Source: Saccharibacter sp. 17.LH.SD (lineage in GTDB: Bacteria > Pseudomonadota > Alphaproteobacteria > Acetobacterales > Acetobacteraceae). From it: DNA of 64,000 nt. A program made the position numbers and the translations under genes. Below the pieces are notes generated by a model. It was given only the letters and a program-made list of their open reading frames with translations. It did no database searches and had not been told where the DNA came from. Shown here in pieces: positions 1-64,000 of the stretch (within the stretch, counting starts at the first letter, position 1; each line of letters starts with the position of its first letter). The stretch is taken from contig NZ_WVHO01000010.1 in assembly GCF_009834805.1 (NCBI RefSeq), forward strand, positions 124,001 through 188,000, read 5' to 3'.

Positions 1-1109
<1,109 letters not shown>

Positions 1110-1143
1110 CCCTGTTCTTTTGGCGAAAATGGCATAACAACGC

Positions 1144-1172
1144 TTGACGAAACCCAGATCTCAGAGTAGAGG
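1144..1172 (+). promoter_or_regulatory. Possible sigma-70-type promoter of rpsT
   Basis: A TTGACG hexamer at 1144-1149 is followed after exactly 17 nt by TAGAGG at 1167-1172, 46 nt before the rpsT start codon. The -35 is near consensus but the -10 is weak. The call rests on motif and spacing only. Confidence 0.35.
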
Positions 1173-1218
1173 GCAGGCAATAATTTAGAGAACTGTCTGC
1201 AGGAAAAACGGAAGACCC

Positions 1219-1491
1219 ATGGCAAATAACCCTTCAGCTCGTAAACGTATCCGTCAGAATGAGCGTCGTCGTGAGCGCAATATCGCTCGCCTTTCCCGTA
1301 TGCGCACCTTCATAAAGAATGTTGAAAAAGCTATTCTGTCAGGTGACAAAGAAGCAGCTGCAACCGCTTTCCGTGCAGCACAACCAGAGATGCAACGCGC
1401 TGCTGGCAAGGGTGTTATTTCACGCAACACAATCGGCCGTAAGCTTTCCCGTTTGTCTGCGCGCATCAAATCTCTTTCTCAGGCAGCCTAA
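1219..1491 (+). CDS. rpsT: 30S ribosomal protein S20
   Basis: A 90-aa, strongly basic protein that binds 16S rRNA in the body of the small subunit. It begins [18 protein letters not shown], the typical S20 N-terminal helix, and contains the conserved [20 protein letters not shown] segment near the C-terminus. The length is normal. It sits alone between mutM and dnaA, with its own likely promoter and a strong terminator behind it, so it is probably monocistronic. rpsT next to dnaA is common in alphaproteobacteria. Confidence 0.97.
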
Positions 1492-1514
1492 TTTTTTAGG
1501 GATTCTACCTGGAA

Positions 1515-1570
1515 AAAAGCGGCTTGCATAAAAGCCGCTTTGGGCGCGCCTTCTGGGCGCGTTCTTTTTT
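1515..1570 (+). terminator. Double-hairpin rho-independent terminator after rpsT
   Basis: The first stem is AAAGCGGCTT at about 1516-1525 pairing with AAGCCGCTTT ending at 1541. The second is CGCGCC pairing with GGGCGCG around 1545-1561, followed directly by TTCTTTTTT at 1562-1570. It separates rpsT from dnaA. Confidence 0.85.
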
Positions 1571-1725
1571 AGACACCAGGTCGTTTAACGTGCAAGGTGG
1601 CTTTTCCTTGCCTCCTGGGAGAGAGAGGTTTTATGCTTCTCCTTTGCTCACCACATGGTGAAATGTTGCTAACCTATTGACCACATCGAACAGAGTAAGA
1701 AAGACAGCCATCCGCTTTTCTTTCG

Positions 1726-3210
1726 ATGGAGCGAGTCACAAACAAGAAACGGAGACCGGAAGTGGAAAACGCTCAGTCCCTGGACGCTGCTGTCACCTCT
1801 TCTGAGACCGCTCTTTTAGAGGCTACTTGGATACGCATCCGCGACCGTCTCAAGACGGAGGTCGGCGATGTGGAATACCGCACGTGGCTCCAGCAAATTG
1901 TCCTTGGGCCACTTGATGAGGATGAAATTGTTCTATTTCTTCCCTCTCGCTTCTTGCGTGACTGGGTCCGCGGGCAATATGGGGAGCGGCTACAAACCCT
2001 TTGGCGGCAAGAAAGCAAAGTCATCCAACGGGTAGAACTTCAAGTCCGTAAAGAAACCACATCCCCCGCAAATGCCGCTGGAGGAGGGGCTTCTGCTGCA
2101 ACATCAGCGACGGCATCCCCCTCGCCAGAGAGTATTGAGGCTGAGGTGCCCAATGCGCGTTTCCCTACGCATGAGATCCGTAGCGACCTCGCCGCTCCAC
2201 TTGATCCACGGTTCACCTTTGAGAGCTTCGTCGTTGGTAAGCCTAATGAATTTGCCTATGCCTGCGCACGCCGTGTCGCAGAACGGCCTTCAAGCCCTGG
2301 CTTTAACCCACTCTTTCTTTATGGTGGGGTGGGGCTCGGTAAAACACATTTGATGCATGCTATCGGCTCAGAGCTTATCCGTATGGGCAATGTTTCGGTT
2401 GCCTATATGTCCGCCGAAAAATTCATGTATCGCTTCATCGCTTCCATCCGCGCGCAATCGACTATGGAGTTCAAAGAACAGCTTCGCTCTGTTGATGTGC
2501 TGATGATCGATGATCTGCAGTTCCTTATCGGGAAAGACAACACACAAGAAGAGTTTTTCCACACATTCAACGCGTTGGTCGATGCTGGGCGGCAGATCAT
2601 TGTTAGTGCGGATAAAAGCCCATCTGATCTCTCTGGGCTAGAGGACCGGCTCCGCACACGTTTGGGCTGCGGGATGGTCGCTGATATCCACGCAACTACA
2701 TTTGAATTGAGAATTTCCATTCTCGAGGCCAAAGCAAAAGCCTCTGGTGTGGCGGTTCCAAGCAAGGTGCTCGAATATCTCGCGCATAAAATTACAAGCA
2801 ATGTGCGTGAGCTTGAAGGCGCTCTTAACCGCTTAATCGCCCATGCGGATCTTGTGGGGCGTCCTGTGACATTAGAAACCACACAAGACGTGCTCAAAGA
2901 TATGCTCAAAGCCCATGAGCGCCGCGTGACCATTGATGATATTCAGCGCAAAGTGGCAGAGCATTGGAATATCCGTCTAACGGATATGTCCTCCGCGCGC
3001 CGCGCTCGTGCTGTCGCACGTCCACGTCAAGTCGCCATGTATCTCGCTAAGCAGCTCACCAGCCGCAGCCTTCCGGAAATTGGACGCAAATTCGGCAATA
3101 GAGATCATACAACCGTTATGCATGCTGTCTCACGCGTCACCGAGTTGATTGAAGAAGATCCTACATTTGCAGAAAGTGTTGAACTCTTGAGACATATGCT
3201 TGAAAATTAG
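1726..3210 (+). CDS. dnaA: Chromosomal replication initiator DnaA
   Basis: AAA+ ATPase that binds DnaA boxes and melts the origin. Domain I is near residues 30-105, a variable Ala/Ser-rich linker (domain II) near 110-140, Walker A GGVGLGKTH at 200-208 (K206), Walker B VLMIDDLQ at about 258-265, and the domain IV helix-turn-helix with signature DHTTV at 460-464. The 494-aa length is normal. The start is uncertain: a GTG at 1762, preceded by GGAG with about 7 nt spacing, has a better ribosome-binding site than the ATG at 1726 and would give 482 aa. No cluster of DnaA boxes is visible in the 155 nt upstream. Confidence 0.97.
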   Translation: MERVTNKKRRPEVENAQSLDAAVTSSETALLEATWIRIRDRLKTEVGDVEYRTWLQQIVLGPLDEDEIVLFLPSRFLRDWVRGQYGERLQTLWRQESKVIQRVELQVRKETTSPANAAGGGASAATSATASPSPESIEAEVPNARFPTHEIRSDLAAPLDPRFTFESFVVGKPNEFAYACARRVAERPSSPGFNPLFLYGGVGLGKTHLMHAIGSELIRMGNVSVAYMSAEKFMYRFIASIRAQSTMEFKEQLRSVDVLMIDDLQFLIGKDNTQEEFFHTFNALVDAGRQIIVSADKSPSDLSGLEDRLRTRLGCGMVADIHATTFELRISILEAKAKASGVAVPSKVLEYLAHKITSNVRELEGALNRLIAHADLVGRPVTLETTQDVLKDMLKAHERRVTIDDIQRKVAEHWNIRLTDMSSARRARAVARPRQVAMYLAKQLTSRSLPEIGRKFGNRDHTTVMHAVSRVTELIEEDPTFAESVELLRHMLEN

Positions 3211-3280
3211 GCCTTATTTCCTTTTGTGGCAGAGCTCTGCTAAACTGGGACAAGATTACTCGTAGGGGTTTGAGACTGAT

Positions 3281-4405
3281 ATGAAATTCACGGCCGATCG
3301 TGCACCACTCCAGCGCGCCCTTGCTCACATTCACGGTGTGGCAGAAAAACGTAATACGATCCCCATCCTCGCGAACGTTCTCTTGTCCCATGATGGTGAA
3401 ACGCTTCGCCTCACTGCCACGGATATGGAAATTGCTCTGGTAGAGGAGCTGCCATCAGAAGGGGATCGGCCTGGCGCCACCACCGTACCTGCGGCCGTCT
3501 TGTTTGAAATCGTACGCAAGCTCCCTGATGGTGTGCGTGTTGAGTTTGAACAAGCAGACGAAGACGCCCCCCTTATCGTGCGTGCTGGCCGTTACGAGAC
3601 GAGCCTCAATGTTCTCCCAGTCGATGATTTTCCAGCTATGGTAGCGGGAGATCTCCCGCACCATTTCACACTTCCTTCTGGCATATTGCGGAACCTGATT
3701 GATCGCACACGCTTTGCGATGTCAAATGAGGAAACACGCTATTACCTCAATGGAATCTTTTTCCACGTCGCCTACGAGGGGAAGACACCTTTCCTACGTG
3801 CTGTTGCAACAGACGGGCATCGCCTCGCGAAGATTGATGCAGAGCTTCCTCTTGGTGCCAAAGACATGCCAGGGGTCATCATCCCGCGTAAAACCGTTAC
3901 CGAAGTCCGGAAACTATTAGACGCTGACGATGTCTCTATCGTAATTTCTCTTTCAGAGACACGTATTCAGTTCCAAGTCGGGCCTATTACCTTAACGTCT
4001 AAGTTGGTCGATGGCACATTCCCTGAATATAGCCGTGTTATTCCTAGCAAAAATGACCGCGTCTTACGTGTATCCCGCCAAGATCTCGCCGCCGCTGTGG
4101 GACGTGTTGCCGCCATCAGTCAGGAACGTTCACGCCCTGTTAAACTGACAGCAACAACCAATCATCTTTCCCTCTCGGCCGTCAGTCCCGATCAGGGCGT
4201 GGCCCAAGAAGAGCTGGATGAAAATAGCGTCACCTATAACGCTGCTCCGTTGGAAATTGGCTTTCAGGCCCGTTACCTAACAGATATCACAGATCAAATT
4301 GACGTTGAGGCTGAATTCGCCTTTTCAGATAATGCATCACCAACATTAATTCGTGATACGCAGGCCCCAGAAGCTCTTTATGTTCTGATGCCCATTCGCG
4401 TTTAA
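3281..4405 (+). CDS. dnaN: DNA polymerase III beta sliding clamp
   Basis: Ring-shaped processivity factor that tethers the replicative polymerase to DNA. The 374-aa protein has the normal length and three-domain build of about 120 residues each. It starts MKFTADRAPLQRAL and ends ALYVLMPIRV, matching the clamp's conserved LMPxR-type C-terminus that forms part of the partner-binding pocket. It lies 70 nt downstream of dnaA and 9 nt upstream of recF, so dnaA-dnaN-recF are probably one transcription unit. Confidence 0.97.
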   Translation: MKFTADRAPLQRALAHIHGVAEKRNTIPILANVLLSHDGETLRLTATDMEIALVEELPSEGDRPGATTVPAAVLFEIVRKLPDGVRVEFEQADEDAPLIVRAGRYETSLNVLPVDDFPAMVAGDLPHHFTLPSGILRNLIDRTRFAMSNEETRYYLNGIFFHVAYEGKTPFLRAVATDGHRLAKIDAELPLGAKDMPGVIIPRKTVTEVRKLLDADDVSIVISLSETRIQFQVGPITLTSKLVDGTFPEYSRVIPSKNDRVLRVSRQDLAAAVGRVAAISQERSRPVKLTATTNHLSLSAVSPDQGVAQEELDENSVTYNAAPLEIGFQARYLTDITDQIDVEAEFAFSDNASPTLIRDTQAPEALYVLMPIRV

Positions 4406-4414
4406 TTTTGTCTC

Positions 4415-5524
4415 TTGCAGCTGCTCCAATTAACGCTGACAGACTTCCGTAACTATAAACGGTGTGTGTGGAACCCCACATCACCGTTTGTCATTCTTCA
4501 TGGCGAGAATGGAAGTGGCAAGACCAATTTATTAGAAGCCCTTTCTCTTTTAGCACCGGGCAGGGGCCTCCATGGAGCCTCTTCCGCCCATTTTTGCCGA
4601 GAAGGCGCGCATAATTGGGGAATTTCAGCTTCTCTCAAAAAGGGAGAGCATGTTTTCCGCCTCGCGACAGGCACAGCACCATCCAACACAAAACGCCGTG
4701 TATTCCTTGTTGAAGGTGAACCTGTTCGATCTCAAAGCGATGTGGCCAGCCTCTATGCTTGCGTTTGGCTTGTCCCGCGGATGGACCGCTTATTAAGCGA
4801 CAATGCAGCACACAGACGCCGCTTTCTAGACCGCCTTGTCGTTGCGTTATTCCCTGACCACGCACAACAACTTGCCGCCCATGAACGCTCTGTGATGAGC
4901 CGAAACCGCATTTTAGCAACACAACCCTCACAAAAAACCTGGCTTAGTTCCGTAGAGGATTCCATCAGCCGACACGCCGTTGCGATCACCGATGCCCGAC
5001 TGACCTTTTTAGAGCGCATGAAAAATTCCGCCATCACCACGCCAGGCTTTCCAGAAATTGACCTCCAGCTCGATTGTCTTTTAGCGCAAGAATTACAACG
5101 TCATTCAGCTTTAAAGGTTGAAGACTGGTTGCGTGACAACCTTCAAAAAACCCGCACTGATGACCAACAACGGGGAGGAACACGCTATGGAGCGCACCGG
5201 GCCGATTTTTCTTTAAATGACACTACTCATGGTATTCGGGGTGCTTTAGCCAGCAGCGGGCAGCAAAAAATTATGCTGCTCAGCCTTCTGCTTGCTCACG
5301 CTCATTGTGTCCAAGAAGGGTGGGGGGACGCTCCTTTTTTATTGCTTGATGAACCACTTGTGCATTTGGATGAACCCCATCGACAAGCCCTGATGACGAA
5401 TATCCTTGAGCGTAAAATGCCCTCTTTTCTCACAGGAACAGATGCAGGACTTTTTGCTCCCTTAAAAAGTTCTGCCGATTTTGTTCACGTTAAGAACGGT
5501 TTTCTTCACCCTGAAGCCCCGTGA
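4415..5524 (+). CDS. recF: DNA replication/repair protein RecF
   Basis: SMC-like ATPase that loads RecA at gaps together with RecO and RecR. Walker A is GENGSGKTN at residues 30-38 (K36), the ABC-type signature is the SSGQQK segment near 280, and Walker B is FLLLDEP near 313. At 369 aa the length is normal. The initiation codon is TTG at 4415, 9 nt after the dnaN stop; no ATG or GTG precedes the P-loop region in frame, and the residues after the TTG (LQLTLTDFRNY) are a standard RecF N-terminus. The weak start codon fits the low level at which RecF is usually made. Confidence 0.95.
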   Translation: MQLLQLTLTDFRNYKRCVWNPTSPFVILHGENGSGKTNLLEALSLLAPGRGLHGASSAHFCREGAHNWGISASLKKGEHVFRLATGTAPSNTKRRVFLVEGEPVRSQSDVASLYACVWLVPRMDRLLSDNAAHRRRFLDRLVVALFPDHAQQLAAHERSVMSRNRILATQPSQKTWLSSVEDSISRHAVAITDARLTFLERMKNSAITTPGFPEIDLQLDCLLAQELQRHSALKVEDWLRDNLQKTRTDDQQRGGTRYGAHRADFSLNDTTHGIRGALASSGQQKIMLLSLLLAHAHCVQEGWGDAPFLLLDEPLVHLDEPHRQALMTNILERKMPSFLTGTDAGLFAPLKSSADFVHVKNGFLHPEAP

Positions 5525-5591
5525 TTGCTCTGGCTTTACCAGCCATAACGCAGTATATTCACCTTTTAGACGACGACCGAAATTGGAGTGA

Positions 5592-8880
<3,289 letters not shown>

Positions 8881-8948
8881 GTATGAACGGATTTTTGACG
8901 TATTTCTCTCGTTAAGGTAACCCAGAGGAAAACTGGGGTGGAGTAGCC

Positions 8949-10280
8949 ATGACATCGACGACCACAGCCGTCATTCTCGCTGCCGGGATGGGAACGCGTA
9001 TGCGTTCGCGTATGCCCAAAGCATTGCAGCCCTTGGCCAATCGCCCCATGATCCAGCATCTCATCGCAGCCGCTGAAACGGTTTTTGATTATATTATCGT
9101 CGTTGTCGGGCCTGATATGCCTGAGCTTGAAAAAGCCGTTTCTCCCCATAAAACGGTCATTCAACGTGAACGTCTCGGCACAGGCCATGCGGCCTTAACC
9201 GCTATTTCATCGGTGAAGGAAGGAGAGGTTGTTTTCCTTTATGCAGACAATCCACTTTTAACACCACAAACCATGCAGCGCCTGCTTAAGGGCCGTCATG
9301 AGAAAGGTGTTGTCCTGACATTACTCGGGATGCGCCCTGCGGATCCGGCTCAATATGGTCGTCTCATCACACATGAGGATGGTTCCGTACAGCGGATTGT
9401 TGAATATAAAGATGCTTCCCCTTCAGAGAGGGCCATCCCACTCTGTAATGCAGGCATGATGTGCGCTGACAGTGCATCTTTTCAACGTTGGTTGTCTGAA
9501 ATACGCCCGAATAATGTTCAAGGAGAATATTACCTCACAGATATTGTTGAATTTGCTGCTCGGGAAGGGCGCGTTCATTGCATTGAAGCGGATGAAAAAG
9601 AACTCGCTGGGGTTAATTCTCGCGTGGAACTCGCACGCGCCGAAGCCACATTGCAAGAGCGTTTCCGCCTCAACGCTATGGAAGCAGGGGCTACACTCAT
9701 TGACCCCGCCTCAACCTTTCTCAGTGCTGATACGCAAATTGACCCTGATGTGATCATCGAACCAAATGTCTTCATCGGGCCTGGTGTTGTGTTGAAAGAG
9801 GGCTGCACAATCCGAGCCTTTTCCCACTTAGAACGTTGCGTCGTGGGAGAGGAAGCCATTATCGGGCCATATGCCCGTTTGCGGCCTGGCACGCATTGCG
9901 AAAGTAAAACCCGTGTTGGAAATTTTGTTGAACTCAAGAACACAACCCTTGGGGAAGGCAGTAAGGCAAACCATCTATCATACCTAGGGGATACCTCCAT
10001 CGGAAGAGACGTCAATATTGGGGCAGGGAGCATTACATGCAATTATGATGGCGTCTTCAAACATAAAACAACGATTGGAGACCGATCATTCATCGGCTCC
10101 AACAGCCTCATGATTGCCCCCATATCCATTGGGAAAGAAGCGCTCATTGCAGCGGGATCCATCTTAACCAAAGAGGTTCCAGCCCGAGCCATGGCTTTTG
10201 GCCGAGCCAAGCAGATAAACAAAGAAGAACGTGGTCTTGCCTATCAACAGGCACTTAGAGCGAAAAAGGAACAAGGCTGA
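8949..10280 (+). CDS. glmU: Bifunctional GlmU (GlcN-1-P acetyltransferase / GlcNAc-1-P uridylyltransferase)
   Basis: Makes UDP-GlcNAc, the precursor of peptidoglycan and lipid A, in the cytoplasm. The N-terminal GT-A pyrophosphorylase domain opens with the signature LAAGMGTRMRSRMPKALQ at residues 10-27. From about residue 240 the protein is a left-handed beta-helix of hexapeptide repeats that includes the acetyltransferase site (NFVELKN, KANHLSYLGD, GAGSITCNYDG). The length of 443 aa is slightly short of E. coli's 456 but complete. Its stop codon overlaps the glmS ATG by one base, so the two successive enzymes of the pathway are translationally coupled. Confidence 0.96.
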   Translation: MTSTTTAVILAAGMGTRMRSRMPKALQPLANRPMIQHLIAAAETVFDYIIVVVGPDMPELEKAVSPHKTVIQRERLGTGHAALTAISSVKEGEVVFLYADNPLLTPQTMQRLLKGRHEKGVVLTLLGMRPADPAQYGRLITHEDGSVQRIVEYKDASPSERAIPLCNAGMMCADSASFQRWLSEIRPNNVQGEYYLTDIVEFAAREGRVHCIEADEKELAGVNSRVELARAEATLQERFRLNAMEAGATLIDPASTFLSADTQIDPDVIIEPNVFIGPGVVLKEGCTIRAFSHLERCVVGEEAIIGPYARLRPGTHCESKTRVGNFVELKNTTLGEGSKANHLSYLGDTSIGRDVNIGAGSITCNYDGVFKHKTTIGDRSFIGSNSLMIAPISIGKEALIAAGSILTKEVPARAMAFGRAKQINKEERGLAYQQALRAKKEQG

Positions 10281-12106
10281 TGTGTGGGATTTGTGGCGTA
10301 GTTGGACACCGTCCTGCAACACCCATCGTGTTCGAAGGTTTACGTCGTTTAGAATATCGCGGTTATGATTCAGCAGGGATCGCGACACTGGACGCCCAAC
10401 AGCGTATCACGCGCTGTCGTGCTTCGGGCAAGTTGGACAATCTTGCAGAAGCCCTAAAAGAAACACCCTTAACGGGCACAACGGCGATTGGTCACACACG
10501 GTGGGCTACGCATGGCGCGCCAACCACCAATAACGCCCATCCTCACAAGGCGGGGAAGGTGGCGATTGTCCATAATGGCATTATCGAAAACTACGCTGAA
10601 CTCCGTCAGAAATTACAAAAAAATGGGCGTGAGTTCAAAACAGAAACAGATTCTGAGACCGTCGCCCATCTTCTTGATGAGGAATTAAAACGCGGTTTGT
10701 CACCCAAAGATGCCGCTTATGCGACCATACGCCAACTCGAAGGCGCTTATGCAGTCGCTATGATTTTTGAAGACCATGAAGGACTTCTGATTGGTGCACG
10801 TCATGGGGCCCCTCTCGCGATTGGCTTTGGCGAAGGGGAAATGTTCCTCGGCTCAGACAGTCTTGCACTCGCACCATTGTCACAACGCATCACCTATCTC
10901 GACGATGGTGATTGGTGTGTGCTGCATGCCGATAGTGTAACGATCTATGATGCCACAGGGTCTGAAGTGCAGCGCCCTGTCCAAACCGTCGCTCTTACGG
11001 CGGGTCAGATTGGTAAAGACGGCTATCGTCACTTCATGGAAAAAGAGCTGCACGAGCACCCTGTCGCCATTGGGCAAACTTTGCAACGTATGATGGACCC
11101 CGTCACGCGCCGCATCACTCTGCCTGATATGCCATTTGATCCTGCTGACCTCCCACGCGCGACCATCACGGCCTGTGGGTCTGCTTTTTATGCCGGTATG
11201 GTCGGACGTTATTGGTTGGAATCTTTAGCGCGCCTGCCGGTCGATATTGATGTCGCCTCTGAGCTGCGTTATCGGAATCCACCTCAGCCCAACCAAGGAA
11301 TGGCGCTGTTAATTTCTCAGTCTGGCGAAACAGCCGATACACTCGGGGTATTGCGCGCGTTAAAGGCTGAAAATCAACGTATCGTCTCTATCCTGAATGT
11401 AGAACAATCAACCATGGGACGTGAGAGTGATTTAGTGCTCGGCATGGTGGCAGGGCCTGAAATCTCCGTCGCTTCGACCAAAGCTTTCACCGCACAGCTT
11501 TCCGTTCTCGCAGCCTTGACCATCACATTCGCCCGTAAACGAGGCACACTTGATGAGGCTCAAGAGCAAAAGCTCACCCAGAGCCTGCTTGATCTCCCAT
11601 CTCATGCAGCAACGGTGCTTGGGCTATTTGACGCCATCCGCAAAATGGCTCGTATTATCGCACAAGCACGTGATGTCCTGTATCTTGGCCGTGGTATTTG
11701 CATGCCCATCGCACAGGAAGGCGCCTTAAAGCTCAAAGAAATCAGCTATATCCATGCTGAAGCCTATGCGGCTGGAGAGCTAAAACACGGCCCCATCAGC
11801 TTGATTGACCCCAGCGTACCTGTTGTTGCCATCGCACCATCGACGATTTTGTTTGAAAAGATGTTGTCCAACTTGCAGGAAGCCAAAGCACGTGGGGGGC
11901 TCATTCTCGCTTTCACCGATGCACAAGGGGCAAAACGGCTTGAGGGCATTGCGGACCATATGGTTGTGCTGCCAGATGTTGATGCTTTTGTTGCGCCTAT
12001 TTTATACACCATTCCCGTGCAAATTTTGGCCTATGAAGTCGCCCTTCTTAAAGGCACAGATGTCGACCAGCCTCGCAATCTCGCTAAATCTGTCACGGTA
12101 GAGTAA
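10280..12106 (+). CDS. glmS: Glutamine-fructose-6-phosphate aminotransferase (isomerizing)
   Basis: Converts fructose-6-phosphate and glutamine to glucosamine-6-phosphate, the first committed step to UDP-GlcNAc. After Met removal, C2 of MCGICGVVG is the N-terminal nucleophile of the class II glutaminase domain (about 1-220). Two SIS sugar-isomerase domains follow (TACGSAFYAG near 295, LGRGICMPIAQEGALKLKE near 475), and the C-terminus DVDQPRNLAKSVTVE is the standard one. The length, 608 aa, is normal. No ribozyme-like leader can exist, because it is fused by a 1-nt overlap to glmU. Confidence 0.97.
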   Translation: MCGICGVVGHRPATPIVFEGLRRLEYRGYDSAGIATLDAQQRITRCRASGKLDNLAEALKETPLTGTTAIGHTRWATHGAPTTNNAHPHKAGKVAIVHNGIIENYAELRQKLQKNGREFKTETDSETVAHLLDEELKRGLSPKDAAYATIRQLEGAYAVAMIFEDHEGLLIGARHGAPLAIGFGEGEMFLGSDSLALAPLSQRITYLDDGDWCVLHADSVTIYDATGSEVQRPVQTVALTAGQIGKDGYRHFMEKELHEHPVAIGQTLQRMMDPVTRRITLPDMPFDPADLPRATITACGSAFYAGMVGRYWLESLARLPVDIDVASELRYRNPPQPNQGMALLISQSGETADTLGVLRALKAENQRIVSILNVEQSTMGRESDLVLGMVAGPEISVASTKAFTAQLSVLAALTITFARKRGTLDEAQEQKLTQSLLDLPSHAATVLGLFDAIRKMARIIAQARDVLYLGRGICMPIAQEGALKLKEISYIHAEAYAAGELKHGPISLIDPSVPVVAIAPSTILFEKMLSNLQEAKARGGLILAFTDAQGAKRLEGIADHMVVLPDVDAFVAPILYTIPVQILAYEVALLKGTDVDQPRNLAKSVTVE

Positions 12107-12128
12107 CACGATCGGGAGATTTATACCC

Positions 12129-15035
12129 ATGCAGCATGGCCAGACTACCTCACAAGCCCATCACGCTTTTGATACGTTTCTGCGCCATGCTGGCTTTGAA
12201 GGGGATGTTGGGCGAACACAAGCAGAACGCCTTATTGCCGCAACAGATAACAGCGTTTACCAGCAAATGCCGGCCTTGGTGGTGTATCCACGCCACCACG
12301 ATGACCTGGTGAAAGTTGTCCAAGCTGCGCAGAAGACGCACCTGCCTATAGCCCCACGTGGTGGAGGTACAGGGACAAACGCTCAGTCCCTCACCAGTGG
12401 TGTCATGGTTGATCTCTCTCGTTATATGGACCGCATTATAAGGTTTGACGCAGAGACTGAAACTGTTCGTGTGCAGCCCGGCGTCATTTTGTCGCGTCTC
12501 AATGCCTTCCTCAAACCTTATGGCGTCTTTTTCCCGCCCATGGTCTCCACAGCTAATCGAGCAACGATTGGCGGGATGATTGCCACAGATGCGTCAGGGA
12601 AGGGATCACGCCTTTACGGAAAAACATCCGATTATATTGAACGAATGGATGTTGTTCTATCAGATGGCACCTCTTTTGAAGCACGTCACTTTAGCGCCAA
12701 TGACGTGCCAAAGACCTTAGAAGGAGAGGGGCTGGCTGCCCGGGCTTGCCGAGAAATTTACCGCGTTGTGAGTGAGCAACAGGCTGAAATTGAGCGCGTT
12801 TTCCCTAAGATGAATCGTGGGCTTACGGGCTATAACCTCAAAAATATTCTCATGCCTGATGGCAGCTTTAACCCAACGCGCCTTTTAGCAGGGTCTGAAG
12901 GGACCCTTGCCCTCACCAGCGAAATTGTTTTACGCGTCAAAAAGCTTCCCCGTTACCGACGTCTTCTTGTCATTCGCTATGATGACTTTGACGCAACCTT
13001 GCGCCATGTGCAACAACTTCTTCCCGCCCATCCGCTCGCGATTGAAGTGCTTGATGACCGTTTGCTTGAAACAGCACGCGATGATGTCTCATGGGCGCAA
13101 TTTAAGGATGTTCTTGATGAACAAACGGACCGTCCCGTTCGTGGTATCAATTTTGTAGAATTCGTCGGAGATGATGACCGCCTACTAGCCCAACATATTG
13201 AAGACGCACAAAGTCTCTCTCGCAACGCGCATATCATTGACTGTCATCCAATCGAAGATGCTTCTCTCATCGCTCAGTTATGGGAGCTCCGAGCAAAGGC
13301 GGTCGGGTTGCTTGGTCGGCCTCGTGAAAACAAACAAGGTGTCCCTTTCATTGAGGATACCGCTGTCCCACCAGAAAATCTTGCTGATTATACAGCCGAA
13401 TTTCGCCACATATTAGATGATTATCACCTTGATTACGGCATGTTCGGCCATGCCGATGTCGGGTGCCTTCACGTCCGGCCGTTTCTCAACATGCTCGACC
13501 CGAACGACCAACACCGTATTCGGGCTATTTCAGATAAAGTGGCCCATCTGACACACCGCTATGGTGGGCTTTTATGGGGAGAACACGGGCGCGGGGTGAG
13601 GGGAGAATTTTCTCCGCTTTTCTTTGGTCCAACTCTTTTTGCCGAACTCTGCCACATTAAAAAAGCTTTTGATCCGAAGGACCTTTTTAATCGCGGGAAA
13701 CTTGTTCCTGTAGAAGATCATTCCGTTATAAAAATAGATGAACTTCCTTTCCGTGGTTCGTTCGATAAGCAAATTTCTGCACAGAACAAAGAACATTATG
13801 AAAAAGCCATTCTCTGCAATGGCAATGGCGCCTGTTTTAATCAAGAACCCACCACAACAATGTGCCCGTCTTATAAGGCCACGAAAGACCGTCTCCAATC
13901 ACCCAAAGGGCGGGCTGCTCTTTTACGTGAGTGGCTGCGCCTTTCATCTTTGCCCGACGCACAAACATCACCCGAGAAAAAACAGCTCGGCAAAGCCCTT
14001 AAAAAAACGTTTGATAGCTGCCTCGCTTGTAAAGCGTGTGCCTCTCAATGCCCAATACGTGTCGATATTCCGTCATTACGGTCTCATTTTTTACATGATT
14101 ATTACCATGCTCGTCTGCGCCCATTGCGCGACTATCTCGTTGCCTCTCTGGAGCCCTTACTAAAAATCGGGCGTCTCACCCCAGGGCTTACCAATTTTTT
14201 GATGCATAACCCACTCTCACGCCGTGTTCTCACTGGGGTAGGGCTGGTTGATCTCCCCACGTTACGCCCCACACATTTTCCAACATCTCAACACGTCACA
14301 TCGTCATGGCTCTCTCAACCGTCCGAGAAAAAAATTGTCCTCCTTCAAGATAGCTTCACGGGGAGCTTTGATGGAGGCGTTCTTCATGATGCCTATGCAC
14401 TGTTTGCAAAACTTGGCTATGACATCCGCGTGACGCCTATATTGGATAATGGTAAAGCCCAGCATGTTTTAGGCTTTCGCAGGCTTTTTGCCTCAACGGC
14501 ACGGCATATTCTTTCCGCGTTACAGCCAATAGCCTCTCGTGGAATTCCGATTATCACGTTAGATGCGGCAACGGGCTTGATGTTCCGCCATGAATATCGT
14601 GAGATTGACCCCACGCTTTCGTGGAACGTCCTCGCCCCTGAAGAGTTTCTTCATGCAGAAATTCAGGAAGAGAAGGTCCATTTTTCACCATCCTCTACAC
14701 AAATCGCATCACTCGACTTCCTACCACACTGTACCGCTAAAGCCCTCACACCGGAAACCACAACTCATTGGACACACGTGATGACACATTTCGGGATCGC
14801 TCTGACGAGTAAAGCAACAGGCTGTTGCGGTATGGCCGGTCTTTTCGGCCATGAGCGCAATAATGCCCCTCTCTCTAAGAAAATTTTTCAAGACAATTGG
14901 GAAAATTTTGTCACCAAAACAGTGACAGCTGGCGGCTTCTCGTGCCGGTGCCAAACAAAGCGCTTTACTGGGCAGACATTATTGCACCCCATTCAAGCCC
15001 TTTATCAACATATCCAAAAATCACCCCCAACATAA
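12129..15035 (+). CDS. FAD-linked oxidase / Fe-S protein, YdiJ-type D-2-hydroxyacid dehydrogenase
   Basis: A single-chain fusion of a lactate-dehydrogenase-like flavoprotein and an Fe-S module. The FAD-binding PCMH domain is at about 45-270 (APRGGGTGTNAQ at 77-88), followed by the FAD-oxidase C-terminal domain to about 530 (FGHADVGCLHVRPFLNM). Fe-S ligands are C563, C569 and a CPSY motif, then C631-x2-C634-x2-C637-x3-C641-P. A C-terminal CCG-type segment (TGCCGMAGLFGHE) is near residue 900. At 968 aa it resembles E. coli YdiJ (about 1018 aa), which oxidises D-2-hydroxyglutarate. The substrate here is not shown by the sequence. It lies 22 nt after glmS but is functionally unrelated. Confidence 0.85.
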   Translation: MQHGQTTSQAHHAFDTFLRHAGFEGDVGRTQAERLIAATDNSVYQQMPALVVYPRHHDDLVKVVQAAQKTHLPIAPRGGGTGTNAQSLTSGVMVDLSRYMDRIIRFDAETETVRVQPGVILSRLNAFLKPYGVFFPPMVSTANRATIGGMIATDASGKGSRLYGKTSDYIERMDVVLSDGTSFEARHFSANDVPKTLEGEGLAARACREIYRVVSEQQAEIERVFPKMNRGLTGYNLKNILMPDGSFNPTRLLAGSEGTLALTSEIVLRVKKLPRYRRLLVIRYDDFDATLRHVQQLLPAHPLAIEVLDDRLLETARDDVSWAQFKDVLDEQTDRPVRGINFVEFVGDDDRLLAQHIEDAQSLSRNAHIIDCHPIEDASLIAQLWELRAKAVGLLGRPRENKQGVPFIEDTAVPPENLADYTAEFRHILDDYHLDYGMFGHADVGCLHVRPFLNMLDPNDQHRIRAISDKVAHLTHRYGGLLWGEHGRGVRGEFSPLFFGPTLFAELCHIKKAFDPKDLFNRGKLVPVEDHSVIKIDELPFRGSFDKQISAQNKEHYEKAILCNGNGACFNQEPTTTMCPSYKATKDRLQSPKGRAALLREWLRLSSLPDAQTSPEKKQLGKALKKTFDSCLACKACASQCPIRVDIPSLRSHFLHDYYHARLRPLRDYLVASLEPLLKIGRLTPGLTNFLMHNPLSRRVLTGVGLVDLPTLRPTHFPTSQHVTSSWLSQPSEKKIVLLQDSFTGSFDGGVLHDAYALFAKLGYDIRVTPILDNGKAQHVLGFRRLFASTARHILSALQPIASRGIPIITLDAATGLMFRHEYREIDPTLSWNVLAPEEFLHAEIQEEKVHFSPSSTQIASLDFLPHCTAKALTPETTTHWTHVMTHFGIALTSKATGCCGMAGLFGHERNNAPLSKKIFQDNWENFVTKTVTAGGFSCRCQTKRFTGQTLLHPIQALYQHIQKSPPT

Positions 15036-15160
15036 GGACACATCATCGAGGCTGGAAAATACCTATATGAGTAATTAGAATATTTTTGTTAGCCATCTGA
15101 TATAATTAGACTTACAATACGGCAAGCGGCATGAGATTGATAAGAATCTGAGGGGACATA

Positions 15161-17743
15161 ATGGAAACAGGGCTTGCAGCTATTCTTCTAACGCTGATGT
15201 TCCTGCTTCTTTTGGTTAGTCTCATTCAGCCACTTGCCAAAAAGCTTAAGCTTCCTGACACCGTTCTCATTGCTCTCGTTGGTATTGGTCTAGGTGGAGC
15301 CGCGGCCATCATTACCAATTCGCTGGGGCTAGATCTATTAGAAGGCCCTGCGGAAACCCTCACATCATTTCCTATCAATAGCGAAGGGTTTTTGCTCATT
15401 TTCTTGCCTATCTTGGTTTTCCAAGGAGCAATGAATATCAATGTACGCAGCTTAGCCCATGAGATCGCTACAGTTTTACTCTTGGCCGTTGTGGCTGTCA
15501 TTGCGTCTACGGCCACCATTGGGTTGGCTCTTTTCCCCTTTGCGCAACAAAGCCTCGCTGTCTGTCTTTTGTTGGGAGCGATTGTTGCAACGACGGATCC
15601 TTCTGCTGTTTCGGGTATTTTCCGCGAAATTGGCGCTGCCGCACGCTTAACGCGTTTGGTTGAAGGGGAGGCACTCTTTAACGATGCAGCGGCCATTGCG
15701 ATTTTTAGTATTCTCGCCGCCGCTATCACCGCCCATCACCCTGTCAGCCCACAAGAAGCCATCATAAACTTCCTTACGGAATTTGCAGGCGCTGTCGTCG
15801 TCGGGGTAACCGTTGCTCGCCTGACCCTGTTACTCATTTCAACGATGAGTGGCTTCCCGGCTGCAGAAATAACATTAACCCTTGTTCTGCCTTACGCCGT
15901 TTATATTCTATGTGAAGATGTTCTCGGGTTTTCAGGCGTCGTCGCCACAGCGACAGCAGGGCTTACCGTCTCTGCTTATGGGCCTTCTACATTCCGCCCT
16001 CAAGTTTGGCGCTTTCTGCATGAGTTATGGGAGCAGCTTGTTTTTTGGGCTGGCTCTCTCGTCTTTATCCTCGCTTCGATGCTGGTCCCTCGCATGATGT
16101 TTGGCATGACACGCTGGGACTGTGTTTTAATTTTAATCGCCAGTGTTGCAGGGTTAGTCGCGCGATCAGCCATTATTTTCGGCCTTTTGCCTATTCTCAG
16201 TATCACCCGTTTATCTCCCCCAGTGCCGACCCGTTTCAAAGCGACCATGGCATGGGGTGGACTGCGCGGAGCTATTACGCTTGCTTTGGCTTTAGCGGTT
16301 AATGAAAACCCGTATATTAATGAATCGATTACCCATTTTATCGGGATTGTCGCTACAGGGTTTGTGCTTATTACATTGCTCGTCAATGGCACAACCTTAC
16401 GCTCTTTAGTGCTTTTCTTGCGTCTTAATCGTCTATCTCCCATTGACGAAGCCATACGTCACCAAATTATCGGGATTGGGTTAGGGCACGTTGCTAAACG
16501 TGTTGAACAAGTTTCCGATGAGCTCGGCTTTAACAAACGTACGCGTTATGGTGTCATCAGTCGCATTGAACGACGTGCCGAAAAAGAAAAAGAAGCTAAT
16601 AATTTTGAAGCCGCCTTAACAGATCGAGACCGTGTTCAAATGGCGCTTATTACCATCGCCAACCAGGAACGCTCACTGCTGCTTGATCTCTTCCGTGTGC
16701 AGGGAATGTCAAGCCGACGTGTGATGGAAATCCTCCTCCGCACCGCTGAAGCCTTGGTCGATAGTGTGCAGAGAGAAGGGCGATACGGCTACGTGCGCGT
16801 CAGGAGAAAACGCCTCCAGCCGACCTATCGTTTCCAGATTGCTCAATTTTTACATCGCCATTTCCGGGTCGATCGGCCTCTCATGTTTTGCATGATGGAG
16901 CGTTTTGAAATGCTCATCATCGCCCACCTTGTTTCGACATCTCTAATGCGCTTCGTACGGGAGCGTATGGAACCGACATTAGGAGCACGCATTACCGAAA
17001 TCGTGGCTGAAGTTCTCGGTCGACAACGTAAATTACTTGATGATGCTCTCGAAGCATTACGCCTTCATTATTCTGGTTATTCTGAAGCGTTAGAAAGCCG
17101 TATTCTGCGCCAAATTGCTCTTCGGATGGAAGACGAAGAATATACAACGCTTGCAAAAGAAAATCTCATTTCTCAAGAGCTTCATCGTGAGCTCAACTCT
17201 ACCATTGATCGGCATCGCACACGTTTGGAATCTCCCTTACGCTTTAATTTGCGCAGTGGCATTGAGCAGAGACTCAGAGCATTCCCGGCTTTCAACGGCG
17301 TTCCCGATGCCGCTTTGCATGACTTAGCGGGAAAGGTTTCTATGTGTTTCCTATCCCCAGGGGAAACGCTGATTAAAGCCAATCGGAAAATTCGCACGAT
17401 TTATGCGCAAGTTGCGGGTTTGGTTGAATATCGTTATGAGGATCAAGATATTCAGCTTGGGGCAGGGGATCTTGTCGGAACCATGAGCCTACTCCAAGGC
17501 AATCATGCCCTTGCGACTGTTCATTCTCTCCAATTCTCACATATGCTGGCCATTCCTCGTGATGAATTTGAAAAGCTTATCAAGAAATATCCCATCGTCC
17601 GGCGGCAGGTAATCCAACGCCATCAACAACGGCGGCATGGCTTGCTCGAACCTAGCGTGGTGATTACCAGAACCGGGCATTCCATTCTTCCTGCCCATGA
17701 TGCCGGCTTCATTGTTTCATCTTTATCAGATGATCGTTTTTGA
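15161..17743 (+). CDS. CPA1-family Na+/H+ antiporter with C-terminal cyclic-nucleotide-binding-like domain
   Basis: About twelve hydrophobic segments occupy residues 1-420. They include the CPA1 hallmarks ATTDPSAVSGIF and EGEALFNDAAAI (the ND ion-binding pair) and the MAWGGLRGAITLALALA segment. The basic, helical cytoplasmic tail (about 430-690) ends in a beta-roll domain at about 700-820 (VSMCFLSPGETLIKAN ... LGAGDLVGTMSLLQG) with the fold pattern of CNMP-binding domains. The canonical PBC arginine-containing motif is not evident, so ligand binding is doubtful. The role inferred is Na+(K+)/H+ exchange for pH or salt homeostasis. It is preceded by a 125-nt AT-rich gap and is convergent with the next gene. 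Confidence 0.85.
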   Translation: METGLAAILLTLMFLLLLVSLIQPLAKKLKLPDTVLIALVGIGLGGAAAIITNSLGLDLLEGPAETLTSFPINSEGFLLIFLPILVFQGAMNINVRSLAHEIATVLLLAVVAVIASTATIGLALFPFAQQSLAVCLLLGAIVATTDPSAVSGIFREIGAAARLTRLVEGEALFNDAAAIAIFSILAAAITAHHPVSPQEAIINFLTEFAGAVVVGVTVARLTLLLISTMSGFPAAEITLTLVLPYAVYILCEDVLGFSGVVATATAGLTVSAYGPSTFRPQVWRFLHELWEQLVFWAGSLVFILASMLVPRMMFGMTRWDCVLILIASVAGLVARSAIIFGLLPILSITRLSPPVPTRFKATMAWGGLRGAITLALALAVNENPYINESITHFIGIVATGFVLITLLVNGTTLRSLVLFLRLNRLSPIDEAIRHQIIGIGLGHVAKRVEQVSDELGFNKRTRYGVISRIERRAEKEKEANNFEAALTDRDRVQMALITIANQERSLLLDLFRVQGMSSRRVMEILLRTAEALVDSVQREGRYGYVRVRRKRLQPTYRFQIAQFLHRHFRVDRPLMFCMMERFEMLIIAHLVSTSLMRFVRERMEPTLGARITEIVAEVLGRQRKLLDDALEALRLHYSGYSEALESRILRQIALRMEDEEYTTLAKENLISQELHRELNSTIDRHRTRLESPLRFNLRSGIEQRLRAFPAFNGVPDAALHDLAGKVSMCFLSPGETLIKANRKIRTIYAQVAGLVEYRYEDQDIQLGAGDLVGTMSLLQGNHALATVHSLQFSHMLAIPRDEFEKLIKKYPIVRRQVIQRHQQRRHGLLEPSVVITRTGHSILPAHDAGFIVSSLSDDRF

Positions 17744-17769
17744 AACCGGCTTTTGACAAGGGAGGCCTC

Positions 17770-19239
17770 TTACGCTTTTTCTTCAGTAGAGGTTAGGAGA
17801 GGGCGGAAGAGCAGGGTGCAGAAGATCATTATAATGGTCGCTACCGCGGCACAGCCCGCATGGATCAACCAGAATGCGATGTCAGAAATCTGATAGAATA
17901 ATGTCGCAAGTTTCCCGACCATAATATTCGCGAAAAAGACTTGTGTCATATAAACAGCAAGCATGATGGTGGTTACACTTGCCGGTGCAACACGCGTAAA
18001 GAGCGCCATCCCAATTGGAAAAATCATCGCAAAAGCAATGTCATTAATCGTATGAAAAGCAAGCCCCCACCAAACACTCACATGATGCAGCCCAGGAGAG
18101 ACCCAACTTCCAGCCGCTAAAAAGAGCGGCCCTAAGATACTTAGGGTGCCACCAATGATGATTTTATCAACCTCATAAACCGTCTTCTGAAATTTCTTCT
18201 CGTACCATTGCCAAAACCACAGAACGAGAACGGCCGTTACCGCACTGACAAAACTATCTAAGGCAATTAAATCACTGACAGGGAAGGTAAATCCACCAAA
18301 GGAGAGATCGTAATGCTGCTCACCCCAAAGGAGATATCCATCACTAATATCCTGATTAGGAATAGACCCCACTGCAAAGACAAGCACCAATCCGACGAGC
18401 AAAATGATTTTTTTCCAGTCTTTTTTGCTCAAGACAACCTTTGGAGTATCTGTTTTTTTATGGATGAGCTGATCTTTAGGGAGCGTATGACGCCAAAAAA
18501 CATACCCTAAAAATCCAAAAACAGCCCCAGCGGCAGGGACAACAAACCCCAACCACCAAATATGTTTTTGTGCCGCAGCCCCACATAAAAGCGGAGAAAT
18601 TGATGCGGCAACTTGAATCCCCAGCGTATAGAAAAGATACGCATCAGAACGCCTACGATCATCCAACGAATATAGGCCGCTTACTTGAACTTTAATACTG
18701 CCACAGCAGCCGACGCCTATCAAACTCAGCACGATACCGAGAACAAATAAAGGTCCAAATCCGATGAGACCAAAGCCAATTCCGGCCAAAATGATACCCA
18801 TCAGAACAGTAGGGGTTTTTCCCAAAACGCGGTCAGCTAAAATACCCCCAAAAATAGGTGTCGCGAAGAGGAGGGCTTCATAAAGCCCCGTTAAACCACC
18901 CGCAACAGCCTTAAGGTCCACAGGGGCATAAAGCCATTGCACACCCTTTAAAACCGCAGAAAATCCCCAAATACGCGCTACATGTTCTGGTGTAAGCAAA
19001 AAATCTTGCAGATACAGGACAAGAATGGACAAAACACCATATTGCGCGAAAGCAATCCATCCTTCCGTCATACACAATACCCAAAGGCCTTTGGGATGCC
19101 CATAAAGTTCGTGATCCACAGTACGCTTTAAGCGCTCAATCGTGTCTACATGGGTGTGCGTCACAAAAACGAAACCTTGCTTAGAAGAGAACAAATTTTT
19201 GGAAGCCTTATTGTTGGCCGGAACTATCGGCTTATGCAA
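17770..19239 (-). CDS. POT/PTR2-family (proton-dependent oligopeptide) transporter-like protein
   Basis: Multi-spanning MFS protein of 489 aa with the POT layout: YGHPKGLWVL before helix 1, FGGILADRVLGKTPTVLMG at the cytoplasmic loop between helices 2 and 3, and a PTR2 signature-like LFYTLGIQVAASISPLL. The proton-coupling motif of helix 1, normally ExxERFxYYG, reads E59-G-W-I62-A63-F-A-Q-Y-G: the second Glu and the Arg are replaced by Ile and Ala. Peptide uptake by the standard mechanism is therefore uncertain. The annotated start is TTG at 19239; a GTG at 19164, preceded by AAGG, gives a shorter N-terminus (464 aa) and may be the real one. The 189-nt AT-rich region 19240-19428 must hold its promoter. 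Confidence 0.8.
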   Translation of the reverse strand: MHKPIVPANNKASKNLFSSKQGFVFVTHTHVDTIERLKRTVDHELYGHPKGLWVLCMTEGWIAFAQYGVLSILVLYLQDFLLTPEHVARIWGFSAVLKGVQWLYAPVDLKAVAGGLTGLYEALLFATPIFGGILADRVLGKTPTVLMGIILAGIGFGLIGFGPLFVLGIVLSLIGVGCCGSIKVQVSGLYSLDDRRRSDAYLFYTLGIQVAASISPLLCGAAAQKHIWWLGFVVPAAGAVFGFLGYVFWRHTLPKDQLIHKKTDTPKVVLSKKDWKKIILLVGLVLVFAVGSIPNQDISDGYLLWGEQHYDLSFGGFTFPVSDLIALDSFVSAVTAVLVLWFWQWYEKKFQKTVYEVDKIIIGGTLSILGPLFLAAGSWVSPGLHHVSVWWGLAFHTINDIAFAMIFPIGMALFTRVAPASVTTIMLAVYMTQVFFANIMVGKLATLFYQISDIAFWLIHAGCAAVATIIMIFCTLLFRPLLTSTEEKA

Positions 19240-19428
19240 TATTATAATATTTTATTTTCGAAACAAAAATCCTCAAAATCTATATCAGGAACAAAGCCAG
19301 AATATAATTGTGAGAGGCTGGATAAAAACAGGGGAAGTATTTTTAGGCCCTTGATCTAGCTATATATGAAAGTCGTATAATATATATTATGCCAACTCAT
19401 ACATATAAACGTCACCAAACAACATCGA

Positions 19429-20220
19429 TCAATACCAATGAAAATGATTCAACGGGCCACGCTCTTGAACCAGATTAAGCTGGCCCGCTGTCTGTAAAGC
19501 TCGATACACGAAATGTCGCGCACGTTCCACAGCTTCTGGAACATCATGATGAATCATATAAAATGCCAGCGCTGATGATAACGTGCATCCTGTTCCACGA
19601 CCATGAAACGTTAAAAGCCGTTCTTGCTGATACCATCGCACATAATCTGGCCCGACAAGCACATCAGGACTGCAAGATTCATCAGGAAAATGTCCTCCTT
19701 TAAGCAACACCCAGGACACTTTTTTCTGTAAAGCCCGCGCTTGATGCTCCATAGCGTCCAAGGTTCGTGCTTCCTCTTGGCCAAGTAAGGTCGCCGCTTC
19801 TGCAAGATTTGGCGTTATCATCGTCACATTGGGCAAAAGATCCGACAACATCACAGATAAAGAGGCAACCTTCAAAAGATCCTGCCCTGCACTCGCCTTC
19901 ATCACAGGATCCAAAACGACAGGAAGAGCCTTAACAGAAGCACAATAGGTTGCCACTGTTTCAATAATACGTGCATCACCCAACATGCCAATTTTTATGG
20001 CATGAACCGACATCTCTTCAACAATAGCCTGAAGCTGCTCCTGCACCATTTCAGGCGTCATTAAAGCTGTATTCAGCACATGAGATGAATTTTGCGCAAC
20101 TACGGCCGTAATCACACTGAGACCATATCCGCCTAGTGCTGCGATGGTCTTTAAGTCCGCCTGAATTCCCGCCCCACCTGTCGGGTCTGTCCCGGCAATA
20201 CTCAACACACAGTATGTCAT
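19429..20220 (-). CDS. thiD: Hydroxymethylpyrimidine (phosphate) kinase
   Basis: Phosphorylates HMP and HMP-P to HMP-PP, the pyrimidine half of thiamin. It is a ribokinase-fold enzyme: LSIAGTDPTGGAGIQAD at the N-terminus, KIGMLG near 85, DPVMKASAG near 118, and the C-terminal anion hole GRGTGCTLSSALA near 226 with the catalytic Cys/Asp region. The start is set at the ATG at 20220, which overlaps the thiF stop as ATGA; the frame extends a further 33 codons upstream without homology. The 263-aa length is normal. It is the last gene of the thi operon. Confidence 0.93.
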   Translation of the reverse strand: MTYCVLSIAGTDPTGGAGIQADLKTIAALGGYGLSVITAVVAQNSSHVLNTALMTPEMVQEQLQAIVEEMSVHAIKIGMLGDARIIETVATYCASVKALPVVLDPVMKASAGQDLLKVASLSVMLSDLLPNVTMITPNLAEAATLLGQEEARTLDAMEHQARALQKKVSWVLLKGGHFPDESCSPDVLVGPDYVRWYQQERLLTFHGRGTGCTLSSALAFYMIHHDVPEAVERARHFVYRALQTAGQLNLVQERGPLNHFHWY

Positions 20221-21203
20221 AAAGGCTGCTTTGCCACGGCCATAAGAGCGATATTCGTATAACCTTTCCCAGCCAAAAAAGATGCCGCTTTTGAGGCCCG
20301 TACGCCAGTTTGACAGCAAATCACAAGCCGTCGATCTTGCGGTAAATCATCATATGATTTTTCAAACTCTGGTAACGGTTTTTGGTAAAGTTTTGCTCTT
20401 TCTAAAGTCGGCTTTTCATCAAGCAACCGCACATCGACCACGACATCATCATCCCGAAGTTCTGACCATGCCAGAAAAGGCCAAAAATGAGATGGTTCTT
20501 CCGCATCACGGAAGGAAAAATGACGCATTTGCATCACACGTGCATCCCAGCGACGCAACTCCCCCACAGGCGACGGTGTTATGTCTAAAAGAAGCGATAA
20601 GCAGAATTGCGCCATCACACTGCCAATGACCGCAACAACAGGCCCGACAATACCCGCCTGCCCGCAATTTTTCTGAGAATTCTCTGGAATTTTTGGAAAA
20701 ACTGCACGATAACTCGGCCCATTCCCGCAAAAAGCCCCGACATATCCTTCCCAGCCTAGGGAAGATCCACTGACCAAAACACATTGCACTCTTTGGCAGG
20801 CATCACTGAGCACATAGGTTGTCGCAAAATTATCCGCGGCGTCAATGACAACATCACTTTTCTGGATAAGAGCACGAACCGTATCCGGCTGTGCCGCCAT
20901 CACATGAGACGTGAACTGACAGTCAGGATTTAACGCACGCAAACGTTGGCACGCAATATCTGCCTTTGATTGACCAAGATCCTCCATATGATACAGGGGC
21001 TGACGATGGAGATTTTTAAGCTCAATAACATCATCATCCATCACATGGATATGGCCTATCCCTGCCCCAGCCAGCCACGGTAATAAAGCGCATCCCAGCC
21101 CCCCAGCTCCAACAACGAAAACCGTCGCTTGGGCCAGTTTTTGTTGACCGCTCTCCCCAATTTCGAGCAAAAGCTTCTGCGTTTGGTACCGGTCTGCCCT
21201 CAT
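20217..21203 (-). CDS. thiF: ThiF/MoeB-family sulfur-carrier adenylyltransferase with C-terminal rhodanese domain
   Basis: Adenylates the C-terminal Gly of ThiS so it can be thiocarboxylated. The E1-like domain (about 1-240) has VVGAGGLGC as nucleotide-binding loop near residues 28-36, DDDVIELKNLHRQPLY, and DAADNF. A rhodanese domain follows (about 250-328) with the active-site loop ICCQTGVRAS, whose Cys can carry persulfide. The fusion supplies both activation and sulfur transfer in one chain, as in eukaryotic Uba4/MOCS3. The start at 21203 (MRADRYQTQ) overlaps the thiE stop by 4 nt; a start at 21230 is less likely. It probably serves ThiS, given the operon. Confidence 0.88.
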   Translation of the reverse strand: MRADRYQTQKLLLEIGESGQQKLAQATVFVVGAGGLGCALLPWLAGAGIGHIHVMDDDVIELKNLHRQPLYHMEDLGQSKADIACQRLRALNPDCQFTSHVMAAQPDTVRALIQKSDVVIDAADNFATTYVLSDACQRVQCVLVSGSSLGWEGYVGAFCGNGPSYRAVFPKIPENSQKNCGQAGIVGPVVAVIGSVMAQFCLSLLLDITPSPVGELRRWDARVMQMRHFSFRDAEEPSHFWPFLAWSELRDDDVVVDVRLLDEKPTLERAKLYQKPLPEFEKSYDDLPQDRRLVICCQTGVRASKAASFLAGKGYTNIALMAVAKQPL

Positions 21204-21808
21204 GAAACCTCTCCCAAAGCCTGTTGCCATTTCCGGGTCTGCCCTTCGAGATCAGAATGCCGAAAAATATCGCTCACAACCGCAACAGAATGAGCCCCCG
21301 CCTCTAAACAAGAACGGCACCGCGCTAAAGTGACCCCACCAATGGCCACTAATGGCAACGGGTCAATGAGTGTCGCCCATTCACGCACACGCTCCAGCCC
21401 TTGGGGCTTCCAAGGCATGACTTTTAAGGTCGTTTCCCAAATGGGCCCTAAAGCGACATAATCAGGTTTTACAGCCAGCGCTTTATTCAGCTCCTCATGA
21501 GAATGTGTGCTCACACCCAATTTAAGGCCACCACGACGGATACGCGTTAGGTCAGCTGTCTCCAGGTCCTCTTGTCCTAAATGGATGTAAGAAGCACCTT
21601 GCTCAAGTGCTACTTCCCAATGATCATTCACCACAAGCTGCGCATGATAATGTCGGCAACTTGCCAAAGCGCGCGACACTTCCTCTACAATGTGTGCGCG
21701 ATCAGTCGACTTGAACCGAAGCTGAATAAATCGCGCCCCTAATGCCGCAACACGCTCCACCTCTTCAGCCGTGCCTGCAATGGGGTAAAACCGCCCTATT
21801 CCCGTCAT
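21200..21808 (-). CDS. thiE: Thiamine-phosphate synthase
   Basis: Joins HMP-PP and the thiazole phosphate to form thiamin phosphate in the cytoplasm. It is a TIM-barrel of 202 aa with the family motifs: IQLRFK near 30, [25 protein letters not shown] near 58-82 (the diphosphate and Mg site), LGVSTHS near 97, [13 protein letters not shown] near 115-128, and VAIGGV near 155. The length is at the short end but complete. It overlaps thiG upstream and thiF downstream, both as ATGA. Confidence 0.93.
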
Positions 21809-22599
21809 CCCAACTTTCCTCTTCCCATCAAAGGACTTGCTGAAATTGCAGAGGAAAAGGATTCCATTGGGTCTGCTTCATAAGCGGTTCGCCCTGCTTC
21901 AATCGCCTGGGCAAACGCATGGGCCATCCGCACGGGGTCTCCTGCTTGAGCCACGGCTGTATTGAGCAACACAGCATCAAACCCCATTTCCATTACATCA
22001 ACAGCATGTGAAGGGCGGCCAATTCCGGCATCAATAATCAATGGAATATCCGCAAAACTCTGGCGCATTGTCCGCAATGCCGAACGATGGCTGATTCCCT
22101 GCCCGCTCCCAATAGGAGCTGCCCACGGCATCAAAAGCTGACATCCCGCACGCAGCAAACGCTCTGCAACACCAAGGTCCGTCGTGGTATAGGGAAAGAC
22201 CTTAAACCCTTCTTTGACAAGGATCTCTGCCGCTTCCACTAAACCGAATATATCTGGATGGAGGGTCTGATCATCACCGATCACCTCTAACTTGATCCAA
22301 TCCGTCCCTAAGATTTCACGCGCCATTTGTGCCGTCGTGACAGCCTCACGCACAGAATGGCACCCTGCTGTATTAGGCAGTACATGCACGCCAAGCTGTT
22401 TGATCAACCGCCAAAAACCCTGACCAGAAAGCCCTTCTCCTCGCTGCATACCAATCGTTTCACGCCGCAAAGAAACCGTGACAATATCAACGTGAGCTTT
22501 TTCTACGGCCTCTTGAAGACACGCAGGAGATGGATAGCGCGCAGTTCCAAGCAAGAGGCGCGACCGCACCTCTTGCCCATAAAGCGTTAATGCCGCCAT
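21805..22599 (-). CDS. thiG: Thiazole synthase ThiG
   Basis: Condenses DXP, the dehydroglycine supplied by ThiO, and ThiS-thiocarboxylate to the thiazole ring of thiamin. It is an alpha/beta barrel of 264 aa. Motifs: [11 protein letters not shown] near 14-24, [14 protein letters not shown] near 75-88, [10 protein letters not shown] near 103-112 (the Lys forms the Schiff base with DXP), [11 protein letters not shown] and [26 protein letters not shown]. It lies 6 nt after thiS and overlaps thiE by 4 nt. Confidence 0.95.
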
Positions 22600-22605
22600 G
22601 AGACC

Positions 22606-22799
22606 TCACCCTCCTTGCATCGGGGCAAGCACTTCCACTTCATCACCCGCGTGTAATACTGTGTCATCGCGCTTAACCGCCGGGACAAACTGACCATTCA
22701 ACGCTGTGGCCACAGACGCTTGATCAAGCGCTAAGTCCTTAATCAACGCACCCAACGTCTCTGAAAAAGGATGCCACTCGCCATTCACCTTAAGCTGTG

Positions 22800-22803
<4 letters not shown>
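22606..22803 (-). CDS. thiS: Sulfur carrier protein ThiS
   Basis: A 65-aa beta-grasp protein starting MTQLKVNGEWH and ending LAPMQGG. The terminal Gly-Gly is adenylated by ThiF and carries the thiocarboxylate used by ThiG. The start ATG at 22801-22803 overlaps the thiO stop as ATGA; a start five codons upstream is less likely. Confidence 0.93.
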
Positions 22804-25654
<2,851 letters not shown>

Positions 25655-25661
25655 AATCTCC

Positions 25662-25746
25662 TGTTCCTTCGCCGGCATGACCCGGATCAGGTTCAAAGGG
25701 TTCGGCACTTACCGTCTCAGCCTCGTCAGAGACACCCCCCGGAACA
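25662..25746 (-). promoter_or_regulatory. TPP riboswitch (thi-box) upstream of thiC
   Basis: Read on the minus strand, the region has helix P1 TGTTCC (25741-25746) pairing with GGAACA (25662-25667). Between them are the conserved GGGGTGTC...GGCTGAGA element near 25712-25738 and the second conserved half, ACCTGATCCGGGTCATGCCGGCGAAGG, near 25668-25694. These are the pyrimidine-sensing and pyrophosphate-sensing arms of the TPP aptamer. No long T-tract follows, so control is probably at translation: an AGGAGA site begins a few bases after P1. An ATGAGC/GCTCAT pair just downstream could form a small additional hairpin. It should repress thiC-O-S-G-E-F-D when TPP is abundant. Confidence 0.93.
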
Positions 25747-25832
25747 TCTTTTTGGCTATGCCCCTTTTGTAGAAAGGTCAAGCATCCTTTGTGTGATTAA
25801 AGAAGATGTTAAAAAACCCACTATCTCCCACT

Positions 25833-26921
25833 TCAAACACCCACATAATGCCGCTCGAAACGGTGTCCAAGCGATGTGAGGATTTCATAGCCAATCGTCC
25901 CTGCCATACGGGCTACGGAGTCTACAGATTGGTGCGGACCAATAACCGACAAAAAATCCCCCGGCTTTAAGGCATCGTCGGAAATATTTCCGATATCAAC
26001 GGACACACTATCCATGGAAATGCGGCCTACAACCGGCAATTCTATATCTTTGTACCACAACGCCATATGCCCACTGACAGACCGAAACAGCCCATCTGCA
26101 TAGCCAATTCCTACCGTGGCAAGGCGTGTCCCTGCTGGCGCGCGCCATGTCATTCCATAACCAACACCTGCTGCTTGTTCGACATGCCTTATTTGAACAA
26201 TACGTGCCTCAAGCTGCACGACAGGACGCAATGGGTTCTGTCCTTGATCATTAGGCGCAAGACCGTACAAAGCAGCTCCCGGCCTCACAAGATCAAAGTG
26301 GTAATCGGAGCCTAGAAAAATCCCTGATGACGCCGCCAATGACCGTGGCACTCCAGGAAAAAAATCTGCCATTTTGATAAAAAAATCACGCTGGCGTGCA
26401 TTAGCAGGGTCATCGGGCGTGTCGGCACAGGCCAAGTGACTCATGACCAATACAGGCTGAAGCCCTTCCGTCACCCCAAATTCGAGATCCTTGAGCGACA
26501 AACCAAAGCGCGACATACCACTGTCAAACTGCAAAGCAACGGGATCATTTCTCCCGCTTTCTTGGCAGAAGTTTCGCCATTCCAAAGCTTGCTCACGGCT
26601 ATTAATGACGGGGATTAAACCGTGCTCTGCCATAAAAGCCGTACCGCCGGGTAAAAACCCATGCAGAACAAAAATTCTACTTTTAGGAATAAAAGCACGA
26701 AGCCTCTGCCCCTCTTCGGGATGCGCGACAAAGAAAGTCTTCACATACGGCGCCAAAGCAGAAGCCACAGGCCCTAACCCTACTCCATAAGCATCTGCCT
26801 TAAGCACTGCCGCACATTCTGCTCCGACGGCTTCTTCTTGTAGTCGTTTATAATTGTAACACAAATTAGCTAAATCAATTGTTAAGCGCGCGTGATGACG
26901 TTGCTGTTGTTGAATTTTCAC
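25833..26921 (-). CDS. alr: Alanine racemase
   Basis: PLP enzyme that makes D-alanine for peptidoglycan. The 362-aa protein shows the fold-type III barrel with the PLP lysine in LKADAYG near residues 41-47, the catalytic tyrosine in AAGVGYGMTWRA near 250-261, TVGIGYADGLFR, and VGRISMDSVSVDI near 298-310. It is transcribed towards thiC, ending 87 nt before the TPP aptamer. Its start codon faces the divergent sphingolipid operon across a 379-nt intergenic region. Confidence 0.95.
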   Translation of the reverse strand: MKIQQQQRHHARLTIDLANLCYNYKRLQEEAVGAECAAVLKADAYGVGLGPVASALAPYVKTFFVAHPEEGQRLRAFIPKSRIFVLHGFLPGGTAFMAEHGLIPVINSREQALEWRNFCQESGRNDPVALQFDSGMSRFGLSLKDLEFGVTEGLQPVLVMSHLACADTPDDPANARQRDFFIKMADFFPGVPRSLAASSGIFLGSDYHFDLVRPGAALYGLAPNDQGQNPLRPVVQLEARIVQIRHVEQAAGVGYGMTWRAPAGTRLATVGIGYADGLFRSVSGHMALWYKDIELPVVGRISMDSVSVDIGNISDDALKPGDFLSVIGPHQSVDSVARMAGTIGYEILTSLGHRFERHYVGV

Positions 26922-27300
26922 GCATTCATTCCCTGCCTAACTTGAGGCAAGCACGATGGAAAACTGAGCCCCTGAAGTCAAGATAATAGCGGGGTTTATC
27001 GTAAAAATTCCCCATTCTCCAATACTGGAAAAGATCCTCTATTCTCCCCAGATAAAGAACCGACACCTATAAACACCAGCATGCCTTGCATGATTTCCCG
27101 ATGTGCCGCTTTTTGGTATACTCCGCGCAATGTCATTAAGGAATTTGTTAACTTCTGCTTGAGAAAGTACCTACAAATGTATTAGAGACTGTCGCTAATC
27201 CAGGTAACTCCATCCATCTGGGGTTATCTTCAATGTCGTTGTTTTTATTTTCGCAGGGGCCCCAAAGGTATCTGGTGGTCCAAACGGAGCTAGTTCAGGT
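26922..27300. promoter_or_regulatory. Divergent intergenic region between alr and the sphingolipid operon
   Basis: This is the longest gene-poor stretch in the window (379 nt). It holds a TATACT hexamer at 27117-27122 that would serve as a -10 for the plus-strand operon, but the matching -35 is weak (TTTCCC at 17-nt spacing). Its last 70 nt contain a short leader frame described separately. I see no riboswitch, long inverted repeat or RNA gene. Confidence 0.35.
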
Positions 27301-27304
27301 TTGA
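27233..27304 (+). CDS. Possible 23-codon leader ORF overlapping the acyl-AMP ligase start
   Basis: ATG at 27233 opens a frame of 23 codons (MSLFLFSQGPQRYLVVQTEL...) whose TGA at 27302-27304 overlaps the TTG start at 27301 by two bases. That geometry would allow translational coupling to the downstream ligase, whose own ribosome-binding site is poor. The sequence upstream of this ATG has only a weak GGGG-type site, so the frame may be fortuitous. Confidence 0.3.
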   Translation: MSLFLFSQGPQRYLVVQTELVQV

Positions 27305-29049
27305 CCGAGGCCAACCTAAATACCCAATCCCCCCTTTCCATCACGCCAAGCCGTTCAGGCATTGAACGACGGTATGGGGATTTCCCAACTTTTCCAGCTG
27401 CGCTTGATTATGCAGCGCAAGGAAAGTCAGGGTTCAATATCTATTCCGGTCGTGGCACCCTTATTGAGTCACTGCCCTACAGCACGCTGCGTGTTCAGGC
27501 CCTATCTGTCGCACGCCGTCTTTTGGGACTTGGCCTCACAAAAGGGGATCGCGTTGCCATTGTCGCTGAAAGCGATGGTGACTTTGCGCGCGCCTTTTTC
27601 GGTTGCCAATATGCAGGGCTCGTTCCAGCTCCTCTTCCCCTTCCTGTCGTTTTCGGTGGGAAAGACGACTATATCAAAACCCTTCGAGGCATGATCACCA
27701 GTGCAGGTGCGCGCGCTGTCGTGGTACCTAGCGTTATTGGTGGATGGACAGACCTCATTACTGAAGGTCTTGACCTCCTCTTTGGTGGCTCCCCTACTGA
27801 ACTAATGGAACAGGAAGAGAAAGAGATCGCCTTGCCTGACGTTGGCCCGGACGATCTTTCTTATCTTCAATTTTCATCGGGAAGCACACGCTCTCCAACG
27901 GGCGTATGCATTACCCAAAGAGCTGGTATGGCGAATATCCATAGCATCTCCAAATATGGGCTTTGCGTCTTCCCTTCAGAAGATCCTCGTGTCGATCGTT
28001 GTGTCTCATGGTTGCCGCTTTACCATGATATGGGGCTCGTCGGGTTCTTCCTTACCCCTATGGGATGCCAACTTTCTGTTGATCTTCTCCCAACTAGAGA
28101 GTTTGCACGCCGCCCTCATATCTGGTTAGAACTTATTTCGCGCAATCGTGGAACACTTTCCTACAGCCCCTCTTTTGGCTTTGAACTATGTGTTCGCCGC
28201 GGAGCTCGTGAGGAAATTGACCTTTCCTCCTGGCGTGCTGCAGGAATTGGTGGCGATATGATTCGCCCCCAGATTATGCATCAATTCGCTGAGGCATTCG
28301 CTTGCCGTGGTTTTGATAAACGGGCTTTTGTGGCAAGTTACGGGATGGCAGAAACGACCCTGGCCATCAGCTTTGCGCCTCTGAATGAAGGCATCCACAC
28401 CGATACGGTTGACCTCCGTTACCTAGAAGAGCGCAATTACGCACGCCCTGCTGATGAAAAGACAGAGCCGCGGCGTACTTTTGTCCTTTGCGGTAGGCCT
28501 CTTCCCGAACATGAGATGGAAGTACGCTCCCCGGACGGTAAAATCTTATCTGAGCGCGAAGTTGGCACTATCTTCGTGCGTGGTCCGAGCATTATGTCGG
28601 GATATTTCCAGCGCCCGGATGAGACTGAAAAAGCTCTTTCAGCTAATGGTTGGCTCAATACAGGGGATCTTGGTTATTTCCTTGATGGTCAAATCGTCGT
28701 GACGGGCCGAGCAAAAGACCTCATCATCATCAATGCACGCAATATCCTCCCGCAAGACCTCGAATGGGCAGCGGAACATGAGATGCCCAATGTGCGTTCG
28801 CGCGATGTTGCTGTTTTCTCAGTCGATCACCAAGAAGGTGAAAAAGTCGTTGCTCTCGTTCAGTGTCGCCTCAGCGAAGAAGAGACACGCGCCAAACTAA
28901 AAACTGATCTCACAGCCCTATTCCGCAGGATTCATGGGATTGACGTGGAAGTCACACTTGTTGCGCCACGATCGCTCCCACAAACATCCTCTGGAAAGTT
29001 GACCCGAGCCCGTGCAAAGGCCATGTTCCTAGCTGGAGAATTTAGTTAA
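27301..29049 (+). CDS. Fatty acyl-AMP ligase / acyl-ACP synthetase of the sphingolipid locus
   Basis: Adenylate-forming enzyme (582 aa) of the FAAL type. It activates a fatty acid as acyl-AMP for loading onto the adjacent ACP. Visible motifs are LQFSSGSTRSPTGV near 190-203 (P-loop), SWLPLYHDMGLVGFF near 239, ASYGMAETTLA near 342-352, TGDLGYF near 450, and the A10 lysine in LPQTSSGKLTRA near the C-terminus. The first in-frame start is TTG at 27301: the frame is open to 27208 but contains no ATG, GTG or TTG upstream. It lies first in an operon with ACP and serine palmitoyltransferase, the same trio found in the Caulobacter ceramide cluster. Its role in ceramide acyl supply is inferred from that context. 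Confidence 0.85.
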   Translation: MTEANLNTQSPLSITPSRSGIERRYGDFPTFPAALDYAAQGKSGFNIYSGRGTLIESLPYSTLRVQALSVARRLLGLGLTKGDRVAIVAESDGDFARAFFGCQYAGLVPAPLPLPVVFGGKDDYIKTLRGMITSAGARAVVVPSVIGGWTDLITEGLDLLFGGSPTELMEQEEKEIALPDVGPDDLSYLQFSSGSTRSPTGVCITQRAGMANIHSISKYGLCVFPSEDPRVDRCVSWLPLYHDMGLVGFFLTPMGCQLSVDLLPTREFARRPHIWLELISRNRGTLSYSPSFGFELCVRRGAREEIDLSSWRAAGIGGDMIRPQIMHQFAEAFACRGFDKRAFVASYGMAETTLAISFAPLNEGIHTDTVDLRYLEERNYARPADEKTEPRRTFVLCGRPLPEHEMEVRSPDGKILSEREVGTIFVRGPSIMSGYFQRPDETEKALSANGWLNTGDLGYFLDGQIVVTGRAKDLIIINARNILPQDLEWAAEHEMPNVRSRDVAVFSVDHQEGEKVVALVQCRLSEEETRAKLKTDLTALFRRIHGIDVEVTLVAPRSLPQTSSGKLTRARAKAMFLAGEFS

Positions 29050-29101
29050 GTAGGAATACGCATACATTCCACCTCCTGTGACGGTTAAAAGGTTAAGAGA
29101 C

Positions 29102-29356
29102 ATGACTGAAAGTGTTGCCGATATTTCCTCAATCATCATTGAGAAACTTCTGGCTAACCCCAAAGTTCCTCGTAATATCAATGGTGATAGCCGTATTGTG
29201 GAAGATTTGTCTTTTGACAGTTTGGCCGTCATGAATTTTGTCATGGAGATTGAAGACACATTGGATGTCTCTGTTCCACTCGACAAGCTTGCTGATATTC
29301 GTACTATCAATGATCTTGCGCAATGCTTGCACGAGATTAAGGCTGCACAAGCATGA
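29102..29356 (+). CDS. Acyl carrier protein dedicated to sphingolipid synthesis
   Basis: An 84-aa ACP-fold protein with the phosphopantetheine serine in DLSFDSLAVM (S40). It diverges strongly from the housekeeping AcpP at 42.7 kb, which reads [11 protein letters not shown] at the same place, so it is a specialised carrier. It starts at the ATG at 29102, preceded by AAGAG; a GTG eight codons upstream is less likely. Its stop overlaps the serine palmitoyltransferase start as ATGA, implying coupled synthesis. It should receive an acyl group from the preceding ligase and present it to SPT. Confidence 0.9.
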   Translation: MTESVADISSIIIEKLLANPKVPRNINGDSRIVEDLSFDSLAVMNFVMEIEDTLDVSVPLDKLADIRTINDLAQCLHEIKAAQA

Positions 29357-30555
29357 CAGCGGGATTGTTCGACAAACACCAGAATTTACGCACCTCTTAT
29401 GAGGCACTTATAGCGGCAAGCCCTCGCAATCCGTTTGGTGTCGTCATAGAGCGCCCGCTTTCAGCAAGCGTTGGGATCATCGAAGGACGCAAGACGCTTC
29501 TCTTCGGTACCAATAACTATCTTGGACTGAGCCAGTCACAAAAAGCACGTGATGCCGCTATCGAGACTGTTTCGACCATGGGCGTTGGCACCACGGGCTC
29601 GCGTATTGCGAATGGTACCTATTCCCTTCACACCAAGCTGGAAGAACGTCTTTCTCAGGTACTCCAACGGCGCCATACCATGATATTCTCAACAGGATAT
29701 CAAGCTAATCTCGGCACCATCTCCGCTTTGGTCAACAAAGATGATATCCTGTTTCTAGATGCTGACAGCCATGCCAGCATCTACGATGGGGCGCGTCTTT
29801 CTGGAGCGCAGGTTATCCGCTTCCGTCATAATGACCCTGCCGATCTGGATAAACGCCTAGCCCGTACAAAGAACGCATCCGGTGCTCGCCTTGTCATCGT
29901 CGAAGGCATTTATTCCATGACGGGGAATATTGCACCTGTCGATAAATTTGTTGAGGTAACAAAACGCCACAACGTTACCCTTATGGTGGATGAAGCCCAT
30001 TCTTTCGGCGTTATGGGGGACCATGGCCGCGGCGTTGCCGAGATGCAAGGCTGCGAAGATGGCGTTGATTTCGTCGTAGGGACTTTTTCCAAATCGCTTG
30101 GAACCGTTGGTGGCTATTGCGCGACCAATCATGATGAGATCGCTCTTATGCGCCTCTGCTCGCGCCCTTATATGTTTACAGCGTCTCTCCCCCCTGAAAT
30201 CATCGCCTCAACCCTCGCTGCTTTAGAAGAAATTCAAGCGCGCCCTGAATTACGTGAAAAATTAAGAGAAAATTCAGAACGCTTGCATCAAGGGCTTAAG
30301 AAAAGTGGTCTCAGCACAGGAGATTTTGTCTCCCCAGTCGTTGCTGTGACGTTAGAAGATGTCCCTCAGGCTCTCACCTTCTGGAATGCTCTTCTCGAGG
30401 CCGGCGTTTACGTCAATCTTTCTCTTCCACCGGCAACGCCAGACAACCGTCCACTCCTGCGTTGTTCTGTGATGGCAGCTCACTCTGCAGAAGAGATTGA
30501 TCAAGCCGTTGCCGCCTTCACAGACATTGCCAAAAAACTCGGCCTCACGGCTTAA
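29353..30555 (+). CDS. spt: Serine palmitoyltransferase (alpha-oxoamine synthase family)
   Basis: PLP enzyme that condenses L-serine with a long-chain acyl thioester to give 3-ketodihydrosphingosine, the first step of ceramide synthesis. The 400-aa soluble single-chain form is typical of bacteria. Key residues: H140 in DADSHASIYD (stacks on PLP), the D213-E214-A215-H216 motif, and the Schiff-base lysine K247 in GTFSKSLGT. The GTTGSRIANGT segment near 80-90 is family-wide. The related KBL and AONS enzymes share these residues, but its placement behind a dedicated ligase and ACP makes SPT by far the best call. Confidence 0.92.
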   Translation: MTAGLFDKHQNLRTSYEALIAASPRNPFGVVIERPLSASVGIIEGRKTLLFGTNNYLGLSQSQKARDAAIETVSTMGVGTTGSRIANGTYSLHTKLEERLSQVLQRRHTMIFSTGYQANLGTISALVNKDDILFLDADSHASIYDGARLSGAQVIRFRHNDPADLDKRLARTKNASGARLVIVEGIYSMTGNIAPVDKFVEVTKRHNVTLMVDEAHSFGVMGDHGRGVAEMQGCEDGVDFVVGTFSKSLGTVGGYCATNHDEIALMRLCSRPYMFTASLPPEIIASTLAALEEIQARPELREKLRENSERLHQGLKKSGLSTGDFVSPVVAVTLEDVPQALTFWNALLEAGVYVNLSLPPATPDNRPLLRCSVMAAHSAEEIDQAVAAFTDIAKKLGLTA

Positions 30556-30559
30556 GACT

Positions 30560-30605
30560 GAATACCTTCTCTCCTATGGAGGGAAGGTATTCTAAGAAGT
30601 TTTTA
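30560..30605 (+). terminator. Rho-independent terminator after spt
   Basis: GAATACCTTC at 30560-30569 pairs with GAAGGTATTC at 30583-30592; TCTC and GGAG extend the stem around a small loop. The sequence TAAGAAGTTTTT follows. It ends the plus-strand trio and overlaps the stop of the convergent gene, so it may act in both directions. Confidence 0.75.
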
Positions 30606-31538
30606 TTGACGCACTGACTTAAGCCGTCGGGCTTGCCAGAGAAATATAGGAAGCCCAAGAAGAGGGTGACGCTCTACAAAAGGAGGAACTCTGACTTCCT
30701 CTCCTGTATGACGTCGAATTTTCCACAGAAGGTAACGCATACCTCCCCTAAAAGTGAATGCCGCCTTCAAAAGACGCATCACATTCAAAGGACGTCCAAT
30801 TCTCTTAACGCGTGCCCAACGGGATTTTGCCTTTTCCCGTAATGCCGGGCTCAATTGCGGCTGAAATGTATCGCCAATGACCGAGACATGAATCGCTTCT
30901 TTTTTCCATGCGGCGAGTAACAGAACCGCATAACGCTCCTCATGCCCGGCTAATAAATCATGGCTGCGTTTCTTTTTCTCAACACGCAATTCCGCTTCAT
31001 ATGTATGCTGGAAAAGCGTGTGCCAATAATCTTCCGGCTCACCAGAGTAAGGCCCTAAGAGAGCCGCCCAACGGGCCGCCGTGACTACACATTGTTGAAT
31101 CGCTGACAAAATGCGATCTGCACTTTTCTCGTCTTTCACCCAAACAAGACGCACAGGCTGACAAAAACGTGCCCAAATGGTTGTATCTAATGATTGCAGA
31201 CGACTACGCTTCAAAAATTGTGCAAGCGATAGAACCGCCACCTTTGCACGAAGCAACTGTCCCTCATGTTCATATTCACAATAATACACATTGGGTGGGA
31301 GAAAAGCGTTCGCCATACGCTCCATTACATGATGGGAAAAAGACGTATTTTCCTCGGTAATGACGTATAAATCGAGAATACCATTTGGATCCCTATGCCG
31401 CAACACTGAGCCGTAAAAAACAATACCTAATGGCATAACCGGCATGATGCTTGATAGATACTGAGCAAAAGCGACAACAGCCGCGTCAGTTTCCGTCGTC
31501 AATTCACGAATTAAAATCGTCCTCATGAAATCAGGCAT
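30603..31538 (-). CDS. Tam41-like (mitochondrial-type) CTP:lipid-phosphate cytidylyltransferase
   Basis: This 311-aa protein has no signal peptide or clear membrane span. Its pattern matches Tam41/Mmp37, the peripheral CDP-diacylglycerol synthase of mitochondria. The nucleotidyltransferase core is FYGSVLR at 41-47 with ILDLYVI at 54-60 (D56, metal site), where human TAMM41 has YGSGVY and MLDFVF. Further matches are WARFCQPVRLVWV at 122-134 (family: GRxQKPVKI), VVTAARW at 151-157, and AELRV at 182-186 (family: GDFRM). I recognise this from memory of the family, not from a search. It overlaps the lipid-kinase gene upstream by 8 nt, so kinase and cytidylyltransferase are coupled. The inferred reaction is lipid phosphate + CTP to CDP-lipid, possibly CDP-ceramide or CDP-diacylglycerol. 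Confidence 0.65.
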   Translation of the reverse strand: MPDFMRTILIRELTTETDAAVVAFAQYLSSIMPVMPLGIVFYGSVLRHRDPNGILDLYVITEENTSFSHHVMERMANAFLPPNVYYCEYEHEGQLLRAKVAVLSLAQFLKRSRLQSLDTTIWARFCQPVRLVWVKDEKSADRILSAIQQCVVTAARWAALLGPYSGEPEDYWHTLFQHTYEAELRVEKKKRSHDLLAGHEERYAVLLLAAWKKEAIHVSVIGDTFQPQLSPALREKAKSRWARVKRIGRPLNVMRLLKAAFTFRGGMRYLLWKIRRHTGEEVRVPPFVERHPLLGLPIFLWQARRLKSVRQ

Positions 31539-32505
31539 GTAGAAACCGGAAGACTGGCCCCCGCTCCAAAATCATTGTCGCCTCAGGGAGTGCAGGAAAA
31601 ACCTCACCATCAAGCACAAAATCACTGTCCGTTGCCAACCGCATCCGCTCTGTTTGGCTACTCACATAATCACTATTTTGTCGTAACCATTGTGGTGCAC
31701 GTCCACGCAATAAATTCCCTAATGCAGCGGGGAAACGGCTGGGAAACGCATTAACATCAATAAAATGAAAGCCGTCTTGGTTATTCTTCTCATCCCAAAA
31801 AGGCCAAATACCACGCGATAGTTTCTCAAGAGCGGTCACGAGAAAAAAGAAGCTCTGCCCATCTCGAACAAGCATTCCCTCTTTTTGCAACGCTTGCCAG
31901 TGCAGCCTATTACCCCGCAACCACGAATGCCGGCTCCGCGGGAAAATTAGACTTAACAAACTCGTTGCTACTGTGATGATAACCGCAAGATCATGCGGTG
32001 CAAAACGCAGTACTGTTGGAGAATGAGCAATATGTACAGCACGAGCATAACCCGTACATCCCCCGAACATGCCTAATATCGAGGGCCGTGTACCCTCAGG
32101 CCAGGAAAGGCGGATAGGGCTTCTCTCACTGATGCGAAATACTTTTCCACCTACCAAACGCTCTATCGCCGCAGCCCCACGCAAACCGAATCCGACATCT
32201 CCCGCAATAAGATTTGTATTGCCAGACGGCAGTACAGCAATTGCAGGTAATTTATCTTCAGGATAGACAGAAGCAATCGCCGTTAAACACGCACTGACCG
32301 TGCCATCACCACCATTAATAGCAATCGCATCAACATTGCGTTCTGCTAGACTGGCAATATGGCCCCGCAAATGCGCATCATGCTGAGAGCTGATACAAAA
32401 CTCTCCCAGCTTTTCTCGGGCGAAAGCCAAAGATTTGTCACCATCTTGCTGATTGCGCCTGCTATTGGGATTATGGAGAAAGGCTGGTTGCGCGATTTTA
32501 GTCAA
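31531..32505 (-). CDS. DAGK-catalytic-domain lipid kinase (diacylglycerol/sphingosine/ceramide kinase family)
   Basis: A 324-aa protein of the diacylglycerol kinase superfamily. The N-terminal nucleotide-binding domain has HNPNSRRN at 11-18 and the hallmark NGGDGTV at 64-70; AVLPSGNTNLIAGD follows near 97. The C-terminal half is the beta-sandwich typical of YegS/LCB5-type kinases, ending in the FVLDGEVF region. Substrates in this family are diacylglycerol, sphingoid bases or ceramide. Its place in a ceramide locus, next to a Tam41-like enzyme, favours a sphingolipid substrate by inference. It is divergent from the phosphoesterase gene. Confidence 0.85.
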   Translation of the reverse strand: MTKIAQPAFLHNPNSRRNQQDGDKSLAFAREKLGEFCISSQHDAHLRGHIASLAERNVDAIAINGGDGTVSACLTAIASVYPEDKLPAIAVLPSGNTNLIAGDVGFGLRGAAAIERLVGGKVFRISERSPIRLSWPEGTRPSILGMFGGCTGYARAVHIAHSPTVLRFAPHDLAVIITVATSLLSLIFPRSRHSWLRGNRLHWQALQKEGMLVRDGQSFFFLVTALEKLSRGIWPFWDEKNNQDGFHFIDVNAFPSRFPAALGNLLRGRAPQWLRQNSDYVSSQTERMRLATDSDFVLDGEVFPALPEATMILERGPVFRFLHA

Positions 32506-32661
32506 TGTTTTGCCATAATAAACTATCTCGCCGAAAGACAGACTGCCTTTCAGTCATTCCAAAACTAGTAAGACCGCTCTAACATAGCTATAGTGCCGGG
32601 GCCAGTGAGGAAGCACCTTCCCTGGCGGAATATTCGTTCGCTGTCTCTATTTCGGAACAAT

Positions 32662-33576
32662 ATGTCATTGGACCACATCGCTGATTTTCACACATCCCGT
32701 TATGGCCAACCCGTTAGCTTGGCTCATTTATCTGATCCACATTTGCCACCTCCCCGTCTTCGGTGGACATCTCTTTTCTTCAACAAAAGGCTCCTGAGCT
32801 TTTTACTCTGGAAAACCCAAAGAAGACTCGCTCATTTATCTTCTGTTAACCAGCAATTGCTAGAAAAAATTCGCTCTCATGGGAATATTGCCGCCACATT
32901 AGTCAGTGGTGACATCACCAATTTCGGTACCTATGAAGAATATCAGTCATCTCAACATTGGCTCAAGAAACTTCCAGAACCTGCTATTGTCGTTCCAGGC
33001 AATCACGATATTATGGTTGCCATACCGCCAGAAAAAAGCCTCCATTTGTGGGGAGAGTGGTGCGATGACGTCTTCCCATTTGTACGTGTTATTGATCACG
33101 TTGCCATTATCGGTTTGAATTCGGCCATCCCAACGCCTCTCTTTACCGCTTATGGATGTTTAAAGAAGCGCCAGCTCGCAAAATTAGAAACCCTTCTTGA
33201 TGTCTTGGGCAAAGAGGGCTACTGCCGAGTAATTATGATTCATCACCCCCCCAAGAAAGGTCTTTTACCCCTCCGTAAATCATTTCTGGGGACAAAAGCC
33301 TTCGCACGTGTTTTACAACGAAAAGGTGCTGAAATTGTCCTCCATGGACACTCTCACAATGCAACGATAAACACGATTGAGGGGACGAAAATACCGCTCG
33401 TCGGGGTTGGTGCAGCGTCCCTTAAAAGTGACCATCCACAGAAAGAAGCGAGCTGGAATCATCTTCTTTTGACCCCAAAAGAGCATAACTGGCATATTGC
33501 CCTAACACGCCAGAACTATAAAGGGCAGGTCATGGAAACAAGAGAATGGGTTGCCCCCATAAGGGATGATAGATGA
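32662..33576 (+). CDS. Calcineurin-like metallophosphoesterase
   Basis: A 304-aa cytoplasmic phosphoesterase with all five metal motifs: HLSDPHL (D25, H27), SGDITNFG, PGNHDIM, MIHHPPKKG and LHGHSHN. The start is placed at 32662, where GGAACA precedes the ATG; a GTG 23 codons upstream is possible. It overlaps the next gene (LptF-like) by 4 nt, so it opens a five-gene plus-strand operon. Relatives hydrolyse phosphomono- or diesters of nucleotides or lipids (for example UDP-diacylglucosamine or CDP-lipids). A lipid-phosphate substrate fits the neighbourhood but is not proven by sequence. Confidence 0.82.
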   Translation: MSLDHIADFHTSRYGQPVSLAHLSDPHLPPPRLRWTSLFFNKRLLSFLLWKTQRRLAHLSSVNQQLLEKIRSHGNIAATLVSGDITNFGTYEEYQSSQHWLKKLPEPAIVVPGNHDIMVAIPPEKSLHLWGEWCDDVFPFVRVIDHVAIIGLNSAIPTPLFTAYGCLKKRQLAKLETLLDVLGKEGYCRVIMIHHPPKKGLLPLRKSFLGTKAFARVLQRKGAEIVLHGHSHNATINTIEGTKIPLVGVGAASLKSDHPQKEASWNHLLLTPKEHNWHIALTRQNYKGQVMETREWVAPIRDDR

Positions 33577-34727
33577 GGAGCGCCTTACCCACACTGGACC
33601 GTTATCTTCTCCATCAGTTGATTCCGCCCTTCAGTGTCACACTTGCGACCATGCTTATTGCTCTCTTGCTTGAGCGCCTTCTGATTATTTTTAATCATTT
33701 GGCTAATGCAGGCAGTTCGCTCGCTACTCTTGTTACACTCTTAACGGACTTGCTCCCTCATTATATGGGGCTTGCTCTTCCCGCAGCTCTCTGTATTGCC
33801 GTTTTCCTCACGATTAATCGTATGAGTGAGCAAAATGAGATTGATGCCCTATGCGCAGGACATATTTCCCTCCTCCGCATCGCTCTGCCTTATATTAAGG
33901 TCGGCTTGGCCTTGGGGGCTCTAAGCGTTTTTCTCTATGGCTATATCCACCCCATTGCCCGCTATGATTATCGGGAAGGCTTTTATTTTGCCCGCCATAC
34001 CGGATGGGCTCCCCATCTGCAATCCGGCATGTTCGCTGTTACCTCCAACAGAACAATGATTACGGCCGATAAGGTCGATCGCGGGGGATCACAGTTAAGC
34101 CATGTTTTTATCCGTGACATAAAAGCAGATGGAACCATCCAAATTATTACGGCACCTCAAGGGGTTTTAACGATTTCCGAACAAACAACTTCCACAGAAC
34201 TTGATTTATGGAACGGCCAAATCGTTACAACACACCATCCCGACACCCCAGGTAGCGAGGCGACCGTAACGCACTTTGATCATATCACACGCCTCATTGA
34301 ACGTGCGAAAAAACGCGCCCAATTCCGCGCCCGTGGAGATGATGAAGAAGAACTCACTCTTTTCGAGCTTGCCCATGCTCTCAAATTTGGTTCTCCTAAC
34401 CTGCCTTATAAGGTCCTCCGCGCAGAACTCGATTTCCGTTTTGCTCGTGCTTTAGCTATCCCCTTCATTCCACTCCTTACGATCGCTCTTGCCGTTGGTA
34501 GAAAACGACGTCGGTCCGCATTAAAACAAATTCTTCTCGCTCTTATTCTTGTTGGTTTTGATGAAACACTTCTATTTGGTCACAGCCTCGCGGCAGAAGG
34601 AACCTTCCCTGTATGGCTTTCCATTTGGGTCCCGGAGAGTATTTTCTGCGCCTGTTGTGTCGCTGCTCTTCTAATGCGTACACAAATTTCGTGGAATCTG
34701 AAGAAAAAGTCGGTGGCTAAAGGATAA
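33573..34727 (+). CDS. LptF-like permease (YjgP/YjgQ family)
   Basis: A 384-aa inner-membrane protein with the LptF/G build: three N-terminal transmembrane segments (about 20-40, 60-85, 100-125), a periplasmic beta-jellyroll domain (about 135-270), and three C-terminal segments (about 295-375). The N-terminus LDRYLLHQLIPPF and the cytoplasmic FLTINRMSEQNEIDALCAGHISLLRI coupling region are characteristic. It overlaps the phosphoesterase by 4 nt and precedes an LptG-like partner by 11 nt. LptF and LptG extract lipopolysaccharide with the ATPase LptB. Here neither lptB nor lptD is beside them, so the pair could be the housekeeping LPS permease or a paralogue for sphingolipids. Confidence 0.82.
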   Translation: MRSALPTLDRYLLHQLIPPFSVTLATMLIALLLERLLIIFNHLANAGSSLATLVTLLTDLLPHYMGLALPAALCIAVFLTINRMSEQNEIDALCAGHISLLRIALPYIKVGLALGALSVFLYGYIHPIARYDYREGFYFARHTGWAPHLQSGMFAVTSNRTMITADKVDRGGSQLSHVFIRDIKADGTIQIITAPQGVLTISEQTTSTELDLWNGQIVTTHHPDTPGSEATVTHFDHITRLIERAKKRAQFRARGDDEEELTLFELAHALKFGSPNLPYKVLRAELDFRFARALAIPFIPLLTIALAVGRKRRRSALKQILLALILVGFDETLLFGHSLAAEGTFPVWLSIWVPESIFCACCVAALLMRTQISWNLKKKSVAKG

Positions 34728-34738
34728 TATTCATCGTC

Positions 34739-35839
34739 ATGTCCTTCTCTCTCCCAGCGCGCACATTATCCTATTTCTTTCTTAAACCACTTCTTGTGCG
34801 GATCCTTCTATGCTGTGCTGTTCTGACAGCACTGTTGGAGATTCTTGCGTTACTCGAAGAAGCTTCGACGATCCTATCACGTCATCTGGGGATAAGCGGA
34901 CTGCTGCACTTTAGTCTTTTACATCTCCCCACACTCATAACAGAGATTATGCCGCTATCGGTCATGATCGGCTCGCTCCTCACACTTTTACCCATGACAT
35001 TATCCAGTGAGATCTCTGTTATACATGCCGCCGGCCTCTCAACCCTCGGTATGTATAAACATATTCTCCCCGCTCCTCTGCTCATCGGTGTTATCACTAT
35101 GGTGATACAGTTTTGGGTCGTTCCACCTTGTGAACAAGCTCTTAATATCTGGTGGAATATAACCGCAACACAAGTGAATGACCAAGACGCCTTCCCAAAT
35201 GTTTGGTTTCGCCAAGGCGGTAATATCTCCCATATCGGTAAAGTAAGCGCTGGGGGCTATACGCTCAGTGATATTACAATCTATCAGCGCCGTCCCTCTG
35301 ACGGCATACTCCTCCGCACGGAGCATTTCCCAGCTCTTCAGGCAACAAAAAATGGTTGGCAAGCCGCCCCCAATGCCTTGGAAATATCCATTGATAGCAC
35401 TCAAACAAAAGGCCGGTTGAAAAATTACTCTGGCCCCATTCCTCTTTCAGCCACGCCACGTCAAATTATCAATATGACCGTCGCCAATGCGGCCTATACC
35501 CCAAGTCAAATATGGTCTGTTCTTGTTGGAGAATCGCCTGCCAGTCTTCCGGTATCAAATTACCTCATGTCATTTTTCTTAGGTCTTTTTTTACCCTTAC
35601 AAATGGCTGTAATGGTTCTCATTACCCTACCTGTTACCTATATACCTCCACGAGCGGGGTTGCGAAATCCTCTCCCTGTGTATGTGATGGGGGCTGGGTT
35701 AGGTATAGTTATTCTTCAGGGAATGATTTCTGCCCTAGGAAATGCGGGGTCATTACCGGTGTTACTCGCGGTCTGCTCGGGCCAAGTGATCGCAATTCTA
35801 CTTAGCCTAACGTGGATTTTGCGAATGGAGGAGAAATGA
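34739..35839 (+). CDS. LptG-like permease (YjgP/YjgQ family)
   Basis: A 366-aa partner of the preceding gene with the same six-helix plus periplasmic-domain architecture. TLSYFFLKPLLVRILL opens helix 1. ITEIMPLSVMIGSLLTLLPM lies near residue 63, and the cytoplasmic EISVIHAAGLSTLGMYKHIL carries the conserved coupling segment that contacts the ATPase (consensus E-[IL]-xAxxAxGxS). The jellyroll has the FPNVWFRQGGNISHIG strand. The stop overlaps the start of the hydroxylase gene as ATGA, which physically links transport to lipid modification. Confidence 0.82.
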   Translation: MSFSLPARTLSYFFLKPLLVRILLCCAVLTALLEILALLEEASTILSRHLGISGLLHFSLLHLPTLITEIMPLSVMIGSLLTLLPMTLSSEISVIHAAGLSTLGMYKHILPAPLLIGVITMVIQFWVVPPCEQALNIWWNITATQVNDQDAFPNVWFRQGGNISHIGKVSAGGYTLSDITIYQRRPSDGILLRTEHFPALQATKNGWQAAPNALEISIDSTQTKGRLKNYSGPIPLSATPRQIINMTVANAAYTPSQIWSVLVGESPASLPVSNYLMSFFLGLFLPLQMAVMVLITLPVTYIPPRAGLRNPLPVYVMGAGLGIVILQGMISALGNAGSLPVLLAVCSGQVIAILLSLTWILRMEEK

Positions 35840-36642
35840 GTAGTTTGAAAAATATTCTTAGTAGCACGCCTCTTATTAGAAAGGGGCGAAGTTACGATCT
35901 CGGTAAAATGAACCTTAAGCAATTATGGGCAGCTTATCTTACCTACCCGTCGATTTTGCTCTATTTTGCCCTCATTATTATCTCGGCCGTCTTAAGCCTT
36001 AAACTAAGCCATAATATATGGCTTACACTGATCCCCATTCCGGTGATCGTAGCTGTTTACCCAACGGCCTGGTATTTAATTCACCGCTATATCCTGCATG
36101 GGCGCTGGTTCTACCGCAATCCCATCACGGCTTCTATGTGGAAACGTATCCATTTTGATCACCATCAAGACCCCCATCTTTTGGAAGTTCTCTTCGGATC
36201 TCCCCTAAATACGGTTCCGACGATGATGGTCATTACCATGCCGATCGGTGCCCTCATCGGTGGTTGGGGTGGCGCACTCTCAGCCCTAGCAACCGCCTTG
36301 GTCATGACGTGTATTTATGAATTTTTCCATTGCATCCAGCATTTAGCTTATAAGCCACGCTGGCAGTGGGTTGTGTATATTAAACAACTTCACGTCCTAC
36401 ACCATTTCCATGATGAAGATGGAAATTACGGCATTACAAACTATTTGCCGGATCGCCTTCTCGGCACATTCTATCGCGAAGCCAAAGAACGCCCACGCAG
36501 TCCTTACGTCTTTAATCTAGGTTATACGATTGAGGAAGCAGATCGTTATCCATGGGTTATGAAACGCACAGGTTCCCCGCCACGTGACCGGCCTGATCCA
36601 GCCCGCGCCCCTAAAAAGGAAGAGTTAGCGAAACGCGCATGA
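35836..36642 (+). CDS. Fatty acid hydroxylase superfamily membrane enzyme
   Basis: Membrane di-iron hydroxylase of 268 aa with the histidine boxes HRYILH (near 80), RIHFDHHQDPH (near 107), FFHCIQHLAY (near 162) and QLHVLHHFH (near 183). Four hydrophobic segments flank them. The family includes sphingolipid fatty-acid 2-hydroxylases and sphinganine hydroxylases. Acetic acid bacteria are known to contain 2-hydroxypalmitoyl-sphinganine ceramide, which makes a ceramide acyl-chain hydroxylase a reasonable inference. The start at 35836, behind GGAGGAGAA, overlaps the LptG-like stop by 4 nt; the next gene again overlaps by 4 nt. Confidence 0.85.
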   Translation: MSSLKNILSSTPLIRKGRSYDLGKMNLKQLWAAYLTYPSILLYFALIIISAVLSLKLSHNIWLTLIPIPVIVAVYPTAWYLIHRYILHGRWFYRNPITASMWKRIHFDHHQDPHLLEVLFGSPLNTVPTMMVITMPIGALIGGWGGALSALATALVMTCIYEFFHCIQHLAYKPRWQWVVYIKQLHVLHHFHDEDGNYGITNYLPDRLLGTFYREAKERPRSPYVFNLGYTIEEADRYPWVMKRTGSPPRDRPDPARAPKKEELAKRA

Positions 36643-37394
36643 CCCTCCCCGTGCTTATCTTAGCAGGATCACGTGATGGTGAACGTGATCCTCTTGCTCG
36701 CGCTGGACGCGTCTCTCACAAGGCTGTTCTCCCCATTCATGGGGTCCCCATGATTGAACGTGTGGTGCACGCTCTTGAAACTGTTCCGTCCCTTGGTCCG
36801 ATTTGGGTCAGTATTGAAAAACCTGATTGTCTCGCTTTTTTGGGGTCACGTATCCGCATCATTCCCGCCGCATCTTCACCAAGCGAGAGCGTCTCTAAAG
36901 CTTTAGAGACCATAGGGACACCCTGCCTCATTACCACGGCAGACCATGCTTTGTTACACCCAGAATGGATCTCGGAATTTTTAGAGGCAAGCAATGCAAG
37001 CGATGTCGATCTGACGGCTGCCATCGCCTCATCCGCTGTTATTGAGCGTGATGTACCGCAGACACAGCGTACCTATATTCGCCTTGCTGACCTCTCCTTT
37101 TCGGGATGTAATCTCTTTTTCCTACGTTCTAACAACGCCCAAAATGTTGTTGCTTTCTGGCGAGTGCTCCAAAAAAATCGTAAACATCCCGTGCGTATGG
37201 CTTTTACATTTGGGTTGGGTACTTTAGTGCGTTTTCTGTTCCGTCGCCTCCGCAAATGCGACGTTGAAGCACGTATTCACACGCTCACTGGCGCCAGGGT
37301 CGCCCTCATTCCACTCTCCGACGGACGAGCCGCTGTTGACGTCGATAAAATTTCTGACTTGAAACTTGTTCAATCTCTGCTAGCGGCTCATTGA
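36639..37394 (+). CDS. GT-A fold nucleotidyltransferase (MobA-like NTP transferase)
   Basis: A 251-aa protein whose N-terminus LPVLILAGSRDGERDPLA, followed by HKAVLPIHGVPMIERV at about 28-43, is the nucleotide-binding loop of GT-A nucleotidyltransferases. TTADHALLHPEW near 98-109 supplies the metal-binding Asp. A basic hydrophobic stretch near 180-208 (FTFGLGTLVRFLFRRLRK) may touch the membrane. It is the last gene of the MPE-LptF-LptG-hydroxylase operon, overlapping the hydroxylase as ATGA. Relatives activate sugars, inositol phosphate or molybdopterin. Here it could make a nucleotide-activated head group, but the substrate is unknown. Confidence 0.72.
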   Translation: MTLPVLILAGSRDGERDPLARAGRVSHKAVLPIHGVPMIERVVHALETVPSLGPIWVSIEKPDCLAFLGSRIRIIPAASSPSESVSKALETIGTPCLITTADHALLHPEWISEFLEASNASDVDLTAAIASSAVIERDVPQTQRTYIRLADLSFSGCNLFFLRSNNAQNVVAFWRVLQKNRKHPVRMAFTFGLGTLVRFLFRRLRKCDVEARIHTLTGARVALIPLSDGRAAVDVDKISDLKLVQSLLAAH

Positions 37395-37436
37395 AATCCT
37401 GTTTTCTCTAGCTGAAGAATTCTAAAAAGCTTTCCA

Positions 37437-37469
37437 GCACGCAAGAGAAAACCTCCCTCTCTCGCGTGC
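37437..37469. terminator. Hairpin between convergent genes
   Basis: GCACGC at 37437-37442 pairs with GCGTGC at 37464-37469, and AAGAGA (37443-37448) partly with TCTCTC (37458-37463). On the minus strand it is followed within 10 nt by a short run of T (AGCTTTTTAG), so it best fits termination of the GINT1-like gene, while also closing the plus-strand operon. Confidence 0.55.
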
Positions 37470-37479
37470 CTTGCGTTCC

Positions 37480-38370
37480 TCACTTAACGCCCAAACGCCG
37501 CTTCAACGAAAAAAGTAATGGCTTCAAAGAATAATGTATCTTCTTTAAGTCAATTAACGTCACATCCCCGGCTGCAGAAAGTGTGTGCATCCCATCAGGG
37601 AACTCCCTTGCCAAACGGCTGGAGGCTATGAGAGACGGCCCTGCCACAAGACGCGGGCGCCCGTGGCCAAACTCATGAAACTGGAGGAAACGAATTCCCC
37701 CGCCATAAGTGCGGCTGCAATCTTGAACTGGTAAAACAACCTTATCATCAATAACGAGCGGAGTACCACCTGGCCGTGCTCCTGTTGGGTCCACAAGTAT
37801 ACAGCCCATATCAGACCAAGCCCCTGTGAGCTCTTCCGCTAATGCAAGATGGAGGGCACTTTGCCGGTAAGCCTTAGGGGTTGGCGGTGTCCAAAATAAC
37901 CACCAGCGACCTGCATGATAAAGAGGGGTTGCATCAATCGCGCCAATGGGGAAATCAAATTGTGAAACACGTTCCCACGTAAATGGAAAATCCACAGCAC
38001 GATAAAGAGACAGCCGACCGGATTTATACCCCTCCGGCAGCATATAAACCTCTCCTTGATGTTCAAAAACATAAGGATACGACAAATGCCATTTCTCTTT
38101 TAAAACCGTTTTACGTTCAAGTAATTGAAAAAAACGATCGTAAATGAAAACCTCTATCTCACCTTTTGCGGTTCGATAATCGTATAGTTCTGCAAAAATA
38201 TAGAGTTTTTCATCGCGCCATAATCCAAAAGGATCTGCTAAAAAACGCCCATCCCCTGCATCAGGTAGGAAACTAATCTCGACATCTTCTAGAGAATGAC
38301 TCTGAACAATGGACTTGAGAGGAGCATGTAAGATTGCACACTGCCACATATCCATATCAAGAAAGGACAT
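37480..38370 (-). CDS. GINT1 N-terminal-domain-like beta-propeller protein
   Basis: A 296-aa protein without signal peptide or transmembrane helix. It contains FLADPFGLW (43-51), KLYIFAE, GEIEVF, KWHLSYPYVF (93-102), GEVYMLPE (106-113), SLYRAVDFPF (121-130), RWWLFW, RPGGTPLV and QDCSRTYGG. These match, in the same order, the beta-propeller-like N-terminal domain of plant GINT1, glucosamine inositolphosphorylceramide transferase (FVADPFL, WHLSYPFVF, GEVYMMPES, LYRAIKFP). The glycosyltransferase domain of GINT1 is absent. I recall the resemblance from memory; no search was run. The start is the ATG at 38370, preceded by GGAGG; a TTG five codons upstream is weaker. Its position beside a ceramide locus supports a role in sphingolipid head-group work, by inference. 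Confidence 0.65.
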   Translation of the reverse strand: MSFLDMDMWQCAILHAPLKSIVQSHSLEDVEISFLPDAGDGRFLADPFGLWRDEKLYIFAELYDYRTAKGEIEVFIYDRFFQLLERKTVLKEKWHLSYPYVFEHQGEVYMLPEGYKSGRLSLYRAVDFPFTWERVSQFDFPIGAIDATPLYHAGRWWLFWTPPTPKAYRQSALHLALAEELTGAWSDMGCILVDPTGARPGGTPLVIDDKVVLPVQDCSRTYGGGIRFLQFHEFGHGRPRLVAGPSLIASSRLAREFPDGMHTLSAAGDVTLIDLKKIHYSLKPLLFSLKRRLGVK

Positions 38371-38490
38371 AATAAAAGCCTCCAATTAAGCAGCCACGAT
38401 CCTGCCCTGATCATCTACTAGATAGCTCTCAGTGTCACCATTATGAAATACTCATTTCCCATTTCATGAATAATAAGGAAATTATGTCAC

Positions 38491-39297
38491 ATGACAGTCT
38501 CTAACACTCATCATGCTTCACATTCAGTAAGGTTCCAAGCAGCACGCAGTCTTGTGGCAGATGCGGCGAAAAAAGCCCTCGCTATGCAACCTGCCCCCGG
38601 CAAGCCTCAAGCCTCTCTCAAAGGTCATCAAGATTATGTGACAGAGGCCGACAAAGCGGTCGAACTCTTTGTCACCCAAGAACTCAATGGTCTTTTTCCA
38701 GATGATAGCGTTCTTGGGGAAGAACAAGGTGGAAACATCACAGGGCGTTTCCGCTGGGTGATTGACCCTATTGATGGCACTTCAAATTATGCTCGCGGTC
38801 GAAATCGCTGGTGCATTTCTCTTGGATTGTTTGATGGTGACACACCTGTAGCAGGCATAATCCACGCTCCTGCTTTAGGCGAAGTCTTCACGGCCCAAAA
38901 AGGCCAAGGCGCTTTTCTCAATGGCCGCCCCATCAAAGCCTCTCAAACCCACAATATGAAAGAGGCGATGGTCGAGATTGGATGGTCACCTTACGTTCCT
39001 GAAGGATGGTTTCAAGAAAAAATGACAGCCCTTCTGGACCTTGGCGCTATGCCACGCTCTTTAGGGTCAGGCGCCTTAGCGCTTGCTGATGTCGCTTGCG
39101 GCCGATCCGATGGCTATCTTGAAAAAGTCATCTTTCTTTGGGATGTCTCTGCCGCACTGGTTATTCTAAAAGAAGCTGGTGCAGTGGTATCCCCTTATCT
39201 CGAAATGGGAGGCGCTTCAAAGCCTCAGACAATTCTTGCCTGTGCGCCCCATACGGCTCTTCCCCTTTCACACGCCTTTAAAGTGGATCTCTCCTAA
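38491..39297 (+). CDS. Inositol monophosphatase family protein (SuhB/HisN-like)
   Basis: Mg2+-dependent, Li+-sensitive-type phosphatase of 268 aa. Motifs are DYVTEADKAVE near 48-58, the metal site GEEQGG near 76, DPIDGTSNYARG near 92-103, and WDVSAALVILKEAGA near 217-231. Family members act on inositol-1-phosphate, histidinol phosphate, PAP or fructose bisphosphate; the sequence does not decide. It is divergent from the GINT1-like gene, with a 120-nt gap, and sits 55 nt upstream of a SYLF lipoprotein. Confidence 0.85.
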   Translation: MTVSNTHHASHSVRFQAARSLVADAAKKALAMQPAPGKPQASLKGHQDYVTEADKAVELFVTQELNGLFPDDSVLGEEQGGNITGRFRWVIDPIDGTSNYARGRNRWCISLGLFDGDTPVAGIIHAPALGEVFTAQKGQGAFLNGRPIKASQTHNMKEAMVEIGWSPYVPEGWFQEKMTALLDLGAMPRSLGSGALALADVACGRSDGYLEKVIFLWDVSAALVILKEAGAVVSPYLEMGGASKPQTILACAPHTALPLSHAFKVDLS

Positions 39298-39352
39298 TCT
39301 AACCAGAACAACGATGTCTCTACCAACAAGCAACCTTTATAAAGGATCGCCC

Positions 39353-40102
39353 ATGTCACGCCTCGCACGCTCTCTCGGCCTCATCGCTACCAGCAGTCTC
39401 GCTTTACTCGGGGCGTGTTCTTCCTCTTCCCGGACAGACAACACAGCACGTGACCAGCAAAATCTCGTTGAGCAAGCCACCACAATTGTTTCCACAACAT
39501 TCAACGACCCACAACATAAGCGCCCTCAAGAGCTTTTGAAGAAATCACGCGCTGTCATGATTTGCCCTTCTATTTCCAATGTCTCTCTTGTCTTTGGCGG
39601 TTCGGGCGGCCATTGTGTCCTCTTAAGTCGTGATGCTCGTAATTCGTGGTCTGACCCTGCCTTTTATCACATTGGCTCTGGATCATTTGGGCTCCAGCTC
39701 GGCTATCAAAATACCCAGCTCGTACTCTTCATCACCTCTAAAAATGGCCTGCAGGCCTTATTGGATCACCAATTCACTTTTGATGCCAACGCGAGCGCCT
39801 CTTTCACCACGCTAAGTGGTAGCGCCCAAGATAGCAATGTCAGCGGTGCAGGAAGTGATATCTATGTGATGGAAAAATCCAATGGTGTTTTTGTCGGCGC
39901 CTCTATCGGTGGTAGCAAGCTGACCTCTGACAGCACAGCGGATCGTAATTACTACCATCAACAGGTCGGGCCAGAAGATATTGTTATCAATATGCGCGTT
40001 AATAACAGCGCGGCCGACCCATTACGCCGTGCGTTAATGAAGGCAGGAGGAGAACAAACCACAACAATGAAGCAACATGATATCTCTGAAGCTCCTCTTT
40101 AA
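39353..40102 (+). CDS. SYLF/YSC84-domain lipoprotein
   Basis: A 249-aa lipoprotein: lipid-modification signal SSLALLGAC with the Cys near residue 23, then a Ser-rich linker. The rest is a SYLF domain, a lipid-binding fold: LLKKSRAVMICPSI, FGGSGGHCVLLSR, GSGSFGLQLGYQNTQLVLFI, GSDIYVMEKSNGVFVGASIGG. The start is set at the ATG at 39353, since the longer frame overlaps the IMPase gene and lacks a signal sequence. SYLF proteins bind membrane lipids in eukaryotes; the bacterial function is unclear. Its adjacency to sphingolipid genes is suggestive only. Confidence 0.85.
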   Translation: MSRLARSLGLIATSSLALLGACSSSSRTDNTARDQQNLVEQATTIVSTTFNDPQHKRPQELLKKSRAVMICPSISNVSLVFGGSGGHCVLLSRDARNSWSDPAFYHIGSGSFGLQLGYQNTQLVLFITSKNGLQALLDHQFTFDANASASFTTLSGSAQDSNVSGAGSDIYVMEKSNGVFVGASIGGSKLTSDSTADRNYYHQQVGPEDIVINMRVNNSAADPLRRALMKAGGEQTTTMKQHDISEAPL

Positions 40103-40119
40103 ATAAAGTAACATACAGA

Positions 40120-40143
40120 CAGGGGAGAGCAATCTCTCCCCTG
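40120..40143. terminator. Hairpin between convergent SYLF lipoprotein and mltG
   Basis: CAGGGGAGAG pairs perfectly with CTCTCCCCTG around a CAAT loop. No T-run follows on the plus strand. It lies between two converging stop codons and may act as a bidirectional block. Confidence 0.5.
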
Positions 40144-40158
40144 TCCACAGGGATCCTC

Positions 40159-41232
40159 TTATGGTGATTGGATCTGTTGCCTGCGATAAGATCTTACATG
40201 TTCGGCTTGCCCAGAGAGCGTTTTAGAAAAAGCGTGCCCACCTCGTCCCGTTGCCACAAAGTAAAGCTCATCCCCCGCAGTAGGATGCGCAGCTGCCTCT
40301 AAAGAAGCTAACCCGGGTGAACAGATCGCCCCAGGTGGAAGACCCGTATGTTCATAGGTGTTGTAAGGACTATCTGTCTCTAAATCATCATGCGTTAAAG
40401 GATGATCCAAAACGCCCTGACCACCGCTCAGTGCGTAGATCACTGTCGGATCCGTTTGCAGGCGCATATTGTTTTTGAGACGATTAAGAAAAACACGCGC
40501 AATTCTAGGGCGTTCTTCAACGATAGAGGTTTCACGCTCAATCAAAGAAGCGAGAATAAGCAACTGCTGTGGTGTCTTTATAATCCCTTGAAGAGCATTT
40601 TGATCACGTTGCGCCCAGACCCTCTCCAAAGACGTTGCCATCAACGTTTGTAATTTATGCAAGAGCGCTTGTCGCTCCATACCCCATAGGTAAAACACCG
40701 TTTGTGGATAAACGCTCCCTTCTTCAACCGCAGGAACATCGCCTTTTAAGGCTGGTGCGTTTTGCAATTCCGCACGAATACGCACAGCCGTCAAACCCTC
40801 TGCAATGGTAAGACTATGAGAAACTGGATGGCCATGGCGCAAAATCTGTAAAATATGCGCAACAGACGCTCGAGCAGGAAAATAAAGCTCCGCCGCGTGA
40901 ATACCACCTTGATGGGCTGTTATAAGTGCCGATAAACGAAAAAACCACGTGGACGACCAGCCTTCAGCAAGAAGGCCTTCTTTTTGCAACAGACGTGTTA
41001 CTTGTTCCGTACCACCACGCGGGATGACAATATTGCGTCCCTTCGTTAATGGCCCGGGGTCTGTAAAAGGACCATACCCAGCTCCACCCAAGGCCGCCAC
41101 AAACGCCAAGGCACCCGCCAAAGCACGACCTGGTGTAATATAGTGCCACCATTTTTTGGGGGAAGAAGAACCCCCCTCCTCTAATCCTGAATCAGCTTTT
41201 TTCTGGCTCTCCGAGGATGAGGCATCCGTCAT
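40159..41232 (-). CDS. mltG: Endolytic murein transglycosylase MltG (YceG-like)
   Basis: Cuts nascent glycan strands near the membrane. The N-terminus is a cytoplasmic Ser/Lys-rich tail and one membrane anchor (about 35-55). A LysM-like segment follows (IVIPRGGTEQVTRLLQKEGLL), and the catalytic domain has LASLIERETSI with the active-site Glu near residue 238, then RVFLNRL, LQTDPTVIYAL, SPYNTYEHTGLPPGAI and SPGLASLEAAAHP. The length, 357 aa, is normal. The start ATG is 64 nt downstream of the fabF stop, and it follows the fab genes as in many proteobacteria. Confidence 0.93.
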   Translation of the reverse strand: MTDASSSESQKKADSGLEEGGSSSPKKWWHYITPGRALAGALAFVAALGGAGYGPFTDPGPLTKGRNIVIPRGGTEQVTRLLQKEGLLAEGWSSTWFFRLSALITAHQGGIHAAELYFPARASVAHILQILRHGHPVSHSLTIAEGLTAVRIRAELQNAPALKGDVPAVEEGSVYPQTVFYLWGMERQALLHKLQTLMATSLERVWAQRDQNALQGIIKTPQQLLILASLIERETSIVEERPRIARVFLNRLKNNMRLQTDPTVIYALSGGQGVLDHPLTHDDLETDSPYNTYEHTGLPPGAICSPGLASLEAAAHPTAGDELYFVATGRGGHAFSKTLSGQAEHVRSYRRQQIQSP

Positions 41233-41296
41233 TAAAAATCTCTCGTAACGAGGTCAAAAGGCGCCACCCCGTGAACAGAGAGCGCCCTTAAAAATC

Positions 41297-42580
41297 TTAG
41301 TCTTTAAAACGCTTCAATATGATGCTGGCGTTTGTGCCACCAAAGCCAAAGCTATTTGACAATGCAATATCAAAGCGACGCTGCTGTGCCTCATTTGCGA
41401 CGCGATCAATCACACTCTCACGCTCTGGATTGTCGAGATTGAGCGTTGGAGGGACCACGCCATCACGAATAGCTTGCAAGCAGAAAATCGCTTCCACGGC
41501 ACCAGCCGCACCTAACAAATGCCCAATGGCAGATTTGGTGGAAGACATGGCCAACTTACGCCCATCTTCACCAAAAAGCCGTTCTACAGCACCCAGCTCA
41601 AGATCATCTGCCATCGTGGACGTGCCATGAGCATTCACATAACCAATCTCGCTAGGCTCAACACGAGCATCCTTCAGCGCTGCCTTCATCGCCCGGAAGG
41701 CACCGTCATGCCCTTCTGCCGGCGCTGTAATATGATGTGCATCTCCTGAAAGACCATAGCCACCAATCTCGCCATAGATCTTCGCACCACGGCGCTTAGC
41801 GTGCTCATATTCCTCTAGCACAACAATCCCGGCACCTTCACCCATCACAAAACCGTCACGATCTTTGTCCCAAGGGCGCGATGCGTGTGTTGGCTCATCA
41901 TTAAAGCTTGTCGATAAAGCACGCGCCGAGCAGAAGCCCGCAATCCCGAGCTTGCAAATGGCTGCTTCAGCCCCACCCGCGACCATCACATCAGCATCCC
42001 CATGTTGAATGAGACGTGACGCATCCCCAATCGCATGGATACCAGAGGCGCACGCCGTCACCACCGCATGATTCGGGCCTTTAAACCCGTAGCGAATGGA
42101 AAGATGACCTGATGTTAAATTAATCAACGCTGAAGGGATAAAGAATGGCGATAAGCGACGTGCCTTCCCACTCGAAACCGTTAGAGACGCATCATAGATC
42201 GTTTCTAAACCGCCAATACCTGAGCCAATCATAACCCCGGTCGCGCAACGATCTTCTTCGCTCTCAGGCTTCCAGCCCGAATCTTCTACAGCTTGAATAG
42301 CCGCTGCGAGGCCAAGATGGATAAAACGATCCATCTTCCGCTGATCCTTAGGGGATACCCAGTCAGAAAGCGTCAACCCACCTTCCGCCGTTGGTCCCTC
42401 TGGTACTTGCCCAGCCACCCGAGCTGGAAGATCAGACGGATCGAAGTGCGTAATCGGACCAATGCCCGACTGAGAAGCGATAAGACGTTTCCACGTTAGT
42501 TCAGCACCAACAGCAAGTGGGCTTACAACACCCATTCCCGTAACGACAACACGCTTCCTGCTCGTTCCTGCCCCACTCAT
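41297..42580 (-). CDS. fabF: 3-oxoacyl-ACP synthase II
   Basis: Elongating ketosynthase of fatty-acid synthesis. It has 427 aa and begins KRVVVTGMGVVSPLA. The catalytic Cys is in VVTACASGIHAIGD (near 172), the two histidines are in NAHGTSTMADD (near 315) and KSAIGHLLGAAG (near 350), and the C-terminal loop is SNSFGFGGTNAS. It sits 130 nt downstream of acpP on the same strand, the standard acpP-fabF arrangement. Confidence 0.96.
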   Translation of the reverse strand: MSGAGTSRKRVVVTGMGVVSPLAVGAELTWKRLIASQSGIGPITHFDPSDLPARVAGQVPEGPTAEGGLTLSDWVSPKDQRKMDRFIHLGLAAAIQAVEDSGWKPESEEDRCATGVMIGSGIGGLETIYDASLTVSSGKARRLSPFFIPSALINLTSGHLSIRYGFKGPNHAVVTACASGIHAIGDASRLIQHGDADVMVAGGAEAAICKLGIAGFCSARALSTSFNDEPTHASRPWDKDRDGFVMGEGAGIVVLEEYEHAKRRGAKIYGEIGGYGLSGDAHHITAPAEGHDGAFRAMKAALKDARVEPSEIGYVNAHGTSTMADDLELGAVERLFGEDGRKLAMSSTKSAIGHLLGAAGAVEAIFCLQAIRDGVVPPTLNLDNPERESVIDRVANEAQQRRFDIALSNSFGFGGTNASIILKRFKD

Positions 42581-42710
42581 TTAACGTCCTACCTCACACT
42601 TCTTACGCGTTTAAAGCGGAAACAGCTTAACTACTCTTTCCGCTTGTCTCTTCCGCACAAGAGACCGGCTTCCCCCAGCCTCTGCACAGGCCCTATCAAG
42701 GACTAAAAAC

Positions 42711-42956
42711 TTAGGCAGCTTTCTGTTTGCTGATGTAATTAATAGCGTCAGAAACCGTTGCGATCTTCTCAGCGGTATCTTCTGGGATCTCAACAGAGAA
42801 TGCTTCTTCAAACGCCATAACGAGCTCTACTGTGTCCAAGCTATCGGCACCGAGATCGTCAATAAAAGAAGCATTTGGCGTCACTTTGCTTTCATCAACA
42901 CCAAGATGCTCGACGACAATCTTCTTTACCTTATCAGCGATATCTTCGTTGCTCAT
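42711..42956 (-). CDS. acpP: Housekeeping acyl carrier protein
   Basis: An 81-aa acidic four-helix protein with the phosphopantetheine site [19 protein letters not shown] (S39). It is the carrier for fatty-acid synthesis and lies between fabG and fabF. It is clearly distinct from the specialised ACP at 29.1 kb. Confidence 0.98.
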
Positions 42957-43114
42957 CTGCCTTCTATCCTTTTAACCCTTATGATCGGGCGATACTAAAC
43001 AAAAACTTTACCAGCTTCCATAGCGAAAGATGGTGCTGCCGCGTATGGAAACGATCCCATTTAGGCAAAGCAGGCGCGCCTTAGCACGCTTTTCGCCTTT
43101 TGGCCAAGCATTTC

Positions 43115-43858
43115 TCACACCATCGCCATACCACCATTCACATGAAGGGTGGTTCCCGTCACCCATGCTGCTTCATCAGAGGCCAAATAAACCACCGCTG
43201 AGGCCACATCATCAGGGCGCCCCATACGTCCCAATGGAATCCCTCCTACAAGGCGCTCACGCGCGGCTTCTGGCAGGGCATCCGTCATAGGGGTTTCAAT
43301 AAATCCAGGCGCCACAACGTTCACGGTTACGCCGCGTGATCCCACTTCCTGGGCAAGAGATTTACTCATCCCCACTAATCCTGCTTTAGCCGCTGCATAA
43401 TTCGCTTGCCCAGGATTGCCAGTCGTTCCCACAATTGAAGAGATCGAAATAATCCGACCTGCACGACGCCGTAACATGCCCTTTAAAGCCGCACGTGCTA
43501 AACGAAAGGGGCCTTCCAAGTCCACTTTCATGACGTCAGCCCAATCGCTGTCTTTCATGCGGAGCGCTAAAGTATCGCGTGTCAACCCTGCATTATTGAC
43601 CAAGATATCCAAGGTCTGGCCCGCAGCTTCTTCCGCACGGGTAATTAAGGAGTCGGCTTGCTCTGCGTCAGAAAGATTAGCTGTAACCAAATAGACACGG
43701 TCACTCCCCAAAGTCGCTGCCACATCCTTCAAAGCCGCTTCCCGTGTACCACTCAACACCACGGTGGCACCTTGTTGATGCAACTGACGAGCAATAGCCG
43801 CCCCAATACCACCTGACGCTCCTGTAACAAGAGCAAGCTTTCCAGAAAGAGAAAACAT
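43115..43858 (-). CDS. fabG: 3-oxoacyl-ACP reductase
   Basis: NADPH-dependent SDR of 247 aa. The cofactor loop is TGASGGIGAAIA near 12-23, NNAGLTRD near 88, and the catalytic Ser/Tyr/Lys are in ISSIVG and YAAAKAG near 138-157; NVVAPGFIETPMTD lies near 182. The start is the ATG at 43858 (MFSLSGKLALVTGA), 13 nt after the fabD stop; the open frame runs 20 codons further but into fabD. It reduces the ketoacyl-ACP made by FabF. Confidence 0.96.
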   Translation of the reverse strand: MFSLSGKLALVTGASGGIGAAIARQLHQQGATVVLSGTREAALKDVAATLGSDRVYLVTANLSDAEQADSLITRAEEAAGQTLDILVNNAGLTRDTLALRMKDSDWADVMKVDLEGPFRLARAALKGMLRRRAGRIISISSIVGTTGNPGQANYAAAKAGLVGMSKSLAQEVGSRGVTVNVVAPGFIETPMTDALPEAARERLVGGIPLGRMGRPDDVASAVVYLASDEAAWVTGTTLHVNGGMAMV

Positions 43859-43871
43859 AGAAGCTTTTTCC

Positions 43872-44816
43872 TTATAATCCGCCGAGCATTTTTTCAATTT
43901 CAGCCGGGTTACCCGCATGATCAGCTGTTATATCTGGGACAATGCGACGGGCTAGCCCTGTCAGAACTTTCCCTGCACCAATCTCGTGCTGGCTGGTAAC
44001 GCCATGTTGCGCAACATACTGCACTGTCTCACGCCACCGCACACGCCCTGTCACCTGCTGAACCAATAAAGCGCGGATCTCCTCCGGCTCATTCACCGGC
44101 TGCGCCGTCACGTTAGCAATGACAGGGATAGATGCCCGATGGAGTGTGGCTTCAGCAAGAGCACTCTGCATTTCTTCTGCAGCAGCCGTCATGAGAGACG
44201 AATGAAATGGCGCTGATACAGGGAGTTTTATAGCGCGCTTTACACCCTTCTCTTTCGCTAAGGCGATAGCACGATCAACCGCCGCACTCTGGCCCGACAC
44301 AACAATCTGACCGCCCCCATTATCGTTCGCGACTTCAAGGATATCCCCTTCAGCAGCCTCCACGCACAAAGCTTCCGCAGCCTCTAATTCAATCCCCAAC
44401 AGAGCGGCCATGCTCCCTTGCCCCTGTGGGACAGCACGTTGCATGGCTTGTCCCCGTAGCCGCAATAAGCGTGCCCCCTCTGTAAGGCTCAGGACACCAG
44501 CAGCAGCCAATGCCGCATATTCCCCTAATGAATGCCCCGCTACAAAACGTGCTTTATCTTTGAGAGCAAAGCCACCTTCCTTCTCCAGCGCACGCAGTGC
44601 GGCCATAGAAACGGCAAAAAGAGCGGGCTGCGTATTTTCAGTTGCGGTGAGTTCCTGGGCCTCTCCCTCAAACATGAGGCGCGATAGATGCATCTTTAAT
44701 GCCTCATCGACTTCCTCAAAAACCGCACGTGCTACAGGAAAAGCCTTATAAAGCTCCAATCCCATACCAACAGACTGGCTTCCTTGCCCCGGAAAAACAA
44801 ATGCGTGATGCGACAT
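43872..44816 (-). CDS. fabD: Malonyl-CoA:ACP transacylase
   Basis: Loads malonyl groups onto AcpP. The 314-aa protein has FVFPGQGSQSVGMG at 6-19, the nucleophile in GHSLGEYAALAAAG near 94, and the catalytic His in SAPFHSSLM near 202. It is first in the fabD-fabG-acpP-fabF block on the minus strand. The 92-nt gap upstream (44817-44908) should hold the promoter, though no clear hexamers are seen. Confidence 0.95.
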   Translation of the reverse strand: MSHHAFVFPGQGSQSVGMGLELYKAFPVARAVFEEVDEALKMHLSRLMFEGEAQELTATENTQPALFAVSMAALRALEKEGGFALKDKARFVAGHSLGEYAALAAAGVLSLTEGARLLRLRGQAMQRAVPQGQGSMAALLGIELEAAEALCVEAAEGDILEVANDNGGGQIVVSGQSAAVDRAIALAKEKGVKRAIKLPVSAPFHSSLMTAAAEEMQSALAEATLHRASIPVIANVTAQPVNEPEEIRALLVQQVTGRVRWRETVQYVAQHGVTSQHEIGAGKVLTGLARRIVPDITADHAGNPAEIEKMLGGL

Positions 44817-44908
44817 GTAATCCTCTGTCCTAATCTAAACCCACTCGCGCTTCATCCCTCACCTAAGACATGAAGCTTTCCTGTTGTTATGCCTATAAGG
44901 CCGCACCG

Positions 44909-45628
44909 TTAACGTGGCAGAAGACGCCCACGTTGCCATGCTTCAGCAGCAGCTTCAGGATCTTCTTCCTCAACACTCACCGCATAATCAAGAGCATTCA
45001 TCACCCGATTACCCAGCATCATAATGGAGAGTTCATCAAGCAAATCTTCGTCAATTTCGGCTCTTAATCCATCACGGAGAACCATTTGCGCCGATAAAGA
45101 CTGTTTCTCGAGCGCCTCTGTCTCTGGAAGAATAGCCAACTTATCCGTATGGAAAATAGCGTGCGGCTGCCATAGAGCGCAAAGCGGCTTTTCTCCCGAT
45201 GATGCCGCCTGACCAACACGGGCAATCAGGGCACTCTCCCCAACGACCTCCAATGAGATTTTCTGCAAACTCGCCTGGGAGGCTTTATATTTTTCCGCCC
45301 AAGGACGCGCCTCTTCCGTTGTTAATATAATCGTTGTTTGTGCATGGTCCCAGCCTGCCGCCTGATCTTTCAACACAGCCAAGGTCGGTTGAGGTTGGTA
45401 GAGATCCCCAATCGCTTCTCGTTCATCAGAGATCAAAGCATGATCACGCGGCATCCACGCAGAAACCAGAATGTCAATTTCATGGTTCGCTAATGCCTCT
45501 TCACGTTCCTCTACACTCAGATCAACGTAAGAAACATCAAACCCATTTGCCTCGATCACACGAGCGACTGCGCTAGCACAGGCCGCATGTAATGCGGTGT
45601 AAAGGTGACCGATAGCCAACTGCGTCAT
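44909..45628 (-). CDS. Solo OpuAC-like (glycine betaine/proline-type) substrate-binding domain protein
   Basis: A 239-aa protein starting MTQLAIGHLYTALHAACASAVARVI. It has the pattern of an OpuAC/ProX-type binding lobe: VIEANGFDVSYVDL, then EIDILVSAWMPRDHALIS and later KPLCALWQPHAIFHTDKLA, where family members have ASWLP and xWxPHWMF. No signal peptide or lipobox is visible, and no ABC permease or ATPase gene is adjacent, so it may stay in the cytoplasm. A longer frame (16 codons) adds a hydrophobic FYGYGAFF segment but no good signal. The ligand is unknown; the aromatic residues could form a quaternary-amine box. Confidence 0.6.
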   Translation of the reverse strand: MTQLAIGHLYTALHAACASAVARVIEANGFDVSYVDLSVEEREEALANHEIDILVSAWMPRDHALISDEREAIGDLYQPQPTLAVLKDQAAGWDHAQTTIILTTEEARPWAEKYKASQASLQKISLEVVGESALIARVGQAASSGEKPLCALWQPHAIFHTDKLAILPETEALEKQSLSAQMVLRDGLRAEIDEDLLDELSIMMLGNRVMNALDYAVSVEEEDPEAAAEAWQRGRLLPR

Positions 45629-45740
45629 GAAAAAAGCCCCGTAACCATAAAAGATGCTACGGGGATACAATACCATACTCCATGTTGTGAAGCCTTTCTT
45701 CCCATCCTGTGAGGAAGAAGAAAGGCGTCAACACGACCAT

Positions 45741-47846
45741 CTACCAAATTTTAACGCGCTGATCAGGGCTTAGATACAACTTCTCACCGGGCTTTACATC
45801 AAATGCTTTATACCACGCGTCGATATTGTGCGCTGGCATATTCACACGTGTAATGGCAGGCGCGTGTTCGTTAGAAAGCATTTGGCGCCGGAGTGCGTCA
45901 GGGCGGTCTTTTTCACGCCACACTTGCGCCCACCCTAAGAAAACACGTTGATCTCCCGTAAAGCCATGAACCACACCCCCATCTTTCCCATGAAGGGAAT
46001 TATGATAGGCCTGCAGTCCTAAATTTAGCCCACCCAAATCAGCAATATTTTCTCCCATGGTCATCGTCCCGTTCACATACAGATGAGGCAGAACTTCTTG
46101 TGCGCTATATTGCGCTCCTAGCCGTTTTGCTCTCTGTTCAAACGCCGCTGATGACGCTGCACTCCACCAATCGTGCAAACGACCATGCTCATCATAATGA
46201 CGCCCTTGATCATCAAAGCCATGGCTCATTTCATGACCAATAACGCCACCAATGGCTCCATAATTAACGGCCATATCTCCTTTAGGGTCAAAGAAAGGAG
46301 GCTGTAATATCGCCGCGGGGAACACCACTTCATTCATGGTAGGATCGTTATACGCATTAACCGTCTGCGGGGTCATTCCCCACTCATCACGATCAACCGG
46401 TAAGTCGAGACGGGACAGTTGATGTTGCCAGTTAAATGCAGCCCCACGCAGCGCATTTCCGTATACATCACCCGGTTTGATCTCAAGCGTGCTATAATCC
46501 CACCATTTATTGGGATACCCCACCTGGAACGCAAAATTATTAAGTTTCACCAGAGCCGCTTGACGGGTTGCTGCATCCATCCATTCATTATGCTCTAACC
46601 GATCTTGGAAAGCGGCTTTCAGCTCATGAACAAGGCCTGTAATGCGCTCTTTCGCTTCAGGTGGGAAATAGCGTGCAACATAATCGCGCCCCAAAGCCCA
46701 TCCCAGTGCACTATTCGTCGCGGAAATTGCGCGTTTCCACCGTGCTGGCTGCTCGGCCAGACCTGTCAGCGTCCGTCCATTAAAGTCAAAAGAGGCGTCT
46801 GAGAAATCATGCGATAAATAAGGGGCGGCATTGTCAGCAAGGTGGAACGCTAACCAGGCTTGTAACGTTGCCGTATCCGCATGGGCTAATACACGCCCCA
46901 TAGCCGCAATAGCTCTCGGCTCCCGCACATCAATGAGACGATCTGCCAATCCTGCTTCGGGAATCCCGGCGGATTTTAACAGCGTATACCAATCCACATC
47001 CGGCGCTAAAGCCACAAGCTTCTTCACCGGCATCGGGTTGAAAAGCTTCAGAGGGTCACGGGTCTGATCACGCGGCGTCTCGACCTTTGCCAAAGACGTT
47101 TCAAGCGCCACCACATCCTGAGCTTTTTGCTTTGCATCCGACCAATGAACCAAGGTCAGCATTCGCTCAATATAATGCTGATAAGCCTCTTTCTTCGCGG
47201 CTAATTTAGGGTCGGTATAATAGCTAATATCAGGTAAGCCGAGCCCACCACTGACACCAATGCTCATCCCTTGATCAAGGACCAGCATATAATGTTCTGG
47301 ATCTTGCTGATTTTGCTCAATCCCTAACGAGAACGTTCCAAACATAAAGGAACGAACCGATTGGCCAAAAATCTCTGCCAATGAAGTTTTATCATGAACC
47401 CGCTTGATCGCCTCCAAATCTTGGGCAAGCGGCGTCGCCCCTTTTTGGTCAACATCTTTCTGGTTCAAATAGCTGGCATAAAAAACACCAAGCTTCTGGC
47501 GCTCTCCCTGCTCAGTCGCACTCTGCGCACTAAGCTCTTCCAAAATATGTTTCTGACGCTCTTGTGACAGTTCGTAGAGCACCATGAAAGGACCATAACT
47601 CCGCATATCCCCGGGGATTTTGAGGTTTTTAAGATAACGCCCATTTGCAAATTCAAAAAAATTATCCCCTGCCTTTACCGCGGGATTCATTCCTTTTTGA
47701 TCAAAACCCCACCCATTTTGGTAGGGCTGAACCGCCGGGGAAGACGATGCTGCTTCAGACGACGAAACAACCCCCGCCAGGCTTAACCCAATCGCCGCTA
47801 GGGCTGTTGTATGTTTCAATAAAGAACGTCGCGAGAAAAGACGCAT
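45741..47846 (-). CDS. M13-family zinc metallopeptidase (PepO/neprilysin-like), Tat-exported
   Basis: A 701-aa exported endopeptidase. The zinc motif is GHEMSHGFDDQGR (HExxH) near residue 535 and the third ligand is in ENIADLGGL near 595; AYNDPTMNEVVFPAAILQPPFF precedes the site, as is usual in M13. The N-terminus LFSRRSLLKHTTALAAIGLSLAG has a twin-arginine motif (S-R-R-x-L-L-K) and an AxA cleavage region, so the protein is probably folded before export through Tat. It is a stand-alone gene with probable roles in peptide turnover in the periplasm. Confidence 0.92.
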   Translation of the reverse strand: MRLFSRRSLLKHTTALAAIGLSLAGVVSSSEAASSSPAVQPYQNGWGFDQKGMNPAVKAGDNFFEFANGRYLKNLKIPGDMRSYGPFMVLYELSQERQKHILEELSAQSATEQGERQKLGVFYASYLNQKDVDQKGATPLAQDLEAIKRVHDKTSLAEIFGQSVRSFMFGTFSLGIEQNQQDPEHYMLVLDQGMSIGVSGGLGLPDISYYTDPKLAAKKEAYQHYIERMLTLVHWSDAKQKAQDVVALETSLAKVETPRDQTRDPLKLFNPMPVKKLVALAPDVDWYTLLKSAGIPEAGLADRLIDVREPRAIAAMGRVLAHADTATLQAWLAFHLADNAAPYLSHDFSDASFDFNGRTLTGLAEQPARWKRAISATNSALGWALGRDYVARYFPPEAKERITGLVHELKAAFQDRLEHNEWMDAATRQAALVKLNNFAFQVGYPNKWWDYSTLEIKPGDVYGNALRGAAFNWQHQLSRLDLPVDRDEWGMTPQTVNAYNDPTMNEVVFPAAILQPPFFDPKGDMAVNYGAIGGVIGHEMSHGFDDQGRHYDEHGRLHDWWSAASSAAFEQRAKRLGAQYSAQEVLPHLYVNGTMTMGENIADLGGLNLGLQAYHNSLHGKDGGVVHGFTGDQRVFLGWAQVWREKDRPDALRRQMLSNEHAPAITRVNMPAHNIDAWYKAFDVKPGEKLYLSPDQRVKIW

Positions 47847-47909
47847 AATATCCCCCCGGAGAAATGAACGATCATCACGCTAGCACTACAAATCAATGCT
47901 GGGAATATG

Positions 47910-48737
47910 TTACGATGCCGTTTTTAAATGACGTGCAAATGTTTTTTGACGCCATTTAATGAGATGATAGGCCGCATCTGAAATAAAGCGCTGCAATCGT
48001 GAATGGGGCGTCATCCCAGCCGTTTTCAAAACCATCGCCACCACACGCCCAAGATGCTTTCTCTGATAGAACCCTAAAGCACGTGACATATAAGCGGATA
48101 TGCACCGCTTATGATCATAAGGCATATCAGCTGGCTCATTCGTGATATGATAGGCCGTTGCGAGCTCATCATCTTCACTTTCCAGCACACGGCTCAAGGC
48201 AATACGCAGGCGTGCCCAACGCCCCAATTTCTCGCGCTTAAGATAGCGGTGCATACAATCATAGAAGAGTTTAAAATGGCGGTATTCATCAGCCGCAATT
48301 TGTTTACAGACGGCTTTTAAAACGGGCTCATCTGTCGCATCAGCTAATGATGTATAAAAAGATGACGTACCCGTCTCGACCATACAACGCGCAATCATCT
48401 CCCCTGTGCGGGAACCACGAATAGACGCATCCACATCAACATCGATTCGATATGTGTCACGATACCGCTTAAAGGCCTCTTCATAATTCCAAGAAGGATC
48501 CGCCAGCATCGCCCACTTTCCTAGCGCATCCCCATGCTGCACTTCTTCCTCAGCCCAATTTTGGGCAGCATCAATAAAGCCTTGGTCTCCGGCAAACACA
48601 TGAACGAGATATTCGGTGTAATCACGCGCATTTCGCTCCACAACAGAAGCCGATTTGATCAAAGACACAATGCTCGGATCAACCTTCGATGCATCAAAGG
48701 CATCCCAATCCATTTGCTCAATACGCCAATGTTTCAT
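47910..48737 (-). CDS. Ferritin-like di-iron protein (rubrerythrin / acyl-ACP desaturase-like fold)
   Basis: A 275-aa mostly helical protein with two ExxH carboxylate-bridged iron motifs: EEEVQHGDALGKW near 72 and ADEYRHFKLFYD near 156. Additional Glu residues at ERNARDYTEY and VETGTSSFY could complete a four-helix di-iron site. It lacks the C-terminal rubredoxin knuckle of true rubrerythrin. The start at 48737 is set by GGAGG just upstream. The function is unassigned: oxidase, peroxidase or desaturase-like chemistry are all possible. It is divergent from bioB. Confidence 0.7.
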   Translation of the reverse strand: MKHWRIEQMDWDAFDASKVDPSIVSLIKSASVVERNARDYTEYLVHVFAGDQGFIDAAQNWAEEEVQHGDALGKWAMLADPSWNYEEAFKRYRDTYRIDVDVDASIRGSRTGEMIARCMVETGTSSFYTSLADATDEPVLKAVCKQIAADEYRHFKLFYDCMHRYLKREKLGRWARLRIALSRVLESEDDELATAYHITNEPADMPYDHKRCISAYMSRALGFYQRKHLGRVVAMVLKTAGMTPHSRLQRFISDAAYHLIKWRQKTFARHLKTAS

Positions 48738-48859
48738 ACATCCTCCATCACCCAATGCGTTCAAAATCACCTAAAGCTGATACAGCTCCACATTCTTTCT
48801 GATGACATGTTACGGTCATTTTGGGTAGGTGTGGGCATCAATAGGAGAACCTACCACCA

Positions 48860-49867
48860 ATGACAGTGAAACATATGACATCATCTTCCCCCACCCAAGC
48901 GCTTCGCCATGACTGGACACGTGATGAAGTTGAGGCTTTGCTGGCTCTCCCCTTTCCTGAACTCATCTTCCGTGCCCAATTGGCACATCGTCAATATTTC
49001 GACCCAACAAAAGTACAAATCTCAACGCTTCTCTCAATCAAAACAGGCGGCTGCCCGGAAGATTGTGCCTATTGCCCTCAAAGTGCGCATCACGATCGCG
49101 ATAAGGAGATTGAAAAACTTCTCCCACTCGAAAAAGTGATTGCTGACGCTAAAAGAGCCAAAGAAGCCGGTGCGGGTCGATTCTGCATGGGGGCTGCCTG
49201 GCGTGCGCCAAAAGATCGTGATCTCGACCCAGTATGTCGCATGGTTGAGGAAGTCAAAGCCCTCGGGCTTGAAACATGCTTAACGGTCGGCATGTTGACG
49301 CCTGATCAATCCAAACGTCTCAAAGACGCTGGATTAGACTATTACAACCACAATCTTGATACGTCAGAAGATTTTTACGGGAAAATCATCTCAACACGTA
49401 CCTATCAAGACCGGCTCGATACATTAGCCAATGTGCGTGACGCAGGGATTAATGTCTGCTGTGGTGGGATTATCGGTATGGGAGAAGATGTTTCAGACCG
49501 TGCCAGCCTGCTCATGACGCTCGCCAACCTGCCAACACATCCTGAAAGCGTGCCCATCAACCTTCTTGTAAGAGTGGAAGGCACCCCGCTAGCTGATGAA
49601 GAAGCGGTAGACCCCGTTACCTTTGCCCGCGTGATCGCAACAGCTCGTATTATCATGCCCGCCAGCCATGTTCGGCTTGCAGCGGGACGTGAAAATATGT
49701 CTGAATCAGACCACGCTCTTTGTTTCTTAGCTGGCGCTAATTCCATTTTCTGGGGTGAACGCCTTCTTACAACCCCGAACCCCAAAGAAAACAGCGACCG
49801 CCAACTTCTTAACCTTCTCGGCATGACCCCGATGATGGAAAAAAGCGAAGCTCTCGCCGCTTCTTGA
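48860..49867 (+). CDS. bioB: Biotin synthase
   Basis: Radical SAM enzyme that inserts sulfur into dethiobiotin. The 335-aa protein has the SAM cluster motif [13 protein letters not shown] (C65, C69, C72), [42 protein letters not shown] and the conserved Arg in RLAAGRENM. No other bio genes are adjacent. A short inverted repeat, GGTAGGT (48824-48830) and ACCTACC (48849-48855), encloses the AGGAGA ribosome-binding site in its loop. Confidence 0.96.
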
Positions 49868-49902
49868 GCATCCCTTTCTCTATAATGGGAAAGTAACGCG
49901 TC

Positions 49903-49924
49903 AGGAGGGAAGCAAAGCCCTCCT
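49903..49924. terminator. Short hairpin between bioB and the Mla-like operon
   Basis: AGGAGGG at 49903-49909 pairs with CCCTCCT at 49918-49924 across an 8-nt loop. It lies between two converging stop codons. There is no good T-run, so this is a weak call. Confidence 0.3.
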
Positions 49925-50687
49925 ACTCGTTAACGCGGCTATCATCAATTTGTCGCTGGATATGCTGAGCAGACATCATATCCCCCTGCTCAGTATAAGC
50001 CGTTTTTTGTAAGGCGAGCGCACGCCGCATGGCGTCATAATCATTAAATTCTTGACGCGCCTTCGAAAGGGATTGTGCCATCGTCACGGCCTGCCCCCAT
50101 TGATGGTTCATCAAAAATTGATGCGTTTGTAATTCCATAAGGTTAGCCTGCACCGCAGCATGGTGATCACCTTCTAAATGAGAGATCGCCTCTTGCAGCA
50201 CCGTCGCTTGATCCAAAGCAACAGCATCAAGCCCAATAAAAAAGTACGCTTGCTGGTGGCTTTCTTTATCTTTATCCGTCAGGACCTGTCGTGCCGCATA
50301 GAGCGAGCCAGACCATTGTCGTTGACGATATAACGCTGAGGCACGAATTAAATTTAAGTCCGCCTGCTCTGGCCAATGTCGATCATTCAATGCAGACGAC
50401 ACACGATCTAACGTCTTCAAACAATCTGCCAGATGGTTCTGCCGTAGCTGAGATGTTGCGAGATTATACCCTGAATCATGGATCGCCCGAGCATCATCAG
50501 CCGCTAAAGCGCGCTTGAAAGCCTCATTATATTTTCTCTCCGCCTGAGCCATATGCCCTAGATCAAAAACACTCCGCCCAACATCCATGGGGACTGAATA
50601 GCGATCATCCTGCCATCCTCGTGGCGAAGACGAACAACTCGCCAATAAAGGAAGACCCGCCAGAAGGATGAAAAAATAGGACTTCAT
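49923..50687 (-). CDS. TPR-like lipoprotein, last gene of the MCE operon
   Basis: A 254-aa lipoprotein with signal FFILLAGLPLLASC and lipobox LASC (C18). The mature part is all-helical with repeating pattern (MAQAERKYNEAFKRALAADD, HDSGYNLATSQLRQNHLADC, LIRASALYRQRQWSGSLYAAR), i.e. degenerate tetratricopeptide repeats. It overlaps the MlaD-like gene as ATGA. Outer-membrane or periplasm-facing lipoproteins often complete MCE systems (as MlaA or PqiC/ABC-type auxiliary lipoproteins do), so it is plausibly a periplasmic partner. It is not related to MlaA by any motif I can see. Confidence 0.75.
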   Translation of the reverse strand: MKSYFFILLAGLPLLASCSSSPRGWQDDRYSVPMDVGRSVFDLGHMAQAERKYNEAFKRALAADDARAIHDSGYNLATSQLRQNHLADCLKTLDRVSSALNDRHWPEQADLNLIRASALYRQRQWSGSLYAARQVLTDKDKESHQQAYFFIGLDAVALDQATVLQEAISHLEGDHHAAVQANLMELQTHQFLMNHQWGQAVTMAQSLSKARQEFNDYDAMRRALALQKTAYTEQGDMMSAQHIQRQIDDSRVNE

Positions 50688-51640
50688 GGGCGCACCTCTT
50701 TTGCTGGCAAGCGGCTCTGCGGCTTAGAATTGCCACTGCCACCCAAAATCCAGAGAGAACGCAACTGATCCGTCAATTTCCGGAGACTATCCGCCGTCGC
50801 TTCTGCTTCAATGAGCAAGTCAGGAATTTGCGCCGTTGATTGCGCGGCATCACGCATCATCTGATTCACTTGAGGCATAGATTTTTTGAACTGACTGGTC
50901 ATGACATGCGCATCACCCACAGCGCCATGAGCCTCCTTCAATGTCGCCTCCAACTTCTTCTCCAGAGGCTGGATATTTTTGACCGCATCATTCAGGCTTA
51001 CCAAGACCGCATTAATATGCTCGACCGTCTCAGGCTTACTCAACAACGCCCCGGCTGTTCCTTTCCCTGCCCTCAGATCAACAATAAGATCTTTCGCTTG
51101 CTGCGTAATCGCCTGAACATTGTCCATGGCGGGGATAAGGCGTGCCCGCAAATCGTTCAATGTCCGGACAATCATATCGGCAGGGTTAGCTTCGACATTT
51201 GTTTCAAGAACAGCATAGTTCCAATCTAATGGATGGCCTTGCCCGCGCGTTAATTCGATATAACTTGCCCCAGCCACAACGAAACGGCGCTTAATAGTTG
51301 CTGTACTGTCCATGCGGATATAACGCTCAAATTGAGGTTCAATCGTTCCCTCAGCATACATCTTGCCGGCTTCATTCATTTCGAGCTTGCGGATCTCCCC
51401 CGCATGAACGCCCATCACTTCAATATCATTATTAATGGCTAATCCAGCAACACCACTTTCTGGCAAGACAAAATGAATCCGTCCTGCAGGGGTCAACCAT
51501 TGCCGCAAAAAGCCGGCCTCAATAATCGCCGCGACCAAAAGCACTAAAGCCGCTAAAACGAGTAAACCAACCCACTCATCAGCATAGCGATTACGAAAGA
51601 GCGGCTTCACCGTATCTGACTGGCGACGCAGGCTGAACAT
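50684..51640 (-). CDS. MCE-domain (MlaD-like) lipid-binding protein
   Basis: A 318-aa protein with one N-terminal membrane anchor (about 25-48, WVGLLVLAALVLLVAAIIEAG) and an MCE domain (about 55-130: IHFVLPESGVAGLAINNDIEVMGVHAGEI ... ATIKRRFVVAGASYIELTRG). A long helical stretch follows to the C-terminus (AMDNVQAITQQAKDL, LEKKLEATLKEAHGAV). MCE proteins form hexameric rings or tubes that carry lipids between inner and outer membranes. The helical tail is longer than in E. coli MlaD (183 aa). It overlaps the flanking genes by 1 and 4 nt. Confidence 0.88.
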   Translation of the reverse strand: MFSLRRQSDTVKPLFRNRYADEWVGLLVLAALVLLVAAIIEAGFLRQWLTPAGRIHFVLPESGVAGLAINNDIEVMGVHAGEIRKLEMNEAGKMYAEGTIEPQFERYIRMDSTATIKRRFVVAGASYIELTRGQGHPLDWNYAVLETNVEANPADMIVRTLNDLRARLIPAMDNVQAITQQAKDLIVDLRAGKGTAGALLSKPETVEHINAVLVSLNDAVKNIQPLEKKLEATLKEAHGAVGDAHVMTSQFKKSMPQVNQMMRDAAQSTAQIPDLLIEAEATADSLRKLTDQLRSLWILGGSGNSKPQSRLPAKEVRP

Positions 51641-52353
51641 TACACACCCCTCATATCAATAAGGCCATCATCACCTAAACGAAATATTTGCATGCCATCC
51701 TGCCAATAGTCACGCCAAACACTGCGATCAGACGCCAACCACAATACAGCACAGCCTTTTTCTCTGGCTGCCGTCAACTCAGAAAGAAAAGCCTCATAAA
51801 GCTCCTTCGGGTCAAGTGCCACGGGATCTTCCAGTAATAATAAGTCCGGCCCCCCCAAAAAAGCTCTCACATATTCTGCACGTCGCCGATCTAATACAGA
51901 AAGTCGGCTTGGCACCTGTGTCGGTAATCCAGGCAGGCCGAAGCGTATGCCAAGTCTCACGGCTTCTGCAACAAGCTGTTTGGTTGGGGTCCGTGTATGA
52001 TGCATACGTGGCCATAAAATGTTAATATGCGTGCCGTATAAATCGATAAGACTGTTCGTTGAAAAAAAGCGCCCAATCCTCCCCCGTAACGCCCACGCAC
52101 GGCGTTCTTCCAGCTGCTGCCAATCCAGGCCGAGACACTTTACCTTTCCATCCCCAATGGGAAGAAGACCGACACACAAATCGGTAAATTGCGACCGCTG
52201 TGTCTCATCTCGACATTCAATAAAGACACATTCTCCTGGCCCTAAGGAGAGATTATATCGCGCCGCGGTCAAACCGCTTTCATCAAAAACAGGACGTGCT
52301 TCAATCAGCTCCAAAACAGGGCCAAATTGTTGGGAAATCGTTTTCTCAGCCAT
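51640..52353 (-). CDS. MlaF-like ABC protein with degenerate ATPase motifs (predicted pseudo-ATPase)
   Basis: This 237-aa protein occupies the ATPase slot of an Mla-type operon and aligns along its length with MlaF, but every catalytic motif is altered. The Walker A position reads ECRDETQRS (46-54) instead of GPSGxGKTT. The Q-loop Gln is S98 (RFFSTN). The signature LSGGM is LSVLD (151-155). Walker B DEP is E175-D176-P. The H-loop histidine is S208 (LWLASDR). The surrounding framework is kept: PSRLS, RRAEYVRAFLGGPDLLLL and the strand order. The gene is intact and overlaps its neighbours by 1 nt on each side, which argues against decay. The role inferred is structural or regulatory binding to the MlaE-like permease. 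Confidence 0.8.
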   Translation of the reverse strand: MAEKTISQQFGPVLELIEARPVFDESGLTAARYNLSLGPGECVFIECRDETQRSQFTDLCVGLLPIGDGKVKCLGLDWQQLEERRAWALRGRIGRFFSTNSLIDLYGTHINILWPRMHHTRTPTKQLVAEAVRLGIRFGLPGLPTQVPSRLSVLDRRRAEYVRAFLGGPDLLLLEDPVALDPKELYEAFLSELTAAREKGCAVLWLASDRSVWRDYWQDGMQIFRLGDDGLIDMRGV

Positions 52354-53171
52354 TAAATGCTCCCCAAAACAATATCCACAACGACATTAATAATCAGGAT
52401 GGACAAAATACCTCTTGAAAAACCTCTCGGTATTAGCGTGGCCATATTATCGTCTGTTGTAATATCCATGCCGGATAAGCAACAGCACAACCCCACGACA
52501 AAACCACTACTGAGAAATTTAAGCGGAATACCAAAGTAATCTAGCGGATGAACACTGTTGACAACTTGAAACATGAAAGACCAGATCGAGACGGTTACAA
52601 TACCTTTTACCCAACAGACAACGTACCCCATAGCTAGAGCAATCAGGCTAAAGAATGTCCCCAATGTAAATCCACCCAACATCATGGCAAGCGTTCGGGG
52701 CACGACAAACCCTAAAAACGGGTCAATACCTAAGCCGCTCAATGTCCGCATTTGCCCACGCATTGTAAGATCGCTCATCTCGGCCAACATCAGCATCCCT
52801 GCACGCCCCAGGAGAATAACACCAACAAGGACAGGGGCAATTTCACTGACGAGGACCGTTGAGAGAACGCTCCCGATCATTTGGTTCATACCCGCAAAAC
52901 CAAGCCAAAAAACAGCCTGAGCAACGATACCAAACCCCGTAATAATCGCCACGACGATCACACTTAAAAGGCCCCCCCCCGCTACTTGGCGCAGGCTACG
53001 CCAAAATTCGTACCGAACAGGTCGACGCCATGTACTGGGGAGCATTCCCTCGTTAAAAACTCCCCAAGACGCCCCTATCATCAGCAGTAAAAAACGTAGA
53101 TACGAGCGAACAATATGTCCCAAAAAAGCGACAAATCGGTGGATAATCGTAAAGCGGCTTGGAGTCTTCAT
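52353..53171 (-). CDS. MlaE-family ABC transporter permease
   Basis: Inner-membrane permease of 272 aa with five to six hydrophobic segments and the MlaE core: STVLVSEIAPVLVGVILLGRAGMLMLAEMSDLTMRGQMRTLSGLGIDP, then FVVPRTLAMMLGG. The LGRAG and E-[LM]-xxMxxxxQ coupling region, which normally docks on the ATPase, is recognisable, though its acidic and basic pattern differs (AEMSDLTMRGQM for AELGTMKVTEQI). It overlaps the pseudo-ATPase by 1 nt and the sensor by 4 nt. Expected role: lipid movement between the inner membrane and the MCE ring. Confidence 0.9.
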   Translation of the reverse strand: MKTPSRFTIIHRFVAFLGHIVRSYLRFLLLMIGASWGVFNEGMLPSTWRRPVRYEFWRSLRQVAGGGLLSVIVVAIITGFGIVAQAVFWLGFAGMNQMIGSVLSTVLVSEIAPVLVGVILLGRAGMLMLAEMSDLTMRGQMRTLSGLGIDPFLGFVVPRTLAMMLGGFTLGTFFSLIALAMGYVVCWVKGIVTVSIWSFMFQVVNSVHPLDYFGIPLKFLSSGFVVGLCCCLSGMDITTDDNMATLIPRGFSRGILSILIINVVVDIVLGSI

Positions 53172-55531
53172 CTGCGACCTGCCAATACGTAACTCCGTGT
53201 TACGCCACTCCCAGGGAGGTAAAAATCACCCCTTGGTCTAAAGAGGAAGTAACCACGCAAACCTTGATAAGCTTGTTCAGAAACCTGAATTTGCCCACCA
53301 TCTGGGGTGCTTTGTGCAAGCAGCTCTGCAACACTCAACCCCTCACCCCACACATTAAACACATCAGGGTCCATCCCAAGATGGGCCGCTATAACAGGCC
53401 CAACATCCAGCCCAATACGGAATGTCAGTCGCGTCTTCACCCCTGTAAGAGCCGCAAGGCAAGCCTCTCGGATCGTGATGGCGGCATCCGCCAAACGTAG
53501 GGCATCACCTGTATTAAAGGTTTGACTGCAACTTCCAAGAATAACGACGCGATTTCCTGATGCTTGCACAGAGAATAACCCAGATTCTTGCGCAATTTTT
53601 TTTATTTTCCCGGAGAGATCAGCAACAAGCTTCAACATCTGCTTGGCTACTTCAGTATTTGATGTGTAAGCCTCTTCAAACTCCAAGACCATTAACGGTA
53701 CGCGTGGGTATAATCCTGCCTCTGGAACAGCTTTTTTCCCGTCTTCTGGGTTCACCAAGAACCCTTTCAAGACACGTAATTTTTCTCCTCTTTGAGAGTT
53801 TGCCCCTGTATTTTCTTTGAGAAGGGACAGATCTTCAACACTCCCTTCCTCCTTTTGCTGCTGTGTAAAACGCACAGACAAGACCGCAGAGGCTAGAGCG
53901 ACAAATCGGTCAATTCCTTCAAGATTCACCGGATCTTCAATCATCAAGGCCCCAACAGGGTGATGCTGCTCCATAATGGACCAAAAAAGCAGACGACGGC
54001 TTCCTAACGATTGCATAACCAGCCGATAGAAACCCTGGAAACGTTCATCAGCTTCAGCATCAGGAATGTCGAGAATATGGGTCTCTGACAGGCACTCAAA
54101 CAAAGCAGGATAGGATGATTTATGCAGCTCAACACCCGCTGCATGAGCATCCCGTCCGGCATCGAACATATCTTCGCATAAAAGCCGCTCATTATCGGGC
54201 AAGAGTCGCCACAAACTCACGCGCCGACTTCCAGAACGCTCAACAAGCACTTCACTCAAAACAGGAATTTCTTGTTGTGGGTTCAAAAGCCCCGGCGTGT
54301 TCGCAACCTTCAACAAAAGAGTATTCTCATGATGCTGTTCATCACCAACAAATCGCAATGAACTCTGCAAACGACTGACGCGCCGCCCTTGATAGATCAG
54401 TCCAAAAGCCAAAAGAGACGCAAGCCCGACAATCAAAAGCGAGAAATAAATCGTTTGTTCTTGTATTTTTCTTGTAAAACTGACGAAGTCACTTTCCGGG
54501 GCATTGAGAAGCAAAACCCATGACTGCTTCGCCAAAGGCATCGCCGAGGCAATCGTGACGTAATCCTTACCACGAGCATGCACAACACCAGCGCCATCCC
54601 CGCGAATACGGAATATATTCAGTGCTCGTAAAAACACAGGCTGCGTGTCTGGGTTCAAATGCACATTGGCAGCATCGAAACCAGGCGTCTCCAATGCTGC
54701 CATATTATGGCCGGCAATAACACGGCCATCCAAATCTACAATAACCGCCTGACCGCTATGCCCAACCTGAAGGCTATTCACGAAATGTGTCAGCTGGTTC
54801 AATGAAATATTAATGGCGAAAACAAATTTTCGCCCACCCAAAGACGGGAAAGCAATAGATGCTGTAATAATAAATTGATGCGTTGACGAATGCGGATAAG
54901 GATCTGACCAATAAATACGTTCCTTACCAACAAGGTCTTCCCGATGAAGTGCGCCTGTATACCAAGGACGATCCCGCGGATCATATTTATCATCATTGGG
55001 GAACAACGCGCTATTAAGCGGTCGGCCATCGGGATCTGTTAGCGTGTAATGATAAATACTTTTCCCGCTTGCATCATTTTGCAACGATGTTTCTTCAAAA
55101 TGCCCCTTCCGGCGGGACATCATCCAAAAACGTCCCGTATCATCAGCCAAATAAAAACTATCGACTTGCGAAAGATTTTTGAGAATAGCACGCCCAATGG
55201 ACATAAAAGACGCCGCATCTTGCGCCGTATCGGCTTGATTGAGCACATTCCGCGCTATGGCCGATGTTGATGCCGCAGGCGACAGGTAATTACTAACTTC
55301 CTGTGTAATATAACGCTGCTGACTGCGCAGAAGGCTACGCGAGAGGACAATCGTCCCATCACGCATCGTGTGGTAGGTATATAATGTGACAAGCGCTATC
55401 GTCCCAATAACGAGGATAACCCCCAAAATAGGGCCAAAAAGCTGAAATAACTGCCACCGCTTACTCGACAAATCTGCTGCGGGGTTGACGATTTCGTCTG
55501 TCGGCAAGACCTTGAATCCCTTCCTAATCAT
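53168..55531 (-). CDS. Membrane sensor with dCache, GAF-like and degenerate class III cyclase domains
   Basis: A 787-aa protein. TM1 is at about 30-55; a periplasmic dCache-type sensor domain follows (DSFYLADDTGRFWMMSR, DPRDRPWYTGAL near 190, SIAFPSLGGRKFVFAI), then TM2 at about 358-381. A GAF-like region (about 405-565) and a C-terminal class III nucleotidyl cyclase homology domain (about 605-787) complete it. The cyclase domain has the fold landmarks TFRIGLDVGPVIAAHLGMD and GGQIQVSEQAY. It lacks the first metal Asp (PLMVLEFEEAYTS for xVLFADIxGFTS), the second (SGNRV, N near 660, for IGDxV), and the Asn/Arg pair (GLSVAELLA for TVNLAARLE). It is predicted to be catalytically inactive. As first gene of the operon it overlaps the MlaE-like start by 4 nt. 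Confidence 0.82.
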   Translation of the reverse strand: MIRKGFKVLPTDEIVNPAADLSSKRWQLFQLFGPILGVILVIGTIALVTLYTYHTMRDGTIVLSRSLLRSQQRYITQEVSNYLSPAASTSAIARNVLNQADTAQDAASFMSIGRAILKNLSQVDSFYLADDTGRFWMMSRRKGHFEETSLQNDASGKSIYHYTLTDPDGRPLNSALFPNDDKYDPRDRPWYTGALHREDLVGKERIYWSDPYPHSSTHQFIITASIAFPSLGGRKFVFAINISLNQLTHFVNSLQVGHSGQAVIVDLDGRVIAGHNMAALETPGFDAANVHLNPDTQPVFLRALNIFRIRGDGAGVVHARGKDYVTIASAMPLAKQSWVLLLNAPESDFVSFTRKIQEQTIYFSLLIVGLASLLAFGLIYQGRRVSRLQSSLRFVGDEQHHENTLLLKVANTPGLLNPQQEIPVLSEVLVERSGSRRVSLWRLLPDNERLLCEDMFDAGRDAHAAGVELHKSSYPALFECLSETHILDIPDAEADERFQGFYRLVMQSLGSRRLLFWSIMEQHHPVGALMIEDPVNLEGIDRFVALASAVLSVRFTQQQKEEGSVEDLSLLKENTGANSQRGEKLRVLKGFLVNPEDGKKAVPEAGLYPRVPLMVLEFEEAYTSNTEVAKQMLKLVADLSGKIKKIAQESGLFSVQASGNRVVILGSCSQTFNTGDALRLADAAITIREACLAALTGVKTRLTFRIGLDVGPVIAAHLGMDPDVFNVWGEGLSVAELLAQSTPDGGQIQVSEQAYQGLRGYFLFRPRGDFYLPGSGVTRSYVLAGRR

Positions 55532-55609
55532 CGCCTTCTAAGCAAGGCTATGATAACGCCTTCCTAAATCAAAGCGGACCATCCGCCCATTCCCACTTCA
55601 CTCACTATT

Positions 55610-56464
55610 ATGCGGGCTCTGATGAATCGCAACCATCTTTCACACCGTTCTGTGCTTTCCCTTACTGGAAATGACCGACAGGCCTTCCTGCAAGGGCTTC
55701 TAACCAACGATATTCTCTCTCTAACACCCGGAGAGTTACGCTGGACAGCCCTCTTGACTGTGCAAGGACGTATTCAATGTCTTTTTTTTGTATTCTGCAC
55801 ATCTGAGGCATTACTGCTCGACCTTCCATCTTCTCAAGCGGATACTCTTCACACACTCTTTAAACGGTTCCGCTTACGTGCAGATGTACAATTTTCCATG
55901 ACGGACCTTCATGTTTTAACGGGGCCTCATCATCAAACTCCCCCAGAAAACTCCATTTGTTACGCATCAGACCCTCGCCACCCTCATATGGGCTGGCGCG
56001 CTATTATGCCTCCTCTCCCATCGGAAGATGACGGGAAAGGAGACCTTGCTTATCTGCAAAGACGTTTAACACTTGGCATTCCAGATATGATCGATTTCAC
56101 GCCAGGTCAAAATCTCGCGCTCGAAGCTAATCTTGATTTTTGCCATGGTGTCTCATGGAATAAGGGATGCTATTTGGGACAAGAAGTTACGGCCCGTATG
56201 CATTATCGTAGCCAAGCGAAACGCCGCCTTCTCCCCGTTCTCCTCCCTGAAGAAGTCTCTTTTTCATCTGGAGAGAACGTTCAACTCAATGGTCACGATG
56301 TCGGGGAGTTGCGCACATATCACAAAGGTCACGGCCTCGCCATGCTGCACCATACCGCCTGGGCAGCTGAGAGCCTGTCTATTGCCCATCAGCCTGTGAC
56401 CCTGTTATGGCCCGACTGGCTTCCAACCACGCTACGCCCCCCAACAGAAAGCTCGCCTTCATGA
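55610..56464 (+). CDS. ygfZ: YgfZ/GcvT-family folate-binding protein
   Basis: Tetrahydrofolate-dependent protein involved in maintenance or repair of certain Fe-S enzymes. The 284-aa protein has the N-terminal GNDRQAFLQGLLTNDI near 19-34 and the diagnostic motif KGCYLGQEVTARMHYR near 187, whose Cys is conserved across YgfZ. The start ATG at 55610 is followed by a second at 55622. It is divergent from the sensor gene and its stop overlaps hisI as ATGA. Confidence 0.9.
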   Translation: MRALMNRNHLSHRSVLSLTGNDRQAFLQGLLTNDILSLTPGELRWTALLTVQGRIQCLFFVFCTSEALLLDLPSSQADTLHTLFKRFRLRADVQFSMTDLHVLTGPHHQTPPENSICYASDPRHPHMGWRAIMPPLPSEDDGKGDLAYLQRRLTLGIPDMIDFTPGQNLALEANLDFCHGVSWNKGCYLGQEVTARMHYRSQAKRRLLPVLLPEEVSFSSGENVQLNGHDVGELRTYHKGHGLAMLHHTAWAAESLSIAHQPVTLLWPDWLPTTLRPPTESSPS

Positions 56465-56871
56465 CATGGAAAGCACCTGCTCCCCACATTATTGATCTCA
56501 TTCTCAAGAAAACGCGCTTTGACGCACATGGCCTCATTGCAGCCATTGCTCAAGATGAAAATGGCCAGGTGCTCATGCTGGCCTGGATGAACCAAGAAGC
56601 CCTCACTGAGACCCTCAAAACAGGGCGCGTCTGTTACTATTCACGCAGTCGGCAAAAACTGTGGCGTAAAGGCGAGACCTCGGGGCAAGAACAACATCTT
56701 CTGCACGCTGATCTCGATTGTGATGCTGACGCTCTTTTATTGACCGTGCAACAAAAAGGCGTCGCCTGTCACACAGGACGACGCAGCTGTTTCTACCAAC
56801 GTATTACGCCTGAAGGACCGACAGAGCGCATGGCACCAGAAGTGTCGCCAGAAACACTCTATCAATCCTAA
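56461..56871 (+). CDS. hisI: Phosphoribosyl-AMP cyclohydrolase
   Basis: Third step of histidine synthesis. The 136-aa protein has LMLAWMNQEALTETLKTGRVCYYSRSRQKLWRKGETSG near 38-75, the Mg/Zn site DLDCDADALLL near 85, and the zinc ligands in GVACHTGRRSCFY near 102. The start is the ATG at 56461, overlapping the ygfZ stop by 4 nt. There is no HisE domain. Other his genes are not nearby. It converges on fghA with only 5 nt between the stop codons. Confidence 0.95.
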   Translation: MTWKAPAPHIIDLILKKTRFDAHGLIAAIAQDENGQVLMLAWMNQEALTETLKTGRVCYYSRSRQKLWRKGETSGQEQHLLHADLDCDADALLLTVQQKGVACHTGRRSCFYQRITPEGPTERMAPEVSPETLYQS

Positions 56872-56876
56872 AACCC

Positions 56877-57737
56877 TCAGCGCGGGAGCAAACCCTCAGC
56901 ATGATGGCGGATATGGTCTGCAACAAAGGTTTGCACAAACCAATAGCCGTGATCATAACCTTTATGATGACGTAAGGTGAGCGTTTGCCCTGCCTGTTTT
57001 GCCGCTTCTTCGAGCAAATCAGGACGCAATTCCTTGATCAAATCATCATTCAGCCCCTGATCCACGAGAATAGGCCCTACATGCCGGTGACCCGACTTGA
57101 GCAATAATGTTGGGTCATAAGAGTTCCACTGGCTCTTATCCCCACCAAAATAAGCCGCCGTTACCTTTTTCCCCCATTCCACCTGAGACGGAGCGGAAAT
57201 GGGTGCAAAAGCCGACACTGTCTTCCACTTCTCAGGATGACGCAGCGCTAAACTCAGCGCGCCGATCCCGCCCATGGAATGACCTGCAATGCCACAGCGA
57301 TCTGCATCAAATGGAAAAAGTGATTCCATCAATTCAGGCAGTTCACGCTCAACATAGGACGCCATGCGATAATGCTTACGCCAAGGGTCTGACGTGGCAT
57401 CAACATAATATCCAGCCCCCGTGCCGAGATCGACGGCGTCATCCTCACCTGCAACATTCGCTCCACGGGGTGAGGTATCTGGCGTGACCAGAGCAATACC
57501 ATGCTCAGCGGCGTAACGAACCGCATTGGCCTTAATCAGAAAATTTTCATAGGTCGAGGTCATTCCAGCTAAAACATAGAGCACTGGAACAAGCTCGCCT
57601 TCCAACGCCTGACGCGGGAGAAAAACCCCAAGCTTGGCCTCCAGGCCAAGCTCCCGCGATGGATGGGAGAGGAAACGCACCTCTCCCCCGCAACAAGCAT
57701 GACGCTCCATCACGGTGATTGATTTTGAATCCATCAT
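56877..57737 (-). CDS. fghA: S-formylglutathione hydrolase
   Basis: Second enzyme of glutathione-dependent formaldehyde oxidation: hydrolyses S-formylglutathione to formate and GSH. It is an alpha/beta hydrolase of 286 aa with the nucleophile in IAGHSMGGIGAL near 150, the Asp in LVDQGLNDDL near 225, and the His in HHKGYDHGYWFVQTF near 260. The PVLYVLAGMTSTYENF oxyanion region near 50 is typical. ATG at 57737 overlaps the adhC TGA by one base with GGAG 5-6 nt upstream, so it is coupled to adhC. Confidence 0.95.
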   Translation of the reverse strand: MMDSKSITVMERHACCGGEVRFLSHPSRELGLEAKLGVFLPRQALEGELVPVLYVLAGMTSTYENFLIKANAVRYAAEHGIALVTPDTSPRGANVAGEDDAVDLGTGAGYYVDATSDPWRKHYRMASYVERELPELMESLFPFDADRCGIAGHSMGGIGALSLALRHPEKWKTVSAFAPISAPSQVEWGKKVTAAYFGGDKSQWNSYDPTLLLKSGHRHVGPILVDQGLNDDLIKELRPDLLEEAAKQAGQTLTLRHHKGYDHGYWFVQTFVADHIRHHAEGLLPR

Positions 57738-58852
57738 CAATACTCCACGACAGTGCGAATTCCCACGCCCTGCCCCATCATATCAAAGCCTTTATTGATA
57801 TCATCAAGTTTGATCTTGTTAGTAATCAAATCATTGATATTAATCCGGCCTTCCATATACCAATCAACAATCTTTGGAACATCAGTACGCCCACGTGCCC
57901 CACCAAAGGCGGAACCAATCCAGCGGCGTCCTGTTACAAGTTGGAAAGGCCGTGTGCTAATTTCTTCACCGGCACCTGCAACACCAATGACACAAGAAAC
58001 ACCCCAACCACGATGCGCACTTTCCAGGGCCTGACGCATCAATTTGACGTTTCCAACACACTCAAAGGTATAATCAGCACCACCGCCCGTCATTTCAATA
58101 ATATGACCGACGACATCGCCATCACCACCTAATGCGGCTGGATTCACAAAATCTGTCATCCCAAATTTACGCGCAATCGCTTCGCGCTCGGGATTAATAT
58201 CAATACCAATAATGCGATGTGCCCCGGCCATCTTAGCGCCTTGGATCACATTCAAGCCGATTCCACCCAGGCCAAACACAGCAACCGTGGAGCCAACTTC
58301 AACCTTCGCCGTAAAGAGAACCGCGCCAACACCTGTCGTCACACCGCAACCAATGTAGCAGACCTTATCGAAAGGAGCGTCTGGGCGAATTTTCGCAAGA
58401 GCAATTTCCGGCATCACCGTAAAATTCGCGAAGGTGGAACAGCCCATATAATGGTGGACAGGCTGTCCTTTATAAGAGAAACGTGACGTCCCATCCGGCA
58501 TGAGACCTCGCCCTTGGGTAGAACGAATAGACGTACACAGATTGGTCTTGCGTGAGAGGCAAGATGGGCATTCGCGGCATTCTGGCGTGTAAAGCGGGAT
58601 AACATGATCGCCTGGCTTCAAATGTTTTACGCCAGAGCCCACTTCCCTCACAATTCCAGCGCCTTCATGGCCTAAAATAGACGGAAACAATCCTTCGGGA
58701 TCTTTCCCCGAAAGAGTATATTTATCTGTATGGCAAAGCCCTGTTGCTTTGATTTCAACCAGAACTTCCCCTTCACGTGGGCCTTCTAATTGAACCGTAT
58801 CAACAACAAGCGGTTTTCCTGCTTCTAACGCAATGGCAGCACGTACATCCAT
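57737..58852 (-). CDS. adhC: S-(hydroxymethyl)glutathione dehydrogenase / class III alcohol dehydrogenase
   Basis: Zinc, NAD-dependent dehydrogenase that oxidises S-hydroxymethylglutathione from formaldehyde. The 371-aa protein has the catalytic zinc site ATGLCHTDKYTLSG and GHEGAGIVREVGSGV, the structural zinc cysteines in PECRECPSCLSRKTNLC near 92-108, and the nucleotide fold VFGLGGIGLNVIQGAKMAGA near 190. The start is the ATG at 58852, preceded by AAGGA; the upstream 11 codons are unlikely. It forms a two-gene operon with fghA for formaldehyde detoxification. Confidence 0.95.
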   Translation of the reverse strand: MDVRAAIALEAGKPLVVDTVQLEGPREGEVLVEIKATGLCHTDKYTLSGKDPEGLFPSILGHEGAGIVREVGSGVKHLKPGDHVIPLYTPECRECPSCLSRKTNLCTSIRSTQGRGLMPDGTSRFSYKGQPVHHYMGCSTFANFTVMPEIALAKIRPDAPFDKVCYIGCGVTTGVGAVLFTAKVEVGSTVAVFGLGGIGLNVIQGAKMAGAHRIIGIDINPEREAIARKFGMTDFVNPAALGGDGDVVGHIIEMTGGGADYTFECVGNVKLMRQALESAHRGWGVSCVIGVAGAGEEISTRPFQLVTGRRWIGSAFGGARGRTDVPKIVDWYMEGRININDLITNKIKLDDINKGFDMMGQGVGIRTVVEY

Positions 58853-58956
58853 CGTAAAATTCCTTCTCCATATTTCTGCCTCCAAGATGGGCCATCTCTG
58901 CCTAGGTCTTCAAGACCTCATATCGTGTTTTCCGATTTTCTTCAGGAGCATGTCCC

Positions 58957-59832
58957 GTGATCGTCAAACGGCACTACGGCTTAATAACGCTTATTAGGGA
59001 AACACTCCCGCCATTAACGATTCTTGCTTTGTGGGATCTCGTTGTGGTGGTTCTGTTCCAAGTCTTCCATCAAGAATGGATGGAACAGCCAGCGCTTCCC
59101 ATCTCTCTCATGGGGTCAGCACTGGCCATTTTCCAAGGAATTCGCAACAACGCAGCCTATGCACGTTGGTGGGAAGGACGTACCCTTTGGGGAGCTATCA
59201 CCAATAATTGCCGCTCCTTTGGGCGACAAGCCGCTTCCCTGCTCAATCAACGCCCTGAGCTTGCGCGTGCTATGGCCGCCTATCCCTATTTCTTGCGGGC
59301 ATCACTCAGTAATACGCCACCAGATCCAGGTGTAAAAAATCTCCTGAGCGAAGACATCTATCAACGTGTCACGCAATGCACAAATATGCCGAATGCCCTT
59401 CTTTACGAGATTGGCCTTAGCGTAAAGAACAGCGTTCAAGCGGACCATATTGATGGTGCTGTTCACGGCACTATTGACCGAATCTTATCTGACCTTGCCA
59501 ACGCGCAAGGGGGGTTAGAGCGCATCAAAAATACGCCGCTTCCCATTCAATATTCTATTCTCCCCAATATTGTGACGCATCTTTTCTGTATTGTCCTGCC
59601 TCTTTCTGCTGTTCAAACACTTGGATGGATCACACCCTTAGGTTCCAGCATTATCGGGCTTCTCTTCCAAATGCTTGACCGCAGTGGCCGTGACTTGCAG
59701 GAACCTTTTTCCAACACAGCGCACGCCCTCCCCATGCTCACCATGGCGCGCACGATTGAAAGAGACCTGCTTCAACCACTTGGAATGCCCTTCCAGCCAC
59801 TCCCGACCCCAGAGAGAGGGCGTCTGCCTTGA
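58957..59832 (+). CDS. Bestrophin-family anion channel (UPF0187/YneE-like)
   Basis: A 291-aa membrane protein starting at GTG 58957. Four hydrophobic helices and the conserved FQGIRNNAAYARWWEGRTLWGAITNNCRSFGRQ segment near 58-90 identify bacterial bestrophin homologues, which form pentameric ion channels. LPIQYSILPNIVTHLFCIVLPL near 195 and the C-terminal NTAHALPMLTMARTIERDL are also family-typical. The transported ion is not deducible. The gene is divergent from adhC, with a 104-nt gap. Confidence 0.87.
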   Translation: MIVKRHYGLITLIRETLPPLTILALWDLVVVVLFQVFHQEWMEQPALPISLMGSALAIFQGIRNNAAYARWWEGRTLWGAITNNCRSFGRQAASLLNQRPELARAMAAYPYFLRASLSNTPPDPGVKNLLSEDIYQRVTQCTNMPNALLYEIGLSVKNSVQADHIDGAVHGTIDRILSDLANAQGGLERIKNTPLPIQYSILPNIVTHLFCIVLPLSAVQTLGWITPLGSSIIGLLFQMLDRSGRDLQEPFSNTAHALPMLTMARTIERDLLQPLGMPFQPLPTPERGRLP

Positions 59833-59876
59833 CAGCTTAACGAAATCTCAAGACAAACTGACAATTTTCTGATACT

Positions 59877-60476
59877 ATGCCCCTTATGAACAATAGCTTC
59901 AGAATGCCACACAAGGGCGGTGTAACGGACGAGATGGCCCGTGTCGCCGCTAAAAACACTGCTCGTCAGAAAGACCCTGAGCAAGAGAAAAATCCTTTCC
60001 GTGAAGGGGACGCGATCGTCTATGCGGCTCACGGCGTTGGACGCGTTGACCGTATTGGCGAAGAGGAAGTCGCGGATACCAAGATTGAGATGATCCAAAT
60101 CTCTTTCCCTGGGAATCAGATGACATTGCGTATCCCGATGGCAAAGGCACGCAAATCTGGCTTGCGTAAGATTGCTACACGCGAGATCGTGGATAAAGCC
60201 ATGGCTGTCATTAAAGGCAAACCTCATGTGAGCCGTGGCATGTGGGCCCGACGCGCTGTCGCCTATCAAGAGAAAATCAACTCTGGTGATCTTATCCAGA
60301 TCGCTGAAGTTTTGCGTGATCTACGCCGTAATGTTGATAGTTTGGACGGCAGTTTCTCTGAGCGTAAATTATTCGAAGCCGCTCAAGAACGTTTCGTTGC
60401 AGAGCTCGCTGTTCTTGAAAATAAAGACCCTGCGACCGTTCTCGAAAATCTGACAGAGACAATGAAGAACGCTTAA
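59877..60476 (+). CDS. carD: CarD-family transcriptional regulator
   Basis: A 199-aa RNA-polymerase-binding protein. The N-terminal RNAP-interacting Tudor-like domain begins NPFREGDAIVYAAHGVGRVDRI near 40 and continues ISFPGNQMTLRIPMAKARKSGLRKI near 80. The C-terminal helical DNA-binding part has WARRAVAYQEKINSGDLIQIAEVLRDL near 120, a CarD hallmark. It stabilises open promoter complexes, notably at rRNA promoters. The N-terminus has three candidate ATGs within 10 codons. It is followed by a terminator. Confidence 0.94.
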   Translation: MPLMNNSFRMPHKGGVTDEMARVAAKNTARQKDPEQEKNPFREGDAIVYAAHGVGRVDRIGEEEVADTKIEMIQISFPGNQMTLRIPMAKARKSGLRKIATREIVDKAMAVIKGKPHVSRGMWARRAVAYQEKINSGDLIQIAEVLRDLRRNVDSLDGSFSERKLFEAAQERFVAELAVLENKDPATVLENLTETMKNA

Positions 60477-60514
60477 CCTGCCCTTCTTTTGCCTTTATCG
60501 TCTGCACAATCGTA

Positions 60515-60565
60515 GCCCTCTCTCTCCTCTGCATCGCACTTCACAGGGAGAGGGCCGATTTTATT
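60515..60565 (+). terminator. Terminator-like hairpin after carD
   Basis: GCCCTCTC at 60515-60522 pairs with GAGAGGGC at 60548-60555 over a 25-nt loop; CGATTTTATTT follows. The long loop makes it weaker than a canonical terminator. Confidence 0.55.
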
Positions 60566-60596
60566 TCTCTTCCTTTTCCTTTACGCAACAGGAATA

Positions 60597-61403
60597 ATGA
60601 CGATGACGGCACCCTCACGATCCCGTTTTAAAGGGCAAAAGGTTCTCATTACTGGTGCATCACAAGGTATTGGTGAAGCAACAGCTCTCTATTTCGCTCA
60701 AGAAGGCGCACGCGTTGCCCTTAATGGCCGTAAAGAAGACAAACTCATTGCGGTAAGGGATAAACTTCCCAAAGTTCCTGAAGGTGAACACGTTATCGCA
60801 ACTGGCGATATTTCCAAAGAAAGTGATATTGAAGCCCTTTTTGCAAAAGCCATTGGTGAATTGGGTGGCCTAGATGTACTTGTGTGCAATGCAGGTTATC
60901 AGATCCCTTCTCCTTCTGAAGATATCAAACTCGCTGACTTTGAGGGCGTTCTGGCCGTTAATGTTAACGGTGTTATGCTTTCATGCCGTGCCGCCTTGCG
61001 CCATTGGCTGAAGGACAATCACCATGGCCGCATCGTGGTCAACTCATCCGTCCATCAGCTTATCCCCAAGCCCAGCTATCTTGGCTATTCAGCGTCTAAG
61101 GGCGCAGTGGGCAATATCGTCCGGACATTGGCTCTCGAATATGCAAGCCGTGGTATTCGTGTTAATGCCGTTGCACCAGGTGCAATCGTAACGCCTATTA
61201 ATGATTCCTGGGTGAAAGACCCTGAACAATATAAAGCTGTCGCCAGCCATATTCCCATGAAGCGCCCTGGCAATAGTGAAGAAATTGCCGCCAGCATTGC
61301 CTTCCTTGCTGCGGATGAAAGCAATTATATCACGGGGCAGACACTTTATGTTGATGGTGGGCTCACCCTTTATGGTGATTTTGAGAAAAATTGGTCATCA
61401 TAA
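60597..61403 (+). CDS. SDR family oxidoreductase (glucose 1-dehydrogenase-like)
   Basis: A 268-aa classical short-chain dehydrogenase. The cofactor loop is TGASQGIGEATA near 20-31, CNAGYQIP near 98, the catalytic Ser is in VVNSSVHQ near 147, and YSASKGAVG (Tyr/Lys) lies near 162-170; NAVAPGAIVTPIN and DESNYITGQTLYVDGG follow. The closest subfamily by overall pattern is glucose 1-dehydrogenase, common in sugar-oxidising acetic acid bacteria, but SDR substrates cannot be read from sequence. ATGs at 60597 and 60603 are both possible, with AGGAAT upstream. Confidence 0.82.
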   Translation: MTMTAPSRSRFKGQKVLITGASQGIGEATALYFAQEGARVALNGRKEDKLIAVRDKLPKVPEGEHVIATGDISKESDIEALFAKAIGELGGLDVLVCNAGYQIPSPSEDIKLADFEGVLAVNVNGVMLSCRAALRHWLKDNHHGRIVVNSSVHQLIPKPSYLGYSASKGAVGNIVRTLALEYASRGIRVNAVAPGAIVTPINDSWVKDPEQYKAVASHIPMKRPGNSEEIAASIAFLAADESNYITGQTLYVDGGLTLYGDFEKNWSS

Positions 61404-61466
61404 CAACCAGCATCACGCCATCCCTAATACCTTAGGGTAAAGCAGAAAGGACCTTAAAAGGTCGGT

Positions 61467-63056
61467 ATGATAACGCCATTTATCTCTGGACAAAATGAAC
61501 AAGAAAATCTTGTTCTGCATTATCTAAGACAGCGTTCTCCTACCGAGGCCCAGCTCCTTGTAGAGCGTCTTCCACAAGGCACGGGCCGCGCCTTTCTAGA
61601 AGGATGGCTCCTTTTCTTGAAAGGAGAAAGCTGGCGAGCTGCTGACTTCCTCATGCCTCTCGCTTCCCTTTCTCCTATTCACCCATTCTCTCTTCTGCAA
61701 AAAGAATTAGAAGATGATGAGGATGAACATCGTTTTCTCTCCCTTGTGCAGGCCGGTGAAGCCTATACACCCAATTCACCTTACCTCGCTGAATTAAGCG
61801 CCTCATCTCACCTCCAATTAGGTCAGCTTACGAAGGCCGAACGCGCCGTGCGTGATTCCCTCCGTTATCACCCACATCATCATGGTTTAGAAAACACGCT
61901 TGCCACTATTTTCTACCATTATGGTGCTTTTGGAGAGTGCCTCACCCTCCTTCGGAAGCTTTGTGATGCCAATCCAGGACGCTGGGAACCAATCAGTAAT
62001 CTCGCCTGTGTGCTCAACCATCTCGGCGCCATGGAAGAGGCGATTGACCTCTACCGCCGTGGCATTGCAAAAGCCCCTAACGCTGCGCAAATGCGCCTTA
62101 ATCATTCGATTGCTCTTTTAAAGGCTGGACGTTTTGCTCAAGGATGGAACGAGCATGAATGGCGCCTCAAACTTCCTGGGCACACCTCCCTTCCGCAAGA
62201 AAGGATCTTACCGAGTTTAACGCCAACCACTCGCCTTCAAGGGCTACGCATTCTTGTAACCCAAGAAGAAGGGCTTGGTGATACGCTGATGTATCTGCGC
62301 TATGTGCCTTGGTTGGCCCGATATGGTGCCCATGTCCATGTATGGGGGACGCGGGCACTCGCAAATTTAACGCAAAATGTTGAAGGTGTCCGTGTTGTGC
62401 AAGTCGGCGGCGCACGGCCTGACTATGACTATCACTGCCCCTTTATCAGCCTACCGCGCGTTTTTAATGGCCTTGCAGAATCGTTTATGGGGGTCCCTAC
62501 CCCTTATCTCCGTGTTTCTCCAGAAAAAACAGCGTATTGGAAAGAACGCCTCAACACATCTGGCTCACAACGTCTTCGCGTTGGTGTGGCATGGGCCGGA
62601 GGCCGCCATCGGAATGATCGCCTTTCCCGTTTGGTCGATAGGCAGCGTTCTATGGCCCTCACGGCATTAAAACCGTTACGTGATCTCACACAAGTTGATT
62701 TTTATAATCTCCAAAAAGGAGAAGCTGCTGCACAGCTGGCACACTCCCCGTTCCCCATGATTGACCTCATGCCGGAATGTCAGGACATGGAGGACACAGC
62801 AGCCCTCATACAATCATTAGACCTTGTCATTTCAGTTGATACATCCATTGTCCACCTTTCAGGCGGCCTCGGAAAAGACACCATTCTGATGGATCGTTTC
62901 TGCAATTGCTGGCGCTGGGGGTACAACACAAACTCAAGCCCTTGGTACCCCTCCTTACAGATTATCCGCCAAGAGCAATTTAACGATTGGACCACCGTCA
63001 CACGACAAGTTCGCAATGAAATTGAAAAACGCTCCCTCATTAAAACTCAAAATTAA
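61467..63056 (+). CDS. TPR-repeat protein with C-terminal GT9-like glycosyltransferase domain
   Basis: A 529-aa protein. Residues about 1-235 are tetratricopeptide-type helical repeats (YLAELSASSHLQLGQLTKAERAV, ANPGRWEPISNLACVLNHLGAMEEAIDLYRRGIAKAP, LNHSIALLKAGRFAQGWNEHEWRLKL). Residues about 255-529 resemble a GT-B fold of the heptosyltransferase/GT9 type: LVTQEEGLGDTLMYLRYVPWLARYG, VGVAWAGGRHRNDR and LDLVISVDTSIVHLSGGLGK. This arrangement is common in acetic acid bacteria and is usually tied to polysaccharide or glycoprotein synthesis; the acceptor is unknown. It has no signal peptide. Confidence 0.82.
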   Translation: MITPFISGQNEQENLVLHYLRQRSPTEAQLLVERLPQGTGRAFLEGWLLFLKGESWRAADFLMPLASLSPIHPFSLLQKELEDDEDEHRFLSLVQAGEAYTPNSPYLAELSASSHLQLGQLTKAERAVRDSLRYHPHHHGLENTLATIFYHYGAFGECLTLLRKLCDANPGRWEPISNLACVLNHLGAMEEAIDLYRRGIAKAPNAAQMRLNHSIALLKAGRFAQGWNEHEWRLKLPGHTSLPQERILPSLTPTTRLQGLRILVTQEEGLGDTLMYLRYVPWLARYGAHVHVWGTRALANLTQNVEGVRVVQVGGARPDYDYHCPFISLPRVFNGLAESFMGVPTPYLRVSPEKTAYWKERLNTSGSQRLRVGVAWAGGRHRNDRLSRLVDRQRSMALTALKPLRDLTQVDFYNLQKGEAAAQLAHSPFPMIDLMPECQDMEDTAALIQSLDLVISVDTSIVHLSGGLGKDTILMDRFCNCWRWGYNTNSSPWYPSLQIIRQEQFNDWTTVTRQVRNEIEKRSLIKTQN

Positions 63057-63105
63057 CAGCGTTATTTTTGTAAAGAAATATGATTATATCAGATAAATAA
63101 TCACT

Positions 63106-63786
63106 CTATTGTGGATCGCGATACTTCCTATCATCCTCGAAATAATCAAGAGGTATCGACAGAATCATATGCTCTGAGTCGGCAGAATTTTTCTTACGTT
63201 CCTCATGACCGATCGCAAATGACACATAGAACAAAGCCGATCGAACGATCTTCATTAATCGGATCGTCTTCGATTCTAGTTCATCACTTCCAATGTTCAT
63301 CCCAAAATACCTGCTGCTATCCGGTTCATCCATGAACGGTTTAGCCCAACCCTCATATACACGCAGATAAGTATGCTCCAGTGCGTTGCGAATTGCATGA
63401 AGTTCACGCGCATCAAAAGCGGTTGTCTGTTTAAGCTGATCGTCAAATAATTCCTTCGACAGCCAGTAAAGTCCCCGTAAAGGCCAATTATCTGATTCCT
63501 CGAATTGCGGAAGTAATCTCTGCTTCCTCTCAACCATCCAGACATTCTTAAAACTAATACGCTCAGGCACTTTTCCTAACTTCCAATAACGATCAATCAA
63601 AAAAGCGATCTTATCGAGCAAAGAATAAGCAATCCGAAAAGCTGTCCGCATTCTCTCACTCGCGAGTGAATAAAGTGGGTAATCGAGCGTATTTGTGAGC
63701 GTAACATCACGATCTGAAAAATGAACCTGAGTGCTGCTCATTCCTTCAAACAACATATACCGTGCAGAAACATATTCCTGCTTCAT
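63106..63786 (-). pseudogene. HEPN-domain protein (LA2681-like), apparently N-terminally truncated
   Basis: A 226-aa frame whose C-terminal half has a HEPN signature, R133-N-A-L-E-H138 (R-x4-H), preceded by RELHAI and followed by TYLRVYEG. HEPN domains are RNases or RNA-binding partners in toxin-antitoxin and defence systems. The overall pattern (QEYVSARYMLFEG, RTAFRIAYSLLDKIAFLID) recalls the LA2681-like HEPN family. The same frame continues upstream as GFFSQMKQEYVSARY to a stop at 63856-63858 with no start codon between, so the N-terminus seems to have been lost. ATG at 63786 has no ribosome-binding site. Composition is AT-richer than its neighbours. It may be a remnant, or a short expressed protein. 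Confidence 0.55.
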
Positions 63787-63843
63787 CTGGCTGAAAAAAC
63801 CTATAATCGAGGGCGGAGTAGAACCTCTCGATTGCTCGCCTAA

Positions 63844-63874
63844 ATGACCGCACCATCAATTGGTGAACGGTCAT
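63844..63874. repeat. Imperfect inverted repeat upstream of the HEPN remnant
   Basis: ATGACCGCACCA at 63844-63855 pairs with TGGTG(AA)CGGTCAT at 63861-63874 around a TCAAT loop, 12 pairs with a 2-nt bulge. The stop codon that ends the open frame upstream of the HEPN gene lies within it. It could be a transcription terminator, an operator, or the scar of a rearrangement. Confidence 0.55.
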
Positions 63875-63933
63875 CTCCCTGCTCTCAACATCCATGCATA
63901 TTCAATGTGAAGATAGCGCTCTCACTCTTTACG

Positions 63934-64000
63934 TTACTTTTCAAATGCACCAGCAATGCGAAGCTGCACCTCGTCTCCTATGTAAGGGACAAACATTTTT
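63934..64000 (-). CDS. C-terminal fragment of an unidentified gene, or a short ORF
   Basis: A minus-strand frame entering from beyond the right edge reads KMFVPYIGDEVQLRIAGAFEK then TAA at 63934-63936. It could be the end of a gene outside the window or a 20-codon ORF from the internal ATG. It is too short to identify. Confidence 0.25.
   Translation of the reverse strand, partial: KMFVPYIGDEVQLRIAGAFEK

Follow-up and report, generated by a model that had tools for sequence, protein, structure and literature searches.

Phosphosphingolipids help Caulobacter cells survive without lipopolysaccharide. In Caulobacter crescentus, the serine palmitoyltransferase gene spt (CC_1162) is followed by CC_1161 (cpgC), CC_1160 (cpgB, coding for the ceramide kinase), CC_1159 (cpgA) and the phosphoesterase gene CC_1158, and then by the genes for LptF2 and LptG2, cerS, the CofC-like gene CC_1153 and CC_1152 (cpgD). 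The product of CC_1160 is a proven ceramide kinase that also phosphorylates diacylglycerol in vitro, and deletion of the kinase gene leaves PA levels unchanged (PMC10331486). CpgC is genetically required after CpgB for the formation of ceramide phosphoglycerate: a CC_1161 mutant makes neither CPG nor CPG2, and its ceramide is moderately raised. CpgD makes CDP-glycerate, a compound that is dispensable for CPG. Olea-Ozuna and colleagues reported in 2024 that CC_1161 has a CDP-diacylglycerol (CDP-DAG)-synthase-like InterPro domain and might form an NDP-activated ceramide (PMC11324152), and a preprint of May 2026 still attributes the CpgC step after ceramide-1-phosphate to an unidentified mechanism (PMC13228409). 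The central idea, an activated ceramide made by CpgC, is already in print and thus not new; the term CDP-ceramide was found in no paper of the literature searched.

The second system to which CpgC can be compared is Tam41 (TAMM41), the mitochondrial CDP-DAG synthase, with structures from Schizosaccharomyces pombe (6ig4, 6ig2). Of the three acidic residues that the nucleotidyltransferase fold normally carries, Tam41 is reported to retain a single one (PMC11646218).

The ceramide locus around cpgC

In the window, i.e., the whole stretch of 64,000 nucleotides analyzed here, the gene set around cpgC identifies a ceramide locus by its sequence content (Table 1). This setting, proposed by the first-pass annotation of the DNA, was borne out by the genes for the acyl-AMP ligase, the acyl carrier protein and serine palmitoyltransferase. 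The cpgC open reading frame starts with ATG and encodes 311 residues, among which the motifs FYGSVLR, ILDLYVI, WARFCQPVRLVWV, VVTAARW and AELRV follow each other in the order initially described. The lipid kinase gene cpgB, with its GGDGT motif, is its upstream neighbor on that strand; the 8-nt overlap of the two genes (31531-31538) had likewise been read correctly. Elsewhere, the genome encodes a homologue of ceramide synthase (33% identity, E = 2.2e-59). Judged by its related sequences, the window belongs with the acetic acid bacteria, close to Bombella, Saccharibacter and Gluconobacter.

Table 1. Genes of the sphingolipid locus, with positions in the window
Feature	Position	Strand	Basis
Fatty acyl-AMP ligase (aasR type)	27301..29049	+	NCBIfam NF006624, 865 bits
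Specialized acyl carrier protein (acpR type), overlapping the spt start	29102..29356	+	PF00550, 42.3 bits
Serine palmitoyltransferase (spt)	29353..30555	+	NF047599 equivalog, 600 bits (cut-off 500)
cpgC: Tam41-fold nucleotidyltransferase, putative CTP:ceramide-1-phosphate cytidylyltransferase	30603..31538	-	Structure, homologues and invariant residues
cpgB: DAGK_cat lipid kinase, ceramide-kinase (CpgB) type	31531..32505	-	DAGK_cat, 49.2 bits; GGDGT
Metallophosphoesterase, position of Caulobacter CC_1158	32593..33576	+	PF00149
LptF-family permease (lptF2 of sphingolipid locus)	33573..34727	+	PF03739, LptF
LptG-family permease (lptG2)	34739..35839	+	PF03739, LptG
Fatty acid hydroxylase family protein, probable ceramide hydroxylase	35812..36642	+	PF04116
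MobA/CofC-like NTP transferase, probable counterpart of Caulobacter CC_1153	36639..37394	+	PF12804, weak CofC

The order spt, cpgC, cpgB, phosphoesterase, LptF, LptG and CofC-like gene is that of Caulobacter. As in C. crescentus, cpgC comes after spt and adjoins cpgB, in the company of genes for an acyl-AMP ligase, an acyl carrier protein, a metallophosphoesterase and LptF/LptG. The position between spt and cpgB recurs in most related loci, and the metallophosphoesterase gene was present in all 80 loci from acetic acid bacteria. The CofC-like gene follows cerS in related loci, one of which (L141) reproduces the published Caulobacter order as far as the CofC-like gene, where the stretch ends, with additional genes between lptG2 and cerS. 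cpgC is thus a real, well-conserved gene that had been correctly recognized, and by context it is the orthologue of a known pathway gene. Because the gene order matches, and given the co-occurrence described below, we very probably deal with the orthologue of C. crescentus CpgC (CC_1161, CCNA_01219).

The two bacteria differ in that the window locus contains no CpgA-like gene and that the only CDP-alcohol phosphotransferases in the genome are PgsA- and PssA-like. For this reason, the final lipid of this bacterium is probably not CPG2.

Predicted fold and conserved residues of CpgC

We modeled CpgC with AlphaFold2 using 21 homologues, which yielded a structure with a mean pLDDT of 89.1 and a pTM of 0.87. 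Tam41 accounted for the five best Foldseek matches to the model, with structures from S. pombe and, bound to CTP-Mg, from a Firmicutes bacterium (E = 6.9e-8 for 6ig4 and 8.9e-8 for 7ecd, the CTP-Mg complex). VIA-align superposed the model on 7ecd, its best structural match, with Z = 17.4 and an rmsd of 3.3 over 231 residues, and on 6ig4 with Z = 15.9 and an rmsd of 3.9 over 219 residues. The match spans the nucleotidyltransferase domain and the helical (winged-helix) domain that follows it, whereas the next family, the aminoglycoside nucleotidyltransferases (ANT(4'')), reached Z = 7.3 over approximately 113 residues. Tam41 is therefore the best match among solved structures in the structure comparison, a check that had been suggested with the first description of the gene.

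At the sequence level, CpgC shares 12 to 14% identity with 7ecd or S. pombe Tam41 in structural alignments. The window protein did not match PF09139, the Pfam family of Tam41, even at E = 1, nor PF01148 (CTP_transf_1, the CdsA family), and a single-sequence search of NCBIfam returned nothing for Tam41. phmmer found no match in the PDB at E values up to 10, and a profile hmmsearch of the PDB retrieved only a marginal nucleotidyltransferase. Among the homologues, by comparison, one (L122) scored 28.8 bits with PF09139, above the cut-off of 24, and two others fell slightly under it (L128, 23.1 bits; L160, 21.8 bits). In a profile comparison by hhalign, with two Tam41 cores as the template, E was 3.3e-4 but the probability no higher than 38%; the Tam41 chains had been retrieved from the PDB with a consensus-like query, and later comparisons used real chain sequences only. 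Weak matches to DUF488 (18.8 bits, under the cut-off) were taken as chance and discarded. Based on the model, we class CpgC as a Tam41-fold protein and a distant relative of Tam41, and not as a member of PF09139 because the window protein fails the Pfam cut-off. The likeness to Tam41 claimed at first pass thus holds for the fold; the profile search proposed there was negative for the window protein and positive for one homologue.

Residues Y42, G43, D56, P81, P82, K99, W122, R124, Q127, P128, E183, R185 and E187 are invariant in all 31 aligned homologues, and S44 is present in 30 of them. The invariance or near-invariance of the motifs in these homologues, together with the predicted Tam41 fold, argues that their occurrence is not due to chance. 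In the hhalign alignment, from which we took the residue equivalences from D56 onward, the Tam41 cores have D, K, R, P, D and R where CpgC has D56, K99, R124, P128, E183 and R185. CpgC thus presents a reduced Tam41 active-site pattern, composed of GS, one Asp, the Lys of KYG, the Arg and Pro of RFQKP and an acidic-x-Arg element, and it shares with S. pombe Tam41 the positions of the single catalytic-type Asp, the Lys and the Arg-x-x-Lys/Gln-Pro. The Asp whose loss in homologues had been named as a possible objection is retained in 31/31 of them, as one Asp and not two: the second position after D56 is occupied by Y, C or F, leaving a single acidic residue at the site.

In addition to its low identity with S. 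pombe Tam41, CpgC is set apart by its sphingolipid context and by a C-terminal block of its own, KAAFTFxxGxxYxxWKIxRHxG, whose residues K258, T262, F263, Y269, K273 and H277 are invariant in the 31 homologues. The region of residues ~230 to 311 is basic and highly conserved; Tam41 has a basic amphipathic membrane-binding segment at its C terminus, a part that is missing from the solved S. pombe structure. Judging from this sequence, the block may function in membrane binding or ceramide recognition.

The gene had also been thought to bear on the bacterial origin of mitochondrial Tam41, a notion that the comparison did not support. The core of the Firmicutes Tam41 (7ecd) is 46% identical to that of S. 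pombe, close to the mitochondrial enzyme, as CpgC is not. On these identities (12 to 14% against 46%), the argument that would make CpgC the bacterial source of mitochondrial Tam41 was rejected, and CpgC appears as a distant cousin rather than the nearest bacterial relative. Six-frame scans with PF09139, run on two genome sets (289 alphaproteobacteria and 398 Pseudomonadota), gave no match above the cut-off and one sub-threshold match per set, both of them CpgC homologues; as the scan missed L122, which passes as a protein, these absences are not proof.

Co-occurrence of CpgC with sphingolipid genes

CpgC was found in 34 of the 289 alphaproteobacterial genomes of our sample, spread over 21 families. 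Serine palmitoyltransferase is present in 40 genomes, including all 34 with CpgC, and none of the 249 genomes lacking it has CpgC (Fisher p = 1.8e-38, uncorrected for relatedness). A CpgB-specific kinase profile (E up to 1e-30) matched exactly the same 34 genomes, which confirmed the coupling to the lipid kinase that had been suspected from the overlap. In 95 of the 96 loci that show both genes, cpgB is directly upstream of cpgC on the same strand, and in the 96th a gap of 211 bp separates them. In five of the 34 genomes, some of them with fragmented assemblies, cpgB and cpgC are both kept although they sit on different contigs. Such co-occurrence and linkage are predicted by a kinase-to-cytidylyltransferase relay acting on a sphingolipid and not by a housekeeping CDP-DAG synthase.

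In six genomes (G071, G124, G137, G203, G304 and G338), serine palmitoyltransferase is present while CpgB and CpgC are both missing, and presumably these bacteria have no phosphosphingolipid of the CpgB/CpgC type. The sphingolipid cluster of Escherichia coli BL21(DE3) (L162, 22835-31843), which includes genes for an acyl-AMP ligase, an epimerase, an acyl carrier protein, serine palmitoyltransferase and LptFG-like proteins as in a similar locus, contains no cpgC and no annotated lipid kinase.

Proposed reaction, alternatives and head-group transfer

Our results on the fold, the residue pattern, the gene neighborhood and the exact joint occurrence with the kinase and serine palmitoyltransferase are best explained if CpgC is a Tam41-fold CTP:ceramide-1-phosphate cytidylyltransferase that makes CDP-ceramide, a reading to which we assign a probability of roughly 0.6. 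CpgC would then be a peripheral enzyme of the bacterial phosphosphingolipid pathway. CpgB would convert ceramide to ceramide-1-phosphate, the reaction shown for Caulobacter; CpgC would bind CTP between its two domains, nucleotidyltransferase and winged-helix, and transfer CMP to ceramide-1-phosphate, yielding CDP-ceramide and pyrophosphate; and a putative CDP-alcohol phosphotransferase would exchange the CMP of CDP-ceramide for the head-group alcohol. Orthology with CC_1161, CTP as the donor, ceramide-1-phosphate as the acceptor and CDP-ceramide as the product are inferences, the first of them from gene order. The acceptor, and even the nucleotide, could differ from those of Tam41 because the identity is only 12 to 14%. 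The relay toward CDP-ceramide put forward at first pass thus stands as the best explanation, without novelty in view of the similar published proposal of an NDP-activated ceramide (PMC11324152).

In another conceivable activation step, CpgC would use CTP or another NTP to activate a different phosphate, e.g., a phosphorylated head-group precursor, and the head group would then pass to ceramide or ceramide-1-phosphate. Against this speak the full-length structural match to lipid-phosphate cytidylyltransferases, not small-molecule ones, and the strict coupling to a kinase that provides a phosphorylated lipid. We regard this possibility as unlikely, though it draws on the many acceptors of nucleotidyltransferase folds, on a published scheme in which CpgC turns ceramide-1-phosphate into CPG by an unidentified mechanism (PMC13228409), and on our finding no dedicated transferase for CDP-ceramide in this genome. 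The CDP-glycerate of Caulobacter, however, already comes from CpgD, and CPG does not require it.

The search for cdsA that the first-pass annotation recommended showed that the genome carries an ordinary one, separate from cpgC. A second CDP-DAG synthase is therefore not needed, and a CDP-DAG role for CpgC would be redundant. That CpgB makes phosphatidate and CpgC converts it to CDP-DAG for ordinary phospholipids is thus very improbable, even though the fold relatives of CpgC are CDP-DAG synthases and the Caulobacter kinase phosphorylates diacylglycerol in vitro (PMC10331486): CpgC is absent from 249/249 sampled alphaproteobacteria without serine palmitoyltransferase, PA is unchanged upon deletion of the kinase gene in Caulobacter (PMC10331486), and the loss seen in the CC_1161 mutant is specific to phosphosphingolipids. 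It is barely credible that CpgC is a plain nucleotidyltransferase (aminoglycoside or MNT type) with no lipid function, as the common core that gives ANT(4'') its Z of 7.3 matches the N-terminal domain only, whereas Tam41 covers 219 to 231 residues at Z = 16 to 17, and CpgC is strictly linked to, and co-occurs with, sphingolipid genes.

If CDP-ceramide is the product of CpgC, sphingolipid head groups would be added in these bacteria by the logic of CDP-DAG-dependent phospholipid synthesis. We would give even odds to the broader proposition that a Tam41-type enzyme was recruited to the head-group branch of bacterial sphingolipids, run like that synthesis via CDP-ceramide, with PssA, PgsA or another transferase consuming CDP-ceramide in acetic acid bacteria. 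Through the likeness in structure and the strict link to the kinase, the step after ceramide-1-phosphate becomes directly testable.

The weak point of a CDP-ceramide pathway is its last step, head-group transfer. A CpgA-like gene occurs in none of the 80 acetic-acid-bacterial loci, and CpgA-like proteins are encoded in 6 of the 20 loci of a class-wide sample. The only PF01066 proteins of the genome resemble PgsA and PssA, and a search of the genome for a CpgA-like transferase gave only a weak match, to the PssA-like protein. This leaves three cases: PssA or PgsA accepts CDP-ceramide, there is an unrecognized transferase, or the function of CpgC is a different one.

Several genes in and around such loci deserve mention in this context. 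Besides a CpgA-like gene at 11512-12630, the sphingolipid locus L141 encodes a second CDP-alcohol phosphatidyltransferase at 16126-17337, which is a candidate transferase for CDP-ceramide; matches to this protein occur in 6 of the 20 loci, some of them being the CpgA-like gene itself. The MobA/CofC-like NTP transferase gene (36639-37394) is kept in 77 of the 80 acetic-acid-bacterial loci even though CpgA is missing there. Downstream of it in the window, the gene at 37480-38385 codes for a GINT1_N domain, the N-terminal domain of the plant glucosamine inositolphosphorylceramide transferase (112.6 bits). Such a gene accompanies 34 of the 80 acetic-acid-bacterial loci, and its product could glycosylate a sphingolipid head group. 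Lastly, the fatty acid hydroxylase family gene (35812-36642) is present in 79 of the 80 acetic-acid-bacterial loci and in 17 of 20 other cpgC loci, and its product is a candidate for a ceramide hydroxylase other than the DesA-type enzyme described for Caulobacter.
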